From a virus: DNA of 50,859 bases. Below, one piece after another: positions 1 to 50,859 of the stretch. Both the position numbers and the translations under genes were made by a program. The notes below the pieces were generated by a model that had not been told where the DNA came from, ran no database searches, and worked only from the letters and a program-made list of their open reading frames with translations. Within the stretch, counting starts at the first letter, position 1. The number at the start of each line of letters is the position of its first letter. The DNA lies in IMG/VR virus record IMGVR_UViG_3300032020_000006, positions 1-50,859 of that record; one strand, given 5' to 3'.

Positions 1-93
1 TATTAGCCCAAGTGCTTATAGTTGCCATAACTTGGGCAGCAGTTTTACTTATTTCACTCCACGCCCAACTTATGGCGTCTGTTATGGTAGATT
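1..93. repeat. Terminal direct repeat, left copy
   Basis: Identical over 93 bases to 50767-50859. This fits a circular genome cut at an arbitrary point or a terminally redundant linear molecule. It lies inside a repetitive coding region, and a close copy also occurs at about 1141-1233, so the overlap could partly be a repeat effect. The same minus-strand frame is kept across the join. Confidence 0.85.
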
Positions 94-2560
94 TAAAAGC
101 TGCAAAAGTACCTGTGATATACGCATAAGCCATCTTTCCTAAGCCACTTACAGCATCACTCATCCATGCCCAGCTTGTAAGAAGTGTTTTAATGGCGGCT
201 TGCGATATTGCGCCGAGAGTGTCAAGTATGTTTTGTGCCGTTTTAGTTATTTCAGACCATGCCCAACTTATAGCGTCCGTTATTGTGGATTTAAATGCAG
301 CGAACGTGCCCGTAATATACGTGTAAGCCATCTTTCCTAGACCTAAAGTGACATCAGCCATCCAAGCCCAGCTTGTAAGTAAGGCGGTGATTGCTGTCTT
401 TGATAATGCTCCAAGAGTGTCCAGAATGTTTTGGGCGGTTTTAGTGACATAAGACCATGCTAGATTTCCTAGAGCACTTATAGTATTCGCCCAGCTTGTC
501 AACGTCGTCGTTATTTGCGCGACTGTTAGAGCACCAACTTGTGCGAGGATATTAGCCCACGTACTTATGGTGGTCATTACATCTGAAGCGGTTTTTGTTA
601 TGTAACTCCAAGCGAGGTTTCCAAGTGCCGAAATTGTTGTAGCCCAGTTTGTCAACATGGTTGTTATTTGGGCGGCTGTTTGCGCCCCTACTTGAGAGAG
701 AATGTTTGCCCATGTTGAAATAGTTGCCATAACTTGGGCGGCGGTTTTGTTTATTTCACTCCATGCCCAGCTTATTGCGTCTGTTATTGTTGATTTGAAT
801 GCAGCAAATGTGCCCGTAATATAGTCATAAGCCATTTTTCCCAATCCTGATGTAACGTCAGCCATCCAAGCCCAGCTTGTAAGTAAGGCGGTGATTGCTG
901 TCTTTGATAATGCTCCAAGAGTATCAAGAACGTTTTGTGCAGTTTTAGTTATGTAACTCCAAGCAAGATTTCCTAAACCACTAATTATTGTAGCCCAATT
1001 CGTTAACATGGTTGCGATTTGTGCCGCAGTTTGTGATCCTACTTGAGTTAATATATTCGTCCACGAACTTATTGTTGTCATTATGTTCGCTGCGGTTGCA
1101 GTTATGTAACTCCATGCTAAGTTGCCGACTTGAGCTATAATATTAGCCCAAGTGCTTATAGTTGCCATAACTTGGGCAGCAGTTTTACTTATTTCACTCC
1201 ACGCCCAACTTATGGCGTCTGTTATGGTAGATTTAAAAGCTGCAAAAGTTCCTGTAATGTAGTCGTAAGCCATTTTTCCTAGACCTAAAGTGACATCAGC
1301 CATCCATGCCCAACTGGTGAGTAAAGCCGTAATTGCCGCTTTCGACAATGCACCAAGAGTGTCCAGAATGTTTTGGGCGGTTTTAGTGATGTAACTCCAT
1401 GCCAGATTGCCTAGTCCCGAAATAATAGTTGCCCAGTTTGTCAACATAGTTGTTATTTGAACAGCGGTTTGAGAGCCAACTTGAGTTAAAATATTTGCCC
1501 AAGTGCTTATGGTTGTCATAATGTCTGAGGCTGTTTTGGTAATTTGGCTCCATACAATGTTGCCCCAAGAGGCAACCATGTTTGCCCAAGAAACGAGAGT
1601 ATCTAAGATGTTCTGTGCAGTTTTGGTTACTTCACTCCACGCCCAACTTATGGCGTCTGTTATGGTAGATTTAAAGGCTGCAAAAGTGCCTGTAATATAG
1701 TCATAAGCCATCTTTCCTAATCCATAAACAGCATTGCTCATCCAAGCCCAACTTGTAAGAAGCGTCTTAATTGCTGCTTGTGATATTGCTCCAAGAGCAT
1801 CGAGGACGTTTTGTGCTGCTAAATTTGCGGTTTTGACTACTCCAGTCCAAAGATCTGCGGCGAAATCGAGTGCTCCTAAAGCCGCCGTGACTACTAAATG
1901 ACTCCAATTGACAAAGACGGTGTGTATTTGAGTGGCTGTCCATTCAACAAAGGTCATCACTTCGCCAATGAGATCGAATATATCTTGTGCCACAACCGTT
2001 ATGCAACTCCATGCCAAATTTCCTAAACTTGTCACTATGTGCGACCAATTTACGAATACTGTTGTTATCTGTGCGGTCGTCCATTCGACAAACGTCATTA
2101 CTTCGCCGATAAGGTCGAATATGTCTTGGGCTACAACAGTTACGTAACTCCATGCAAGATTGCCTAATGAAGTAGCGAGATGTCCCCAATTTACAAACAC
2201 AGTTGCAATCTGTTCACCAGTCCATTCGACAAACGTCATCACTTCACCAATAAGGTCGAATATATCTTGTGCTACAACAGTTATGTAACTCCACGCCAAA
2301 TTTCCTAAACTTGTCGCTAAATGTGCCCAATTTACGAATACGGTTGCAATCTGTTCAGCAGTCCATTCAATAAACGTCATCACTTCACCGATGATGTCGA
2401 ATATATTTTGTGATGTAACTTGAATGAAACTTTGGAAGGCTGCCCACGTATCGAACGCCATTCTTGCCCAATCTAGTTGGGGAATGTTTTGTTGTTGTAT
2501 CAGAGTATTTGCGCCGAGCACTTCATTTGATGTGTGAATGTGGCGTGGAAGTTTTCTCAT
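1..2560 (-). CDS. Giant Trp-rich repeat tail protein, N-terminal part (runs off the window)
   Basis: The start ATG at 2560 overlaps the tape-measure stop by four bases (ATGA). The frame is open to base 1 and, if the ends join, continues at 50766 and stops at 48446, giving about 1,626 residues. After a short unique N-terminus it holds repeats around the phrases LGNLAWSYITKTA and TISTWANIL, plus longer modules with LLTSWAWM, GKMAYDYITGTFAAFKSTI and ISWAWSEI. The regular Trp spacing suggests amphipathic helices or a fibrous stalk. No catalytic motif is visible. Placed directly after the tape measure, it is probably a tail-tip or fibre protein; a second tape-measure-like role is an alternative. 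The protein family is not recognised. Confidence 0.75.
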   Translation of the reverse strand, partial: MRKLPRHIHTSNEVLGANTLIQQQNIPQLDWARMAFDTWAAFQSFIQVTSQNIFDIIGEVMTFIEWTAEQIATVFVNWAHLATSLGNLAWSYITVVAQDIFDLIGEVMTFVEWTGEQIATVFVNWGHLATSLGNLAWSYVTVVAQDIFDLIGEVMTFVEWTTAQITTVFVNWSHIVTSLGNLAWSCITVVAQDIFDLIGEVMTFVEWTATQIHTVFVNWSHLVVTAALGALDFAADLWTGVVKTANLAAQNVLDALGAISQAAIKTLLTSWAWMSNAVYGLGKMAYDYITGTFAAFKSTITDAISWAWSEVTKTAQNILDTLVSWANMVASWGNIVWSQITKTASDIMTTISTWANILTQVGSQTAVQITTMLTNWATIISGLGNLAWSYITKTAQNILDTLGALSKAAITALLTSWAWMADVTLGLGKMAYDYITGTFAAFKSTITDAISWAWSEISKTAAQVMATISTWANIIAQVGNLAWSYITATAANIMTTISSWTNILTQVGSQTAAQIATMLTNWATIISGLGNLAWSYITKTAQNVLDTLGALSKTAITALLTSWAWMADVTSGLGKMAYDYITGTFAAFKSTITDAISWAWSEINKTAAQVMATISTWANILSQVGAQTAAQITTMLTNWATTISALGNLAWSYITKTASDVMTTISTWANILAQVGALTVAQITTTLTSWANTISALGNLAWSYVTKTAQNILDTLGALSKTAITALLTSWAWMADVTLGLGKMAYTYITGTFAAFKSTITDAISWAWSEITKTAQNILDTLGAISQAAIKTLLTSWAWMSDAVSGLGKMAYAYITGTFAAFKSTITDAISWAWSEISKTAAQVMATISTWAN

Positions 2561-3993
2561 GGTCGCATCCTCTTCCATTCGTTCACTATTTTTCTGTTCT
2601 GGATTTGCAGGGCACGTTCAAGGTCGGTTTCAACGTGTATGTCTGATTGAATGTTGAACACTTCAGCTTTTGAGGTTTCAAGTGTTGTTGTTTGAATGTT
2701 TTTTGAAACGTGTTCGCCAGCGAGGAGTCCATAAACACCCGTCTGTGGGACGTATCCGCCGTCGTGGCGAGTTCCCATGAATGTAGATTTTTCGATATTG
2801 TTTGTAGCGAACATCTTTTCATACAGACTAACCGATTCTTTCGATAACACCTGTTCTCCAGTGTGTAAATGGTAAACTCCTTCTTTTTCAACGAGTCCGC
2901 CAGTTTGTAAAGATTTAAAAGTTTCTTTTGAGTTTGAACTTAGAACCGATTCTTTAGATAGTACCTTTTCTCCCGTGTGTAAATGATAGAGTCCTTCTTT
3001 TTCAATTGTTCCGCCTTTTTGCATAGATGTAAAGGCAGTTTTTTCGATATTGTTTGTAGTGAACATTTTTTCATACAGACTAACCGATTCTTTCGATAAC
3101 ACCCTTTCTCCAGTGTGTAAATGGTAGACTCCCTCTTTTTCGACGAGTCCGCCAGTTTGTAAGGATTTGAAAGTTTCTTTTGAGTTTGACTCTTTCATTG
3201 AAGCTAGAACCGATTCTTTAGATAGTACCTTTTCTCCCGTGTGTAAATGATAGAGTCCTTCTTTTTCGATGAATCCGCCTTGCTGGCGTCCTCCCATATA
3301 GTAGCCAGCTATTCCCGCTACTGCTGCGGCTCCTGCGATCATAAGGGGAACTGCGACTCCATAACTTAATGCAGCTTTAAGGACTAATTGTGCTTGTAGA
3401 GCGGCATTCTCTAACCATTCTACCGCCGTACATGCTATAGTTACGGCTTTGTGTGCTATCTTTGTAAGTATGTTTTCGCCTGTGGCGATTGAATTAAGTT
3501 TTGTGGCTATTGTGTGTGCAGTTTTGGATGCCGTTGAAGCTACTGTCGCCCAAGTTTCTTTCTGTAAAAGTCCAGTTGAAATGAGCATCGTTCCCGCCAT
3601 AAGTCCCATGCTCACGTTTGCCCGCATGTTAGCAGCATCTAAGTATTGCATTTCCTGAGTTAGTTGGCGCGCTGCCCGCTGTGCTTCTCGGCTGGTTACG
3701 CCGTAGCGGGCGACCGCATCGTTGTAACGGTCTTGGGCGTTCGAAGCCATTATCGAAGCCATTGTCTGTCGCATCCATGCGGATTCGACCATGTTAAACA
3801 TGAATCCAACAGACATCGCGCTGCGGGCGATCCCTTGTAATCCTACTCCCGCCTCTTTCGCTCCTTGTTGGACGCTTACGCCCACTTTTGCGCCTTGGAA
3901 TTGGATTTTGTCCAATTCTTGCACAGCTTGCTCTAGCTGTTCGCGTCCTTCGAACGTGGCGCGCAGTACGAGCCTGTATGTTAAGTCTGCCAT
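2557..3993 (-). CDS. Tape measure protein
   Basis: 478 residues. The N-terminal third is helical and glutamine-rich, a hydrophobic segment lies at about residues 211-232, and the C-terminal half has four copies of a KEGLYHLHTGE.VLSKESV module plus a degenerate fifth (TGVYGLLAGEHV). GG..x.GLY.LH.GE motifs are common near the C-terminus of phage tape-measure proteins. It follows the frameshifted tail chaperone, as in most siphoviruses. The length is modest, so on the usual length rule a tail of roughly 70 nm would be inferred. The repeats are also visible in the DNA (about 2811-3050 against 3060-3280). The start ATG at 3993 lies inside the chaperone extension. Confidence 0.85.
   Translation of the reverse strand: MADLTYRLVLRATFEGREQLEQAVQELDKIQFQGAKVGVSVQQGAKEAGVGLQGIARSAMSVGFMFNMVESAWMRQTMASIMASNAQDRYNDAVARYGVTSREAQRAARQLTQEMQYLDAANMRANVSMGLMAGTMLISTGLLQKETWATVASTASKTAHTIATKLNSIATGENILTKIAHKAVTIACTAVEWLENAALQAQLVLKAALSYGVAVPLMIAGAAAVAGIAGYYMGGRQQGGFIEKEGLYHLHTGEKVLSKESVLASMKESNSKETFKSLQTGGLVEKEGVYHLHTGERVLSKESVSLYEKMFTTNNIEKTAFTSMQKGGTIEKEGLYHLHTGEKVLSKESVLSSNSKETFKSLQTGGLVEKEGVYHLHTGEQVLSKESVSLYEKMFATNNIEKSTFMGTRHDGGYVPQTGVYGLLAGEHVSKNIQTTTLETSKAEVFNIQSDIHVETDLERALQIQNRKIVNEWKRMRP
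2811..3280 (-). repeat. Internal tandem duplication in the tape-measure gene
   Basis: Two units of roughly 230 bases, each encoding two LYHLHTGE modules, are near-identical. They differ by small indels around the TSMQK/TGTRH and SSNSK/SMKESNSK segments. This suggests recent duplication. Confidence 0.8.
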
Positions 3994-4486
3994 TTCATTT
4001 TCCTCGCTTCATTTATCCTTTCCAGTTGCGTAAATAAACGCAGGGAAATTTTTTGGGGATCTAATTGCAATCCCAATTCTTTTATGGAGATGTACAGTTT
4101 TATGGCTGGATGGAAGACTGGCTGTTTGAGGAAGACGGCGAGAGTAAAAAACGGGCTTCTTTGTCGCTGATGTTATTCAATGTTTCGTTTGACGCAAGCA
4201 ATATGTTGTAGAGTTTATTCGGAATTTGGTTAAGGTTTTCAATCTTGAAAGCTTTGCCGTCGTGTGTCACTGCTTTTTCGAGGAGTTTTTGTTTGTATAT
4301 TGCTGGCGTTATTCGTTCGGGTTCCGTGAGTTCTGACACAAGTTCGTTTAATGCGTCGATTCCTTCTTGTGCCGTAAGTTCTTTAATCTCGTATTCTCCG
4401 TAGATTTGTTCTTTCCAGTCTTTGCCGACGCTGATTTCTGATGGGCTTGAAACTTTGCCTTTGACGACGGTGAACTTTATTTTCAT
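3981..4486 (-). CDS. Tail assembly chaperone, frameshifted long form (GT-like)
   Basis: A minus-one slip on T TTT TTA after 114 codons would continue as ACT CTC GCC for 54 further residues (TLAVFLKQPVFHPAIKLYIS and on, ending ARKMKWQT), giving about 168 residues. The extension's stop at 3981-3983 lies 13 bases inside the tape-measure gene. That is the classical lambda G/GT arrangement. The coding quality and placement of the extension support it. Frameshifting itself is inferred, and I did not identify a downstream pseudoknot. Confidence 0.8.
4100..4486 (-). CDS. Tail assembly chaperone, short form (G-like)
   Basis: 128 residues from the ATG at 4486, which overlaps the tail-tube stop (TAATG). 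A longer upstream ATG at 4516 exists, but the overlapping start is preferred. The position between tail-tube and tape-measure genes is that of lambda G-like chaperones. The end of the gene contains a T TTT TTA slippery heptamer at 4151-4145 and an overlapping minus-one frame that stays open to 3981. The short form would be the main product of normal decoding. It presumably binds the tape measure during tail assembly (family knowledge). Confidence 0.8.
   Translation of the reverse strand: MKIKFTVVKGKVSSPSEISVGKDWKEQIYGEYEIKELTAQEGIDALNELVSELTEPERITPAIYKQKLLEKAVTHDGKAFKIENLNQIPNKLYNILLASNETLNNISDKEARFLLSPSSSNSQSSIQP
4145..4151 (-). promoter_or_regulatory. Programmed minus-one frameshift slippery site T TTT TTA
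   Basis: On the minus strand the zero-frame codons are CGT TTT TTA, so the heptamer T TTT TTA matches the X XXY YYZ rule and allows tandem slippage. It sits 14 codons before the zero-frame stop and inside the open stretch of the minus-one frame. Confidence 0.82.
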
Positions 4487-5310
4487 TACGTTATCACCAT
4501 CGTTTTGCCTTCCCATTCGATGCGCTCGATTACCATGTCCAGTCCTCTTGCTTGCACTTGTGATCGTCTCAGTTCCGCGTTGGTGAATGTGAACGTTTTA
4601 GTTACTGGAGTTGTTGCTTTGTCTGTTAGCTTTATCTCGATTGTTTTTGGTGTTCCAAGAATAACATCTGACACTAGACTTGCTTGAGCCACAGCCCTTA
4701 TGATGTGTCCACTGTAGAGTGCTTGGCGTTCGCCGACTTCTGTTGGTAGGATTTCAGAACCCAAGATTTCCTGAATCGCGTTGTTGTCGACGCCGAATTC
4801 GACTTCTTGCCATTTTGTTTCTGGGTTTGCACCAATCTTCAGTGATGTTAATGCTGTTTTGTACATTGCTTCTTCCGACGCTTTCACGAATTCCCATGTG
4901 GTTTGTGTCGAGCGGGCTTTTGCGAGAACTTCCAACGCCGCCTTAATGCTTTCCGCTTGGCGTATTGTGATTCTGCATGTGTTTACTTTGCATCCTGTGA
5001 ACAAGTGGAATCCGCCGCCGCCTTCGTCTAATGCTAGATCATGTGCTGGAACTACTCCTTCAGCGGTTATCATGGCGTTGAGTGTTATGTAGTCTGCGAG
5101 TTTTCGTATGTTTTGAGTCCACGAAACTTTGGGGCGTACGGCTGTGATTTTTCGGAATGCTATTGTCCGTGTTCCTTCGCCGCAGCCGACTTCAGTAGCG
5201 ATTTCCGCGTCTGGATCTATTGTTGCCGTCATTACGGTTCCGCCGAGTCCATAATATGTTGGGGTTGCGAAACGGTTTATTTTATACTTGTCTCCATAGG
5301 CTATACTCAT
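4486..5310 (-). CDS. Major tail tube protein
   Basis: 274 residues with a strong ribosome binding site (GGAGGTAATAAGAA before ATG at 5310). It is beta-rich with a mixed alpha/beta middle, starts MSIAYGDKYKINRF, and has no membrane segment. Its place between the neck genes and the chaperone/tape-measure pair is that of the siphovirus tail tube. The assignment rests mainly on synteny and size, as no diagnostic motif is visible. It overlaps the endonuclease gene upstream by four bases. Confidence 0.7.
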   Translation of the reverse strand: MSIAYGDKYKINRFATPTYYGLGGTVMTATIDPDAEIATEVGCGEGTRTIAFRKITAVRPKVSWTQNIRKLADYITLNAMITAEGVVPAHDLALDEGGGGFHLFTGCKVNTCRITIRQAESIKAALEVLAKARSTQTTWEFVKASEEAMYKTALTSLKIGANPETKWQEVEFGVDNNAIQEILGSEILPTEVGERQALYSGHIIRAVAQASLVSDVILGTPKTIEIKLTDKATTPVTKTFTFTNAELRRSQVQARGLDMVIERIEWEGKTMVIT

Positions 5311-5765
5311 TTCTTATTACCTCCTTTATGTTTTCCTTTTTCATGTAAGGAACGTAATTTGTGATAAATTTCTAAGAGAGGTTTGTCGTTGGGAGTGTGT
5401 CCTGATGAATGTTGTTTAATTAAACTAAGAGCGTCAAGCAATAGTTTTGCTTGTTCCTTTTTCTTTATAAGAAATGGACTTATTTTAGGAAGAAGAATTC
5501 TTAGTTTTTCAGCGTAAAGGCATACTCTCCAAGTAGGAGAACCGTGTTTGTATCTAGGACTGAAAATCTTCGAGTTTGCTGTAGCAACTTTTTTAAACTC
5601 GTTAGCAAGTTCTTCGTTTGTTTGTTCAAAAAAGAGTGCTGATTTTAAAGAGTAGCCTCGTTTGGCTGTTTTACTAGGAGATTTGTTTAACGTAATAGAG
5701 GAATCGCAATCAATTAATCCAGCCAACCATGTCCACTTGCTTTCTTCATTTGGAAACTCTATCAT
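5307..5765 (-). CDS. LAGLIDADG homing endonuclease, free-standing
   Basis: 152 residues. A single LAGLIDCDSSI motif at about residues 15-25 matches the LAGLIDADG helix with its catalytic acidic residue, followed by the usual alternating strands and helices and a Lys-rich tail. With one motif it would act as a homodimer (family knowledge). It overlaps the neck gene upstream and the tail-tube gene downstream by four bases each (ATGA), so it is inserted without breaking translational coupling. It is not in an intron or intein that I can see. Confidence 0.85.
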   Translation of the reverse strand: MIEFPNEESKWTWLAGLIDCDSSITLNKSPSKTAKRGYSLKSALFFEQTNEELANEFKKVATANSKIFSPRYKHGSPTWRVCLYAEKLRILLPKISPFLIKKKEQAKLLLDALSLIKQHSSGHTPNDKPLLEIYHKLRSLHEKGKHKGGNKK

Positions 5766-6238
5766 GTTTTTTCCATCTCCTCTTTTAGTATTGCTTCTAA
5801 CTCGTTGATGCTTGAGTAAACAGCTCGAATGAGGAAGTTATGCGGGATTATGCCGAGAACAACGCAATAACGTGCAAAAACCTCATCGCCCGTCTCTTTA
5901 GACCAGAAATGTAATGCTCTGGCGGCGACGGGAGTTATGAATATTGCTTTGCCGCTTCTGTAAATGCCTGTTCCAGCGTCGAGGAATCTTAGGATATTTC
6001 CGCGCGTGTATGAGCCTACGCCGTATTCGAGTTCTCCTTCTTTGCGGGTTTCGATGCTAGAGGCGGTTAATCCCGTTCCGTGTGTTTCTGCCATAATCAG
6101 ATTCTTTATGCCTCCTTCCAAGATGGCGCATAATCTTTGCAACACCATGTCCATTTTGACTGGAGCCATTTCACCCATAAGTTGAAGTTGTTGGAACACG
6201 AATTCATGGTCTGGAGTCAAGATTTGTATGTTGCTCAT
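5762..6238 (-). CDS. Neck/tail-completion protein, HK97 gp10-like
   Basis: 158 residues from the ATG at 6238, which overlaps the upstream stop (ATGA). An in-frame ATG at 6259 is an alternative. The middle carries RKEGELEYGVGSYTRG and then SGKAIFITPVAARALHFWSK, like the GT.Y....PYA..lefG region of gp10-type head-tail joining proteins. The order gp6-like, terminator-like, gp10-like, tail tube fits this. The probable role is joining head and tail. Confidence 0.6.
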   Translation of the reverse strand: MSNIQILTPDHEFVFQQLQLMGEMAPVKMDMVLQRLCAILEGGIKNLIMAETHGTGLTASSIETRKEGELEYGVGSYTRGNILRFLDAGTGIYRSGKAIFITPVAARALHFWSKETGDEVFARYCVVLGIIPHNFLIRAVYSSINELEAILKEEMEKT

Positions 6239-6681
6239 TTGCTCACTCTCTGGTGGCATATTGTAATGTTGAGGGCTTCTCCGCCCATGAACGGTTCAAT
6301 GTCGAATAGGTCTTCATTCACCTGACGCGTAACAAATACCCACTCCCAACCGTCAGGAGTCGTTAAGTCTCCGTTGTTGACTTTTTTGAGAATGTCGTAG
6401 ATTTCTTCTATGAATTTGTGTTTGAGTTCTTTAGTTTCTTCGACGGATTCGTTTGTCGTTGCTTTCGCTTGCATCCTGATTTTTACGGTTATGAGTGCTA
6501 GGCAGTCGCCTGAACCTTCAGTGTCCCACCTGTTCACGTCTGTTTCTTCTTTTATGATGACGTTGGGCTGGGTTAAAATTCCTTCAGTTCGGCGCATATT
6601 CCTGTGAAAGATAGTGGAATCTTTTTCGACGCTCCAATTCGTTTGTAGAAGGTTAAGGAGCTGAAGTTCGAGATCTTCCAT
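6235..6681 (-). CDS. Probable tail terminator protein
   Basis: 148 residues. ATG at 6681 follows GGAGG-rich sequence and touches the upstream stop (TAATG). It has an N-terminal helix (LLNLLQTNW), then strands with conserved-looking Asp/Arg, and the segment VNRWDTEGSGDCLALITVKI. Size, fold pattern and position between connector and tail-tube genes suggest a tail-tube terminator (gpU-like). No diagnostic motif is present, so the call is by context. Confidence 0.45.
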   Translation of the reverse strand: MEDLELQLLNLLQTNWSVEKDSTIFHRNMRRTEGILTQPNVIIKEETDVNRWDTEGSGDCLALITVKIRMQAKATTNESVEETKELKHKFIEEIYDILKKVNNGDLTTPDGWEWVFVTRQVNEDLFDIEPFMGGEALNITICHQRVSK

Positions 6682-6965
6682 TATTCCACTTCCTCCCACT
6701 TTCTTATTCCTAAGGAAATCTTCTTGACTTCCACTATTTCTCCTATGGCTAAGTTTTCATATACTCCAGACTTTACCTTGACAATCTCGCCTTCCAAGTC
6801 TTTCTTAATCTGTGGAGGAATATGTAATTGAACTAACTTACCTTCCACAGCTTCGGGACTTGAGATTTCTTCAAAGTTATTAACTGCTGCCATGGGAAGG
6901 TCATTGACTGGAATAACCAGTTTTACTACAACCTCAACTTCGTACACTTTTTCAATTTTGTTCAT
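6681..6965 (-). CDS. Small virion-operon protein, unknown
   Basis: 94 residues, rich in Val, Glu and Lys, predicted mostly beta strands with no Cys or membrane segment. It lies three bases after the connector-like gene and overlaps the next gene by one base. It is probably a structural or assembly protein of the late operon. No family recognised. Confidence 0.6.
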   Translation of the reverse strand: MNKIEKVYEVEVVVKLVIPVNDLPMAAVNNFEEISSPEAVEGKLVQLHIPPQIKKDLEGEIVKVKSGVYENLAIGEIVEVKKISLGIRKWEEVE

Positions 6966-6968
6966 AAT

Positions 6969-8129
6969 TCACATCTCTCCGTAGCCGAGTAGCCTATATC
7001 TTAACAACACCATTTTTATGTCGGGCGTAAGTACTTCAGGCATTGCAAAATTCACAGCAGTTGGTCTTGCGAAACTCACGAACGCTGCGGTTCTGTCGCT
7101 TATAGTTTTGTGAATCATGTTTATAATCAGTCGGGTGCAAGCCATTTGAATGTCTATGGGAGTTTTGGTGTATCCGCCCTTGTATGTTACCCGCACGTTC
7201 TTTGTTCCACTGGCGGGGATTGAATCTGAAGCAAACACGATTTCGCCGTGCGTGAACCATCTGTATTTCGTTATTTCTGTCCAGACATCAGCATCGCCGA
7301 TTTCCGCCGAGTTTTCCTCTATTTTTGTTATGCTTAAGACTGGGCGCTGTGTTAGAAATAGTGAAGCCGCTTTTGCTTGCCATGCTTCTTCTTGTTCCGT
7401 AAATTCGTATAGTCCCGTGGGCGTTGTTGATCCGATTCCGCTGAAGTATTCTATTAATGATAGTCCACCTTCCTCAAAGAAGTTTGTTTCCCGCTGTGTT
7501 TCACCATCTATGAATCTGCTGGACTGTTCAATCATCGTTGTTAAATAGTCGTAGTAGTCTTGTGTGGTTCCGTCTTTTCCAACCAGTTCTTTCGGATCTA
7601 CCGAGCGGATGCAAGAAATTAATGTGGAAATGTTTGTGTAGTGATTTGCTTTTTGAACGTATATTTTGTTGAAGAGGCTGTAATCGGTGGCTAACGTACC
7701 GTCATGTCCAAATCCGTATTTTCCAGCCACATATCCCGTTGGCGGGACTTGTTTTATGACGACGGCTCCATTAATTTTGCACGTTATGAACGTGGCGGTT
7801 ATGGAAAGTTCGCAAACGTAGTCCGTGTTTATTTTTATCGTGTATGCTTGTTCTTTGAGGTTTGTCCTTGTTATTCCTTCCATCTTATCCAATAACACTT
7901 TATTGGTTACGGAATCTAACACGAATTCCACGTACTTTTCTGTTGGCAACGAAATGTGAAATCCGATTATGGATGCTTTGGTTCCTTTCACGATTCGCAA
8001 GGTGGCTTGTACTGTATAGTTTACGTCTGTTTCTTCTCCAGCAACCGCATAGGCTCTGGTGCCTTCGCCGTGTAGTTCTCCGCTTGTTTCGAGAATCCAT
8101 TTTCCTAGTTTTGTTTCGAAAAGTTCCAT
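6969..8129 (-). CDS. Head-tail connector with an N-terminal LamG-like domain
   Basis: 386 residues; AAGGAGTTTAA precedes ATG at 8129. Residues 1-155 look like a concanavalin/LamG jelly roll (TVQATLRI, YVEFVLDS, KYGFGHDG). From about 165 the protein resembles gp6-like connectors: a helix with IEQSSRFIDGETQR, then RPVLSITKIEE, NVRVTYKGGYTKTPIDIQMA and a final helix. Connector proteins are usually near 100-200 residues, so the N-terminal addition is unusual. It may decorate the neck (inference). Confidence 0.65.
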   Translation of the reverse strand: MELFETKLGKWILETSGELHGEGTRAYAVAGEETDVNYTVQATLRIVKGTKASIIGFHISLPTEKYVEFVLDSVTNKVLLDKMEGITRTNLKEQAYTIKINTDYVCELSITATFITCKINGAVVIKQVPPTGYVAGKYGFGHDGTLATDYSLFNKIYVQKANHYTNISTLISCIRSVDPKELVGKDGTTQDYYDYLTTMIEQSSRFIDGETQRETNFFEEGGLSLIEYFSGIGSTTPTGLYEFTEQEEAWQAKAASLFLTQRPVLSITKIEENSAEIGDADVWTEITKYRWFTHGEIVFASDSIPASGTKNVRVTYKGGYTKTPIDIQMACTRLIINMIHKTISDRTAAFVSFARPTAVNFAMPEVLTPDIKMVLLRYRLLGYGEM

Positions 8130-8462
8130 TTAAACTCCTTCTTTTTCAGTTAGTATCAAATAGAAATCGTCGTCTTTTGGAAATGTTTGTTGGGTTGTGT
8201 CTCCAAAAGTTATTTCTATTCTGATTTTGTATTTTTTATTGGGTTGAGCGGTGTCTCCAGTTACCCAGTCATATTGCACTTGTCCGTTTGTTGGCGGTGT
8301 TAAAACCGTTGCTGTTTTGCTGAATACGGCTATTCCAGTGTCAACTTCTACAAGTTGAAATTTTGCGGTGCAGCCAGTCAAAGGCACAACAATTCCATCT
8401 TTCTTTAATGTTGTTTTGACGCTTGGTTGCAAGTCTCCTTTAAACATTTTCAGTTCTGTCAT
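8130..8462 (-). CDS. Baseplate-upper-protein-like (BppU N-terminal type) protein
   Basis: 110 residues. The pattern MFKGDLQPSVKTTLKKDG, PLTGCTAKFQLVE, GQVQYDWVTGDT and YKIRIEITFGDTTQQTFP is that of the small Ig-like domain found at the N-terminus of phage baseplate upper proteins, here as a stand-alone gene. It overlaps the repeat-protein gene upstream by four bases. A structural adaptor role in the virion is inferred. Confidence 0.6.
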   Translation of the reverse strand: MTELKMFKGDLQPSVKTTLKKDGIVVPLTGCTAKFQLVEVDTGIAVFSKTATVLTPPTNGQVQYDWVTGDTAQPNKKYKIRIEITFGDTTQQTFPKDDDFYLILTEKEGV

Positions 8463-10111
8463 TCTAAAGTCACTTCTCCGCTTTCACCTTCCAATTCAAA
8501 TTCACCTTTTTCACCTTCAAGCGTAATTTCTCCACTTTCACCTTCCAATGTAACCTCGAAAGGTTCCGCGACGGAAGGTTTCTGAACTCCTAAAATATGA
8601 GTTAAAAACAAGTTTTTCAAGTAAGTTATAAAACGTGACGGACGACTAAAAACATGGGATATTTTCAGAACTTGCGTATATGCGATTTTGCGAAGCGGTC
8701 TTTGAAATGTGTGAGTTACATTCAGACTTGCAAACCATTGTTTAAATATAGAAGGAATAGTTAAAAGACTATGAATAACCTGTAGTGATTGAGTAAATTT
8801 GATTTGCCTTAATGGTCTAGTAAAGGCGTGTATTGTTTGAACAAGTTGAACATATCCTATTTTTCGTGTTGGTCTTTTGAACGTGTGAGTTACTTGTAGG
8901 TTCGCAAACCATTGTTTAAGGAATAATGTAATGGGTAATGTCCATTCATGTAAAGTTTTCAGAGTTTGCGAAAACTTCATATATCGATGTCGTAAGAATG
9001 TATGAGTTAGATTCGTGATTTGTGTCAACTTCATAAAGCGAACTGGTCTTTTAAATGCATGAGTCAACTGCAAACTGGTTATCCATTGTTTAAGAATTAC
9101 CCCTCCTTTCGTTACCGTCAAAGTGTGAAGTGCTTGTAAAGCTTGTGTAAACCACATGAAACGATGCCTAAGAAACGTGTGGGTTAAGTTTGCAGTTTGC
9201 GTTAACTTCATAAATCGGAATGGTCTTTTGAAACTGTGAAGTGTTTGAAGAGTTTGGGTTAATTTCATAAAGCGGAACGGTTTGCTTAGAACGTGTAATG
9301 AATTCAGGAGTTGTGTGTAGCCTATTTTTCGTGTTGGTCGCGTAAACAAGTGTGAAACGTTTAAGGATTGAGTCAACTTGAAAAAGAGGAGTTTGTGAAG
9401 AATATGGGTTAAGTTCAGATTTTGGCTTAATTTCATAAAGCGGAACGGTCTCGTTAAAGTGTGAGAGGTGTTAAGGTTTTGCGTTAACTTCATAAAGCGG
9501 AACGGTCTCGTTAAAGTGTGAGAGGTGTTAAGGTTTTGCGTTAACTTCATAAACCGTAGCGGTCTCGTTAAAGCATGTATGAGATTTAATAGTTGTGTGT
9601 AACCTATTTTTCGTGTTGGTCGTTTAAACAAGTGCGAAACATTCAATGATTGAGTCAACTTAAAAAATCGAAATTTGCGAAGAACGTGGGTTAAGTTTAA
9701 GTTCTGCGTCAGTTTCATAAAGCGAAAAGGTCGTTCGAGAATGTGTGTAGTTTGCAGATTTTGTGTAAATTTCATGGAACGCAAAGGTCTGCTTAGAAGA
9801 TGTGATGGATTTAGTGGTTGCTGGTAAGTAATCAGGTTAATGTGAACTTCCCGCCCAAAAGGATAATTGGCAAGGTCAACTGTTGTCGTTTTTATAATGG
9901 TTATAGAAGAAATTTGAACCGAATCTCCGTCTGTATATCCACTCGAATATTTTGTTGTGTCTCCTAAATCAACGGCGTATTCGCCAACACTGTTCGTTTT
10001 AATCGTGTATTCTTGATTTTTGGTGACGTTCTTTATGGTGACATCTACGTTGTTCTGAAGGGTTCCCTCCTTCTTGATTTTTCCGTAGATTACATAGGGG
10101 TTTTGTGGCAT
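8459..10111 (-). CDS. Virion protein of tandem 19-residue repeats
   Basis: 550 residues. Residues 1-95 resemble a carboxypeptidase-regulatory/Ig-like domain (YGKIKKEGTLQNNVDVTIKN). From about 100 to 505 it is built of degenerate repeats with the consensus RPFRFMKLTQNLNTSHTLT; some units add an FLKQWFASLQ spacer. The tail has repeated VTLEGESGEI strands. The alternating pattern suggests a beta-stranded fibre or stalk, strongly basic. It lies in the late operon next to a surface-type protein, so a virion fibre is inferred. I recognise no family for the repeat. Confidence 0.7.
   Translation of the reverse strand: MPQNPYVIYGKIKKEGTLQNNVDVTIKNVTKNQEYTIKTNSVGEYAVDLGDTTKYSSGYTDGDSVQISSITIIKTTTVDLANYPFGREVHINLITYQQPLNPSHLLSRPLRSMKFTQNLQTTHILERPFRFMKLTQNLNLTHVLRKFRFFKLTQSLNVSHLFKRPTRKIGYTQLLNLIHALTRPLRFMKLTQNLNTSHTLTRPFRFMKLTQNLNTSHTLTRPFRFMKLSQNLNLTHILHKLLFFKLTQSLNVSHLFTRPTRKIGYTQLLNSLHVLSKPFRFMKLTQTLQTLHSFKRPFRFMKLTQTANLTHTFLRHRFMWFTQALQALHTLTVTKGGVILKQWITSLQLTHAFKRPVRFMKLTQITNLTHTFLRHRYMKFSQTLKTLHEWTLPITLFLKQWFANLQVTHTFKRPTRKIGYVQLVQTIHAFTRPLRQIKFTQSLQVIHSLLTIPSIFKQWFASLNVTHTFQRPLRKIAYTQVLKISHVFSRPSRFITYLKNLFLTHILGVQKPSVAEPFEVTLEGESGEITLEGEKGEFELEGESGEVTLE
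9430..9552 (-). repeat. Exact 57-base tandem repeat
   Basis: Two consecutive 57-base units encoding one 19-residue repeat each are identical or nearly so, unlike the diverged neighbours. This indicates recent expansion by slippage or recombination. Confidence 0.85.
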
Positions 10112-10120
10112 TTTCTCACC

Positions 10121-12763
10121 TTATGGATACTGATGGTACCATGTGTCTGCTATGGTGCAATATATGTAGAATCTGTCGTCTGTACTTGTGACTTGAACAT
10201 TGACGTTGTAACTATATCCATAAACAAAAACATACCTTGTTCCGTTAGTATATTCCAGAATGCAAACTGTCCAACTAATACCATCTATGTTTAAACTCTC
10301 GTTAACTTCTCCTAAAGTATGACCAACATCAACACCGAAGGGTGCAAAGTTGTTCCATCCAACTGAAAGGTCAGTTGGAGTTACTCCCGCAAACGGGCAG
10401 GTGTAGTAATAAAATAGTTCCATATAGTCGCTTATTCCATCTTTATCTGAATCCATGTACAATAAGACATTATCAGTGGGCAAGTTAAATATCATAAAGC
10501 TGAGGAGGTATGGCGTGGCTGCGGAATTGATTGATGGAAATCCAGTACCGCTATCATACATGCAATAAACGAGGGCAAAAAGATTAACGTCGTTATCTAT
10601 AAAGGTCATGTCCGTGATGTCCCAACGTATTACTGTAAGATAATATATGTCGTGATAACCGAAAGTGAAGTTGTATGTGGCTACCGCTGTTGATGAATTA
10701 ACGGACATGTACTGTCCAATTCCTGCTAGAAGTAGTCCTGAATCTTGTTTAGACACATAGAATCTCGTGTTGTTTTGCGGAGCGGTGTTGCTCCACCAAA
10801 TGTGCAAGTAAACGTTTGTAAGTGTGAACGTCTCATTGACTACCGTATTTTCGTCATAAAGGTATCCTACGAAAGCATTGCACCAGTTTGTGTAGTTTGA
10901 TGTTTGAAACGCATTTTTCATTATGCCTGTGTCGTGCGTTGTTTCGTCTGTTGGCTGTTCGTGGGGAAGACATCTCTTGTTTATTTGGCTTTCAGTATAG
11001 TTAAATTGGAAAAACTGTGCCAGTGTATAGTTCAGATTTGTTGAGTTTTGATAATTCAATCCAACATACTTTCGCCATTGTTCTTCTGTTCCCCATGAAG
11101 AAAGATAATCCGCATATTTCCAGACGTATTTTGTTCGTTGATTTAATGTGTCATCGGCATAGATGTTAAATGTATAGAATTGATATTGCGGTTGACTCGT
11201 TTTGTTGATATAGTAAAAGTCTGTTCCTGTTTGGTGAGTCATCGTATAGTTTTTCCAAGCAGTGCTGTTTTTCCATTCAAAATACACGGAACCGCTCACA
11301 CCAAAATCATCTGATATACTTGCATTAATATACATCCAATTATCACGTTGAAACGTCCCATTTCGGTATCCGAATGAGTCTTCGTTGGGATTGCCCGCAA
11401 TATTCAATGTGACTGAAGGGGGAGAATCTGTTTTTGTGTAAGCACAGTAAATACTGTTTTTGAGGTAGTAGTGATTAGGAGTTAAAGAATTTGGAAATCC
11501 GTCATAAGTTAAACTTTGGTGGTGTTCTTGGTCTGTGGCTCCAGAATCATAAACAATGAGGGCGTTGCCAACCACATTTTGTGCCCAAGCAACTAAAATG
11601 TACTGTGCACTTATTGCGAGGTTTGGCTTAGTTATAAAAAGAAAAATGTACCATGTTGCGGTAGTCGTTAATGTGATGGTACGTTCTTCTGTGGAACCGA
11701 CTAATGCCGAGGAGAGAGTATGCGTATAAATTGCACACTTAATCTTTCCCGTCCATGTGGTAGTACACTTCAATCCTACATGTATGCTTTCAGCTATGCC
11801 ATTTTTGGTTATGGTAAAAACCGAACCGCTAATAACATTATCTAACTCTGCTAATTCTCCTGTGCCCAAAGTGTTATATCCGAATATAGATTGTATTGTA
11901 ACCGTCTGAATTCCAGTATTATTCCAATTATTGTTTGTGTCATTCGCCCAGATCCGCCAGTTAATGAAACTTCCCCAATTTGAGTTTAAGGTTTTGGTGA
12001 CGTTCGACCACGCTGGGTTTCCGCTGAAACTTTGCCATGTATCATTAACCCATGAGCCAGTGTTATTACATCCGAAACGCCAATTGCTTAAACCTGCATC
12101 GTCTGTCCATTTCGTGTGGAATAGACATGGCATTCCAGCAGCAGTCGTATTTGCGCCCACATCAGAGTAGGTTGGCGGCGGGGATGTGTAACTTACGACA
12201 ATCCAGAATTCAGCTACAGCTATCATTTCTTCAGCGGCGAGAGTAGAGGCGCGTGCGCCAGTTTCCAGCGCATTAACTTCCGTCCACGTCCATGCTATTC
12301 CAGTGTTCGGATTGACCGTTCTCACTTCAGAATAGTCGGTGTATGCAACTCTGCTAATTGTTTTGGCTGCACTCTCGTAGTCCGTAGTATGAGTACGCCA
12401 ACGAATTTTTGCTTGTTCTATTGCACCAGAACCAGTAGCTTCCGCCCTAATGTAAGCTGTGACCGAAACAATTGCTTCCGTGTGAGACGTGTCTGCCAGA
12501 TTTTCCGTCTCTCTCGAAGTCGTTTCTTCAATGTAAACTACCGTGGCATCGGTTTGGTCGCTTGTTGCGCCCCAATGAGTAGTGTCAAATAAAATCCATT
12601 CTTGGTATGTCCCAGCGGCGTTGGGACGCAACGTTAAAGTTACTTGCCCGACCGATGGGGTTGGCGGAAAAACAACCGAGTACCCTATTATACTCACTAC
12701 TATGAGAATGAAAGCAATTATGAATGCTTTGAATTTTTTCCAGACGCTTTTTACTTTTTCCAT
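10121..12763 (-). CDS. Large membrane-anchored or secreted surface protein
   Basis: 880 residues. One hydrophobic segment near the N-terminus (FIIAFILIVVSIIGYSVVF) follows a Lys-rich stretch, giving a type II anchor or signal. The rest is beta-rich and full of N-glycosylation sequons (NNTGSW, NDTWQS, NYTMTH and others). Near the C-terminus DSDKDGISDYMEL is a calcium-binding loop like thrombospondin type-3 or dockerin repeats. These features are common in archaeal surface proteins. It lies in the virion operon, so it could be a glycosylated virion spike or a protein displayed on the infected cell. Confidence 0.7.
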   Translation of the reverse strand: MEKVKSVWKKFKAFIIAFILIVVSIIGYSVVFPPTPSVGQVTLTLRPNAAGTYQEWILFDTTHWGATSDQTDATVVYIEETTSRETENLADTSHTEAIVSVTAYIRAEATGSGAIEQAKIRWRTHTTDYESAAKTISRVAYTDYSEVRTVNPNTGIAWTWTEVNALETGARASTLAAEEMIAVAEFWIVVSYTSPPPTYSDVGANTTAAGMPCLFHTKWTDDAGLSNWRFGCNNTGSWVNDTWQSFSGNPAWSNVTKTLNSNWGSFINWRIWANDTNNNWNNTGIQTVTIQSIFGYNTLGTGELAELDNVISGSVFTITKNGIAESIHVGLKCTTTWTGKIKCAIYTHTLSSALVGSTEERTITLTTTATWYIFLFITKPNLAISAQYILVAWAQNVVGNALIVYDSGATDQEHHQSLTYDGFPNSLTPNHYYLKNSIYCAYTKTDSPPSVTLNIAGNPNEDSFGYRNGTFQRDNWMYINASISDDFGVSGSVYFEWKNSTAWKNYTMTHQTGTDFYYINKTSQPQYQFYTFNIYADDTLNQRTKYVWKYADYLSSWGTEEQWRKYVGLNYQNSTNLNYTLAQFFQFNYTESQINKRCLPHEQPTDETTHDTGIMKNAFQTSNYTNWCNAFVGYLYDENTVVNETFTLTNVYLHIWWSNTAPQNNTRFYVSKQDSGLLLAGIGQYMSVNSSTAVATYNFTFGYHDIYYLTVIRWDITDMTFIDNDVNLFALVYCMYDSGTGFPSINSAATPYLLSFMIFNLPTDNVLLYMDSDKDGISDYMELFYYYTCPFAGVTPTDLSVGWNNFAPFGVDVGHTLGEVNESLNIDGISWTVCILEYTNGTRYVFVYGYSYNVNVQVTSTDDRFYIYCTIADTWYHQYP

Positions 12764-13248
12764 TCTTCAAAATGCTCCTTTGTGGTGTATGCGTTTCGAG
12801 AGTTGAAGCAATACCAGAGTTTCCAGTCGGAAGGAACTTCTTTGGTCGCTGGGTTCATCCAGTCCAGAAGTTCGCCGTCGTAAACAACGACGGAATGGAA
12901 ACCTGATGGAGTTTCATAAACACATATCAAGATTTTCCAATATGGAAAACCAGAGTGATAAAGTAAGTTTGCAAGAAGGATGGCGCCATCTTCGCAGTCG
13001 CCGAAACCGTCCTTCAACGTTTCTTCTGGAAAATTCCAATAATCGTTGGGTTCGGAACGGGGTTTTATGTTATTGCAAACCCAATTCAAATAATAAGAAA
13101 AATCGAGAGACTTGTGTGCCGCGATAGAAAGCGATGGGACAAAAAATTTGGTTACGTTGATGGCACCTTCTGGTCGCTTGTCTTTCTCCATTATTACGAC
13201 GCGTTTCAGATTCCGCATCGTCCAACGTTCACGTAACCAATCACACAT
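12751..13248 (-). CDS. Transglutaminase-like cysteine peptidase
   Basis: 165 residues; AAGGAGATTTC precedes ATG at 13248. The motif GFGDCEDGAI puts Cys85 at the start of a helix, then GFHSVVVYDG (His118) and LLDWMNP (Asp129) complete the Cys-His-Asp triad of the transglutaminase/NlpC-like fold. Viral members cleave cell-wall peptides or process virion proteins. In methanogen viruses the pseudomurein endopeptidases use the same triad (family knowledge). The location inside the late operon suggests entry, lysis or maturation. The substrate is unknown. Confidence 0.75.
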   Translation of the reverse strand: MCDWLRERWTMRNLKRVVIMEKDKRPEGAINVTKFFVPSLSIAAHKSLDFSYYLNWVCNNIKPRSEPNDYWNFPEETLKDGFGDCEDGAILLANLLYHSGFPYWKILICVYETPSGFHSVVVYDGELLDWMNPATKEVPSDWKLWYCFNSRNAYTTKEHFEEWKK

Positions 13249-13276
13249 TTTGAAATCTCCTTAAAAAAGAGATAGT

Positions 13277-13759
13277 CTATGGATTCGCAAACGTGCACTC
13301 TATCTCAGCAGTCCATTCTTCGCCAGCGGGCTTCGTTCCTTTGGCGCTCACGATCCTGAGCATGTTTTGTCCAGAGTCGTCTGCGGCGTTTACGATGGTA
13401 ACTTCGTTCCATGCGAACTCTGCCTCGCCGTTTACGAACACGCTTCTGAATGTGACTTTCTTGTCAACATTATGCAGCGGATAAGTCGCCACCATGCCCT
13501 TCCAGAGTTTGTTTGCTCCAAGTAATCCTGTTTGAGTTTCGTCTTCTGCTGTAGAACTGTCTCCAACACCTATTCTTGCGACTGCATTGGTGTAAGCGTT
13601 TCCGCCAGCACCGCAGATCAGTTCCCACATGAGGTTCATGCCTTCGACCAGAAACTTGTCTTGGTCGCTTTCAAGGACTTCGTAAGGTTTCTTTGCGCCA
13701 ACCTTTCGCTTAGTCACGGTGTATTTGACTGCTAATCCAAGTTTTCCTTTTAAACTCAT
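13277..13759 (-). CDS. Virion-operon leader gene, structural protein
   Basis: 160 residues, first gene after the late promoter; GGAGTTGGAACTTAA precedes ATG at 13759. It contains ARIGVGDSSTAEDETQTGLLG, a pattern seen in several phage tail or appendage proteins, then strand-rich sequence. No membrane segment and only one Cys pair. It is probably a minor virion protein. No firm family. Confidence 0.6.
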   Translation of the reverse strand: MSLKGKLGLAVKYTVTKRKVGAKKPYEVLESDQDKFLVEGMNLMWELICGAGGNAYTNAVARIGVGDSSTAEDETQTGLLGANKLWKGMVATYPLHNVDKKVTFRSVFVNGEAEFAWNEVTIVNAADDSGQNMLRIVSAKGTKPAGEEWTAEIECTFANP

Positions 13760-13945
13760 TTAAGTTCCAACTCCTTGTTCATAATCATAATAACAAAGCC
13801 TTATAAGGGTTGCTTAGGAAAAAATGACTTAGAAAATCTGCTATTACCAGAGAATAACGTTATTTTAAAATTACTTTCATTCTTTTAAACTTAATTCAAC
13901 GAGTCTTTATATAGTTTGTCATAATCATAGCCATAGTGACCAACT
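13760..13945. promoter_or_regulatory. Divergent early/late promoter region
   Basis: For the late operon (minus) a TATA-like CTTATAAGG lies at 13800-13808, about 42 bases before ATG 13759. For the early operon (plus) TTTATATAG lies at 13906-13914, about 32 bases before ATG 13946, leaving a very short or absent leader. CATAATCATA occurs at 13780-13789 and again at 13920-13929, between each TATA box and its gene, and is a candidate shared operator. Confidence 0.65.
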
Positions 13946-14479
13946 ATGAAGACTGATTCCGAAACGTATCCCGCGATGCTTTCACTTGACGACAAGAACT
14001 ACATTCTCTACATGAAAGACGGAACCTTAAAGATCCATGGAAGCAGCCTTAAAGGAAAACACATGCCTGTTGTTTGCGACAAATTTCGCGATGCCTTATG
14101 CATGTCTCTTTTTCAAAAGAAAGATGTTTTTGATGTTTTTGAGGAGTTTCAAGATTTGTCAGAGTTTCCAGTGCAATCCTTCCAAATCCGCATTTATCCA
14201 AGCAAGACGGACTACAAAACAAGCACATTATATAGCAAACTGTTGAAGCAAGTGGCTTCTGCTGGATTGCGAGTTGTTGCAGGATCTTCGCTGGAGTATG
14301 TTAAGGCGGTTGATGGCTACTGTCCTGTTGTGCTGTTCTCCGAACAAAGCCAGATTGATTTTGTATATTACAAGAACAGGCTTGCGGAGATAGCCAGCCG
14401 TGTCCTTTTCAAACCCGCGAAGTCGCTTCGGAGACGTCTTGATTCTGGTCAGAAAAGTTTGGAGGAATTTAAAAAATGA
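13946..14479 (+). CDS. Family B DNA polymerase, separate C-terminal thumb subunit
   Basis: 177 residues. Residues about 13-32 (SLDDKNYILYMKDGTLKIHG, then KGKHMP) match the start of the family B thumb, where (K)KKYA(L/V)..DG...I.G follows motif C. Near the C-terminus VDGYCPVVLFSEQ and IDFVYYKNRLAEIASRVL match the end of the thumb (ID..YY...). No exonuclease or palm motif is present. The complementary half is at 23050-24729, in the same predicted operon and lacking exactly this region. First gene of the early operon. The two products probably assemble non-covalently. Confidence 0.85.
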   Translation: MKTDSETYPAMLSLDDKNYILYMKDGTLKIHGSSLKGKHMPVVCDKFRDALCMSLFQKKDVFDVFEEFQDLSEFPVQSFQIRIYPSKTDYKTSTLYSKLLKQVASAGLRVVAGSSLEYVKAVDGYCPVVLFSEQSQIDFVYYKNRLAEIASRVLFKPAKSLRRRLDSGQKSLEEFKK

Positions 14480-14595
14480 GAAAAGATTTGAAAATGCGAA
14501 TCGACAGACTTCCAAAAGAATTGCAAAAAATCTTGAGAGACGACATGGAAACTGCTCTTGAAAACCGATTGAAGGTATTGGAAAATGTTAGATGA
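14476..14595 (+). CDS. Short charged helical protein, unknown
   Basis: 39 residues, start ATG overlapping the thumb stop (ATGA) and end overlapping the next gene. Sequence is Lys/Arg/Asp/Glu/Leu-rich (MRIDRLPKELQKILRDD) and predicted as one or two helices. Translational coupling on both sides supports it as real. Confidence 0.6.
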   Translation: MRKDLKMRIDRLPKELQKILRDDMETALENRLKVLENVR

Positions 14596-14806
14596 AAAAC
14601 TGCTTAAACTCAATCTTTCAGAACTACGTGCCTATCTTGTGTTAGCCGACGAAAAGAAAGACATGAATGCGACGGAAGTTGCGGCTAAACTGCAAATACA
14701 ACGCGCGATAACCAGTAGAACTCTCAATATTCTCTATCGTTTCGGGTTGATCCACAAATACAGACGACATAGAGTTTGTTTTTTCTCGGTAATCGGAGGA
14801 ATGTAA
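14585..14806 (+). CDS. Winged-helix transcriptional regulator
   Basis: 73 residues. LNLSELRAYLVLADEKKDMN, then ATEVAAKLQIQRAITSRTLNI and YRFGLIHKYRRHRV give a typical helix-turn-helix with recognition helix and basic wing. Small MarR/ArsR-like size. Early position suggests control of viral transcription. Confidence 0.7.
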   Translation: MLDEKLLKLNLSELRAYLVLADEKKDMNATEVAAKLQIQRAITSRTLNILYRFGLIHKYRRHRVCFFSVIGGM

Positions 14807-14813
14807 AACGAAA

Positions 14814-15245
14814 ATGAAAACTCTAATAATAATCGCTATTTTGGTAGCAATGATCGCCGTATCGTCAGCTCTTATGCAGTTGACACGTCGCATACCTTCA
14901 ACGGGCAAAATCAAAACAGTTGACGTAGGGGTTTACTGGGATCCCGAATGCACACAGAACATAACGTTGATTGATTGGGGCTTCGTAGAACCCGCAGAAA
15001 CCAAGAATGTGACAATATACGTTAAGAACACATCGAACGTTAATGGAACATTAACGCTGGACACTTCAAACTGGAATCCAAGCATTACAGCGTCTTACAT
15101 GAGCCTGACGTGGGATTATAATGGAAGTCTGTTACAAGAAAATGAAGTTCGAAAAGTTGTTCTTTTCCTTACTGTAGCTTCAGACATTTCAGAAATAACG
15201 ACATTCTCGTTTGACATAACCATAACATTCGTGGAGGCACTTTAG
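14814..15245 (+). CDS. Secreted or membrane-anchored beta-sandwich protein
   Basis: 143 residues. N-terminal hydrophobic segment (LIIIAILVAMIAVSSALM) followed by a soluble domain with DVGVYWDPECTQNITLIDWG, AETKNVTIYVKNTSN and later strands. This looks like a single Ig-like or CARDB-type domain of the sort found in archaeal envelope proteins, with several N-glycosylation sequons. Host-derived origin is plausible. Function unknown. Confidence 0.65.
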   Translation: MKTLIIIAILVAMIAVSSALMQLTRRIPSTGKIKTVDVGVYWDPECTQNITLIDWGFVEPAETKNVTIYVKNTSNVNGTLTLDTSNWNPSITASYMSLTWDYNGSLLQENEVRKVVLFLTVASDISEITTFSFDITITFVEAL

Positions 15246-15247
15246 AA

Positions 15248-15448
15248 TTGAAAAAATGTCTAATGATAAAAGGCGGAGAAGAACCTGTTAAAGCACAGAT
15301 TCATTTAGGTATGACTGAATATGAAGGCATCGAATATCTAGTTGTCAAATGTCCAAATCCAGACTGCAAAATCCAAATTATGATTCCCACATGCACAATA
15401 CGGACTTTACTTGCGGCTTCAAAGAAAAAACTGGCAGGCGTCGTTTAA
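15248..15448 (+). CDS. Small protein with a zinc-finger-like Cys pattern
   Basis: 66 residues from TTG at 15248 (GGAGG upstream); ATG at 15263 is an alternative. It carries KCPNPDCKIQIMIPTC. Its stop overlaps the start of the next gene by one base (TAATG). Unknown function. Confidence 0.6.
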   Translation: MKKCLMIKGGEEPVKAQIHLGMTEYEGIEYLVVKCPNPDCKIQIMIPTCTIRTLLAASKKKLAGVV

Positions 15449-16404
15449 TGGAACGACTTGAGCAAATCAGTTTTCTCCAGTTTGAAACTCAGTACCTCGC
15501 CCATCCAGCCACGTTCATTGAGGAAGGAAAGAAACTTCAGAAACAACTTGAAAAACTCGGAATAAAAGTCATCAACCCATTCCAGCGTCAGGAGGATAGT
15601 CCTCAAGAATGGTGGCAAACGCCGCACAGTCCAGAAGATGCTAAACGAGTTGTCGAACGGGATCTTGCATGGATTAGAGAATCCGACGCCGTTTTTGCTT
15701 TTGTTCCAGAACCACTGGGCTATGGCACTATGATGGAAATTTTCTACGCCGCGAAACTCTTAGAGAAACCAGTGTTCATTTATACCACACCCAAATTCCG
15801 CTTTCACCCTTGGCTCATGTACTTCGGACAAATATTCACGAATCTCGATTTTGCTTTGGAAGTCTTGAAACTTCGCAAAAAGATTGAAGGATATGCGTTC
15901 CGCATTGCTCTCGGCGGTAAGATGGGTTCTGGAAAAAGCAGCGTCGCCGACTTTCTAGCTAAATCGTTCCAGTTTAAGCAATATAGTTTCGCCAGCAAAC
16001 TGAAGGAAATCGCTTCAGATCTCTTTGAAATGGAAGTTAAAGACCGCATACTGCTTCAGATGCTCGGAACCAGAGTCCGCGAGATAAGTCTGAATGCTTG
16101 GGTAAATTACGTGATGAGACATGTCAATGCAGATGCTTCGTTGCGTGTGGTCATTGACGACATGCGATACATTAACGAGTCTGAAATCTTGAGAGAAAAC
16201 GGATTCATCCTCGTAAAATTGGATGCTCCAGTCTCAGTTAGAAAGAAACGCGGAGTAACAGGTTTCAACGAGAAAACAGCGGCACATCCCAGTGAAGTTG
16301 AACTCGACGCCATAGATTTTGACTACACTATTGATTCCTCATGCACAGTTGATGAATCATACAGAAAGATAATGGAGATTCTTGTGGAGGTTGCGGAAAA
16401 GTGA
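15448..16404 (+). CDS. Nucleoside deoxyribosyltransferase-like / dNMP kinase fusion
   Basis: 318 residues from ATG at 15448 (TAATG overlap). Residues about 15-115 resemble the nucleoside 2-deoxyribosyltransferase fold: YLAHPATFIEEG, then RDLAWIRESDAVFAF and GYGTMMEIFYAA, with the Asp and Glu expected in the active site. Residues about 150-318 resemble viral deoxynucleoside monophosphate kinases (T4 gp1 type): GGKMGSGKSS P-loop at 156-165, RVVIDDMRYINE and FILVKLDAP. The combination suggests production or modification of deoxynucleotides for viral DNA. Confidence 0.7.
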   Translation: MERLEQISFLQFETQYLAHPATFIEEGKKLQKQLEKLGIKVINPFQRQEDSPQEWWQTPHSPEDAKRVVERDLAWIRESDAVFAFVPEPLGYGTMMEIFYAAKLLEKPVFIYTTPKFRFHPWLMYFGQIFTNLDFALEVLKLRKKIEGYAFRIALGGKMGSGKSSVADFLAKSFQFKQYSFASKLKEIASDLFEMEVKDRILLQMLGTRVREISLNAWVNYVMRHVNADASLRVVIDDMRYINESEILRENGFILVKLDAPVSVRKKRGVTGFNEKTAAHPSEVELDAIDFDYTIDSSCTVDESYRKIMEILVEVAEK

Positions 16405-16817
16405 AAGAACAACTTGAAGCTTTCGTGATATTGTCACAAAGCACAAAATACTATCAATGGCTCAAAACCCATCCTAAAGAAGTAAGTCTATATCGAATCG
16501 GACGTGCGTTTGAATATGCAACGATGAAGAAACTTCGCAGTTGTGGATATTACTGTAAACGTTCGTTTGGCTCAAAAGGAGTCGAAGATATTGTTGCAGT
16601 AAAAGGATTCTCGAAAGGCACCTTAGAAAACTCGATACTTTTTGTTCAATGCAAATATAGTCGTTATCAAGATACCAGTCCCGAAAAATTCGACTTGAAG
16701 GGACTTATCAAACTTGCCGAAAAGTATGGCGGAAAAGCCGTTTTCGCTGGAGTCCACAATCGTCACATGTATTTTATGGTTTGGAATAGAGGTTGGAAAG
16801 AATGGAATCCGAATTAA
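16401..16817 (+). CDS. hjc: Holliday junction resolvase (Hjc-like)
   Basis: 138 residues. It has the archaeal resolvase pattern: GRAFEYATMKKL (Glu38), RSFGSKGVEDIVAV (Asp63) and ILFVQCKYS (Gln83, Lys85), then LIKLAEKYGGKAVFAGV. This is the PD-(D/E)XK arrangement of Hjc/Hje, about the usual length. It overlaps the kinase fusion by four bases. Likely resolves branched DNA before packaging. Confidence 0.82.
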   Translation: MKEQLEAFVILSQSTKYYQWLKTHPKEVSLYRIGRAFEYATMKKLRSCGYYCKRSFGSKGVEDIVAVKGFSKGTLENSILFVQCKYSRYQDTSPEKFDLKGLIKLAEKYGGKAVFAGVHNRHMYFMVWNRGWKEWNPN

Positions 16818-17200
16818 ACAAAGAACTTAAACGTCTTCAACTCAAGTACGGCGCAGGGTTCGAACTTAAACTAGAGTGGCATCCTACCGATTTATTGCAC
16901 AGACCGACGATTCAACGTGCAGATGGCAAGAGGCTTAAAGTTAACGGTGAATGGGCAAATACCACGATTACTATTTACGAAGACGAAAGCCTAGATAAAG
17001 CTCTCCACATACTTAGACATGAATTCATTGAGTGGATGCTTCTTAGCAACTTGGTCGATCCCTACGTTATTCTCGCAAACACATTACAAAATGTCTTTCA
17101 AACCTTGAGTTATAAAGCTCAAGAAAAACAAATCGAACTTTTAGTAAGATTGGAGGATGAAGATTATGAACGGATTAAGAGAAACTCTCACAAAACTTGA
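16802..17200 (+). CDS. Early-operon protein with a HEFIE motif, unknown
   Basis: 132 residues from ATG at 16802 (TTG at 16793 also possible). It contains LDKALHILRHEFIEWMLL, a helix with a His-Glu pair that recalls zinc metalloproteases but lacks the second His of HEXXH. It lies just before the terminase small subunit. A degenerate zincin or a structural helix are both possible. Confidence 0.6.
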   Translation: MESELNKELKRLQLKYGAGFELKLEWHPTDLLHRPTIQRADGKRLKVNGEWANTTITIYEDESLDKALHILRHEFIEWMLLSNLVDPYVILANTLQNVFQTLSYKAQEKQIELLVRLEDEDYERIKRNSHKT

Positions 17201-17552
17201 ATTACTCTGCTGGCAATCCACCACCGAGAAAGAAGCGGAAGACAAAATTCAAGAATATTTAAAGAATTATCCGCATCTCCGAAATCCCGCGTGTATTGAT
17301 TTACTGCGACAAGCCGTGAAAACTTGGCAGAAGATACAGTATTTAGAAGGATTGTGGGAGAAAACGGAAGATGAGAAACAAAAGACGAAGATGAGCGATA
17401 AAATTGAAAAGTTGACGCGAACTTGGATTCAGATGATTGCGAATCTTGGTTTATCCTTCACGAAACAACAATTTATCAGCAAAAAAGCTCCGTTAGTGAA
17501 TCCTCCCGAAGAAATGTTCAAGATGCTGAAACGGAAGGAGAAAGATAAATGA
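17166..17552 (+). CDS. terS: Terminase small subunit, probable
   Basis: 128 residues from ATG at 17166, nine bases after GGAGG. It is helical and highly charged: LCWQSTTEKEAEDKIQ, ACIDLLRQAVKTWQKIQYLE, with a conserved-looking end. Its stop overlaps the terminase large subunit start (ATGA), the standard arrangement. It resembles P27-type small terminases in size and layout. Assigned mainly by position. Confidence 0.6.
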   Translation: MNGLRETLTKLELLCWQSTTEKEAEDKIQEYLKNYPHLRNPACIDLLRQAVKTWQKIQYLEGLWEKTEDEKQKTKMSDKIEKLTRTWIQMIANLGLSFTKQQFISKKAPLVNPPEEMFKMLKRKEKDK

Positions 17553-19219
17553 CCTCTTGGGAAAGTATTGATCCAGAAATTCTTGTTAAAGCGTACGAAG
17601 ATCCGATAGCTTTTGTTACTACAATATTGCCTCAACTACCCATCGAACTAAGTCAGAATCAAGTAAGAATTCTCAGGACGTTCTACGATAAAGACAAGAA
17701 GTACACAGAATTGCAACTTGTTATAGGTCGCAAGGGTGGCAAAACGCTTCTTGTTTCCATAATCGTCCTTTACGAAGTTTACAAACTTCTTCTCACTAAA
17801 GATCTACACAAGAAATATGGACTGATTCCCGACGCCCCAATTTATCTCATGTGTGTCAGCACCAGCTACGAGCAGGCGTTAGGAGTGGTTTTCCAATATA
17901 TTTCTGCTTTGGCTCAGGGAAGTTGGTATCTAAGTAACTATATCGTAAATATTACCAAAGAAGAAATAGAGTTTGCACAAAGAATCAAAGTTCGATGCCA
18001 ACCATGCAGTAGCAGAAGCGGACTTGGCTTTCCTACCTTTTTGAACGTATATGACGAGCACGCCCACATGCTCACGCGATCGGGCAACGCTGCGGGCGAC
18101 GTGGTTTACAATGCGTTGCAACCTAACTTGAAGGTCTTTCGCGGAGACGGCAAAAGCGTCACCATCAGCACGCCCGCGGGCATGGATGGAATATTTTGGG
18201 AACTGTTCAAAACTGGATATGCTGAAGAAGTAAAGCAGAAATGTGATGAACAAGGAACACAACCGTGGAGAGTTGTATTTCAATATTCAAGTTGGGAAAC
18301 AAACCCAACATTGCCATACGACCATCCCGAAATGCAGAAGGAACTGAAGGCGGATCCCCGAAACTTCGAAATGCAATTTGAAGGACTGTTCAGTTCAGTT
18401 CTGCAAGCCGCGTTAGAAGAGAAACAAATTGAAGAATGTGCAATTGGAGTAGAAATCGACGAGAACCTTGAGGATAAGGAAACTCCAAGAATAATCGTGA
18501 TGGATCCTGCAACTGTTGGTTCTGAATATGCGGTAGCGATGGGACATTTAACAGATAAACCAAAGAAGGATTTGGTAGTCGTAGATTTAGTTAAGACTTT
18601 TAAGGGTTCACATAAACATCCCGTGGACATCAACAATGTAGAAAACTTTACACGACAATTATGTAGAAACTTCAAAATCATCTTTATTGGTATCGACCAG
18701 CACCAAAGTGCAGACACAATTCAACGATTCGAAAAAGAAGGTTTGCCCATTCATCTTGTAAACATCACTCCCAAATACAACATGGAAATGTATACTGAAC
18801 TTTTCCGCAGAGTAAACACAATTCACATAATCTATCCGAACAAACCTGAAATTAAAGAAGAACTAAAGTTTCTTCAGAAGAAATACGCGGGATGGGGCTG
18901 GAGAATCGAAGCCGCCCGTGGGCATAATGATGATATCCCCGACGCTATCGCGAATCTATGTTTGCTCTTAACTCAGAACATTGGAAAGCGCGCGGAATGG
19001 GCGGAGATGGTGAAAAATGAAGACAACAAGTGGTCAGATGCTCTTAGAAAAGCTGTCGAAAAATATTTTGAAGACTATTCTGGTTGCCGAGAAGAAAGAG
19101 AAGAACTTGAAAATATTGTGAACATGGCATGGGAAGAAGGTTACGAAGACGCCCGCGAAACCGTCGGCGACTGGATTGACCTATCCGATTTTGCTTCCGA
19201 CAATTCATGGAGAGATTAA
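17549..19219 (+). CDS. terL: Terminase large subunit
   Basis: 556 residues. The ATPase domain has VIGRKGGKTLLVS (Walker A, residues 58-70) and FLNVYDEHAHM (Walker B with catalytic Glu, about 164-174). The RNase H-like nuclease domain has IIVMDPATVGSEYAVAMG (first Asp, about 313) and GHNDDIPDAIANL (last Asp pair, about 470). All main packaging-motor motifs are present at normal length. It is within the early operon, far from portal and capsid genes. Confidence 0.93.
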   Translation: MTSWESIDPEILVKAYEDPIAFVTTILPQLPIELSQNQVRILRTFYDKDKKYTELQLVIGRKGGKTLLVSIIVLYEVYKLLLTKDLHKKYGLIPDAPIYLMCVSTSYEQALGVVFQYISALAQGSWYLSNYIVNITKEEIEFAQRIKVRCQPCSSRSGLGFPTFLNVYDEHAHMLTRSGNAAGDVVYNALQPNLKVFRGDGKSVTISTPAGMDGIFWELFKTGYAEEVKQKCDEQGTQPWRVVFQYSSWETNPTLPYDHPEMQKELKADPRNFEMQFEGLFSSVLQAALEEKQIEECAIGVEIDENLEDKETPRIIVMDPATVGSEYAVAMGHLTDKPKKDLVVVDLVKTFKGSHKHPVDINNVENFTRQLCRNFKIIFIGIDQHQSADTIQRFEKEGLPIHLVNITPKYNMEMYTELFRRVNTIHIIYPNKPEIKEELKFLQKKYAGWGWRIEAARGHNDDIPDAIANLCLLLTQNIGKRAEWAEMVKNEDNKWSDALRKAVEKYFEDYSGCREEREELENIVNMAWEEGYEDARETVGDWIDLSDFASDNSWRD

Positions 19220-19397
19220 CACGAAAGAAAAACCCAAAATTAAATGTCCCGACTTCATTACATGCACGCGCAAAGTCGATGCTAACGATTTCAATAAATA
19301 TTGTTGCAATGGCTACTATCAATGCTACTATTATTCGATTAATCACACAACATTTCTCAGTCCTACGCAATGGGCGAAAAAGAGGAATATAACATGA
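19191..19397 (+). CDS. Small Cys-rich protein, paralogue of the one at 39191
   Basis: Reads KIKCPDFITCTRK, FNKYCCNGYYQC and LSPTQWAKK. The start is unclear: TTG at 19191 or 19176 inside terL, or ATT at 19215 after GGAGAG. The stop overlaps the next ATG (ATGA). Spacing of Cys residues and the P.(Q/E)W end match the gene at 39191-39382, suggesting one zinc-binding family. Confidence 0.6.
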   Translation: MLPTIHGEINTKEKPKIKCPDFITCTRKVDANDFNKYCCNGYYQCYYYSINHTTFLSPTQWAKKRNIT

Positions 19398-19966
19398 AAA
19401 TCGCCCTAGTCGGAACACACAACTCTGGCAAAACAACCGCCCTCTGGAACGTGGGTTCAGAACTGAAGAAGAGAGGATACAAAGATTTCACGTTAATTCA
19501 GGAAGTTGTGAGAGCCTGCCCATATCCCATGTTTGATCCAGCCTTTAATTTCCAATGCCAACTATGGACGATGTTGCATCAGATTCTCGCGGAAATGGAG
19601 GCTCAACGAAGATACAAGAATGTAATAACGGACAGATCTGTGTTCGACCAGTTAGTTTACTATCGAGCAAAGTTGCCGAATAAGTCTGACTACCTTAAAG
19701 ATCCTTATTATGCAGAATTGACGATGTTAAGAAATCTCGCAAACAAATGGGAAGACTACTATCCTTATGATTACATTTTCTGGTTTAGACCGCTGGAAGT
19801 TGACAACAAACGGAAACAGTTTCAAAAATGTGTGGACAAGTTGTTTGGACATGAACTTTGGGAACCATTTCCCCAAACCTCTGTAGTAGAAGTTCGAACT
19901 CCCAAAAATGAAAGATGTAAAAAGGTTACGGAAAAAATTTTGGAGTTGTTTGAAAATGAAAAATGA
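19394..19966 (+). CDS. P-loop nucleotide/nucleoside kinase-like ATPase
   Basis: 190 residues from ATG at 19394. MKIALVGTHNSGKTTALWNV holds the Walker A motif at residues 7-15. VITDRSVFDQLVYY is the DRS/T motif of deoxynucleoside-kinase-like and NadR-like AAA_28 proteins, followed by a DYIFWFRP strand. It probably phosphorylates a nucleoside, nucleotide or cofactor. It follows a terminase and overlaps the holin-like gene. Confidence 0.7.
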   Translation: MKIALVGTHNSGKTTALWNVGSELKKRGYKDFTLIQEVVRACPYPMFDPAFNFQCQLWTMLHQILAEMEAQRRYKNVITDRSVFDQLVYYRAKLPNKSDYLKDPYYAELTMLRNLANKWEDYYPYDYIFWFRPLEVDNKRKQFQKCVDKLFGHELWEPFPQTSVVEVRTPKNERCKKVTEKILELFENEK

Positions 19967-20156
19967 TGAATTGTTGAATGAAATCCGCCACTTATTCGAA
20001 AGCTTCGACAAAGATTTGGAAGACCAAGGCAAAGATGTGGCATACGTAAAAGGAGTCATTGCGGAGATGCAGAGACACAATGGAAGAATAGTGAAACTTC
20101 TAGCAGGAATAATCACTACGTTACTTTCTGTAATCGTATATCTGGTGGCGACATGA
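19956..20156 (+). CDS. Small one-span membrane protein, holin- or spanin-like
   Basis: 66 residues. An N-terminal amphipathic coiled region (LLNEIRHLFESFDKDLEDQG) is followed by a C-terminal membrane span (LLAGIITTLLSVIVYLVAT) with little tail. This layout resembles XhlA-type small phage membrane proteins. It is followed with ATGA overlap by a zinc-peptidase gene, so a lysis pair is possible but unproven. Confidence 0.6.
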   Translation: MKNDELLNEIRHLFESFDKDLEDQGKDVAYVKGVIAEMQRHNGRIVKLLAGIITTLLSVIVYLVAT

Positions 20157-20548
20157 TGTTGAATCCGATAAAACTGCTTAAAAAATTCACGAACATCGTC
20201 GTCCGCTCGCTTCCTTGGCTTGAACGATACCGACTGATTCAAAAAGGCATCTCTATTTCACGCGTAGCAGCTTTCGTGACTCCAAAGGACTTGGAGACAC
20301 TTTATTTACATAAAGAAGGAACTTTCATTAAAAACCGAATCTACTGGGAAGAAAATATCGTTACTGTAATAACTCACGAAAAACTCCATATTATACTTCA
20401 CCAGATGAAACTAGACCACGAAAGCGACATGTTAGATAAAGTTTTTCCAATTATTTCCAAAAGCCACTTCTTTGTTGACGGAGACTGGGAGTGGCTTAAA
20501 GGAAAATGGCGTTGGGATGGAGAAAAATGGAGCAGAATGAATTTTTAA
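20153..20548 (+). CDS. Zinc metallopeptidase-like protein (HEXXHXXXH)
   Basis: 131 residues. THEKLHIILH gives His75-Glu76-x-x-His79 and His83, matching the zinc site of minimal gluzincin/metzincin-like viral peptidases. The C-terminus is Trp-rich (DGDWEWLKGKWRWDGEKWSR). Adjacent to the holin-like gene. Could act in egress or protein processing; the substrate is unknown. Confidence 0.6.
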   Translation: MMLNPIKLLKKFTNIVVRSLPWLERYRLIQKGISISRVAAFVTPKDLETLYLHKEGTFIKNRIYWEENIVTVITHEKLHIILHQMKLDHESDMLDKVFPIISKSHFFVDGDWEWLKGKWRWDGEKWSRMNF

Positions 20549-23049
20549 TAAAGTTCGAACAAATCTGTGGCGTTAAGAAACCCATATTCATTAACAGTAG
20601 CGACACGTTCGCGGTGACAGATGAATCCCTCAGATGGGCTAAAGATCTAACAGCAACAAGTATCGGCAGATATAGACTCACAAACAAAAACAGCGACGTA
20701 TGTGAACTCTGGATTGACGTTGACAATCACGACGGAATCCCATTCAAACAATATAAAGAAGAACGGTTGACTCCATCAATACAAAAACTGAACAACTTAG
20801 GAGTCTCGAACGACTACATCTTCCCGAAGGTCAGTGGCACAGGCATTCATCTTCACGTTTTTATAAGCGACCTTCCTACAAACGTGGACATAAATGATTT
20901 GTTTGCAAAAGCGACTCCCGAAAGTGCAGACCAAAGAAGTCTGGTCGAAAAACATAAGATAAGAGAGTATGGCGCCGACACCAGTACCAAGAAAGGATTT
21001 TGTGGTTACATGTCGATAGGTGAATTGTTAAAGGCTCGACAACTTCCAACATTCAAAGAAGCCGTCTTTCCTCAAATAAAACTGTTCAAATGCTCGCCCG
21101 AATTTTTCTTAAATCTCTCCTTAATCAAAGCAGATAGAGAACAAACAAAAATTGAGAAAGACGCAATCGTTGATTACGAAAGAGACGGAGACTTTATGAA
21201 TTTGTTTAAGTGTCCGCTCGTAGCGAACTTGGCTAAGAAAAGCGAACAGGAACATCATCTTTACCATAACGAACGTCTTTTTCTAATGTGTCAGTTCATC
21301 CATTTTGGTGAAGAAAGCAGAAAGAAATTTCACGAAATAATTTCTCACTGTGATGATTATAAGGAGAAACTTACTCAAGATTTCATAGACCACGCCATGA
21401 ACGCAAACTACCATCCGATAACGTGCAAGTGGGCGAAGGACATGCGACTGGGTTGCCCGCCAGACTGTAAAGGTTCGGGCGGAAAAAGTCCTATAAAGTT
21501 TGCGTGGACACCATTAAGTCTTGACGACCTAAAAAAAGAATATCGAAAAATCTTGTTGCTGGCTCCAGAAGACGACATTGTAATAGACATTCTCTTAGCG
21601 ACGATACTTGATCCAAAAATTGAAGGTGAACTTGTATGGCTGTTCTTTATTGCCCCCGCAGCGTGGGGAAAAACTGTTATTCTAAAATCTTTACATGATC
21701 CAAAATGGTCGCGCCTAGAAGACTCGATTACTCCGCAAACGTTCATCAGCGGAAAAACATACAAAGACAAGAAAACAGGCGAAGATAGACTTGTAGAAGG
21801 ATTACTTCCAAAACTTAACGGAAAAACACTAATTATCAAAGAATTCACAACCGAATTAATGCATGGCGAGGAAGTACGAAACGACGTTTTCGGGCAACTA
21901 AGAGCAATCCACGACAGATACTTCAGTAAGACGTTTGGAAGTATAGATGTTGACAAAATTCCTGAAGAATGGAAGCACGTAAAAATGGGATTCATCGCTG
22001 GATGTGTTCCCTACATAGATCGATATGGAACGTTGAACGTACTTCTTGGAGAAAGATATTTAAAACTTAGATTGAGACAGCCACCAAGAACAGAAGCGGC
22101 AAAAATAGCACTTATGAACGCTAAACAAATAGAACGAATGCAAGTCATCCTCAGTAAAAAAGTAAAACGCTTTATAGCCAATATTCAGATACCAGAAGAA
22201 ATTACTGAGCAAGATCCGCCAGAAGAATATCTCGATAAACTAGCCAATCTCGGCGAGTTCATCGTTCAATGTCGCAAACCAGTCACAACAACAAGAGACG
22301 GAATGGGTATTAAACTATACGAATATGAAGATCTCACAGAACTTCCAACAAGAGTTTCCGCTCAACTATGGAAACTTGGAAAAATGCTTATGATTGTTAC
22401 TAACGTCAGTAAATTCGACAAAACCATTTATAAGGCTCTCATTCGAGTAGCATTCGACACAATACCGCAAGAACGACTGGGAATAATCCTGACACTTTAT
22501 AACGAAAAACAACCCATGTCAAAAACAAGAATTTCAGAAATCCTCAAATGGGACTATAGAAAAGTCATTGAACACACAAAACAAATGGTATATCTCGGAT
22601 TACTGCATACAGATCCAAACGACAACTACTATCTTGACGAGTACATTCGCGCCACAATGAAGAAAGCCAACATACTGGAGAAGGTTAGAGGAACTAGCAT
22701 AAGTGGATTGGTTGACTACAACATAATAATAAACAATACTGCACCCTCTCTAAAGGATCTCCAGTATGGGAAATACCATGAAAATGTGGTTTTGTGCAGT
22801 GATGGAGCAGTTATTAATGGTGGTGTAACTACTGATGCCAAGAAACTATACGGTGAAAAGGTTGCATCTACAAGTTACCTTCAGAATCGTTGCATGGTCT
22901 GCGGTCGTGTTCCTGTGGGTAAAAATTTTGAGTTGATTCGCGACGGTTACGTAGACATTATTGTTAAGTTCTGTCGGGGCTGTTATGTGCGTTGGTTCTA
23001 TGAGCGTGAACGCATCGGCGACTACGACATGTGGGAGGTTCTACTTTAA
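20506..23049 (+). CDS. Replicative primase-helicase (AEP primase plus helicase)
   Basis: 847 residues (an ATG at 20527 is an alternative start). N-terminal archaeo-eukaryotic primase motifs: ELWIDVDNHDG (Asp71, Asp73) and VSGTGIHLHVF (His115). A Cys-bearing linker (CKWAKDMRLGCPPDCKGSGG) follows. The helicase part has APAAWGKTVILKS (Walker A, about 383-395) and KTLIIKEFTTE (Walker B-like), then a winged-helix region (ISEILKWDYRKVIEHTKQMV) and a final CMVCGR...CRGCY zinc ribbon. This is the domain order of many archaeal virus and plasmid replication proteins. Base composition becomes more GC-rich near its 3' end. Confidence 0.82.
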   Translation: MALGWRKMEQNEFLIKFEQICGVKKPIFINSSDTFAVTDESLRWAKDLTATSIGRYRLTNKNSDVCELWIDVDNHDGIPFKQYKEERLTPSIQKLNNLGVSNDYIFPKVSGTGIHLHVFISDLPTNVDINDLFAKATPESADQRSLVEKHKIREYGADTSTKKGFCGYMSIGELLKARQLPTFKEAVFPQIKLFKCSPEFFLNLSLIKADREQTKIEKDAIVDYERDGDFMNLFKCPLVANLAKKSEQEHHLYHNERLFLMCQFIHFGEESRKKFHEIISHCDDYKEKLTQDFIDHAMNANYHPITCKWAKDMRLGCPPDCKGSGGKSPIKFAWTPLSLDDLKKEYRKILLLAPEDDIVIDILLATILDPKIEGELVWLFFIAPAAWGKTVILKSLHDPKWSRLEDSITPQTFISGKTYKDKKTGEDRLVEGLLPKLNGKTLIIKEFTTELMHGEEVRNDVFGQLRAIHDRYFSKTFGSIDVDKIPEEWKHVKMGFIAGCVPYIDRYGTLNVLLGERYLKLRLRQPPRTEAAKIALMNAKQIERMQVILSKKVKRFIANIQIPEEITEQDPPEEYLDKLANLGEFIVQCRKPVTTTRDGMGIKLYEYEDLTELPTRVSAQLWKLGKMLMIVTNVSKFDKTIYKALIRVAFDTIPQERLGIILTLYNEKQPMSKTRISEILKWDYRKVIEHTKQMVYLGLLHTDPNDNYYLDEYIRATMKKANILEKVRGTSISGLVDYNIIINNTAPSLKDLQYGKYHENVVLCSDGAVINGGVTTDAKKLYGEKVASTSYLQNRCMVCGRVPVGKNFELIRDGYVDIIVKFCRGCYVRWFYERERIGDYDMWEVLL

Positions 23050-24729
23050 TTGTTGTTAAGTGTTGAACCCTTCGACGACAGCGTTGAAGGCACGTTACTT
23101 GACCTGTGGTATGTTGGCGGCGAGCACAAGACGGTTCGCCCGCCCTGTATGCCCCACTATTTCAGCCAAGTGGAACAGGGCGACGCGCAACTTGTGAGGC
23201 TCCGCCTCTTGAGCCAGCCGCAGATAGAGCAAATGGTTTATCGTGTTGACTTTCCGACGTTGCAGTCGTTGGATCGCTTTCGTCTTTTCGGGGCGATGGA
23301 GTCGCACAAAAGGTTCGTCGACGTGCTGACGTCTGACTTCGGCTTCGAGCAACCCTCTGGTGAACCTTCGGTTCTCAGTTGGGATGTGGAAAGCTTCACT
23401 TTCAGTAAGATAGCACCTGACTGGCGACGGGACACTATTCGTTCAATCAGCGTGTGGTCGTATGAGGAAAAGGTTGTGGAAACTTGGCGTGAACTGCTGG
23501 GCGACGCGGTGCTGATGGTTGGTAGTGATGACGAGTTCGGCATCTGCTGGAGCGTGGACGACGTCCATGATGAGGAATGGGTGATTCATCAATTTATCAA
23601 GTTCGTGCAGAGTTTCAATCCCGACGTGTTGTGTGGCTACAACGACGGCGACTATGATTTGCGTTTGCTTTTGACGCGGTGCAATATGCTTCGCATTGCA
23701 TGTCGCCTTGGAAGAGACGGCTCGATTCCTTATGTTCTCACTCGTCGGTATGAACGTCGGGGCAAAGAACGTGAAATCCAAATTGTGCGAATCCGTGGTC
23801 GAGTGCATTTTGACGTTCTCACCGAAGTCCTATTCGACCAGACACTTTACGATCTTAAAGGGCGCGGTCAAGTGGAAGTCGCTGCTCACTTCGGGTTTGC
23901 ACCGATTGAAGATGTGAACCATGCCAGCATTCCCGAAGAACGGCTTGCGGAAGTAAACTTGGACGACGCGCGTTGTTGCTATGGCTTGGCGAAACTTTAT
24001 TCAGAGAACATTTACGCTTTGTGTGATTATCTTAAAGTTCCGTTAAACTTGGTGGTCGAACGCTCTCCCTCCCACATTCCCAACTGGTTCTACGGGCAAG
24101 AGTATAGTCGGCTTGGAATCGTCAGCGACGGCTACAACAATGAGCGGTTCCCGCAGATCTTCGCTCGTGGAGGCAAACCCTACCAAGGGGCGTTCGTAAA
24201 CTGTTACAAGACGGGACTGTTTTGGAATGTGGAGCATATCGACTACGAAGGTTTCTATCCCTCCATCATGGTTGACTACAATCTCAGTCCTGAAACTGTG
24301 TCTCTTATGGAAACTAAACCGTACACGGGCGAGTACCATTTTGAACATCACGACGGTTACGACATTATCGAGGTTCCAGACAAGCCCAAGCAGGGGGAGG
24401 CACTGCAGTTCGTGTGTCGTGTTGACACTAGCAAAGATTCGGTGACTCGGACTCGGTTGAAGTGGATTGCTGATGAGCGGGCGAGGCTCAAGGCGGAGCA
24501 GAAGAAGACGGGGGATGAACGCCTAGAAAGTCGCCAGTATGCTTTGAAGGTGATTCAAAACACTCTCTATGGCTATAGTGGGACTCCCTACGCTCTCTAC
24601 GGCAACGTCCTTGTGGCGATTTTGATTACGGCTCTTGCGCGTTACCACATTCAAGAGTTGATGGGGAAATTGAAGAAGGAAGGGAAGCAGATTATTGAGG
24701 TAGATACAGATGGGTTGTATTGCGTATAG
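23050..24729 (+). CDS. polB: Family B DNA polymerase, exonuclease-palm subunit lacking the thumb
   Basis: 559 residues, TTG start right after the primase stop. Exo I VLSWDVESF (about 109-117), Exo II LCGYNDGDYDLRLL (about 193-206), motif A HIDYEGFYPSIM (about 396-407), motif B ALKVIQNTLYGYSG (about 497-510) and motif C VDTDGLYCV, with Asp552 and Asp554, are all present. The protein stops five residues after DTD, so the whole thumb is missing. That region is encoded at 13946-14479. The gene is visibly more GC-rich than its neighbours. A truncated pseudogene is less likely because every catalytic motif is intact and the missing part exists as a separate open gene. Confidence 0.88.
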   Translation: MLLSVEPFDDSVEGTLLDLWYVGGEHKTVRPPCMPHYFSQVEQGDAQLVRLRLLSQPQIEQMVYRVDFPTLQSLDRFRLFGAMESHKRFVDVLTSDFGFEQPSGEPSVLSWDVESFTFSKIAPDWRRDTIRSISVWSYEEKVVETWRELLGDAVLMVGSDDEFGICWSVDDVHDEEWVIHQFIKFVQSFNPDVLCGYNDGDYDLRLLLTRCNMLRIACRLGRDGSIPYVLTRRYERRGKEREIQIVRIRGRVHFDVLTEVLFDQTLYDLKGRGQVEVAAHFGFAPIEDVNHASIPEERLAEVNLDDARCCYGLAKLYSENIYALCDYLKVPLNLVVERSPSHIPNWFYGQEYSRLGIVSDGYNNERFPQIFARGGKPYQGAFVNCYKTGLFWNVEHIDYEGFYPSIMVDYNLSPETVSLMETKPYTGEYHFEHHDGYDIIEVPDKPKQGEALQFVCRVDTSKDSVTRTRLKWIADERARLKAEQKKTGDERLESRQYALKVIQNTLYGYSGTPYALYGNVLVAILITALARYHIQELMGKLKKEGKQIIEVDTDGLYCV

Positions 24730-24824
24730 GTTATGGAAATGGATGTATGAAAAAATCTACGGCTATGATCCTGAGATTTATCCAGAAGAACAAGGGGTTC
24801 CCATATTTCCTTAGGTGAATGAGC

Positions 24825-25022
24825 ATGGACGACCGCTACTGGTTTTTGCTTTTCGTCGCGTGGTTCACCGTTGACATCTTCTTATCTCTAATCGACAAGT
24901 TCGGCGTTCCAGTTTTGAGTCCCACTTTTCTGTGGTTAAGCGGGGTTGGTGCGGGTGTTGCTGTGGGCGTCGTGATTGGGGTGATTGAGGCTCAGAAGAT
25001 TAAGAAGGTGTTGGGGAGGTGA
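24825..25022 (+). CDS. Small two-span membrane protein
   Basis: 65 residues from ATG at 24825 (AGGTGA upstream; ATG 24819 possible). Two hydrophobic segments: WFLLFVAWFTVDIFLSLI and LWLSGVGAGVAVGVVIGVI. Basic end KIKKVLGR. No family recognised; small size and two spans allow a holin-like role. Confidence 0.55.
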   Translation: MDDRYWFLLFVAWFTVDIFLSLIDKFGVPVLSPTFLWLSGVGAGVAVGVVIGVIEAQKIKKVLGR

Positions 25023-25026
25023 GTAC

Positions 25027-25170
25027 ATGGACATTAAATGTAACAATAAATCGTGTCTCAACTTACTATGGAATGGTAAGTGTGGTGCTGAAGAGGTAGA
25101 AATGGAAACGAAAGAATATCGTTCAGAAGGCAAAGTAGTTAGAGTAACAGTATGCAGATCTGCTGATTGA
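25027..25170 (+). CDS. Small Cys-rich protein
   Basis: 47 residues; GGTGAGTAC precedes the ATG. CNNKSCLNLLWNGKCG is a compact metal-binding pattern (C-x4-C-x7-C), then a strand-rich end with one more Cys. Last gene of the early plus-strand operon. Function unknown. Confidence 0.55.
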   Translation: MDIKCNNKSCLNLLWNGKCGAEEVEMETKEYRSEGKVVRVTVCRSAD

Positions 25171-25903
25171 TAACTAAACCTAGCATTACCACTACTCAAA
25201 ATAGGGGTACTATACGAATGCTTTTCGGGGAATATTTGAGGGTAGGGGGGTTAAAGCTGGCAGGCGCAGGCTTCTTTTTCTTTTTCCGTCTATTCGCTTG
25301 TACTTCGTTCTATGATGTGGGTTTATGTTGTAATTGATCATAACATTATTGCGGTAAAGTTTTGTTTTACGGTAGAAATTTCGATGTTAGGAATAAGGGG
25401 AGAGAGCTAGTTTTTATAGTCTTTTGTTGTCTTATATAGTCGTGTATATACTTTAGTGCGTTTGTATATACAAGATTTCGTCGTGTCTTCGTCGTGTAGC
25501 ATGGTAATATCTCATACTACGAATCAAGACGAAGTGCTTACAACCTTGCGTTCAATACACAGTGTTCACTCGCACCCTATATAATGATATCATTCATGCT
25601 TCATGGATTTATGGTGTTCGCTGTTCGAAGCTGTTCAAAACTACGTTATTTTTTATGAAGCTCTGATCTACGAGCTTCTTTTTACCGTAAAATCTTATGG
25701 ATTCGATTAAACGAAAAAGCTTCGTATTTGTTTCGGTTTTATTCCGTGCTTTTAATGGTATAATACGACCTTACGATTGGTTGAACCTATAATTATTATG
25801 GTTTGTTTGTTAAAAGAAGGTTAAAATAAGCTTGTTTTTTGGGTTTGCTGTGCCTCAAAATGAGTTTATGGCGAAATAAAAACGAAGAGAAAAAAAAAGG
25901 AAT
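25171..25903. other. Non-coding region between convergent operons, candidate origin or terminator region
   Basis: About 730 AT-rich bases without a convincing gene. It holds an 11-base tandem repeat (TTCGTCGTGT at 25477 and 25488), two GTATATAC palindromes (25444-25451, 25464-25471), a 12-base palindrome AATGATATCATT (25583-25594) and an inverted pair TTTTACGGTA (25365-25374) and TACCGTAAAA (25683-25692). Transcription converges on it from both sides. Replication origin, termination zone or non-coding RNA are all possible. Confidence 0.5.
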
Positions 25904-26062
25904 TTAACGTTTTTCTACTTTTATTTCTATTGTGTCGATCCATTGATAACTGTCTTCTAATACTCTATATTCGGCTTCTTTAATGGCTTCTTTTTTGTTT
26001 TTTGCTTCTACGTTATAGTAATATTCTACTTCTACAGTTTTTATTACGGTGTACTTTTTCAT
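25904..26062 (-). CDS. Small basic protein, unknown
   Basis: 52 residues (MKKYTVIKTVEVEYYYNVEA, then KKEAIKEAEYRV and IDTIEIKVEKR): strand-helix-strand pattern. The ATG directly follows the stop of the next upstream gene. Last gene of the minus-strand accessory operon. Short sequences of this type (strand, EA.kkA helix, strand) recur in phages; function unknown. Confidence 0.6.
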   Translation of the reverse strand: MKKYTVIKTVEVEYYYNVEAKNKKEAIKEAEYRVLEDSYQWIDTIEIKVEKR

Positions 26063-26251
26063 TTATTCCACATCCACGCTTATGTAATCCGTCATTATTT
26101 CTATGCCTATTATTTTCCATCCCTTCATTGCGAAGTCTGTTTCTAGCCAATTGCTTATAGATCCGTCGTCGCAAATTGTGAAGTTGTCGTATTGCATCTT
26201 GAGATATACTTCAGGCTTTCCTTTTACTTGTAGTTTGATCCAAACTTTCAT
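26063..26251 (-). CDS. Small protein, unknown
   Basis: 62 residues, strand-rich (MKVWIKLQVKGKPEVYLKMQ), no Cys cluster or membrane span. The start overlaps the end of a 21-codon frame upstream. No family recognised. Confidence 0.6.
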   Translation of the reverse strand: MKVWIKLQVKGKPEVYLKMQYDNFTICDDGSISNWLETDFAMKGWKIIGIEIMTDYISVDVE

Positions 26252-26313
26252 TTTTTCAGTCCTTCCTTAAATTTTCCGTGTGCGAATGGTTGTGTGTGGT
26301 GTTTGTGTTTCAT
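26248..26313 (-). CDS. Very short coupled reading frame
   Basis: 21 residues (MKHKHHTQPFAHGKFKEGLKK), His/Lys-rich. It overlaps the gene before and the gene after by four bases each (ATGA), which is the only evidence that it is translated. Confidence 0.35.
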   Translation of the reverse strand: MKHKHHTQPFAHGKFKEGLKK

Positions 26314-26447
26314 TGCGACACATCCTTTAATGTCGTGTTCTTAATGTTGTGTTTGCATGAAGGACATGAGACAAGAATAAGTTTACTTTTTGTGTGCCAT
26401 GAGTAACCGCAATTAGAGCATTTAATGTTATGTTGTGGTTTAGTCAT
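26310..26447 (-). CDS. Zinc-ribbon mini-protein
   Basis: 45 residues. IKCSNCGYSW and VSCPSCKHNIKN make a CxxC...CxxC ribbon. It closely resembles the 48-residue protein at 29288-29434 (IECEDCGHAWFTC, VNCPSCRKPVKN). Probably a paralogue that binds nucleic acid or acts as an adaptor. Confidence 0.65.
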   Translation of the reverse strand: MTKPQHNIKCSNCGYSWHTKSKLILVSCPSCKHNIKNTTLKDVSQ

Positions 26448-26720
26448 TTAAAGGTCTCCTGTGATATGTCGGAATTCAGGATAGCGTTTAAGCATGTCTT
26501 TTTTATTGCCCTCGTAATCTATTGCACCAGAGAACAAGACACACCATTGCGTTTCATGTCCCTCTGAATCATCATAATGAGGTCTAAAAATTGTTACGTC
26601 TTGTGTTGTTGTGTGTCCGCAGTGTGCGCAAGTCATAATATGCTTAAAGTCAATTCGATCCAAATTGTCTTTGAGGTCTCTTATTTCGATTCGATCCTTT
26701 GGAGTTAATAGTTTTGTCAT
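26448..26720 (-). CDS. Small protein with a CxxC pair
   Basis: 90 residues. It contains HIMTCAHCGHTTTQDVTIF and a later WCVLFSG. One CxxCGH knuckle only, so zinc binding may be by dimer or include the later Cys/His. Overlaps its upstream neighbour by four bases. Unknown. Confidence 0.6.
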   Translation of the reverse strand: MTKLLTPKDRIEIRDLKDNLDRIDFKHIMTCAHCGHTTTQDVTIFRPHYDDSEGHETQWCVLFSGAIDYEGNKKDMLKRYPEFRHITGDL

Positions 26721-26908
26721 GGGTGCGTCTCCAAAAATTTTTTAAGTTTGCGTGTGAATTCTAACAGTTTAAAGTCGAATTCGCAAGCGAAACCGAAACC
26801 TTCGTATGTTCCATCTTTGCTGATTTTTTCTGTTATGCTTATTCGGTTTATGTCGATTCGTAGTGTTCCATAACCAAAATCGTATACGTATATTTGTGGG
26901 TTTGTCAT
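26717..26908 (-). CDS. Small protein, unknown
   Basis: 63 residues. Strand-rich N-terminal half (IYVYDFGYGTLRIDINRIS) and a C-terminal amphipathic helix (LLEFTRKLKKFLETH). Four-base overlaps on both sides. No family recognised. Confidence 0.6.
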   Translation of the reverse strand: MTNPQIYVYDFGYGTLRIDINRISITEKISKDGTYEGFGFACEFDFKLLEFTRKLKKFLETHP

Positions 26909-27111
26909 TTAAACATCTCTGTTATGGTTTGATCTTGTTTTTGTTTTAGCTTCGTTAGTTTTGTTTCAACCATTGCGTTTATGAATCTTGTTTTGTCGAA
27001 TCTGGGGTTATCCTGTGTTAAGAATTCGATTAAGTTTTTCTGAAAATCTTGGAGATCTTCAGCTTTTCCGATCAGATCAGCCAGAATCTTATAATATTTT
27101 TTGCTTAACAT
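26905..27111 (-). CDS. Small helical protein, unknown
   Basis: 68 residues, almost all helical and charged (YYKILADLIGKAEDLQDFQK). No Cys. Translational coupling to the next gene. No family recognised. Confidence 0.6.
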   Translation of the reverse strand: MLSKKYYKILADLIGKAEDLQDFQKNLIEFLTQDNPRFDKTRFINAMVETKLTKLKQKQDQTITEMFK

Positions 27112-27115
27112 GTGT

Positions 27116-27334
27116 TCACAACCTTAATGCTTTTTTAATTCTTATTGTTACATAGTCCGCTGTAGCTCTGTCTACGAATCTGTACAGGTTAGCTACGGTT
27201 AATCGTAGCTCTTCGTACTCTTGTGGGTTCAGATAAAAACCTAAACCCATAAGGGCTTTAACGTGACTGATCCATGTGTTATAAAACTCTTCTACAGTCA
27301 CGTTCTCTTTTTGCTTTTCTTTTTGTTCATTCAT
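27116..27334 (-). CDS. Small helical protein, first gene of its operon
   Basis: 72 residues from ATG at 27334, a second Met at 27330 being possible. Predicted helical (VEEFYNTWISHVKALMGLGF). Preceded by a clear TATA box. Unknown function. Confidence 0.6.
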   Translation of the reverse strand: MNEQKEKQKENVTVEEFYNTWISHVKALMGLGFYLNPQEYEELRLTVANLYRFVDRATADYVTIRIKKALRL

Positions 27335-27339
27335 TTTGT

Positions 27340-27390
27340 ATCACGATACTATGATAAGGAATAAAAAGTATATAAATACTATGAATAAGA
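27340..27390 (-). promoter_or_regulatory. Promoter for the 27334 operon, with operator-like repeats
   Basis: The minus strand reads AGTATTTATATACTTTTTAT at 27380-27361, an archaeal TATA box about 33-40 bases before the ATG. ATACTATGAATA lies at 27376-27387 next to it and a variant, ATACTATGATAA, at 27346-27357 near the expected start site, both in plus-strand orientation. Confidence 0.65.
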
Positions 27391-27463
27391 ATCTGAAGAT
27401 TTGCTTATATTTTGCTTAACGGTATTGCTTATTTGTCTAAAATTACGGAGGATTAATGTTTAA

Positions 27464-27541
27464 ATGTTCACGTTCAAACCAAAATTAAACTTCGATTGTT
27501 TCGAATTATCAGAAAAAATTGGAAAATTGCATGGACTTTGA
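27464..27541 (+). CDS. Possible micro-gene
   Basis: 25 residues (starting MFTFKPKLNFDCFELSEKIG). Upstream are CTTATATTTT (TATA-like) and CGGAGG, and directly after the stop is a 9-base-pair hairpin with a T run. It would be the only plus-strand unit within this minus-strand block. Weak evidence. Confidence 0.25.
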   Translation: MFTFKPKLNFDCFELSEKIGKLHGL

Positions 27542-27574
27542 AAAATGCCATGCTCTTATCCCTACGGCATTTTT
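27541..27574. terminator. Perfect stem-loop carrying the CTTATCCCTACG element, copy 1
   Basis: AAAAATGCC (27541-27549) and GGCATTTTT (27566-27574) form a perfect 9-bp stem around a 16-base loop containing CTTATCCCTAC. T runs on both strands allow bidirectional termination. It abuts the stop of the 27573 gene. Related copies lie at 29585 and 30722. Confidence 0.6.
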
Positions 27575-27791
27575 AGATAAATTTTTCTACGTTTTTCCGC
27601 ATTTTTTCGCTTTTTCCTGATTCATATTTGAATGCTGAAATTATTAAGATACATCTAGCTAAAGTGTGATCGTGTTCTTGTTGTGGTTCTAATGCGCCAG
27701 ATTTTAAGGCTTGTTGATATAGTTCAACGAATGTTTTTCTGAAGTTCTGAAGGAATTGTTCAAATTCTACTGGGGTTAATGGATCGTACAT
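27573..27791 (-). CDS. Small helical protein, unknown
   Basis: 72 residues (VEFEQFLQNFRKTFVELYQQ, then HDHTLARCILIISAF). Helical. Located at the 3' end of an operon, its stop touching the stem-loop. No family recognised. Confidence 0.6.
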   Translation of the reverse strand: MYDPLTPVEFEQFLQNFRKTFVELYQQALKSGALEPQQEHDHTLARCILIISAFKYESGKSEKMRKNVEKFI

Positions 27792-27793
27792 TT

Positions 27794-28045
27794 TTACACC
27801 TCAAACTTATCGTTGTGCCATTCGTGACCATCGTATTCTCTAGTGTCTCCGCTTTTTGTTAATCCGCAACCGCATGAACCTTCAGAGCCGTGTATATACT
27901 TTTTGGCAATTCCTTTTTTCCACTTGTTAAACGATTTTTCGTTGTGAATGTGGTGCTGTCCCTTCATTCCCATAACATAGTTTTGCACATGGTATAGTCC
28001 GTCTTCAGTTTTGGTGACGTAGAAGTGCATTTCTATTCGCATCAT
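27794..28045 (-). CDS. Small His/Cys-containing protein, unknown
   Basis: 83 residues. N-terminal strands (MRIEMHFYVTKTEDGLYHVQ), then KYIHGSEGSCGCGL and several His (GQHHIHNEK, DGHEWHND). Metal binding is possible. Start touches the upstream stop. Confidence 0.6.
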   Translation of the reverse strand: MMRIEMHFYVTKTEDGLYHVQNYVMGMKGQHHIHNEKSFNKWKKGIAKKYIHGSEGSCGCGLTKSGDTREYDGHEWHNDKFEV

Positions 28046-28182
28046 TATTTTTCACCTATGCCTACGAATGTTTCGTTTGGGTGTTTCCGTTTGCGCCATA
28101 TTTCTATTGCTTCGTATTCTGTGTTTGCTTCGATTGTTATGTTGTGTCTTGTATCGTAGTTTATTATGAATTTTCTTTTCAT
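28045..28182 (-). CDS. Small basic protein, unknown
   Basis: 45 residues (MKRKFIINYDTRHNITIEAN, then YEAIEIWRKRKHP). Strand-strand-helix pattern similar to the 52-residue protein at 25904. The start overlaps the stop of the 265-residue gene by four bases. Confidence 0.55.
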   Translation of the reverse strand: MKRKFIINYDTRHNITIEANTEYEAIEIWRKRKHPNETFVGIGEK

Positions 28183-28976
28183 TGTTTTATCGCCTTCTTT
28201 AGAATGTCTTGTTTTACAGTTTCGAAGTCTTCTCCACGTTCTAGTCTTTTTGACGCTTCAGAGAGTAAACGGTCTTTTTCGTCGAATCCTTCGCTTTTTC
28301 CTGTTAATGCTGTCATTCTGAACCGTTCTGGATCACGGTATTTAACGTTTAATTGCATCAGCTTCATGTATAGCGTCATGCGTTTTAATGCGTCTTCTTT
28401 ATCAGTCTTCTTTATCATTATGTCATATCCGCAGCTGAAGAGATTCGATGTTGAACCGAAACAAACCGCAAATTCGTAACCGAGTTCCCAGAGAATCTTT
28501 TTTATGTCCACATCAAATTCTTTTAGTTGTTTTGCGTCTTCAGAGCCTGAGAGTATGCAATCCGAATGAAGTACAGTCCAATCTTCACCTTTAGGTTCAT
28601 AATATCCTCGCCATACGTCAGTGTGATGATATTCAAATTGAATTGGTGAACCTTCAGTGTCTTCAGGGCATTCGAATCGTATATTTTCGATGTCTTCAGG
28701 ATCGTGTATGTCTACTATTTCGTTAGTGTCTTCATGTTCCATAACTATGTATTTTGTTGCTGTTCTCTTATTTGGATCGTAGATTATTACTGTTCCTTGA
28801 GGTCGATCTTCTATGCTCTCTCTGCATGGATAACACACCCATCCATCTAGTTTTTCAGAGTATGAACCCTCATCTATTGCTGATCTTCCATATTGCTTAA
28901 AGATGTCTTTAGCCAATTCCCCGCAAATTGCACATTTAGTTTTTGGGGTTATGTTGTTATCTTTGTAGATGTTCAT
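28179..28976 (-). CDS. 265-residue protein with N-terminal zinc-binding Cys pairs, unknown
   Basis: CAICGE near residue 15 and CYPCRE near 48 form a split zinc knuckle. The middle is acidic (EHEDTNEIVDIHDPEDIENI) and the end is helical and charged. Further Cys and His occur at about 100-165. No catalytic motif recognised. Largest unknown in the accessory block. No firm function. Confidence 0.65.
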   Translation of the reverse strand: MNIYKDNNITPKTKCAICGELAKDIFKQYGRSAIDEGSYSEKLDGWVCYPCRESIEDRPQGTVIIYDPNKRTATKYIVMEHEDTNEIVDIHDPEDIENIRFECPEDTEGSPIQFEYHHTDVWRGYYEPKGEDWTVLHSDCILSGSEDAKQLKEFDVDIKKILWELGYEFAVCFGSTSNLFSCGYDIMIKKTDKEDALKRMTLYMKLMQLNVKYRDPERFRMTALTGKSEGFDEKDRLLSEASKRLERGEDFETVKQDILKKAIKQ

Positions 28977-29067
28977 TTTTGAGCCTCCGTAATTGTTTTT
29001 TGTTTACTGCGCATTCTAGAGTTCCATTACCGTTTTTTATAATGACGCAACAGTATGGTTTTTCCAT
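28957..29067 (-). CDS. Very short Cys-containing protein
   Basis: 36 residues (MEKPYCCVIIKNGNGTLECA). The end overlaps the next gene start, and GGAGG for that gene lies inside it. Size makes this tentative. Confidence 0.4.
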   Translation of the reverse strand: MEKPYCCVIIKNGNGTLECAVNKKQLRRLKNEHLQR

Positions 29068-29069
29068 GT

Positions 29070-29291
29070 TCAATCCCTCTTTTTCTCCAAGTTTTCAATT
29101 CTTTTTCTAAGTTCTGATAGTTGACAGGCGACCTCTAAAAATCCGTTATCCATGCCTTCGCTTATTTCTCTGAACGCTTGATCTATTGCTTCATTTTGTA
29201 GCGTCTTAATGAATTGTTGTGGATTTGGGTGATCTTTTAACAGAGTTCGCACGTTTGTTTCAATGGCTACGATTTGTATTTCGACTGTCAT
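29070..29291 (-). CDS. Small coiled-coil protein, unknown
   Basis: 73 residues, helical, ending in SELRKRIENLEKKRD, a short coiled coil. Four-base overlap with the zinc-ribbon gene upstream. No family recognised. Confidence 0.6.
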   Translation of the reverse strand: MTVEIQIVAIETNVRTLLKDHPNPQQFIKTLQNEAIDQAFREISEGMDNGFLEVACQLSELRKRIENLEKKRD

Positions 29292-29434
29292 TCTAACTCC
29301 TCTTTAAATTTTGGTTTATATTGTGGGTTCTTAACGGGCTTGCGGCATGATGGACAGTTCACTACTTTAAAAGTTGAACATGTGAACCATGCATGCCCGC
29401 AATCTTCACATTCTATATTTGTTCTTTCTTTCAT
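29288..29434 (-). CDS. Zinc-ribbon mini-protein, paralogue of 26310
   Basis: 48 residues: IECEDCGHAWFTC, then VNCPSCRKPVKNPQY. GAGG lies upstream and a TATA-like ACTTATAAGC about 45 bases before the ATG on the minus strand. First gene of its small operon. Confidence 0.65.
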   Translation of the reverse strand: MKERTNIECEDCGHAWFTCSTFKVVNCPSCRKPVKNPQYKPKFKEELE

Positions 29435-29596
29435 ATTCTTATACCTCATAACAATCATAACAATAATAACCCATGCTTATAAGTCTATCTGAAAATATCT
29501 CTTTTAGTGGTTCAAAATGCTTAACGGAGTTATCTCTAGGCTTCGAACAGAAAAAGAAGGGTGATTCTGGCGTTTTTCCGAGTCCTTATCCCTACG
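29435..29596. promoter_or_regulatory. Intergenic region with promoter and CTTATCCCTACG element, copy 2
   Basis: It holds the TATA-like box for the 29434 gene (about 29475-29484) and CTTATCCCTACG at 29585-29596, directly after the HerA-like gene stop. The phrase GGTTCAAAATGCTTAACGG near 29510 resembles TTGCTTAACGG near 27412. No convincing gene. Confidence 0.5.
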
Positions 29597-30436
29597 TCAT
29601 CTGTGGCTTATTGCATAGACTATAGCCAGAAACCATAATATTGCGACTATTATTGTTGCCATCGCTTTCGCCGTTGCGCCGTTGCTGTGTGGTTTATTAA
29701 TTATGCTTGGCGGTGCTGGCGACGGGTTTGAAGACACGATTTCTTGAGGCTTGGTTTCTGATTTGAAAGGTTGAATCTGCACTAATTCCGTCTTGTTCCC
29801 GTTTTTGTAAATGAACTGTCCCGCTTGCAGAGTTCCGAGAGTAACGTTGATGTCTTCTTGATTCTTTTTTGGGAAAAACCGTTTGATGTATTCTACGTCG
29901 TTGGGTTCGTCTGTGCTTCCGAAATATCGTTGTCTCATATAGCGCATCGCATTCTTATCGATTAATGATGCGAATTGTGTTATGCAAGCGAATCTTACTC
30001 CGAAGTTTCTTCCTTGAGTCATCATTTTTACTGTGTTTTGGCATCGTTTTGCAGTCATGCATCCTTGTGGGAAATAGGTGTGGGCTTCTTCGAAGATTAG
30101 GAAAAATTTTGGAAAGTTTTTCTCGTGTGCTTTTATGTACATGATTCTATTGCAAAAGTCTTCTATCATTTCTTGCATTCTGTTGGATGTCATTCCGCTT
30201 AGATCATATATTATTGACGTGTGTGATATTGGAAGGAACGATAGATTTGGTTTTTGCCATTGTTGTATTGAACTTCTATTTTGCCAATCTTGAGTCGGAT
30301 CAAAAACTACTACGATTACGCCTTCCTTCATTAGCTTATCTGCAATTTCCATTAATATGTCTGATTTGCCCACTCCAGTAGTTCCGCTTGCATACACGCC
30401 TGATTTCATGGCTTCTGTGGTGTCGAAGGGAATCAT
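29597..30436 (-). CDS. HerA/FtsK-like P-loop ATPase with C-terminal membrane span
   Basis: 279 residues. VYASGTTGVGKSDILMEI is the Walker A region (about 13-30), VVVFDPTQDW follows, and FFLIFEEAHTYFPQG is Walker B with the Glu-Glu-Ala-His seen in HerA-type ATPases; MMTQGRNFGVRFACITQ is a sensor-like region. A proline linker leads to a membrane span (MATIIVAILWFLAIVYAI). In tail-less archaeal viruses such ATPases package DNA, but here a terminase does that, so a membrane-bound DNA transfer or exclusion role is inferred. Confidence 0.75.
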   Translation of the reverse strand: MIPFDTTEAMKSGVYASGTTGVGKSDILMEIADKLMKEGVIVVVFDPTQDWQNRSSIQQWQKPNLSFLPISHTSIIYDLSGMTSNRMQEMIEDFCNRIMYIKAHEKNFPKFFLIFEEAHTYFPQGCMTAKRCQNTVKMMTQGRNFGVRFACITQFASLIDKNAMRYMRQRYFGSTDEPNDVEYIKRFFPKKNQEDINVTLGTLQAGQFIYKNGNKTELVQIQPFKSETKPQEIVSSNPSPAPPSIINKPHSNGATAKAMATIIVAILWFLAIVYAISHR

Positions 30437-30437
30437 G

Positions 30438-30647
30438 CTATTCCTCTTTCGGCATGTTTTCTAAAAGTTTCTCGGCATCTGGATCATTCTTTAAAACAGC
30501 TAGAATCGTGAATACGTCTCGCAAGTGGTGTCCATTATGAATTGGGTATCGAGGGTTTTTTCCTTCGAGTCGTGCGAGTAGTTGTTTCTTTCGGGTTTCG
30601 AGTGCCTTAATTAATTTGTCTAAGTTTTCTTGGTTCATTTTTACCAT
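30438..30647 (-). CDS. Small helical protein upstream of the ATPase
   Basis: 69 residues (or 66 from the Met at 30638). A Lys/Arg-rich helix (LDKLIKALETRKKQLLARLE) and a HNGHHLRDVF turn. One base before the ATPase start, so co-translated. Unknown. Confidence 0.6.
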   Translation of the reverse strand: MVKMNQENLDKLIKALETRKKQLLARLEGKNPRYPIHNGHHLRDVFTILAVLKNDPDAEKLLENMPKEE

Positions 30648-30707
30648 TCCTACTCATAATCTTCATAGTTGCTCCTTAAAAACCTTCTCTTCGGTCAAAA
30701 GCGGTTC

Positions 30708-30742
30708 AAAATCGCCTCGCCCTTATCCCTACGGCATTTTTT
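30708..30742. terminator. Imperfect stem-loop with CTTATCCCTACG element, copy 3
   Basis: AAAATCGCC and GGCATTTTTT flank a loop containing CTTATCCCTAC (element 30722-30733). It lies between the minus gene at 30647 and the plus gene at 30818, so here it is in a promoter-side position rather than after a stop codon. Confidence 0.45.
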
Positions 30743-30784
30743 AAAGTTCTATAATTAAGTTCTATCATAGTTTATAAATCATAG

Positions 30785-30824
30785 AGTTCATATACTTATT
30801 TGAAAAGCTTTAATACTATGAATA
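30785..30824 (+). promoter_or_regulatory. Promoter with ATACTATGAATA over the start codon
   Basis: A TATA-like CATATACTTA lies about 25-30 bases before ATG 30818, so transcription would start at or near the start codon (leaderless). The exact motif ATACTATGAATA at 30813-30824 covers that ATG. Confidence 0.5.
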
Positions 30825-31063
30825 TAAACTCTAAGATGATTAATATGGAGATTAAGGTTTGGGAATGTCCTAAGAAAACGTGCAAGTTCCGCTGGGTTCC
30901 GAGAGTCAACAAGCCGAAGGAATGCCCGAATTGCAAGCATCGGTTCACGGCGGATTGGGGTTTGAAGCCTAAATCCACAGTTGTCGTCGTAAAATCTGCG
31001 GAAGATTTGAGAAAGTTGAAGGAAGAAATTGCCAAGTGGAACGATAAGGATCGGTGGCTTTAA
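30818..31063 (+). CDS. Rubredoxin-like zinc-ribbon protein
   Basis: 81 residues from ATG at 30818; ATG 30845 is an alternative. WECPKKTCKFRWVPR and KECPNCKHRFT form a zinc ribbon, followed by a Lys-rich helix. It lies alone on the plus strand in a minus-strand region. Possibly a transcription-related adaptor. Confidence 0.65.
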   Translation: MNINSKMINMEIKVWECPKKTCKFRWVPRVNKPKECPNCKHRFTADWGLKPKSTVVVVKSAEDLRKLKEEIAKWNDKDRWL

Positions 31064-31188
31064 CCCGAGTATCCGCAGTTGGGGCATCGGGCGGAATCGC
31101 CACATTCAACACAAAACGTTTTCAAGCATCGGGCGCAAGTTATGTGTGGTTTTCCGTCTAGTTCTTTGCCACAGATTTCACATTTCAT
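31060..31188 (-). CDS. Double zinc-ribbon mini-protein
   Basis: 42 residues: MKCEICGKEL, ITCARCLKTFCVECG and ARCPNCGYSG, eight Cys in four CxxC pairs. Its stop overlaps the stop of the convergent plus-strand gene. Unknown role, probably zinc-binding. Confidence 0.65.
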   Translation of the reverse strand: MKCEICGKELDGKPHITCARCLKTFCVECGDSARCPNCGYSG

Positions 31189-31189
31189 A

Positions 31190-31309
31190 TTATCTTTCTT
31201 CCTTCATTCTGTTTCTAACGAATTCTTGTTGAGCCTCTAAATCCATAGGATAAAGTTCGATAGCTATATGCTTCGCAATTTCCCAGTCTGCAACTCTACT
31301 CAACTTCAT
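31190..31309 (-). CDS. Short helical protein
   Basis: 39 residues (MKLSRVADWEIAKHIAIELY, ending RNRMKEER). Its start overlaps the upstream stop by four bases. Unknown. Confidence 0.5.
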   Translation of the reverse strand: MKLSRVADWEIAKHIAIELYPMDLEAQQEFVRNRMKEER

Positions 31310-31542
31310 GGTTTCTTTCCTCTATTTATTAAATTTTGAGTTGAAACGGTATTGGCGGTACTGGGAGAGAGGTCGGTTAAAGTGACTTTTCGTATGAGTC
31401 CTGTTCCGCATCGTTCGCACCATTGTGGTCTATGCGGCACTCGGTATACTTGTCCAGTTTTAGCGTTGATGGTGATTACGTTAACGTGTTCCGCGTATTC
31501 AGCTTTGCATTTGGGGCACTTGTAGGTTACTTTCTTTTCCAT
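31306..31542 (-). CDS. Zinc-ribbon protein
   Basis: 78 residues. YKCPKCKAEY and QWCERCGTGL are two CxxC pairs separated by strands, typical of a stand-alone zinc ribbon. Flexible C-terminal tail rich in Ser/Thr/Asn. Starts directly after the upstream stop. Confidence 0.65.
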   Translation of the reverse strand: MEKKVTYKCPKCKAEYAEHVNVITINAKTGQVYRVPHRPQWCERCGTGLIRKVTLTDLSPSTANTVSTQNLINRGKKP

Positions 31543-31683
31543 CTAAATCCATCCTCTGCCGTTGCATCGTGGACACACTTGTTCGTGATAGTTGCTAGTT
31601 GCGTCTGTGCCGCCTTTGGCAGTTAAATGTAATATTTTTATTTTTCCAGTTCCGAGGCAGATGAGACATGGATAGGCGGGCAT
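31543..31683 (-). CDS. DnaJ-type zinc-finger mini-protein
   Basis: 46 residues from ATG at 31683, after GGAGG with a long spacer. CLICLGTGKI and CPRCNGRGW are CxxCxGxG-type repeats as in the DnaJ central domain. Only one pair is present, so binding of one zinc is expected. Confidence 0.65.
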   Translation of the reverse strand: MPAYPCLICLGTGKIKILHLTAKGGTDATSNYHEQVCPRCNGRGWI

Positions 31684-32180
31684 TATGGGTTCGCCTCCAA
31701 AATTGGTGGTGCATCTGAAAAGTTGATAATTTCTTCGATTGTTTTTGTTTTTAATGCCATGTGTCTTATATATACAAAGAGGCACTCATATTCTGCTTGC
31801 TTGTAGATTTTTTCTCGTTCTTTATGTTTTGTGCCAGTCCAGACTTCGATCACTTTTTTCTTTGTGTTATGAATAAAATCGGGATTGAGACCGTTAATTA
31901 TGACTCCACCGTTTCCACAGTATTCGAAGGGAAGATTGTACTTTTTTACGATTTCAATAAAATATTGTTCATATTTTGTGGGTTCACCAGTTTTTTGTAT
32001 TCTTGGTTTTCTTTGTCCAAGATTTGCTTTATGACACGCATTAGTTATTTTTATCGGATCTCTTATTCCGTGTTTATATTCAAAAAGTAATTGATGTCGA
32101 GCATTACAATAGTTTCGTTTTTTAATTCGGCATGGACGTCTTTCTAAAGTTTTTCCGCAATATGTACATGTTGTTTTCAT
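31683..32180 (-). CDS. Zinc-finger protein with PD-(D/E)XK/Vsr-like endonuclease domain
   Basis: 165 residues. N-terminal zinc site (CTYCGKTLERRPC, NYCNARH). The second half, INGLNPDFIHNTKKKVIEVW, then GTKHKEREKIYKQAEYECLFVY, follows the D...(E)xW pattern of very-short-patch-repair and related homing nucleases. It is a likely DNA-cleaving enzyme, perhaps a free-standing homing gene next to the head morphogenesis gene. Confidence 0.6.
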   Translation of the reverse strand: MKTTCTYCGKTLERRPCRIKKRNYCNARHQLLFEYKHGIRDPIKITNACHKANLGQRKPRIQKTGEPTKYEQYFIEIVKKYNLPFEYCGNGGVIINGLNPDFIHNTKKKVIEVWTGTKHKEREKIYKQAEYECLFVYIRHMALKTKTIEEIINFSDAPPILEANP

Positions 32181-32836
32181 TTAGATTCCAACACTGGTAC
32201 GATACAACATCTGCAAAGTGGATGGAGTGGCGGTCTTAGATTTTCAGGCACGAGTTCGCCGTCGAGAGCTTCGCAAAGTTCACAGACTTGCGGATCCCGC
32301 GCCGTGAGCCACTTCATTTTGAATCCCGCCTTCTGGTATCTGCTTTCCGCCGCCTTGTTGAACGCTCGCATGAGTTCCGTCCGTGCTATCAACATTCCTC
32401 GGTTTTTGAATGTGCCGACTGTTTCTGAAACTCGGTTTCCTATTTGTTCCAAAGTTTCGCCGAGGCTTATCCCTTCGCGGATTTCTGTGGCTGCATCTGC
32501 CCGTATGTCTTCCGTCCATTTTGTGAGGTATTCGTGGCATCCTTGCATGAGGTCTGCAAGCAGTTGATCGTCTGCGGGCGTCCATTCTGAGGCAAAGTGG
32601 TAGTCGGGCGAAGTGTTGTTCATGTATTCCACCGCGAAGCTTATCCCTCGGCTCATCATCAACCACACGAATTCATTGAACAGTTCCATTATTTCGGTTT
32701 CCATTAGGAGCAGTCGCAGGCGGAGTTCTTCTTCTGTGTAGATGGGGCTGAGAGAAATCTCCGTGATTTTGTTTTGTACTGTGTTGCCGAATTCTCGCCA
32801 CGTCAAAATCGTGCGGGTGGGATCTGAGAAACTCAT
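32177..32836 (-). CDS. Mu F / SPP1 gp7-like head morphogenesis protein
   Basis: 219 residues. The C-terminal end has LIARTELMRAFNKAAESRYQ, CELCEALDGELVP and HPLCRCCIVPV, the conserved ending of the phage Mu F minor head family, with CxxC and HP.CRC. In other viruses it follows the portal gene; here portal lies just upstream on the same strand with two small genes between. Role in capsid assembly or injection. Confidence 0.85.
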   Translation of the reverse strand: MSFSDPTRTILTWREFGNTVQNKITEISLSPIYTEEELRLRLLLMETEIMELFNEFVWLMMSRGISFAVEYMNNTSPDYHFASEWTPADDQLLADLMQGCHEYLTKWTEDIRADAATEIREGISLGETLEQIGNRVSETVGTFKNRGMLIARTELMRAFNKAAESRYQKAGFKMKWLTARDPQVCELCEALDGELVPENLRPPLHPLCRCCIVPVLESK

Positions 32837-33006
32837 GTTATCTCTTCCATGAGTTCATTTATGAGTTGGTGAATGGGACACTCGTGACATACTGAATAGC
32901 TCCAGAAGATTGGATGGGATAGATATTCGGTTGGAATATGTTGTAATGTGAAGCATTTTTCACACACGAGTTTGCTGAGTTTCTTCAGCTTCTCTATTGG
33001 AGTCAT
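32833..33006 (-). CDS. Small protein with two CxxC pairs
   Basis: 57 residues. LVCEKCFTLQHIPTEYL and YSVCHECPIHQL suggest a zinc knuckle. Overlaps the Mu F-like gene start by four bases. Unknown. Confidence 0.55.
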   Translation of the reverse strand: MTPIEKLKKLSKLVCEKCFTLQHIPTEYLSHPIFWSYSVCHECPIHQLINELMEEIT

Positions 33007-33082
33007 TTTCCTGTTGCACTTCCTTTAGTTGCGTTTTTCACAAAACGAACTTTCGAGGAGAAAGGAGAAGGAGAGGGCAACT

Positions 33083-33373
33083 TCAGGATGGCTCCATTAG
33101 AATTGTTTTTGCTTTCAGAAGAGTGTTCAAAAGTTGCGTTCCTTCTGGTGTTAAGACGTAGTAAAGTCGGTGTCTATTTTCGTTGTTGTATTGTTGAAAC
33201 GGTTTTTTAGATGGCATCACCATTGTGACGAGTTTTTTCATTATTAAGTATTCGAGTTCTTCTTTTATCCTATGACAATTGATTCCTGCTTTTTGCATTA
33301 TATGGGTGATAATTATCGGTTCGTGTAGGGCTTTCATTATGTCTATTTTCATAGTAAATGTGTCTCTTCTCAT
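33083..33373 (-). CDS. Winged-helix DNA-binding protein
   Basis: 96 residues. EPIIITHIMQKAGINCHRIK, then EELEYLIMKKLVTMV and LYYVLTPEGTQLLNTLL fit the winged-helix domain of archaeal transcription regulators. It overlaps the portal stop by four bases. Likely regulator of head or accessory genes. Confidence 0.7.
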   Translation of the reverse strand: MRRDTFTMKIDIMKALHEPIIITHIMQKAGINCHRIKEELEYLIMKKLVTMVMPSKKPFQQYNNENRHRLYYVLTPEGTQLLNTLLKAKTILMEPS

Positions 33374-34779
33374 TCTTGAGTCTCCGTCGTTGGTGTTGGT
33401 TTGGTTAAGAGTTTGCGGATTTCTTCTTTTGATGGCACGGGGATTCCAGTGATGTTTTTGAACGCGTCTGAATCAAAAGCTCCGTACCACCATGATTGGG
33501 CGATATTCTGTAGGTTCTTCATTGCTTGTGGGTTCAGGTCGCCCCACGGTAGTTTTTCCAAGCTTTCTGACAGGCGATATTCGTTTACTGTGGCGGCTCC
33601 GTAGTCCCATTTCTTTTGCCACAGTTCCATTTTGCTTGTTTCTTCCAGCAAATCAATTAATGTATAGTGGAAGTAGCAGTCTGGTTCTTGTCCGCTGTCG
33701 TAGAAGTGTGGAATTATCTGTTGGTTGAGCACTTGTTCCAGCGTCGTCAAAATTGGAATGATTGTTTCTTTGTAGAAACTGCGGGTTTCTTCTTCTGGTA
33801 TTCCTTTTGCCTCGCGTGTGGCTGCTCCGATTCCTCTGTGTGGAACTTTAAAGGTTCGGTAAACGATTTCTGTGAACCATTGTTGTGTTTCCAGAAATTG
33901 TAAGTCCCTAAAACTCGTGATGAGCGGAACCCATTTTGTCGGCACGTTTATCATTGTTCTTTGATAGACCTTATTTTTGATGTTGGTTTCCCACCATGCT
34001 TTGAAGGCTGTGAAGTCTTGTTGGTTCATTCCTTCCAGCGCCAAGATTCCGCTTGGTATCCCTCCCTTTCTATACATCATCTCATGTGTTTGGATTCCTT
34101 TCACCAGTCCCTTTACTACCATGACTATTGTTTCTACTGGGCTTTCGCCGTAAACGCTGTCGCTGCGCGGGTTCAATAAGAGATAAGCGATTTCTTTTGG
34201 CATTAGGGCGATGGGTTCTATCATTGATGCGTAGTCGTATTGCCAGTATTGTTTCAATATGCCGTAAGGATCAGTTTGTTTGATTATCGTGCTTCCGTCG
34301 CGGCTGTGGATGCGTACGAGTCTGTTTTTCAGTGTTTTGCTAAAAACTTTAACGATGACTCCCGCGTCCAAATCCAATAAATCCATGACGGTGCTGAAGA
34401 TTATGCTGTTGAATGTTTCGTAGTTTTGAACGTTTGGTCTTGCTGCCAACTGCAAAAATTGTCTTATTTCTCTTATTTTTTCTTCGTTTCTTTTTTGTGG
34501 GTTTGTGGGTAATATGTCCCATTTCGCGGCGATAACGGCATCTGCAATCTTCTTTTTGCATTGCCAAACCGTAGTTGAACCGCCTAGCAACCGCATTTCG
34601 CGGGCGTTGAAGACTTCGCCGTTTCGCATTAGTCTGCCCAGTCCGTATGGAGGGTTGAACATCCAAGTTGGCATGACGACTTTTTCTTCGGCGTCGTCGT
34701 ATGAGGACATATCCATATATTGAGTTGGTTGTGTGGCGATGGGGATGCGTTTAAATGGATTTTTCATTTTCTTTTTCAC
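33370..34779 (-). CDS. Portal protein
   Basis: 469 residues. Segments typical of portals: GSTTVWQCKKKIADAVIAAK near the N-terminus, MIEPIALMPKEIAYLLLNPR, YGESPVETIVMVVKGL, GGIPSGILALEG and IPEEETRSFYKETIIP. Length fits the HK97/DUF935-type portal range. Encoded on the minus strand opposite protease and capsid. Forms the dodecameric vertex for DNA entry (family knowledge). Confidence 0.85.
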   Translation of the reverse strand: MKKKMKNPFKRIPIATQPTQYMDMSSYDDAEEKVVMPTWMFNPPYGLGRLMRNGEVFNAREMRLLGGSTTVWQCKKKIADAVIAAKWDILPTNPQKRNEEKIREIRQFLQLAARPNVQNYETFNSIIFSTVMDLLDLDAGVIVKVFSKTLKNRLVRIHSRDGSTIIKQTDPYGILKQYWQYDYASMIEPIALMPKEIAYLLLNPRSDSVYGESPVETIVMVVKGLVKGIQTHEMMYRKGGIPSGILALEGMNQQDFTAFKAWWETNIKNKVYQRTMINVPTKWVPLITSFRDLQFLETQQWFTEIVYRTFKVPHRGIGAATREAKGIPEEETRSFYKETIIPILTTLEQVLNQQIIPHFYDSGQEPDCYFHYTLIDLLEETSKMELWQKKWDYGAATVNEYRLSESLEKLPWGDLNPQAMKNLQNIAQSWWYGAFDSDAFKNITGIPVPSKEEIRKLLTKPTPTTETQE

Positions 34780-34999
34780 CTATTTTTTTATCATTAAAAG
34801 GAAACGCTATTAAGAGTCCGTTCACAATTTTTTCTGAGCGACTTTTTCCTTTGGAGTTTTCTTCGATTTCAATTAAAAGTTTTTGAGGAATAGATATTGA
34901 GATATTAACGCATTTCATGTCTTTTGGTTTGTATGGTCTTCCTCGATATGGATTTGTATTTGGAATTGAAGGAGGTCTTCCGCGAATCGATTTTCTCAT
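34751..34999 (-). CDS. Ribbon-helix-helix regulator with basic N-terminal tail
   Basis: 82 residues. A basic tail (MRKSIRGRPPSIPNTNPYRG) precedes an RHH core: CVNISISIPQKLLIEIEENS, GKSRSEKIVNGLLI. CopG/MetJ-type dimers bind DNA with the first strand. It lies directly beside the divergent promoter of the head genes, which holds the ATACTATGAAT motif, and overlaps the portal start. A good candidate for the factor that binds that motif, by inference. Confidence 0.75.
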   Translation of the reverse strand: MRKSIRGRPPSIPNTNPYRGRPYKPKDMKCVNISISIPQKLLIEIEENSKGKSRSEKIVNGLLIAFPFNDKKIGEKENEKSI

Positions 35000-35104
35000 T
35001 TTCCTTCTCCTTTAAATCATATAATTCATAGTATTGATAAAAGTATATATACTTTTTGTAGTATAATAAAGTCAGCATAAAATTCCTGATATGAGGAAAT
35101 TGAT
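35000..35104. promoter_or_regulatory. Divergent promoter between regulator/portal and protease/capsid
   Basis: Plus strand: AGTATATATACT (about 35042-35053) is a TATA box about 55 bases before ATG 35105, with GAGGAAATTG as ribosome binding site. Minus strand: GAATTATATGATTT lies before ATG 34999. ATTCATAGTAT (35024-35034) is the reverse complement of ATACTATGAAT. Confidence 0.65.
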
Positions 35105-36337
35105 ATGCCTATACCAAAACCAGAAACGGGTGAATCCAAGGAAGATTATTTGGCGAAGTGTCACAAGTTTTTACACGATGAAAATAAAACGCGGGATGAA
35201 AAGCGTCCCGACGATCAGATAAGCGCTATTTGTTATGAACAGTGGCGTGAGTATGCGAGAGGATATGGATTTGATGGGGAACCTATTCCAATTTTGCGGA
35301 GTTTTGAGAAGGATGGAAAGAAATACGTGTATGGTTATGCGGCGATTTTTAACACTCCAGATGCTTTCGGCACGGTTATGACTAGGGAAGTTGTGGATTC
35401 CAGTATTCCACATTTAACAAAGTTTCCAGCGGCACGTTTTATGCATCGAGATCCTTTTGCTCAAATAGTTTTTAATCGTCAAGTTGATGGGTTTGGGACT
35501 TTTGTGGATGAACATGGGTTTCATGTTCTCTGCGAAGTCTACGATCATAAAGAAAACGAGTGGAGTATGGTTCAACGTGGCGGATGGGGTTTCAGTTTCG
35601 GATTCTTTCCCAATCCCAATTCAAGCGGGTTTGAAAATAGAACAACTCCAGACGGGCGGACGCTTCCACATTTTGCGAATGGACTGATTTATGAAGTGAG
35701 CGTTGTGGATACACCCGCACATGAAGATGCGGTGGCGTATGCTATGCGCCGCATGATTGACGGTCATAAAGGGGGTAATTTTGTGACAAACGATAAAGGA
35801 GTAGAAAAAAGTATGGAAAAGAAAGAAGAAATGGAGCAATGGTTGAAAGATGCAGAGAAGCGAATATTTGACAAAGTAACAGAAGCTATTAACGCTAAAA
35901 AGACGACTGTTGACGTTGAAACGTCACTGAAGGCGATGGAAGAAAGGATTCTGATTGTTGTTAAGGAAAAGCTTGCTGAAAAGAAAGAACCAACCCAAGT
36001 TGAAAAGACATTGGGGACTGTCCAGAAGAACGTGAACGATTTGCATGCTAAGGTTGAGAAACTTCGCGATTTAGAGAAGAGATTGAAAGAGGAAGGCGAA
36101 GATGTTACTAGCGTACAGACTAGGATTACTCAACTTGAAAAGCAAAGTGAAGACATTATCAAAAGTGTTGAGTCGGTTGTCGAGCGTAAACTTGGCAAGG
36201 TTGACGAAAGACTAGCTGCAATCGAGAACATTCCAGATCTCCGAAGTCCCGCAACAATGGGTGAGAAACCATCTGTTCATCGTGGGATGGGAGGATTTGG
36301 AGAGATGCTTGAAGCGGCTCGGAGGGGAACTCAATGA
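35105..36337 (+). CDS. Prohead protease fused to a scaffold-like coiled coil
   Basis: 410 residues. Residues 1-55 form a small domain with PKPETGESKEDYLAKC and AICYEQWREYARG, found at the N-terminus of some phage head proteins. Residues about 60-225 are the HK97-type serine protease: YVYGYAAIFN, FMHRDPFAQIV (His) and GGWGFSFGFFPN (Ser), then IYEVSVVDTPAHEDA. From about 240 to 375 is a long charged coiled coil, as in delta/scaffold regions. It therefore likely directs capsid assembly and then digests itself. Four-base overlap with the capsid gene. Confidence 0.88.
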   Translation: MPIPKPETGESKEDYLAKCHKFLHDENKTRDEKRPDDQISAICYEQWREYARGYGFDGEPIPILRSFEKDGKKYVYGYAAIFNTPDAFGTVMTREVVDSSIPHLTKFPAARFMHRDPFAQIVFNRQVDGFGTFVDEHGFHVLCEVYDHKENEWSMVQRGGWGFSFGFFPNPNSSGFENRTTPDGRTLPHFANGLIYEVSVVDTPAHEDAVAYAMRRMIDGHKGGNFVTNDKGVEKSMEKKEEMEQWLKDAEKRIFDKVTEAINAKKTTVDVETSLKAMEERILIVVKEKLAEKKEPTQVEKTLGTVQKNVNDLHAKVEKLRDLEKRLKEEGEDVTSVQTRITQLEKQSEDIIKSVESVVERKLGKVDERLAAIENIPDLRSPATMGEKPSVHRGMGGFGEMLEAARRGTQ

Positions 36338-37428
36338 GACCTTTTGGAATAGACGAAGAATTCAAGCCGAAGCCAGTTATCTTTGACTACTCGAAGATTC
36401 TTGTGAATCCTGAAGATCCGTGGAAGTCTGAGCCAGATCCGTTCATAAAGCGGTATAACGGCAAGACTTATTACGATCCGTGGGTTGGCATCGATTATAC
36501 ACCGAATCCGTGGATGAAGAACAACAGGGCAATTGAAAGGGCTATATGGGCGTTTGAATCTAGCTCGCAGACTGTGCCCACGATTTTGCCAACATTTCTT
36601 GATCCAGCGTTCACTTATGCGGTGCCGACAGACGCTCCGTTGTATGCTGCTTTGCCTCGCAAGGCAAGTTTAGGCGCGATGGAGAGTTATGTCAGAATCA
36701 AGACGTTGGGTGCGCCGACATATTGGGTTGCTCAAGATGCAAGTCCATCTTATGTGGCTCCGAGTGGTGCTGGAATTGAGCGCATCAACGCATTAAAAGT
36801 GATTGCTGAGACTTGGGGCGGAACAACTGGTTTCCAGCGTGCTGCTGCTGAAAGTTTCAAAGACATGCTTGAGGAAGCCCACAGAGAGCGTTTGTACGGT
36901 CTTCTCACAGTAGGTCTTGAAGACGGCTGTATCAATGGTGCGGGAACTACAGTCTACAACCACGGAATCATAACTCAACAGACAGGAACAAATGAGATAG
37001 CTGGCGGTGGTGCGGCTGTGACGCTTGACAAGATTCAGCAAGCCATTCGTGCCGCGTGGGTTGCAGGTGGCGATCTTGAAAGCTACGGATTTGGAGTTAC
37101 AGATCCAGCGACTTATGACTACATAAAGAATTTGGTGAGCGAATACTTAGGCTATGTTAATGTTGAGAACTATGATTTGCCTTGGGGACTAAAGACCATT
37201 AGCATTCAAGGCATTCCGATAATCAAAAGCAGAAAGATGCCTACAGGTTCGGGTGCGAAGGCACTTGTGTTTGTTGACAGACGCTATACATACAACGCAG
37301 TTTTGACCGATGTTACAACTGAACTCTATGGCAAGGTCAAGGATGAACAGAATTTTGCGATTAAGTGGTACGGCAGAACGATAAACCGCGCTCCAGAATT
37401 CGGCGCCATAATAACGGCGATCCTTTAA
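36334..37428 (+). CDS. HK97-fold major capsid protein
   Basis: 364 residues. Directly after the protease. The start (MRPFGIDEEFKPK) is followed by the N-arm, then FLDPAFTYAVPTDAPLYAAL, the helix/P-domain, an A-domain with GVTDPATYDYIKNLVSEYLG, and the end KWYGRTINRAPEFGAIITAIL. Length and neighbourhood fit. There is no separate scaffold gene. The N-terminal residues may be removed by the protease. Confidence 0.85.
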   Translation: MRPFGIDEEFKPKPVIFDYSKILVNPEDPWKSEPDPFIKRYNGKTYYDPWVGIDYTPNPWMKNNRAIERAIWAFESSSQTVPTILPTFLDPAFTYAVPTDAPLYAALPRKASLGAMESYVRIKTLGAPTYWVAQDASPSYVAPSGAGIERINALKVIAETWGGTTGFQRAAAESFKDMLEEAHRERLYGLLTVGLEDGCINGAGTTVYNHGIITQQTGTNEIAGGGAAVTLDKIQQAIRAAWVAGGDLESYGFGVTDPATYDYIKNLVSEYLGYVNVENYDLPWGLKTISIQGIPIIKSRKMPTGSGAKALVFVDRRYTYNAVLTDVTTELYGKVKDEQNFAIKWYGRTINRAPEFGAIITAIL

Positions 37429-37446
37429 ATTGATAAGACGCCTTTG

Positions 37447-37473
37447 GGGTTGGGCTGGTTTTTTAATCAACCC
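37447..37473 (+). terminator. Hairpin after the capsid gene
   Basis: GGGTTG (37447-37452) pairs with CAACCC (37468-37473) around a loop with six T. It sits between the capsid gene and the decoration-like gene and may reduce read-through so that capsid is made in excess. Confidence 0.5.
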
Positions 37474-37501
37474 TAATAATTTGGGGGAATAAAAAGAAAA
37501 A

Positions 37502-37813
37502 ATGCTTCCAATACAGAAAATAATAGATGCTGAGACTGGTCAAGCGAAAGCAAGTGCTGTCTTCAACGCTCAATGGTATCCTAAAGTTACTGCTTATGTA
37601 AACTGTGCTGGCGGTTCTGCTTATAGTGTAAAACTTCAAGGCAGCATAAACAATGTTGATTGGTTTGACATAGGTACTGCACTTACGGCTACTGGAATCT
37701 TGACGAATTTTGTTGCTGCATACGGAGACATTTGGTATCCATATTATCGACTCTGGATTACAACAAATACTGGCGGTACGATAAACGCGTGGATGGGGGC
37801 TGGTGGCGCATGA
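37502..37813 (+). CDS. Head decoration or fibre-like beta-sandwich protein
   Basis: 103 residues, all-beta, with AYSVKLQGSINNVDWFDIG and YYRLWITTNTGGTINAWMG. The same pattern occurs in the gene at 37973 (ITIVLQGLRTADESWIDLA, RYRLNITANTNVTVTSAYIG), so the two are paralogues. The position after the capsid gene suggests surface decoration. Confidence 0.6.
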   Translation: MLPIQKIIDAETGQAKASAVFNAQWYPKVTAYVNCAGGSAYSVKLQGSINNVDWFDIGTALTATGILTNFVAAYGDIWYPYYRLWITTNTGGTINAWMGAGGA

Positions 37814-38013
37814 GCGACAATACTCAAATGATGAAGCAAGATCGTGAAAGGCGATATGCAATTCTAATTACTGCCCTTCAAGACTTCATGGGTGCGGACA
37901 CGCGGTACACGAATGAACTTGAGAGTCTCTTAAATGTCGAGAAAAAGGTTGTTGAAAAACCGAAGGAGGTAGGTGAAAAAATTGCGAAGAAAAAACCTAG
38001 TGTTCACGAATAA
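37810..38013 (+). CDS. Small helical head-region protein, unknown
   Basis: 67 residues, start overlapping the previous stop (ATGA). Helical, charged, ending in a Lys-rich tail (KKVVEKPKEVGEKIAKKKP). Overlaps the next gene. No family recognised. Confidence 0.55.
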   Translation: MSDNTQMMKQDRERRYAILITALQDFMGADTRYTNELESLLNVEKKVVEKPKEVGEKIAKKKPSVHE

Positions 38014-38326
38014 GACGACTACGGGCACGAGCATAGAAGTTCAGCAACATTCGCTTTACAAAGGTGCGATGCCTCGGCTTCCAGTGATGGCAAAGTTTGC
38101 TATGACTATTGGTGCGACTCCAACCATAACTATAGTGCTTCAGGGTTTGCGGACTGCGGATGAGTCGTGGATTGATCTGGCGACTGCAACCAAGACTGTT
38201 GCGGGCACATACTATCTTACAAGTGACGTTCCTAAGAAGTGCAGACGCTACAGATTGAACATTACCGCGAACACGAACGTAACAGTAACTTCAGCCTACA
38301 TTGGAATTGGGACGGTGCAAGATTAA
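37973..38326 (+). CDS. Second decoration-like beta-sandwich protein
   Basis: 117 residues from GTG at 37973 after AAGGAGGTAG. Shares the LQG....(E/V)W.D(L/I) and YRL.IT.NT patterns with the gene at 37502. Probably the same structural family at another capsid site. Confidence 0.6.
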   Translation: MKKLRRKNLVFTNKTTTGTSIEVQQHSLYKGAMPRLPVMAKFAMTIGATPTITIVLQGLRTADESWIDLATATKTVAGTYYLTSDVPKKCRRYRLNITANTNVTVTSAYIGIGTVQD

Positions 38327-38580
38327 TGCCATCTGCTTTTGAGCATCGCCAAAGCCGCATTCAAACGGTTCTTGAAGGATTAGACAAGCGTCCGCTTCGC
38401 TACAAAGACATCATCGCTATTTGGCTTCCTGCGGGCGGAGACTTAGCAGCTCTGAGTCACAGTCTAAATTGGATGAAGACGAAAGGATACGTGATCAAGA
38501 GTGACAGCCAAAACCGCTTCAGCCCTTACGAGATTACGGCTGTCGGAAGAAGGTATCTGGAAGGGCTGAAAGCAAAATAA
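38326..38580 (+). CDS. Winged-helix protein
   Basis: 84 residues from ATG at 38326 (TAATG overlap). SRIQTVLEGLDKRPLRYKDI, LSHSLNWMKTKGYVIK and YEITAVGRRYLEGL give helix-turn-helix plus wing. Located between head and membrane-protein genes. Probable transcription regulator. Confidence 0.65.
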   Translation: MPSAFEHRQSRIQTVLEGLDKRPLRYKDIIAIWLPAGGDLAALSHSLNWMKTKGYVIKSDSQNRFSPYEITAVGRRYLEGLKAK

Positions 38581-38597
38581 AAGGAGGATTGAGAAAA

Positions 38598-39023
38598 ATG
38601 GAGAATAAACAAAAACTGATCTTGGCGTTCTTAATCTTCGTAGTGATTGCTGGTGTGCTTAGTGGTGTTGGACAAGCGATTGCGCCTATTGACGTTTCAC
38701 AGTATCCATTGTTCGTGCAACAAATAGTCAGTTTCTTGCAGAGTTTCTTTGCGAGTTCAGCCGTCATCTTAGTGTTGGCGTACTTTAGAAACTTGTTTGG
38801 CTATCTGAGAAACTACATTGCAAAAGAAAAGACAGCAGTTGTAGACTTCGAATTTAAGCGATTCTATGATACAATACTTTACTATTTAGGAATTGCAAAC
38901 GTGTTTCTCGCTGCGGTTCCTCAACCATACGGCGCTCTTGGAGTTGCATTGGTGTTCGTAACTGATGTTGCCACAAGCGAGTATAAGAAAGTCAGCGAGG
39001 CTTTAGCGTCACCAGCGACTTAG
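38598..39023 (+). CDS. Membrane protein, three predicted spans
   Basis: 141 residues; AAAGGAGGATTGAG precedes the ATG. Hydrophobic segments: LILAFLIFVVIAGVLSGVG, FFASSAVILVLAYF and YYLGIANVFLAAVP. Short soluble C-terminus. Located at the end of the head block, followed by a T-rich stretch near 39043. Holin-like role possible. Confidence 0.65.
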   Translation: MENKQKLILAFLIFVVIAGVLSGVGQAIAPIDVSQYPLFVQQIVSFLQSFFASSAVILVLAYFRNLFGYLRNYIAKEKTAVVDFEFKRFYDTILYYLGIANVFLAAVPQPYGALGVALVFVTDVATSEYKKVSEALASPAT

Positions 39024-39035
39024 AAACCAAGTTTC

Positions 39036-39062
39036 CTCAAAAGTTTCCCCTTTTTTAGTTTG
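39036..39062 (+). terminator. T-rich terminator-like tract
   Basis: TTTCCTCAAAAGTTTCCCC followed by TTTTTTAG, just after the 39023 stop. Archaeal terminators are T-rich without a strict hairpin. Confidence 0.4.
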
Positions 39063-39078
39063 AATGGAGGTGGAGTTC

Positions 39079-39138
39079 ATGTTTGAGGAAGAAACAGAAG
39101 AAACTGAAGAAGAAGAAGAAGGTGAAGAGGAAGAATAA
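39079..39138 (+). CDS. Poly-acidic micro-protein
   Basis: 19 residues (MFEEETEETEEEEEGEEEE), 14 of them Glu. TGGAGGTGGAGTTC is a strong ribosome binding site. No comparable frame elsewhere. Could act as a DNA mimic or be a chance product of a GAA/GAG run. Confidence 0.35.
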   Translation: MFEEETEETEEEEEGEEEE

Positions 39139-39190
39139 TGTCTCGGCTGAAACATGCCGAAGCGCCCTTTTTATCTGTGTGGGTGTTTGA

Positions 39191-39382
39191 ATGTTCCGAA
39201 AAAGAATTATCGAGTGTCCATTCCTTAAAATGTGCGAATTAAAAATATCTAAAGAACGATACGAACGATGTTGTTGTGTGGAGACTCGTTTATGGCAAAT
39301 GTCATATCAAGATTGTTGGAAGTATCACGATTTAACGACTAATTCAATAGAAAAGAAGAAGCCGAGTGAGTGGTTGAAATGA
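39191..39382 (+). CDS. Small Cys-rich protein, paralogue of the one near 19.2 kb
   Basis: 63 residues: IECPFLKMCELKIS, YERCCCVETRLWQM, QDCWKYHD, KPSEWLK. Six Cys with the same order as the protein at 19191-19397. Probably zinc- or Fe-S-binding. The stop overlaps the next ATG. Confidence 0.65.
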   Translation: MFRKRIIECPFLKMCELKISKERYERCCCVETRLWQMSYQDCWKYHDLTTNSIEKKKPSEWLK

Positions 39383-39537
39383 ACACCTGTTCCAAAGACG
39401 GTCGCGTCATTAAAGACGAACACGAGGAAGTCTGTCCTAAATGGCGGTATTGGAATCCTCATGGCTCATTAAGTAAAGATTCGTGGGCTGGTAAGGTCTG
39501 CAAAACGTGTGCCTTTAACACTTATGACAGGGATTGA
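39379..39537 (+). CDS. Small Cys-containing protein
   Basis: 52 residues with NTCSKDG, EEVCPKWRYW and GKVCKTCAF. Zinc-binding likely. The ATG overlaps the previous stop in the context GTTGAAATGA. Confidence 0.55.
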   Translation: MNTCSKDGRVIKDEHEEVCPKWRYWNPHGSLSKDSWAGKVCKTCAFNTYDRD

Positions 39538-39540
39538 AAC

Positions 39541-39678
39541 ATGGTGAAAATTAGAATAGAAGATTTGAAGCGTTTCTTCACGTTGAAGGAAAATCAAACG
39601 GTTCTCGCTGGCGACGGCGAAGTTTATTATTCGGTTGTTAGAAGGGGCGACGTTTTAATTATTAAGGAGCGTGGTTGA
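39541..39678 (+). CDS. Small protein, unknown
   Basis: 45 residues, strand-rich (RFFTLKENQTVLAGDGEVYY, ending DVLIIKERG). Three bases after the previous stop. No family recognised. Confidence 0.5.
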   Translation: MVKIRIEDLKRFFTLKENQTVLAGDGEVYYSVVRRGDVLIIKERG

Positions 39679-39679
39679 A

Positions 39680-39859
39680 ATGAAAGAAATGACCGAGAAA
39701 GAATTGCGGGAGTTCGTAGAGAAAATCATTGATGAAAAACGGATGGAGTTGGCATGTGCTGAATTTTATAATATATTAGTTTCTATTTATGGCAGACGAG
39801 TTGCAAGAAATGTAATGGACAATCTTAGGATATGTCGGGGAGGTGAAAACGATGTGTGA
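39680..39859 (+). CDS. Small helical protein, unknown
   Basis: 59 residues: ELREFVEKIIDEKRMELACA, then YGRRVARNVMDNLRICRGGE. Start in a GGTTGAAATG context. No family recognised. Confidence 0.55.
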   Translation: MKEMTEKELREFVEKIIDEKRMELACAEFYNILVSIYGRRVARNVMDNLRICRGGENDV

Positions 39860-40268
39860 TAAATGTCAAGAAATCATCGACTTAATCGAGAAAGAGTTCG
39901 GGCATAAAGTGGATATTCATGATTTTATTAAATTAGTCGAGGAAAGTCCATTAGAAGAAATAAAATGTAAACAATGTGAAAGAATTATTATAAATCGTAG
40001 CTTTGCAACTCTTCATGGACTACATCAAGACATGTCCCTTTATGATGTTGATTTCTGTACTATAGAATGCTTGGAAACATGGCTTAGAGAACGGAAGAAA
40101 AGAAAGCAAGTGAGTGAAATGAAAGAAAAACATTCATGTTGGACTTGTGATATGCGCGGTGAAACAGATAAAGATGGTTATGGTTGTCGGTATCTGGTAA
40201 AAAATCAATCAATCGAATTATTACGTAAGAATCGACACTGCGACGGATGGAAGGAACGAACGAAATGA
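39852..40268 (+). CDS. Two-domain zinc-finger protein
   Basis: 138 residues; GGGGAGGTG before ATG at 39852. N-terminal CDKCQE, then IKCKQCERIIINRSF with CTIECLETWL, and a C-terminal domain with HSCWTCDMRGE, YGCRYL and HCDGWKE. At least two zinc sites. Could be an adaptor or nucleic-acid binder. Confidence 0.65.
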   Translation: MCDKCQEIIDLIEKEFGHKVDIHDFIKLVEESPLEEIKCKQCERIIINRSFATLHGLHQDMSLYDVDFCTIECLETWLRERKKRKQVSEMKEKHSCWTCDMRGETDKDGYGCRYLVKNQSIELLRKNRHCDGWKERTK

Positions 40269-40399
40269 GTTGGCACGAATCCGCGGGCGTTGAAGCATCC
40301 CCGTTAGGACGGTTTCCGAGGAATCACGTAAACTCGGAAGCAGGTAACGGCGTTGTTCCAATTCCGCTGGGGACAACATCAAACATGAAGGCGGATTAA
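40265..40399 (+). CDS. Short ORF over a structured, possibly RNA-coding segment
   Basis: 44 residues (MSWHESAGVEASPLGRFPRN and on), ATGA overlap with the previous gene. The DNA contains hairpins: CCGT-TAGG-ACGG, and TTGTTCC pairing with GGGACAA. The peptide's HESAGVEASPL phrase and the hairpins recall the 3' ends of IS605-family tnpB genes, where guide RNAs are encoded. No tnpB is present here. Real gene or relic of a mobile element, uncertain. Confidence 0.35.
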   Translation: MSWHESAGVEASPLGRFPRNHVNSEAGNGVVPIPLGTTSNMKAD

Positions 40400-40527
40400 A
40401 CGCTCGCGGCGTGATTCCAGCTTCATATAAGCAGATATTAAATCTTGCGATTTACGAATAAGTTGCATTTAAATACTTGTATGACTATGAATATGATGTC
40501 AACCTTGGTTTGAGGTAGGGACAAAGG
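40400..40527 (+). promoter_or_regulatory. Promoter of the AbrB-like/ParB-like operon
   Basis: CATTTAAATACTTG (about 40465-40478) is TATA-like. TGACTATGAATA at 40482-40493 follows it and resembles the ATACTATGAATA element at other promoters. ATG 40528 is about 50 bases further on. Confidence 0.55.
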
Positions 40528-40833
40528 ATGATCGGAAGAATAATTCGCGGAGGAAGCAGTTGCGGAATTTCTTTATCGGAAGATGAACTTCGTTGGTTCG
40601 GCATTATTTCTAACGAGTTCATTTCTACCGAATATGTTCAAGTTGCCATTTTAGGTATCAATGGAAAGCCATATTCAAAATCAATTCCTCTTTTTACACA
40701 ACTGCATGGGCTGTTTCTTTGGATTCCTGATGATTTCATGGAAGCCTACGGATTGAAGGTTAACGACATCCTTAAGTTTCATGTCAAACTTGCAAAAGAA
40801 CATGCTGATGGAGGTGAACATGTAAATGTTTAA
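40528..40833 (+). CDS. AbrB/SpoVT-like small protein
   Basis: 101 residues. The end, LFLWIPDDFMEAYGLKVND, then ILKFHVKL, resembles the swapped-hairpin AbrB half (iP..i.e..gl..GD...v). The first half is also strand-rich. Overlaps the ParB-like gene by eight bases, so it may be its partner or a regulator. Confidence 0.5.
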   Translation: MIGRIIRGGSSCGISLSEDELRWFGIISNEFISTEYVQVAILGINGKPYSKSIPLFTQLHGLFLWIPDDFMEAYGLKVNDILKFHVKLAKEHADGGEHVNV

Positions 40834-41890
40834 AGATAAATGGGGCGAATTCGAATTTAAGACAATAGATCCGAAGAAAGACAAGATTGAGTTTTGGAAG
40901 CAACCTAGAATCTTTGCTAGACCGTCAAATCGAGGCATGCTTAGATCAAGATCTCCATTTCCTTCCGACGAAGCTTTAGAGGATTCATTTAAATATGAAG
41001 ACATCCAAATAGCTCCATGCCTTTCACTTAATTCAAAGACTTTGAAATATCAAACGGTCTATGGACATAAGAGAATTAACTATTGTATAGCAAACAAAAA
41101 ATGTTTCGTGGCAAAAGTTTACAAGGATTTAGACGAAAAAATTGCTTTGAGACTTTCTGGTATTGAAAATGTTTTGAGAATTGATGAACTTGAAGAAGAA
41201 AAAGGTAGAAGAGACGATCACATTATAAAAATTATTTTGCTAGAAGACAACAAAAATCCTGACGATTATCCTATGGGCAATTATCCTAAGGAAATTATTC
41301 GTGCGTGCGCACAAATTGAACGTGTTGGTGAAGGAGCAATTAGGAATAGATTGTATGCCTATCATTCATTAGTTCCTAAACAGCGAGCTTTAATCGAATC
41401 TCTTTCTCCAGAGCAATCTCGATCTATGAGTAAATCAGAAGTGCGAAGACTTGCGTCATTAATGTTGACTCCAAAAGACATTGAAACTCCAAAAAAGGTT
41501 ATCGAATTGCAAACAAATAATTTAACTCCTTTTGACACAAGACAATTAGAAGTTTTAGCTAAAGCAAGAATCAAACATCCTAAAGAACCGATTGCAAAGC
41601 TTTATCATGAAACAAAAATTAAATTGAGACAAATTAAAGAATTTCATTCTCTTGTAAACACTCAAGTTCTGTCTCGATTTAATAACGTTCGGAGAGCATT
41701 AGGAATCAGTCAGAAACAAGCGACGGAAGAAAGTATGAAAATGTGGATTAAAGATAAAGAAATATCTATTAAAATTCAAAAGGAATTAACTGAAAAAGGC
41801 AATCCACCATCTAAGAAACAGATTACAAAAAGTGGGGACATCGGAATAATTCCAAAAGATAAAAATTTGCCAATGAAATTGATTTCGTAA
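40826..41890 (+). CDS. ParB-like protein
   Basis: 354 residues; GGAGGTGAACATGTAA before ATG. YQTVYGHKRINYCIANKKCF, DLDEKIALRLSGIENVLRID and the following Glu-rich helix match the ParB N-terminal CTPase/nuclease core (G.RR..A, then .ENl.R.dl...E). A helix-turn-helix-like stretch (RNRLYAYHSLVPKQRALIE, SEVRRLASL) follows. No ParA gene is visible. It may segregate an episomal genome or regulate transcription. Confidence 0.7.
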   Translation: MFKDKWGEFEFKTIDPKKDKIEFWKQPRIFARPSNRGMLRSRSPFPSDEALEDSFKYEDIQIAPCLSLNSKTLKYQTVYGHKRINYCIANKKCFVAKVYKDLDEKIALRLSGIENVLRIDELEEEKGRRDDHIIKIILLEDNKNPDDYPMGNYPKEIIRACAQIERVGEGAIRNRLYAYHSLVPKQRALIESLSPEQSRSMSKSEVRRLASLMLTPKDIETPKKVIELQTNNLTPFDTRQLEVLAKARIKHPKEPIAKLYHETKIKLRQIKEFHSLVNTQVLSRFNNVRRALGISQKQATEESMKMWIKDKEISIKIQKELTEKGNPPSKKQITKSGDIGIIPKDKNLPMKLIS

Positions 41891-41925
41891 TTTTCTCTTT
41901 TTTTCTTTTTAACTTCTACTTTATC
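41888..41925 (+). terminator. T-rich terminator after the ParB-like gene
   Basis: The stop codon is followed by TTTTCTCTTTTTTTCTTTTT, typical of archaeal poly-T termination. Confidence 0.6.
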
Positions 41926-42029
41926 CACCATTTTTAGCATCTAAAGCTTAGTTTCTTTTCAGATTCTACTTTTTCGGTAGAAAACGACATTATAATTAAA
42001 TTTATTAGTTCGATTTCGACAGTAAAATA

Positions 42030-42050
42030 TAAATATCCGAGTGCTCATAG
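42030..42050 (+). promoter_or_regulatory. TATA-like promoter of the 42.07 kb operon
   Basis: AAAATATAAATATCCG lies about 30-40 bases before ATG 42071, with GAGGTTGAAAAA as ribosome binding site. The 41926-42029 stretch shows nothing else recognisable. Confidence 0.5.
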
Positions 42051-42070
42051 CGTTCGTAGAGGTTGAAAAA

Positions 42071-42220
42071 ATGCCTTGGTGTATTACGTGTGCAGAAAAA
42101 GAAAATCCAAATTGGAGAAACATAGAAAGTGAAAGTATAAGCCACTTGAAGCATAAGTCAATCAGTTTCTTGCAATATCTGAAGTGTAAATGGAATGGGC
42201 ATGATTGCTATTTCTGGTGA
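42071..42220 (+). CDS. Small Cys-containing protein
   Basis: 49 residues: MPWCITCAEKENPNW, then YLKCKWNGHDCYFW. CxxC and CxxxxxxC with a His. First gene of the operon leading to the integrase. Unknown. Confidence 0.55.
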   Translation: MPWCITCAEKENPNWRNIESESISHLKHKSISFLQYLKCKWNGHDCYFW

Positions 42221-42225
42221 TTGAA

Positions 42226-42453
42226 ATGGTTGAAGAAGGCGAACTCATAAAACGAATACGTGAACATCGTCCAGTAATCCTTTGCGACTATGTTGCTTTG
42301 ACTGAGTTAGGGAAGATTTTGGATGAGGCTAACAAAGAGTTTCCTCATACAAATCCTGATGGATTAACCGTTGATACTATTGAATTATACAAAAAATTCA
42401 TCAAAGAATATAATGATTGGGCTATCAGATGGCTTGGTGATGCAAATGAGTAA
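42226..42453 (+). CDS. Small helical protein A of a tandem pair
   Basis: 75 residues from ATG at 42226. LGKILDEANKEFPHT and IELYKKFIKEYNDWAIRWLG, ending GDANE. The same C-terminal layout and ending (FGDANV) occur in the next gene, so they are probably paralogues. Confidence 0.55.
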   Translation: MVEEGELIKRIREHRPVILCDYVALTELGKILDEANKEFPHTNPDGLTVDTIELYKKFIKEYNDWAIRWLGDANE

Positions 42454-42841
42454 AGAAAAAGAAATTGTATGCGTTCATTGTGATATGTTGGTTGTAGATA
42501 AAGTTGATCTGCATGAAAATTTGCCTTTTCATAGAGATTGTTGGAAAAAGTGGAAAAGACTAAACTTCTTTCGACAGCAAATTAGAATTCAACTGTATAA
42601 ACTTGCGAGAGAGGCATCTTTGGAAGATCCGTCGTATTATGGTGGGATAGACAATGCGGAAACAGAAGTTTTAAAAGTTCTTAATAGGATTAAAAAGGAA
42701 TTTCCAACAGTTCCCGTTATTTGCATCTCTGAGAGAACAACGCTTACGGAATACAGGTTGATATATGAAAAACTAATCCAGCCGTTTTTATTGGAACTTA
42801 GACAGTTCAAGAAAAAGTGGTTTGGTGATGCAAATGTTTGA
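42446..42841 (+). CDS. Small helical protein B of the tandem pair, with Cys/His N-terminus
   Basis: 131 residues from ATG at 42446, inside TTGGTGATGCAAATG. N-terminal EIVCVHCDMLVV, then FHRDCWKKW, suggest a zinc site; the rest is helical and ends KKWFGDANV. Confidence 0.55.
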   Translation: MSKEKEIVCVHCDMLVVDKVDLHENLPFHRDCWKKWKRLNFFRQQIRIQLYKLAREASLEDPSYYGGIDNAETEVLKVLNRIKKEFPTVPVICISERTTLTEYRLIYEKLIQPFLLELRQFKKKWFGDANV

Positions 42842-43217
42842 ATGGCTCAAAAAGTTATTCAGAAAGAAAGAGAAGCCGAAACCAGAATGGAAACCATATA
42901 AAACACAAAAAGACATTCTAAACACATTCTACAAAAACATAGAACCAAAACCCGAAAATGTTCATAAGGGAATAGTTTCTGGTGCAAGTGTAGGCGATGT
43001 TAGACTGCAACTAGAAAAAGCGAAAGAAGAACAGATAAAGAAAGAATTTTTGCCAGAACCGCAACTCCACAGAAGAACCGTATCTAAATCCTACGAGGCT
43101 CCCGCAGAACGTCATCGTGAAGCCATCAGCAAAGCCATGAAGGGGAAAGCGTCTTCTCGATATTTGAAAACTATCAAGAAGTCTCCGAAAATCAAGATTG
43201 AAGAGGATGAGAAATGA
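42834..43217 (+). CDS. Basic protein upstream of the integrase
   Basis: 127 residues, Lys-rich. MFEWLKKLFRKKEKPKPEWK and a C-terminal AISKAMKGKASSRYLK. Disordered or DNA-binding. The start lies in the second TTGGTGATGCAAATG copy; the stop overlaps the integrase ATG. Possibly an integrase accessory factor. Confidence 0.5.
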   Translation: MFEWLKKLFRKKEKPKPEWKPYKTQKDILNTFYKNIEPKPENVHKGIVSGASVGDVRLQLEKAKEEQIKKEFLPEPQLHRRTVSKSYEAPAERHREAISKAMKGKASSRYLKTIKKSPKIKIEEDEK

Positions 43218-44380
43218 TTTCCAATCCCGTTGACCGCTGGAAGTCTCGCATTGGTGAAAGCAGTCAGCGCACCTATCTTCCTATATTTGAGAATTTTAAA
43301 AAATTTTCTAGCAAAACATCTGAACAACTTGTTCAATTGACTTCGCAGGAAGCTAGTGATTTGGCTGCTGAGTTTTATGATTCTCTCAAAAGCAAGAACT
43401 ACAGTAGCAAGTCGTGTAGTACAGCTTATGGTGCAATTAGAAGCTTTTTTGCTTACAATGGAGTTCGTCTTGAAAAGATGAGTAAGAAGTTTAGTGGAAG
43501 AACTCAATATGAGGGAACGCGAGATTTAATTCAGCTAGAGGTTTATAGACTTATCGAAGCCATTAAGGATTATCGTGATAAGGGAGCAGTTGGTGTATGT
43601 TTTCAGGGCGGACAGCGCGATAGTGTTGTGGCTAATTTAAAAATCAAAAACATATTAACGAAGAATTGGGAGAACGCTTCTGTCGTTATGTTTGACGTTC
43701 CAGAATTTCTTCCGAATGAACACGGCAGAAACGTTAATAAACGCGAAGTTAAGTACCGTTTCGGCATTCTAAATGATGTTGCCCGTTTTATAAAGTTGCA
43801 TTTAGATGAAAGACGAGATGCAGGTGAGAAGATAGAGTATGGTAGTTGGCTTTTCCGCAGTCGAATGATTGGAAAAGCACAGAAAAGCAACTATGCCGAT
43901 TCCTGTGTGCGACCTATTACACCAGACTATATTAATCATCTCGTTGTTGCTGCTGCTAAGAAGATTGGAATTCAAGAATATGTTAAAACGGGGCGGGGAA
44001 GACAAAAGGCTGTCATTCATGCACATCGAGCAAGGGAGTATTTTAAAACTCAAACGCGCATGGCTGGTGTTGATCCTGATTTGAGAAATTTTATGATGGG
44101 ACATCAGATGCCTTATGGTGGAGCTTATGACAAGTTTGCAGAGTTCGAGATTGTGGATGCTATGGAGAAGTCGCGTTCGCGGTTGAGTTTGACTCCAGAA
44201 CCACTTGATGAACTTGAACGTCGCAAGCAGAGCATTCTTGATTCGGCTCGGCTCGTGTTGCCGCCTGAACGGTTTGAGAAGCTTGAGCAGTTGATGATGC
44301 AGGCGAAAAGCTCGGAAGAGTTTGAAGTTGCGTTGGATAGTTTTAAGAATGGGATGTTGGAGAAGATAAAGAGGGGGTGA
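43214..44380 (+). CDS. int: Tyrosine recombinase (integrase)
   Basis: 388 residues. An N-terminal SAM-like core-binding domain (SQRTYLPIFENFKKFSSKTS) is followed by the catalytic domain: VCFQGGQRDSVV (first Arg, about 134), VIHAHRAREYFKTQ (HxxR, about 268-272), MMGHQMPYGG (GH.) and YDKF (Tyr nucleophile candidate about 304). Motif order is that of archaeal XerA/virus integrases. The attachment site is not identified. Confidence 0.85.
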   Translation: MISNPVDRWKSRIGESSQRTYLPIFENFKKFSSKTSEQLVQLTSQEASDLAAEFYDSLKSKNYSSKSCSTAYGAIRSFFAYNGVRLEKMSKKFSGRTQYEGTRDLIQLEVYRLIEAIKDYRDKGAVGVCFQGGQRDSVVANLKIKNILTKNWENASVVMFDVPEFLPNEHGRNVNKREVKYRFGILNDVARFIKLHLDERRDAGEKIEYGSWLFRSRMIGKAQKSNYADSCVRPITPDYINHLVVAAAKKIGIQEYVKTGRGRQKAVIHAHRAREYFKTQTRMAGVDPDLRNFMMGHQMPYGGAYDKFAEFEIVDAMEKSRSRLSLTPEPLDELERRKQSILDSARLVLPPERFEKLEQLMMQAKSSEEFEVALDSFKNGMLEKIKRG

Positions 44381-44386
44381 GAAAAG

Positions 44387-44545
44387 ATGAAGATTAAATG
44401 GAAAAACTTGACGATTTATTTGGTTGCTCTCTGTTTTGTTGCGGCAACAGTTGCAACACTTACTATTGGGATAGCTGTTTTGTTCGGGTTGATTGCTGTA
44501 GTTCTATTTATAATAGCGCTGTTCGTAGACTTCGAACCTCACTAA
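44387..44545 (+). CDS. Small two-span membrane protein
   Basis: 52 residues; GAGGGGGTGAGAAAAG before ATG. Two adjacent hydrophobic stretches: YLVALCFVAATVATLTIGIA and VLFGLIAVVLFIIALFV. Its end overlaps the end of the convergent minus gene. Unknown, may be holin-like. Confidence 0.55.
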   Translation: MKIKWKNLTIYLVALCFVAATVATLTIGIAVLFGLIAVVLFIIALFVDFEPH

Positions 44546-44730
44546 TCTCTTTTTCCCTTCATCTTCAATTTTTTTATTATTCGTCCCACTTCTTCTTGGT
44601 GTTCGGTGAGCATGACTTCTATTAGTTCGCTTGCAAGTTCTTTCGCTGTAATATCGTTCATTTTTGCCATTATACCAACTTTCTTTTGTAAGTCTGAACG
44701 TATCTGTTGAGCTTGAAAACGGTTATTCAT
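44542..44730 (-). CDS. Small helical basic protein
   Basis: 62 residues from ATG at 44730, overlapping the nuclease stop (ATGA). Helical: NNRFQAQQIRSDLQKKVGIM and ITAKELASELIEVMLTEHQE. No family recognised. Last gene of the late minus-strand block. Confidence 0.6.
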   Translation of the reverse strand: MNNRFQAQQIRSDLQKKVGIMAKMNDITAKELASELIEVMLTEHQEEVGRIIKKLKMKGKRD

Positions 44731-45464
44731 TTTTGAAACACACACCTTGATTTGTATATTGGCGGACATCTCAAACATTTCCATCGTTTGGGCGGAATCT
44801 GTTTTTCTGGATTGTCCCAACTCCACAGTATGCGCTCTATGTCCGCGAGGAGTTGGAGTTCGGTTTCCTCATTCCAGAACATTTGTTCCGTTTGTCCAAT
44901 CGGTTCAAAGTTTCCGTTTCTTCCCACTCGCTTTAGGAATATGATTTGTCCGCCTGCGAGTGTAAATGGGATCACACTAAAAATGGGGGCGAAAAGCCAG
45001 CACGCAAGTTTGTTTTGGAAACGGGCGGGCGCAAGGTCAATGGGACTTACGTAGTCGCTTCCTTTTGTTTTGTATTCGAGCAACCATGCTTTGCGATCTG
45101 TAGAAACTTTCCATTCGTCAACTCCATGCGTTAAGAATTGTCCGTCTGCTTGGATTTTCGTGTTTTTGTAGCATCGGCTGATTATGGGTTCGCCGTCTTC
45201 GCCCGTCGTGTAGAACGGTTTCAATGCTTCTTGAAGTTCCAGTTCGAGTGGCGACGGCTTGCGGGCGGTTAGGATATTGTTGTGTATTAAGGTTCCCGTT
45301 GCGGCTTCAGGACTGCTTTCGGTGGACTGAATCCCTAGAGCTTGTTGTCTAGCCTTTTCGCTGCAATACCAGTAGCCAGCAAAGCAACTTATTCTTATTG
45401 TGCGAACTATGTGTGGAACGTGGATGAGTTTTTGATACATCTCTATGGGATTCAGTTTTTCCAC
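44727..45464 (-). CDS. Cas4/RecB-like PD-(D/E)XK exonuclease with Fe-S-type Cys
   Basis: 245 residues, GTG start at 45464 after GAGGAAG. SCFAGYWYC near the N-terminus and WKCLRCPPIYKSRC at the end are the split Cys set of Cas4-type nucleases. GTLIHNNILTA (RecB motif I His), THGVDEWKV (Asp) and WLLEYKTKGSD (E.K) form the catalytic core. Lacks any helicase. Likely a viral 5'-3' exonuclease used in recombination-dependent replication; not CRISPR-linked here. Confidence 0.8.
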   Translation of the reverse strand: MEKLNPIEMYQKLIHVPHIVRTIRISCFAGYWYCSEKARQQALGIQSTESSPEAATGTLIHNNILTARKPSPLELELQEALKPFYTTGEDGEPIISRCYKNTKIQADGQFLTHGVDEWKVSTDRKAWLLEYKTKGSDYVSPIDLAPARFQNKLACWLFAPIFSVIPFTLAGGQIIFLKRVGRNGNFEPIGQTEQMFWNEETELQLLADIERILWSWDNPEKQIPPKRWKCLRCPPIYKSRCVFQK

Positions 45465-45465
45465 T

Positions 45466-45957
45466 TTACTTCTTCCTCATTTTTTCCTTCATTTCTGCAA
45501 GTGTGTAAATGCGGTAGTCGTAGCCCGTTGCTTTTCCTTTTGGAGCCTTGGGAGTTTTGAATGTTCGTTTTCCAACGTTTATGATGACCAGTTCTTTGTT
45601 TGTGGATGGTAAGAACTTTTGGAAGTTTCTCCAGAGTGAAGCGTGTCTTTTTAGGTTCATGGTTACTTTGGTTCCTTTCGGGGCTTCGTGTTCTGTTCCC
45701 TCTTTTTCGCCTTCTTTTCTTTCATATACTGAAGCTGGTTCTAGTAGTTCCATGTTCACGAATGCTAGTTCTTTTCCGTCTGGCATGGTTTTGAGTCTTG
45801 GTTCGTCGAGGCACTTTATTGCTACTGCTCCGTCGGCTTGCACGCTGAGGCTAGGTAGTTTCTCGTAAACTACTGCTGGCTCTTTGCGGGCGACTTCGAC
45901 GGCTCCTTCGAGCCATCCCATCGCACTTAACACTCGTATTTTTCTTATTTTTTCCAT
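45466..45957 (-). CDS. Possible single-strand DNA-binding or recombination protein
   Basis: 163 residues from ATG at 45957 (GGAGGTAATAAAAAA upstream). Strands plus a KRHASLWRNFQKFL helix and KELVIINVGKRTFKTPK. The pairing with a Cas4-like exonuclease suggests a DNA-binding partner. No diagnostic motif. Confidence 0.45.
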   Translation of the reverse strand: MEKIRKIRVLSAMGWLEGAVEVARKEPAVVYEKLPSLSVQADGAVAIKCLDEPRLKTMPDGKELAFVNMELLEPASVYERKEGEKEGTEHEAPKGTKVTMNLKRHASLWRNFQKFLPSTNKELVIINVGKRTFKTPKAPKGKATGYDYRIYTLAEMKEKMRKK

Positions 45958-45974
45958 TTTTTTATTACCTCCTG

Positions 45975-47780
45975 TTACCATATCAGATTCTTTAAAATTC
46001 CCTCTAACTGAAACGCATACCATTCTCGGCTTGTTACGGGTTGAGTTCGAGGAGTCAAATTTAATGTGGAACGTAACACCTTAGTGCTTGTTTTCCAATC
46101 ATATCCAACTTCCACTATTCGATATTGTTCATTTGAAATGCCATATATGGGCATGTTGGCGACAAGATATTGGTTGGGCTTAACCCATGTTTTGGCTCCA
46201 ACTTTTACTTTTAGTTTTATCATGGGGTTTTTCGTACTTTCAAGAATTTTATCCGCTAATGGCTTGATTGCTTCGTAGTCTTTTAATGCAGGTTCGTCAT
46301 AGTGCATTACAGATCTTCCGTATAGATCTATACTTGTGGGATCTGTTGCGGCAAGACTTGGATCTTCAATTGGGTTTACTGGAATTGCGCCTTCAAAGTG
46401 GAGACCGTCGATTCTGGAAGTTTTCGGAAGTCCTCTGAGTCGTATTTTTGTTATTATCCAGTTAAAATCTTCGGGTGCGCCAATATGTGAATGTTCACTC
46501 CAGTTGTTTTGTCCATCGCCACTCCATCCTTCGTCGAGTTCGGTTAAATTGTGACCATGTGGAGGACGAATGAAAACGCCGTTTTTAATGTCTCCGAGAG
46601 GCACGGTATAGGTTGCCCAATGAGTATCGTCACAAATTTGGAGATGCCATGCACCGCGCCATGTTACATAGCAGTATGGAGTTTGAGTGTCTCTTAGAGT
46701 TATGTGTAATTCTCCGTCAGCGTTTCCATAATCATCTTGTCCAAAGAAGTCGAATACTAATTTTGTTATTAATTTATTTGCAACGTTTAATCCATTCGGA
46801 AAGACTGATGTTAAGTCGAGAAGAACGTCTGGTGTCGGAGCGCCTCCAGAAATGTTTATTATTTTAATGCATTTTTGGTTAATGCGGTTTATTGTTTCAT
46901 CTGAAACTGTTGTGTTTGAATTAAGTGCTGTCCAGTATCCTTTTGACACTCCGTTTTCCGTGAATCTGTCTGAATCTGGATACATTATTTGGGATGCAGC
47001 CCAAATCATTATGTGGTTATAGAGTTCGTCAACCGTTTTTTCAAACGAACGTTCCAAGACTTGGTTGCCTAAATCGTCTGAGTCTTGTCCTATCGTTATC
47101 GCTGGGTTCGTGGGTTCCCAACCGTAGGGATAAAGGCACAGGTTTAAGGCGGAACCACTTATTTCTTCGTAGCCACCATAGCCAATGTATTCACAGACCT
47201 TTTGTACTGCATCTAATAAAGTTTCACGGTCAAAGTTATGTTTGGCTTTTACCGTTGTTATATCTCCCGCGTCTGTCGCTAATGTTATGCCAGTGTCGTA
47301 GGTGGTGTCAGGTTTCCACAATAAGTGTTTTATTATTGCTCTCATTGTCCATTCCGTTTCGCCTGTGGGCAAATCTTTGAATCCGCTCGTGTTTTGTTCC
47401 TCTAAATATTTCTTGGTAATTGAGTCCCGCAACAATTTTTGTCCTATTATTCCTCGCGCAGTTACGGTTAGGATTTCACGTTTGTCGTCTTTATTGTTAG
47501 TTTCTGGTGTTGTTGTTCTCCCATAAAATAATGTGTCGATTGTTCCCCGTACGTCGGCTCTGATTCTCAGTAGTTTATGCAGTCCCAGCGTTAAAGATCC
47601 GCCGCCAGTGTATCTTCCTCCCGTGTTTTTTAGCACGAGTGTGGCTTCGGGAATTTTGGAGATTCCGCTGTTTTTTACATTAAACTCTAGCGCGTAAGTT
47701 TTCAAAGTTTCCCAGTTTGAGGGTGGAAACGCTTCGGCGCTGTATTCGATGTAGATGTCTGGATTGTTTTCGTCGGTCAT
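45975..47780 (-). CDS. Tail hub / baseplate protein
   Basis: 601 residues. An early strand-rich region (KTYALEFNVKNSGISK, ATLVLKNTGGRYTGG, LRIRADVRGTIDTLFYGRTT) resembles gp27/gp44-type tail hub domains; the middle has a jelly-roll-like insert (WRGAWHLQICDDTHW), and the end (KVGAKTWVKPNQYLVANMPI, YRIVEVGYDWKT) fits the closing part of such hubs. Located after the giant repeat gene, in the tail region. Likely forms the tail tip. Confidence 0.65.
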   Translation of the reverse strand: MTDENNPDIYIEYSAEAFPPSNWETLKTYALEFNVKNSGISKIPEATLVLKNTGGRYTGGGSLTLGLHKLLRIRADVRGTIDTLFYGRTTTPETNNKDDKREILTVTARGIIGQKLLRDSITKKYLEEQNTSGFKDLPTGETEWTMRAIIKHLLWKPDTTYDTGITLATDAGDITTVKAKHNFDRETLLDAVQKVCEYIGYGGYEEISGSALNLCLYPYGWEPTNPAITIGQDSDDLGNQVLERSFEKTVDELYNHIMIWAASQIMYPDSDRFTENGVSKGYWTALNSNTTVSDETINRINQKCIKIINISGGAPTPDVLLDLTSVFPNGLNVANKLITKLVFDFFGQDDYGNADGELHITLRDTQTPYCYVTWRGAWHLQICDDTHWATYTVPLGDIKNGVFIRPPHGHNLTELDEGWSGDGQNNWSEHSHIGAPEDFNWIITKIRLRGLPKTSRIDGLHFEGAIPVNPIEDPSLAATDPTSIDLYGRSVMHYDEPALKDYEAIKPLADKILESTKNPMIKLKVKVGAKTWVKPNQYLVANMPIYGISNEQYRIVEVGYDWKTSTKVLRSTLNLTPRTQPVTSREWYAFQLEGILKNLIW

Positions 47781-47837
47781 TTAATTCGCAACCTTTTTAT
47801 TTTAGGATTACTATGAAGTGTGAGAGGAAGAAATGAG

Positions 47838-48113
47838 ATGAAATTGTTAACGAAACTTGCTTTGTTGATTTTTATTTTAATTCTTAGTGATATTGTTTTG
47901 AGTTGGTGGCTTATCTTAGTGACTAAAAGTTGTGCTGAAGCCAATCCTTTTGGATTTAACAATTTCACTGTTGGATTTTTGCTTTTTGGAAGTGTTGTTG
48001 TTATATTGTCAACCATAAAACTTGAAGATAATAAATGGTTGAGTTTGACGTTCTTTCTTGTTTGCTTATGGCGTGCGGTTATCGTATTGCATAATTTTTT
48101 CATGTTGTTTTAA
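47838..48113 (+). CDS. Multi-span membrane protein, DUF5658-like
   Basis: 91 residues from ATG at 47838 (GAGAGGAAGAAATGAG upstream; GTG 47820 possible). About three spans: KLALLIFILILSDIVLSWWL, FTVGFLLFGSVVVILSTI and SLTFFLVCLWRAVIVL. CAEANPFGF matches the (C/G).EANP motif of the archaeal DUF5658 family. It is the only plus-strand gene inside the late minus-strand operon and may have its own promoter (ATTACTATGAAG at 47807-47818). Confidence 0.6.
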   Translation: MKLLTKLALLIFILILSDIVLSWWLILVTKSCAEANPFGFNNFTVGFLLFGSVVVILSTIKLEDNKWLSLTFFLVCLWRAVIVLHNFFMLF

Positions 48114-48445
48114 ACCTCTTCAAATTCTGGATATTTTTCTTTAACTTTTTTGCGTGATGTTTCAACATCGAAAGTTTCCACCGTAAACTCGTTCTCACTA
48201 ACGACTGTGACGTTTGGAATGTCTATTTTTGGAAGTTTCTTGTGGAATATTAGAACGGTTGGAATTTGCAAGTTTTTCAATTCTTCTATGGTTAGTTCTG
48301 TTGCATTGTCTTCGTAGAATATTTTAAGAATTTTCTTTTCGCTATCCCATTCTGCGCCTAAGATTCCAGAATGTGTTTTGTGTAGTTGCATCAACCATTT
48401 TGGGAAGTTTTCGATTTCCAAGTTTTCATGTGTTGTCGTTTTCAT
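48110..48445 (-). CDS. Small tail-operon protein, unknown
   Basis: 111 residues; GGAGGCATAATTTAA before ATG. Mixed strand/helix, acidic (GAEWDSEKKILKIFYEDNAT). Between the giant repeat protein and the hub. No family recognised. Confidence 0.6.
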   Translation of the reverse strand: MKTTTHENLEIENFPKWLMQLHKTHSGILGAEWDSEKKILKIFYEDNATELTIEELKNLQIPTVLIFHKKLPKIDIPNVTVVSENEFTVETFDVETSRKKVKEKYPEFEEV

Positions 48446-50859
48446 TTAAATTATGCCTCCTTTGTAGAAACTTTTTAGAATGCTTAATCTTCGAGCATCA
48501 GCATAGACATAATAATTAGTAACGCTTGCACGAAGTGTCATTATCAATGTATGAGAACCTTTCGTAACTATTTGGACACTATGAACACTGTAGTTAGAAT
48601 ACCAATATGGTGCGGTAAGGTGTGTAACTCCTATTTGTGCAACCGTGTCGCTTAACAAAACACCATCAAGATAAAGTTTCATACCCGCGAAAACGGGATC
48701 ATAACAACTAAGTTGGCAATCGGCAAGAATTAAAAGAAGCATTGAAGATTCACCTTCAAAATTTAAGGTTAAAATGGTTGTTTCGCTTGAACTAGACCAT
48801 GCATATTGTGTTGTTAATTGTGTTTCAATCTTTTCTGGCATCCAATTGAATGAATACGTGGTGAAGTCTTGGAACGCTGGAATCTGGTCGCCCACGTTGA
48901 GTTGCCAGCCATCTATATATCCTGTGAGAGTTGATCCTGAGTACGCATAAAAACTAGCACGAATAAAGCAGGTGCCTGATGGAAAAGATGTTTTCGTCAA
49001 GGATTTCTGAGTCCAGTCTGCAACGGTGTTTAATGAACCGACAAACTCGTAACCAAGATATGCTTTAGCGGAATTATAATAATATATTATTGCATATAAA
49101 TATCCCGCAGTATAACTTGTTACTTTAAGCCACACGGAAATGGTTATAGTCGATAATCCTCGTACATCTATGAAGTTTGAATATCCACCCGTCACTTCTC
49201 CCCCCGCTACGATTTTCGCGGAATATTTACCGAATTTAGCATAGTCTGCACTTTGCGTTTCGCTTCCGCCCCAAGTACCGTATTCAAAGCTTGGGTTCAC
49301 GATGTAGTTGTATGCGGAAGTGGGAAGTTTGTATGGTTGAATGTCGAGTTTTGCAAGTGGGAAATTTCCGAGCGCCGAAGTATTTGTGACCTGTGTCCAA
49401 CTTGTGAGTACACTTGCTATTTGTCCCACGCTCAATGAACCGAACTTAGCGATTGTGTTTGCCCAGCTTGCTATTGTGTCGAGAACATCCGTGGCTGTTT
49501 TTGTTACATAATTCCATGCTAAGTTGCCTAAAGCCGAGATAGTAGTTGCCCAGTTCGTCAATGTTGTTGTAATTTGGGCAGCAGTCATAGCACTAACTTT
49601 AGTTAAAATGTTCGCCCAAGTTGAGATGGTGTCCATTACATTAGCAGCAGTCTTCGTAATCTGCGTCCAAGTCCAGTTGCCCAAGGCGGAGATGATATTG
49701 GCTGTCGAAGTTAGTACGGTTGTTATTTGAGCAACGGTCATAGCTCCTACTTGAGATAGAATGTTAGTCCAAGTAGATATTGTCGTCATTATGTCTGAAG
49801 CTGTTTTAGTCACATAACTCCATGCGAGATTGCCAACTTCAGCTATGATATTAGCCCATGTGTCTATTGTAGCCATAACCTGAGCAGCGGTCTTGGTGAT
49901 TTGTGTCCAAGTCCAGTTTCCTAATGCAGATATTACGTTTGCGGTACTTGTTAATGCTGTAGTTATCTGAGCAACCGTCATAGCACCGACCTGAGTTAAA
50001 ATGTTAGCCCAACTGGATATTGTTGTCATTATATCAGAAGCGGTTTTTGTTATGTAAGTCCAAGCAATATTGCCAAACGCGGTTATCATGTTAGCCCAAC
50101 TGGCTATCGTATTCAGAACATCAGTTGCGGTTTTGGTGACATAACTCCATGCGATGTTTCCTAAAGCCGCAATAACATTGTACCAACCCGTCAATGTTGT
50201 CACGATCTGTGTGGTTGTCATGGCGCCGATCTGAGCTAGCATATTTGCCCATGAGGCTATTGTGGTCATTATTTGTGATGCGGTCTTGGTTATTTGCGTC
50301 CATGTCCAGTTGCCCAAGGCAGAAATAACATTGGCGGTAGATGTTAGCAAAGTTGTGATTTGAGCAACTGCCATAGCTCCTACCTGAGTAAGAATGTTTG
50401 CCCAAGTCGAAACTGTTGTCATTATATCAGAAGCGGTTTTTGTTATGTAAGTCCAAGCAAGATTTCCCAAAGCACCCACTCCACTAATCATCCAATCCCA
50501 ACTTGTAAGTAGAGCCGTAATTGCTACCTTTGACAATGCTCCGAGAGTGTCGAGAATGTTTTGGGCTGTCTTAGTCACATAACTCCATGCTAGATTGCCT
50601 AGTCCCGAAATAACAGTTGCCCAATTAGTTAACGTTGTCGTAATTTGGGTTGCTGTTTGCGCTCCCACCTGAGCAAGAATGTTAGCCCACGTACTTATAG
50701 TGGTCATTATGTCTGAAGCCGTTTTAGTTAGATAACTCCATGCTAAGTTGCCGACTTGAGCTATAATATTAGCCCAAGTGCTTATAGTTGCCATAACTTG
50801 GGCAGCAGTTTTACTTATTTCACTCCACGCCCAACTTATGGCGTCTGTTATGGTAGATT
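48446..50859 (-). CDS. Giant Trp-rich repeat tail protein, C-terminal part with carbohydrate-binding-like domain
   Basis: This is the same frame as the gene starting at 2560, entering from the window end. Repeat modules occur in two sizes, about 51 residues and about 29 residues, the longer adding a block like QVGAMTVAQITTALTSTANV. Around 48.87-49.31 kb the protein changes to a beta-rich domain beginning NPSFEYGTWGG, with SVWLKV and YIDGWQL segments, like CBM4/9-type sugar-binding jelly rolls. A final beta-rich domain follows. C-terminal sugar-binding domains are typical of receptor-binding tail proteins, so host-surface attachment is inferred. It is followed at once by the 111-residue gene. 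Confidence 0.75.
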   Translation of the reverse strand, partial: STITDAISWAWSEISKTAAQVMATISTWANIIAQVGNLAWSYLTKTASDIMTTISTWANILAQVGAQTATQITTTLTNWATVISGLGNLAWSYVTKTAQNILDTLGALSKVAITALLTSWDWMISGVGALGNLAWTYITKTASDIMTTVSTWANILTQVGAMAVAQITTLLTSTANVISALGNWTWTQITKTASQIMTTIASWANMLAQIGAMTTTQIVTTLTGWYNVIAALGNIAWSYVTKTATDVLNTIASWANMITAFGNIAWTYITKTASDIMTTISSWANILTQVGAMTVAQITTALTSTANVISALGNWTWTQITKTAAQVMATIDTWANIIAEVGNLAWSYVTKTASDIMTTISTWTNILSQVGAMTVAQITTVLTSTANIISALGNWTWTQITKTAANVMDTISTWANILTKVSAMTAAQITTTLTNWATTISALGNLAWNYVTKTATDVLDTIASWANTIAKFGSLSVGQIASVLTSWTQVTNTSALGNFPLAKLDIQPYKLPTSAYNYIVNPSFEYGTWGGSETQSADYAKFGKYSAKIVAGGEVTGGYSNFIDVRGLSTITISVWLKVTSYTAGYLYAIIYYYNSAKAYLGYEFVGSLNTVADWTQKSLTKTSFPSGTCFIRASFYAYSGSTLTGYIDGWQLNVGDQIPAFQDFTTYSFNWMPEKIETQLTTQYAWSSSSETTILTLNFEGESSMLLLILADCQLSCYDPVFAGMKLYLDGVLLSDTVAQIGVTHLTAPYWYSNYSVHSVQIVTKGSHTLIMTLRASVTNYYVYADARRLSILKSFYKGGII
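50767..50859. repeat. Terminal direct repeat, right copy
   Basis: Right-hand copy of the 93-base end repeat. Joining the ends removes one copy and gives about 50,766 unique bases. The giant repeat gene then becomes one continuous frame. Confidence 0.85.

What the first reader, a model, noticed from the sequence alone, without database searches (positions are those of the whole stretch)
13946..24729. Family B DNA polymerase split into two distant genes, thumb encoded first
The 559-residue protein at 23050-24729 has intact Exo I, Exo II, motif A, motif B and motif C but stops five residues after DTD. The 177-residue protein at 13946-14479 begins with a thumb-like LDDKNYILYMKDG stretch and ends with IDFVYYKNRLAEIASRVL. 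Together they cover a whole polymerase except about 30-40 residues between motif C and the thumb. Both lie on the plus strand in one predicted operon, in reversed order and 8.6 kb apart. Methanothermobacter PolB is also two-part (established), and Nanoarchaeum uses a split intein, but no intein sequence is visible here. A split right after the catalytic DTD in a virus, without an intein, seems worth describing.
Basis: partly seen in the sequence, partly recalled or inferred. Interest (0 to 1): 0.93.

Follow-up and report, generated by a model that had tools for sequence, protein, structure and literature searches.

The report
Viral DNA polymerase with separate thumb gene
In two related viruses the DNA-copying enzyme is encoded as two separate pieces about 9-10 thousand letters apart, with the DNA-gripping 'thumb' as its own gene; a past reshuffling of the genome probably cut the gene in two, and both pieces have been kept by selection.

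Summary
Confirmed and extended. The 559-aa protein (23050-24729) is a family B DNA polymerase that stops five residues after the DTD of motif C. The 177-aa protein (13946-14479) is the matching thumb: a thumb profile built without it finds it alone among the window's ORFs (E 2.6e-21), and its predicted fold matches 9N/KOD PolB thumbs (E 2.6e-8).

The split is not an assembly error. A second IMG/VR contig (L087, 56-61% identity) has the same two genes, split point, order and strand, 10.1 kb apart. Both halves are under similar purifying selection, and their trees agree.

Five more distant relatives have an intact polB, in the order primase-polB-kinase-terminase. In the split pair the thumb stays beside kinase-terminase, and primase-PolN lies downstream. 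The polymerase was therefore probably cut by an operon rearrangement, not by an intein or intron. Missing between the halves are 27 (window) or 20 (L087) residues, essentially one palm helix.

Best reading: a two-subunit polymerase assembling non-covalently. Assembly and activity are inferred. Split PolBs are known (Methanobacteriales, N. equitans, T4-like 43A/43B). This split site, route of origin and helix loss in a tailed virus were not found described.

The parts
13906..13914 (+). TATA-like box (TTTATATAG) about 40 nt upstream of the thumb start codon; inferred archaeal-type promoter
   Evidence: Sequence. L087 has TTTATAA 38 nt upstream of its thumb ATG. In-frame stops lie directly upstream of the window ATG, so the thumb cannot start earlier.
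13946..14479 (+). Thumb subunit (P0001, 177 aa): last palm strand, whole thumb, and a PIP-box-like tail QKSLEEF
   Evidence: tblastn to C-terminus of intact PolB in L007, E 3e-17, and in L008-L011, E 4e-9 to 6e-12; independent thumb HMM E 2.6e-21, only hit in the window; AF2 pLDDT 86.4, pTM 0.81; Foldseek top hits 9N/KOD PolB, E 2.6e-8, TMq 0.71; 61% identical homologue in L087
15349..16404 (+). Nucleoside deoxyribosyltransferase / (deoxy)nucleotide kinase; marker of the block that follows polB in intact relatives
   Evidence: Pfam PF05014 9.4e-10, PF13238 4.2e-7; homologues downstream of polB in L007, L173, L174, L175
17157..17552 (+). Conserved small gene upstream of terminase; synteny marker
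   Evidence: Homologues in L087, L007, L174, L175, L176, in each case upstream of TerL
17549..19219 (+). Terminase large subunit; synteny marker
   Evidence: PHROG_9 6e-13; 61% identical in L087; found in L007, L174, L175, L176
20506..23049 (+). Putative archaeo-eukaryotic-type primase-helicase (847 aa) directly abutting polN, in the slot held by PrimPol genes in relatives
   Evidence: No Pfam/PHROG hit; motifs read by eye: LWIDVDNHDG (DxD-like), GTGIHLHVF (SxH-like), Walker A-like APAAWGKT. L007 and L087 have Pfam Prim-Pol proteins upstream of polB/polN. Assignment is inference.
23050..24729 (+). Polymerase catalytic subunit (PolN, P0002, 559 aa): N-terminal domain, exonuclease, palm and fingers up to motif C
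   Evidence: Pfam 1.7e-16 and 5.9e-15; PHROG_262 1.4e-34 over 16-557; phmmer to Pfu, KOD and other PolBs; 59% identical homologue ending at nearly the same point in L087
24710..24814 (+). Overlapping +1-frame ORF of 34 aa (MGCIAYRLWKWMYEKIYGYDPEIYPEEQGVPIFP); tested as a possible relic of the missing helix, not supported
   Evidence: Similarity to linkers of five intact relatives not beyond shuffles: 282 of 2000 reach it, and 320 of 8544 peptides in the window score higher

Best explanation
The virus replicates with a two-subunit family B DNA polymerase. The large subunit (PolN) carries the exonuclease, fingers and the catalytic palm through motif C. The small subunit carries the last palm strand, the thumb that grips the primer-template duplex, and a PIP-box-like tail for a sliding clamp. 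The two associate non-covalently, the thumb subunit's leading strand docking onto the palm sheet. The arrangement arose in the common ancestor of this virus and L087, when a rearrangement (block transposition or circular permutation) of the operon primase-polB-kinase-...-terminase broke polB between motif C and the thumb. Primase-PolN ended up downstream of terminase, and the thumb became the first gene with its own promoter-like sequence. One short palm helix was lost at the break. Shown: the two halves, their homology, the conserved split, selection on both, gene orders, and absence of intein or catalogued intron sequence. Inferred: assembly, activity, clamp binding, the rearrangement mechanism, and an archaeal host.
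For: Thumb identity by sequence, profile and predicted fold. Same split, order and strand in an independent contig, L087: thumb 6111-6653, PolN 16708-18486. Purifying selection on both halves at matching rates: pN 0.298 vs pS 0.897 for the thumb, 0.299 vs 0.807 for PolN, and 0.249 vs 0.972 in the last 120 PolN codons. Trees of the two halves agree: window+L087 are sisters at 100% in both, with path lengths 0.70/0.73 to L087 and 1.99/2.06 to L173. Gene order: in four intact relatives (L007, L173, L175, L176) primase directly precedes intact polB, and in all five (also L174) kinase and/or small genes, and TerL where the contig reaches it, follow; window and L087 have thumb-kinase-...-TerL-...-primase-PolN. 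The AF2 model of intact L007 PolB places the absent residues 525-551 around a helix at 532-541, between the motif C hairpin (513-524) and the strand 554-566 that the thumb ORF retains. Precedent: split PolB subunits of Aeromonas phage 25 (gp43A/B) co-purify and are active, as reported in PMC2988022.
Against: Complex formation was not modelled, because no multimer tool was available, and nothing was measured. The loss of a palm helix that all five close intact relatives keep is an unexplained cost. polN has a higher GC3 and a different third-position AT skew from most other genes of the operon in both viruses, which one co-evolving gene pair does not explain. Only two genomes show the split.
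Confidence: 0.82

Rival explanations
1. The two halves are joined after transcription or translation (split intein, trans-spliced intron, or a chain made by frameshifting), so that a single polymerase chain is made.
For: The break lies close to the pol-c (position III) intein site YGD|TDS, where N. equitans PolB is split (PMC549080). A more distant viral PolB, L048, seems to carry an intein at exactly that site.
Against: PolN reads five (window) or nine (L087) residues past DTD and then stops, and the thumb starts at a Met with polymerase sequence; there is no intein sequence on either half. Joining would still lack 20-27 residues. No Rfam intron in the window. The +1 frame after the stop is not significantly like the linker and L087 has no equivalent.
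Confidence: 0.04
2. Mis-assembly or a recent disruption: one continuous polB gene was separated by an assembly error, or polN is a decaying truncated gene.
For: polN differs in base composition from its neighbours (GC 0.51 against about 0.40), and no reads could be inspected.
Against: The same split and order in an independent contig at 56-61% identity, with pN/pS well below 1 in both halves up to the last codons. The composition difference is shared by L087.
Confidence: 0.02
3. The split began as a pol-c intein that was split or badly excised, as proposed for Methanobacteriales, and the gene move came later or separately; today's enzyme is the same two-subunit polymerase.
For: Position near the pol-c site (PMC549080); intein-mediated origin is proposed for the Methanobacteriales split (PMC4104785); an apparent pol-c intein occurs in the more distant viral PolB L048.
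Against: The five nearest intact relatives carry no intein at this point. The break is past TD, not between D and T. The move of primase-PolN as a block explains the separation without an intein.
Confidence: 0.12
4. The halves no longer form one polymerase: PolN or the thumb has been put to another use and replication relies on a host polymerase.
For: One palm helix is missing, the Exo III tyrosine position is not Tyr, and the genes are far apart.
Against: All catalytic Asp/Glu residues are kept. The two halves evolve at equal rates with agreeing trees. No second polymerase gene was found in the window: a PF00136 search found PolN only.
Confidence: 0.08

Closest known systems
Split PolB of Methanobacteriales (M. 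thermautotrophicus PolB, Kelman et al. 1999, cited in PMC4104785)
   Same: Family B polymerase encoded by two genes; from general knowledge it works without covalent joining and the small part (about 223 aa) is of similar size to a thumb fragment
   Different: Here in a tailed virus, probably by operon rearrangement rather than the intein excision proposed there. The exact Methanobacteriales split point could not be compared with these tools.
Nanoarchaeum equitans PolB (NEQ068/NEQ528)
   Same: Two non-adjacent genes; break close to motif C (intein position III, PMC549080; PMC4104785)
   Different: N. equitans halves carry split-intein parts; neither half here does, and the break is after the TD of motif C
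T4-like Aeromonas phages 25/44RR gp43A-gp43B
   Same: Tailed-phage PolB in two polypeptides without an intein; co-purify and are active for phage 25 (PMC2988022)
   Different: 44RR is cut in the fingers (motif A in one part, motifs B and C in the other) and the two genes are adjacent; associated with an intercistronic sequence or homing endonuclease, not a block move
Rhodothermus phage RM378 DNA polymerase (Rm378p092)
   Same: Phage PolB whose domains are not all in one chain
   Different: The 522-aa ORF starts at motif A and includes the thumb, so the part missing from it is the exonuclease and N-terminal domain; the partner gene was not looked for here
Intact viral PolBs in IMG/VR (L007, L173, L174, L175, L176)
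   Same: Nearest relatives; PolB next to a primase (four of five) and upstream of kinase/TerL-type genes
   Different: One chain of about 720-760 aa with the linker helix present

Membership tests
Family B DNA polymerase | 3'-5' exonuclease domain with catalytic acidic residues | tested here: met
   PF03104 5.9e-15; D112/E114, D203, D306 conserved in alignment; the Exo III Tyr position is not Tyr
Family B DNA polymerase | Palm motifs A, B and C | tested here: met
   D398, K500/N504, D552/D554; PF00136 1.7e-16
Family B DNA polymerase | Thumb domain | tested here: met
   Present as a separate gene: E 2.6e-21, E 2.6e-8 to 9N/KOD PolB
Family B DNA polymerase | Palm helix after motif C | tested here: not met
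   Absent from both halves in window and L087; a stretch of 15-50 residues is present there in all intact relatives aligned, with a predicted helix in L007. Not a defining feature of the family by itself; it lowers confidence in full activity, not the homology.
Family B DNA polymerase | Primer extension activity | not testable with these tools
   Needs a biochemical assay
Split-intein PolB (N. equitans type) | Intein halves at the break | tested here: not met
   No residues beyond polymerase sequence on either half in two genomes
T4-like split gp43 (43A/43B) | Break in the fingers, adjacent genes | tested here: not met
   Break after motif C, 8.6-10.1 kb apart; 44RR compared
Non-covalent two-subunit PolB (Methanobacteriales type) | Two chains that assemble and polymerise | not testable with these tools
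   Needs co-expression or a complex model
Non-covalent two-subunit PolB (Methanobacteriales type) | Same split position as M. thermautotrophicus | not tested
   No Methanobacteriales PolB sequence could be fetched here

The most novel reading that the evidence does not exclude
A replicative PolB working as two unlinked subunits in which the thumb, with the clamp-binding tail, is a free subunit made first from its own promoter, and in which the palm lacks the helix that normally connects it to the thumb. Thumb supply could then limit or switch processivity. The gene order could be a natural, selected permutation of a polymerase operon.
Probability: 0.4. Interest if true: 0.8.

Novelty: new variant of a known kind. 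Interest (0 to 1): 0.66.

Why it matters
It gives a natural example, with intact relatives for comparison, of a replicative polymerase cut at the palm-thumb junction, apparently by genome rearrangement. It marks the motif C/thumb junction as a place where PolB tolerates being cut, as in N. equitans, and makes the question 'is the palm-thumb covalent link needed?' directly testable with a natural pair. It also warns annotation pipelines: PolN looks like a truncated pseudogene and the thumb like an unknown protein (no Pfam, PHROG or PDB sequence hit).

Tried and rejected
P0001 alone against Pfam, PHROGs, PDB sequences, phage genomes and IMG/VR by exact peptide patterns: nothing usable; it needed intact relatives as a bridge.

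Rest of the polymerase directly downstream of 24729 in another frame: none of the right kind. The 34-aa +1-frame ORF looks faintly like the lost linker (shared I....PE.Y) but is not significant against shuffles or other peptides of the window.

Repeats between the two break regions, as traces of a tandem duplication: only 7-12 bp chance matches.

Intron by Rfam: no match in the window.

Host or provirus by a genome-contig scan: only distant PolB relatives in bacterial genomes and MAGs (Bacteroidota, Chlorobiota, Verrucomicrobiota and others) at 22-27% identity; no close relative. Host not settled.

More copies of the split in IMG/VR with alignments of thumb, PolN and TerL: only the L087 contig again, plus intact relatives.

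Full report
What was checked. The window is a 50,859-base virus record of IMG/VR. P0002 (23050-24729, TTG start, 559 aa) is a family B polymerase by Pfam and PHROGs, with exonuclease, motif A, motif B and motif C residues intact, ending EVDTDGLYCV*. P0001 (13946-14479, 177 aa) matches nothing usable by itself in Pfam, PHROGs, PDB sequences or phage genomes.

Thumb identity. An IMG/VR scan with a PolB alignment brought in intact relatives. tblastn of P0001 hits the C-terminal part of the intact PolB of L007 at E 3e-17, and of L008-L011 at E 4e-9 to 6e-12. A thumb HMM built from intact relatives only, without the two stand-alone thumbs, finds P0001 as the single hit among the window's ORFs (E 2.6e-21) and the stand-alone gene in L087 (E 4.9e-20). 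hhalign of the thumb alignment (which includes P0001) against intact L173 gives 99.1%. AlphaFold2 gives P0001 mean pLDDT 86.4 and pTM 0.81, and Foldseek's best PDB matches are 9N, KOD and related PolBs (E 2.6e-8, TMq 0.71). The tail QKSLEEF (QVSLEEF in L087) aligns with QQSLMEW-type tails of L008-L011 and looks like a PCNA-binding PIP box; that reading is inference.

The split is real and conserved. A scan with the window's terminase found L087, on a 44,106-base contig (IMGVR_UViG_3300032053_000154). It has a thumb ORF (6111-6653, 61% identical) and a PolN ORF (16708-18486, 59% identical, ending DTDGLFAVKSVD*), in the same order and strand, 10.05 kb apart. In the window they are 8.57 kb apart. 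Codon comparison of window and L087 gives pN/pS of 0.298/0.897 (thumb), 0.299/0.807 (PolN) and 0.249/0.972 in the last 120 codons of PolN, so neither half, nor PolN's end, is decaying. The two thumbs and the two PolNs differ to the same degree.

What is missing. Aligned to intact L007 PolB (P0009), the window pair lacks residues 525-551 (27 residues) and the L087 pair about 529-548 (20 residues). In the AlphaFold2 model of P0009 (mean pLDDT 80.6; best PDB match a KOD polymerase, E 1.6e-40), the motif C hairpin is 513-524, a helix is 532-541, and the next palm strand is 554-566. The loss is therefore one short helix with its loops; the strand after it is kept by the thumb ORF. All five close intact relatives keep this stretch.

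How it probably arose. Four intact relatives (L007, L173, L175, L176) have a primase overlapping or abutting the start of polB, and L174 an intact polB whose upstream neighbour was not matched. After polB come a kinase and/or small genes related to window 16401, 16793 and 17157, then TerL where the contig reaches it. Window and L087 instead have thumb - kinase - 16401 - 16793 - 17157 - TerL - ... - primase - PolN. A 75-aa gene upstream of the L087 primase also has its relative upstream of the L007 primase. So the thumb sits where polB's 3' end sits in relatives, and primase plus PolN lie on the other side of TerL: a circular permutation of the module with one break inside polB. In the window the primase slot is held by an 847-aa protein without family hits whose motifs look like an archaeo-eukaryotic primase-helicase (by eye). 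Trees of the N part and of the thumb agree: window and L087 are sisters at 100% in both, among intact relatives, with nearly equal path lengths. That fits one split in their ancestor. No repeats remain at the breaks, so the molecular step is not known.

Joining mechanisms considered. There is no intein sequence on either half; the reported pol-c site is YGD|TDS (PMC549080) and PolN continues past it. There is no catalogued intron in the window. A 34-aa ORF in the +1 frame over the PolN stop resembles the lost linker slightly, but not significantly, and L087 has nothing like it.

Mechanism proposed. The two chains assemble without a covalent link into a polymerase, as reported for split gp43 of Aeromonas phage 25 (PMC2988022). 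The thumb subunit would add its leading strand to the palm sheet, and its tail would bind a clamp. TATA-like boxes lie 38-40 nt before the thumb ATG in both viruses, which suggests an archaeal-type promoter. The host is not known.

What is known and what is new. Split PolBs are established in archaea (PMC4104785) and phages. Compared directly here, phage 44RR is cut in the fingers with adjacent genes, and the RM378 polymerase ORF starts at motif A and so lacks the exonuclease. The present case differs in the cut after motif C without an intein, the reversed and distant gene order, the loss of the palm helix, and the evidence for a rearrangement origin. Literature searches found no description of it; the library holds open-access papers only. 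It is a new variant of a known kind.

Limits. Only two genomes have the split, no complex was modelled, nothing was measured, and the Methanobacteriales split position could not be compared.

Noticed in passing
L048:9512-12400 (+): A more distant viral PolB with five in-frame TAG codons and no other stops over this stretch (likely TAG recoding), apparently with a small intein exactly at the pol-c site (YGD ... HN|TDSIFVQF).
   Followed up: partly
window 23050-24729; L087:16708-18486: polN has higher GC (0.51), higher GC3 and a negative third-position AT skew compared with most other operon genes in both viruses, while intact L007 polB does not; unexplained.
   Followed up: partly
window 20506-23049: 847-aa protein without Pfam or PHROG match that looks by eye like a divergent archaeo-eukaryotic primase-helicase in the primase slot next to polN.
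   Followed up: partly
window 43214-44380: Tyrosine-recombinase-type integrase (PF00589, 1.4e-7), so the virus may be temperate.
   Followed up: no
window 36334-37428 and 35105-36337: SU10-like major capsid protein (weak, 8.1e-5, just under cut-off) beside a prohead protease (PF04586), as in tailed viruses; portal at 33370-34779.
   Followed up: no
L087:15205-16707 and 8934-10001: Two DNA methyltransferase genes sit in the L087 module (one between primase and polN) that are not in the window.
   Followed up: no
window 2-2578 (-): A long ORF (859 aa) runs off the left end, so the record is probably not complete at that end unless the genome is circular or permuted.
   Followed up: no
L007:6014-7021: Queuine tRNA-ribosyltransferase-like gene (PHROG_887, 4.1e-36) in an intact relative.
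   Followed up: no
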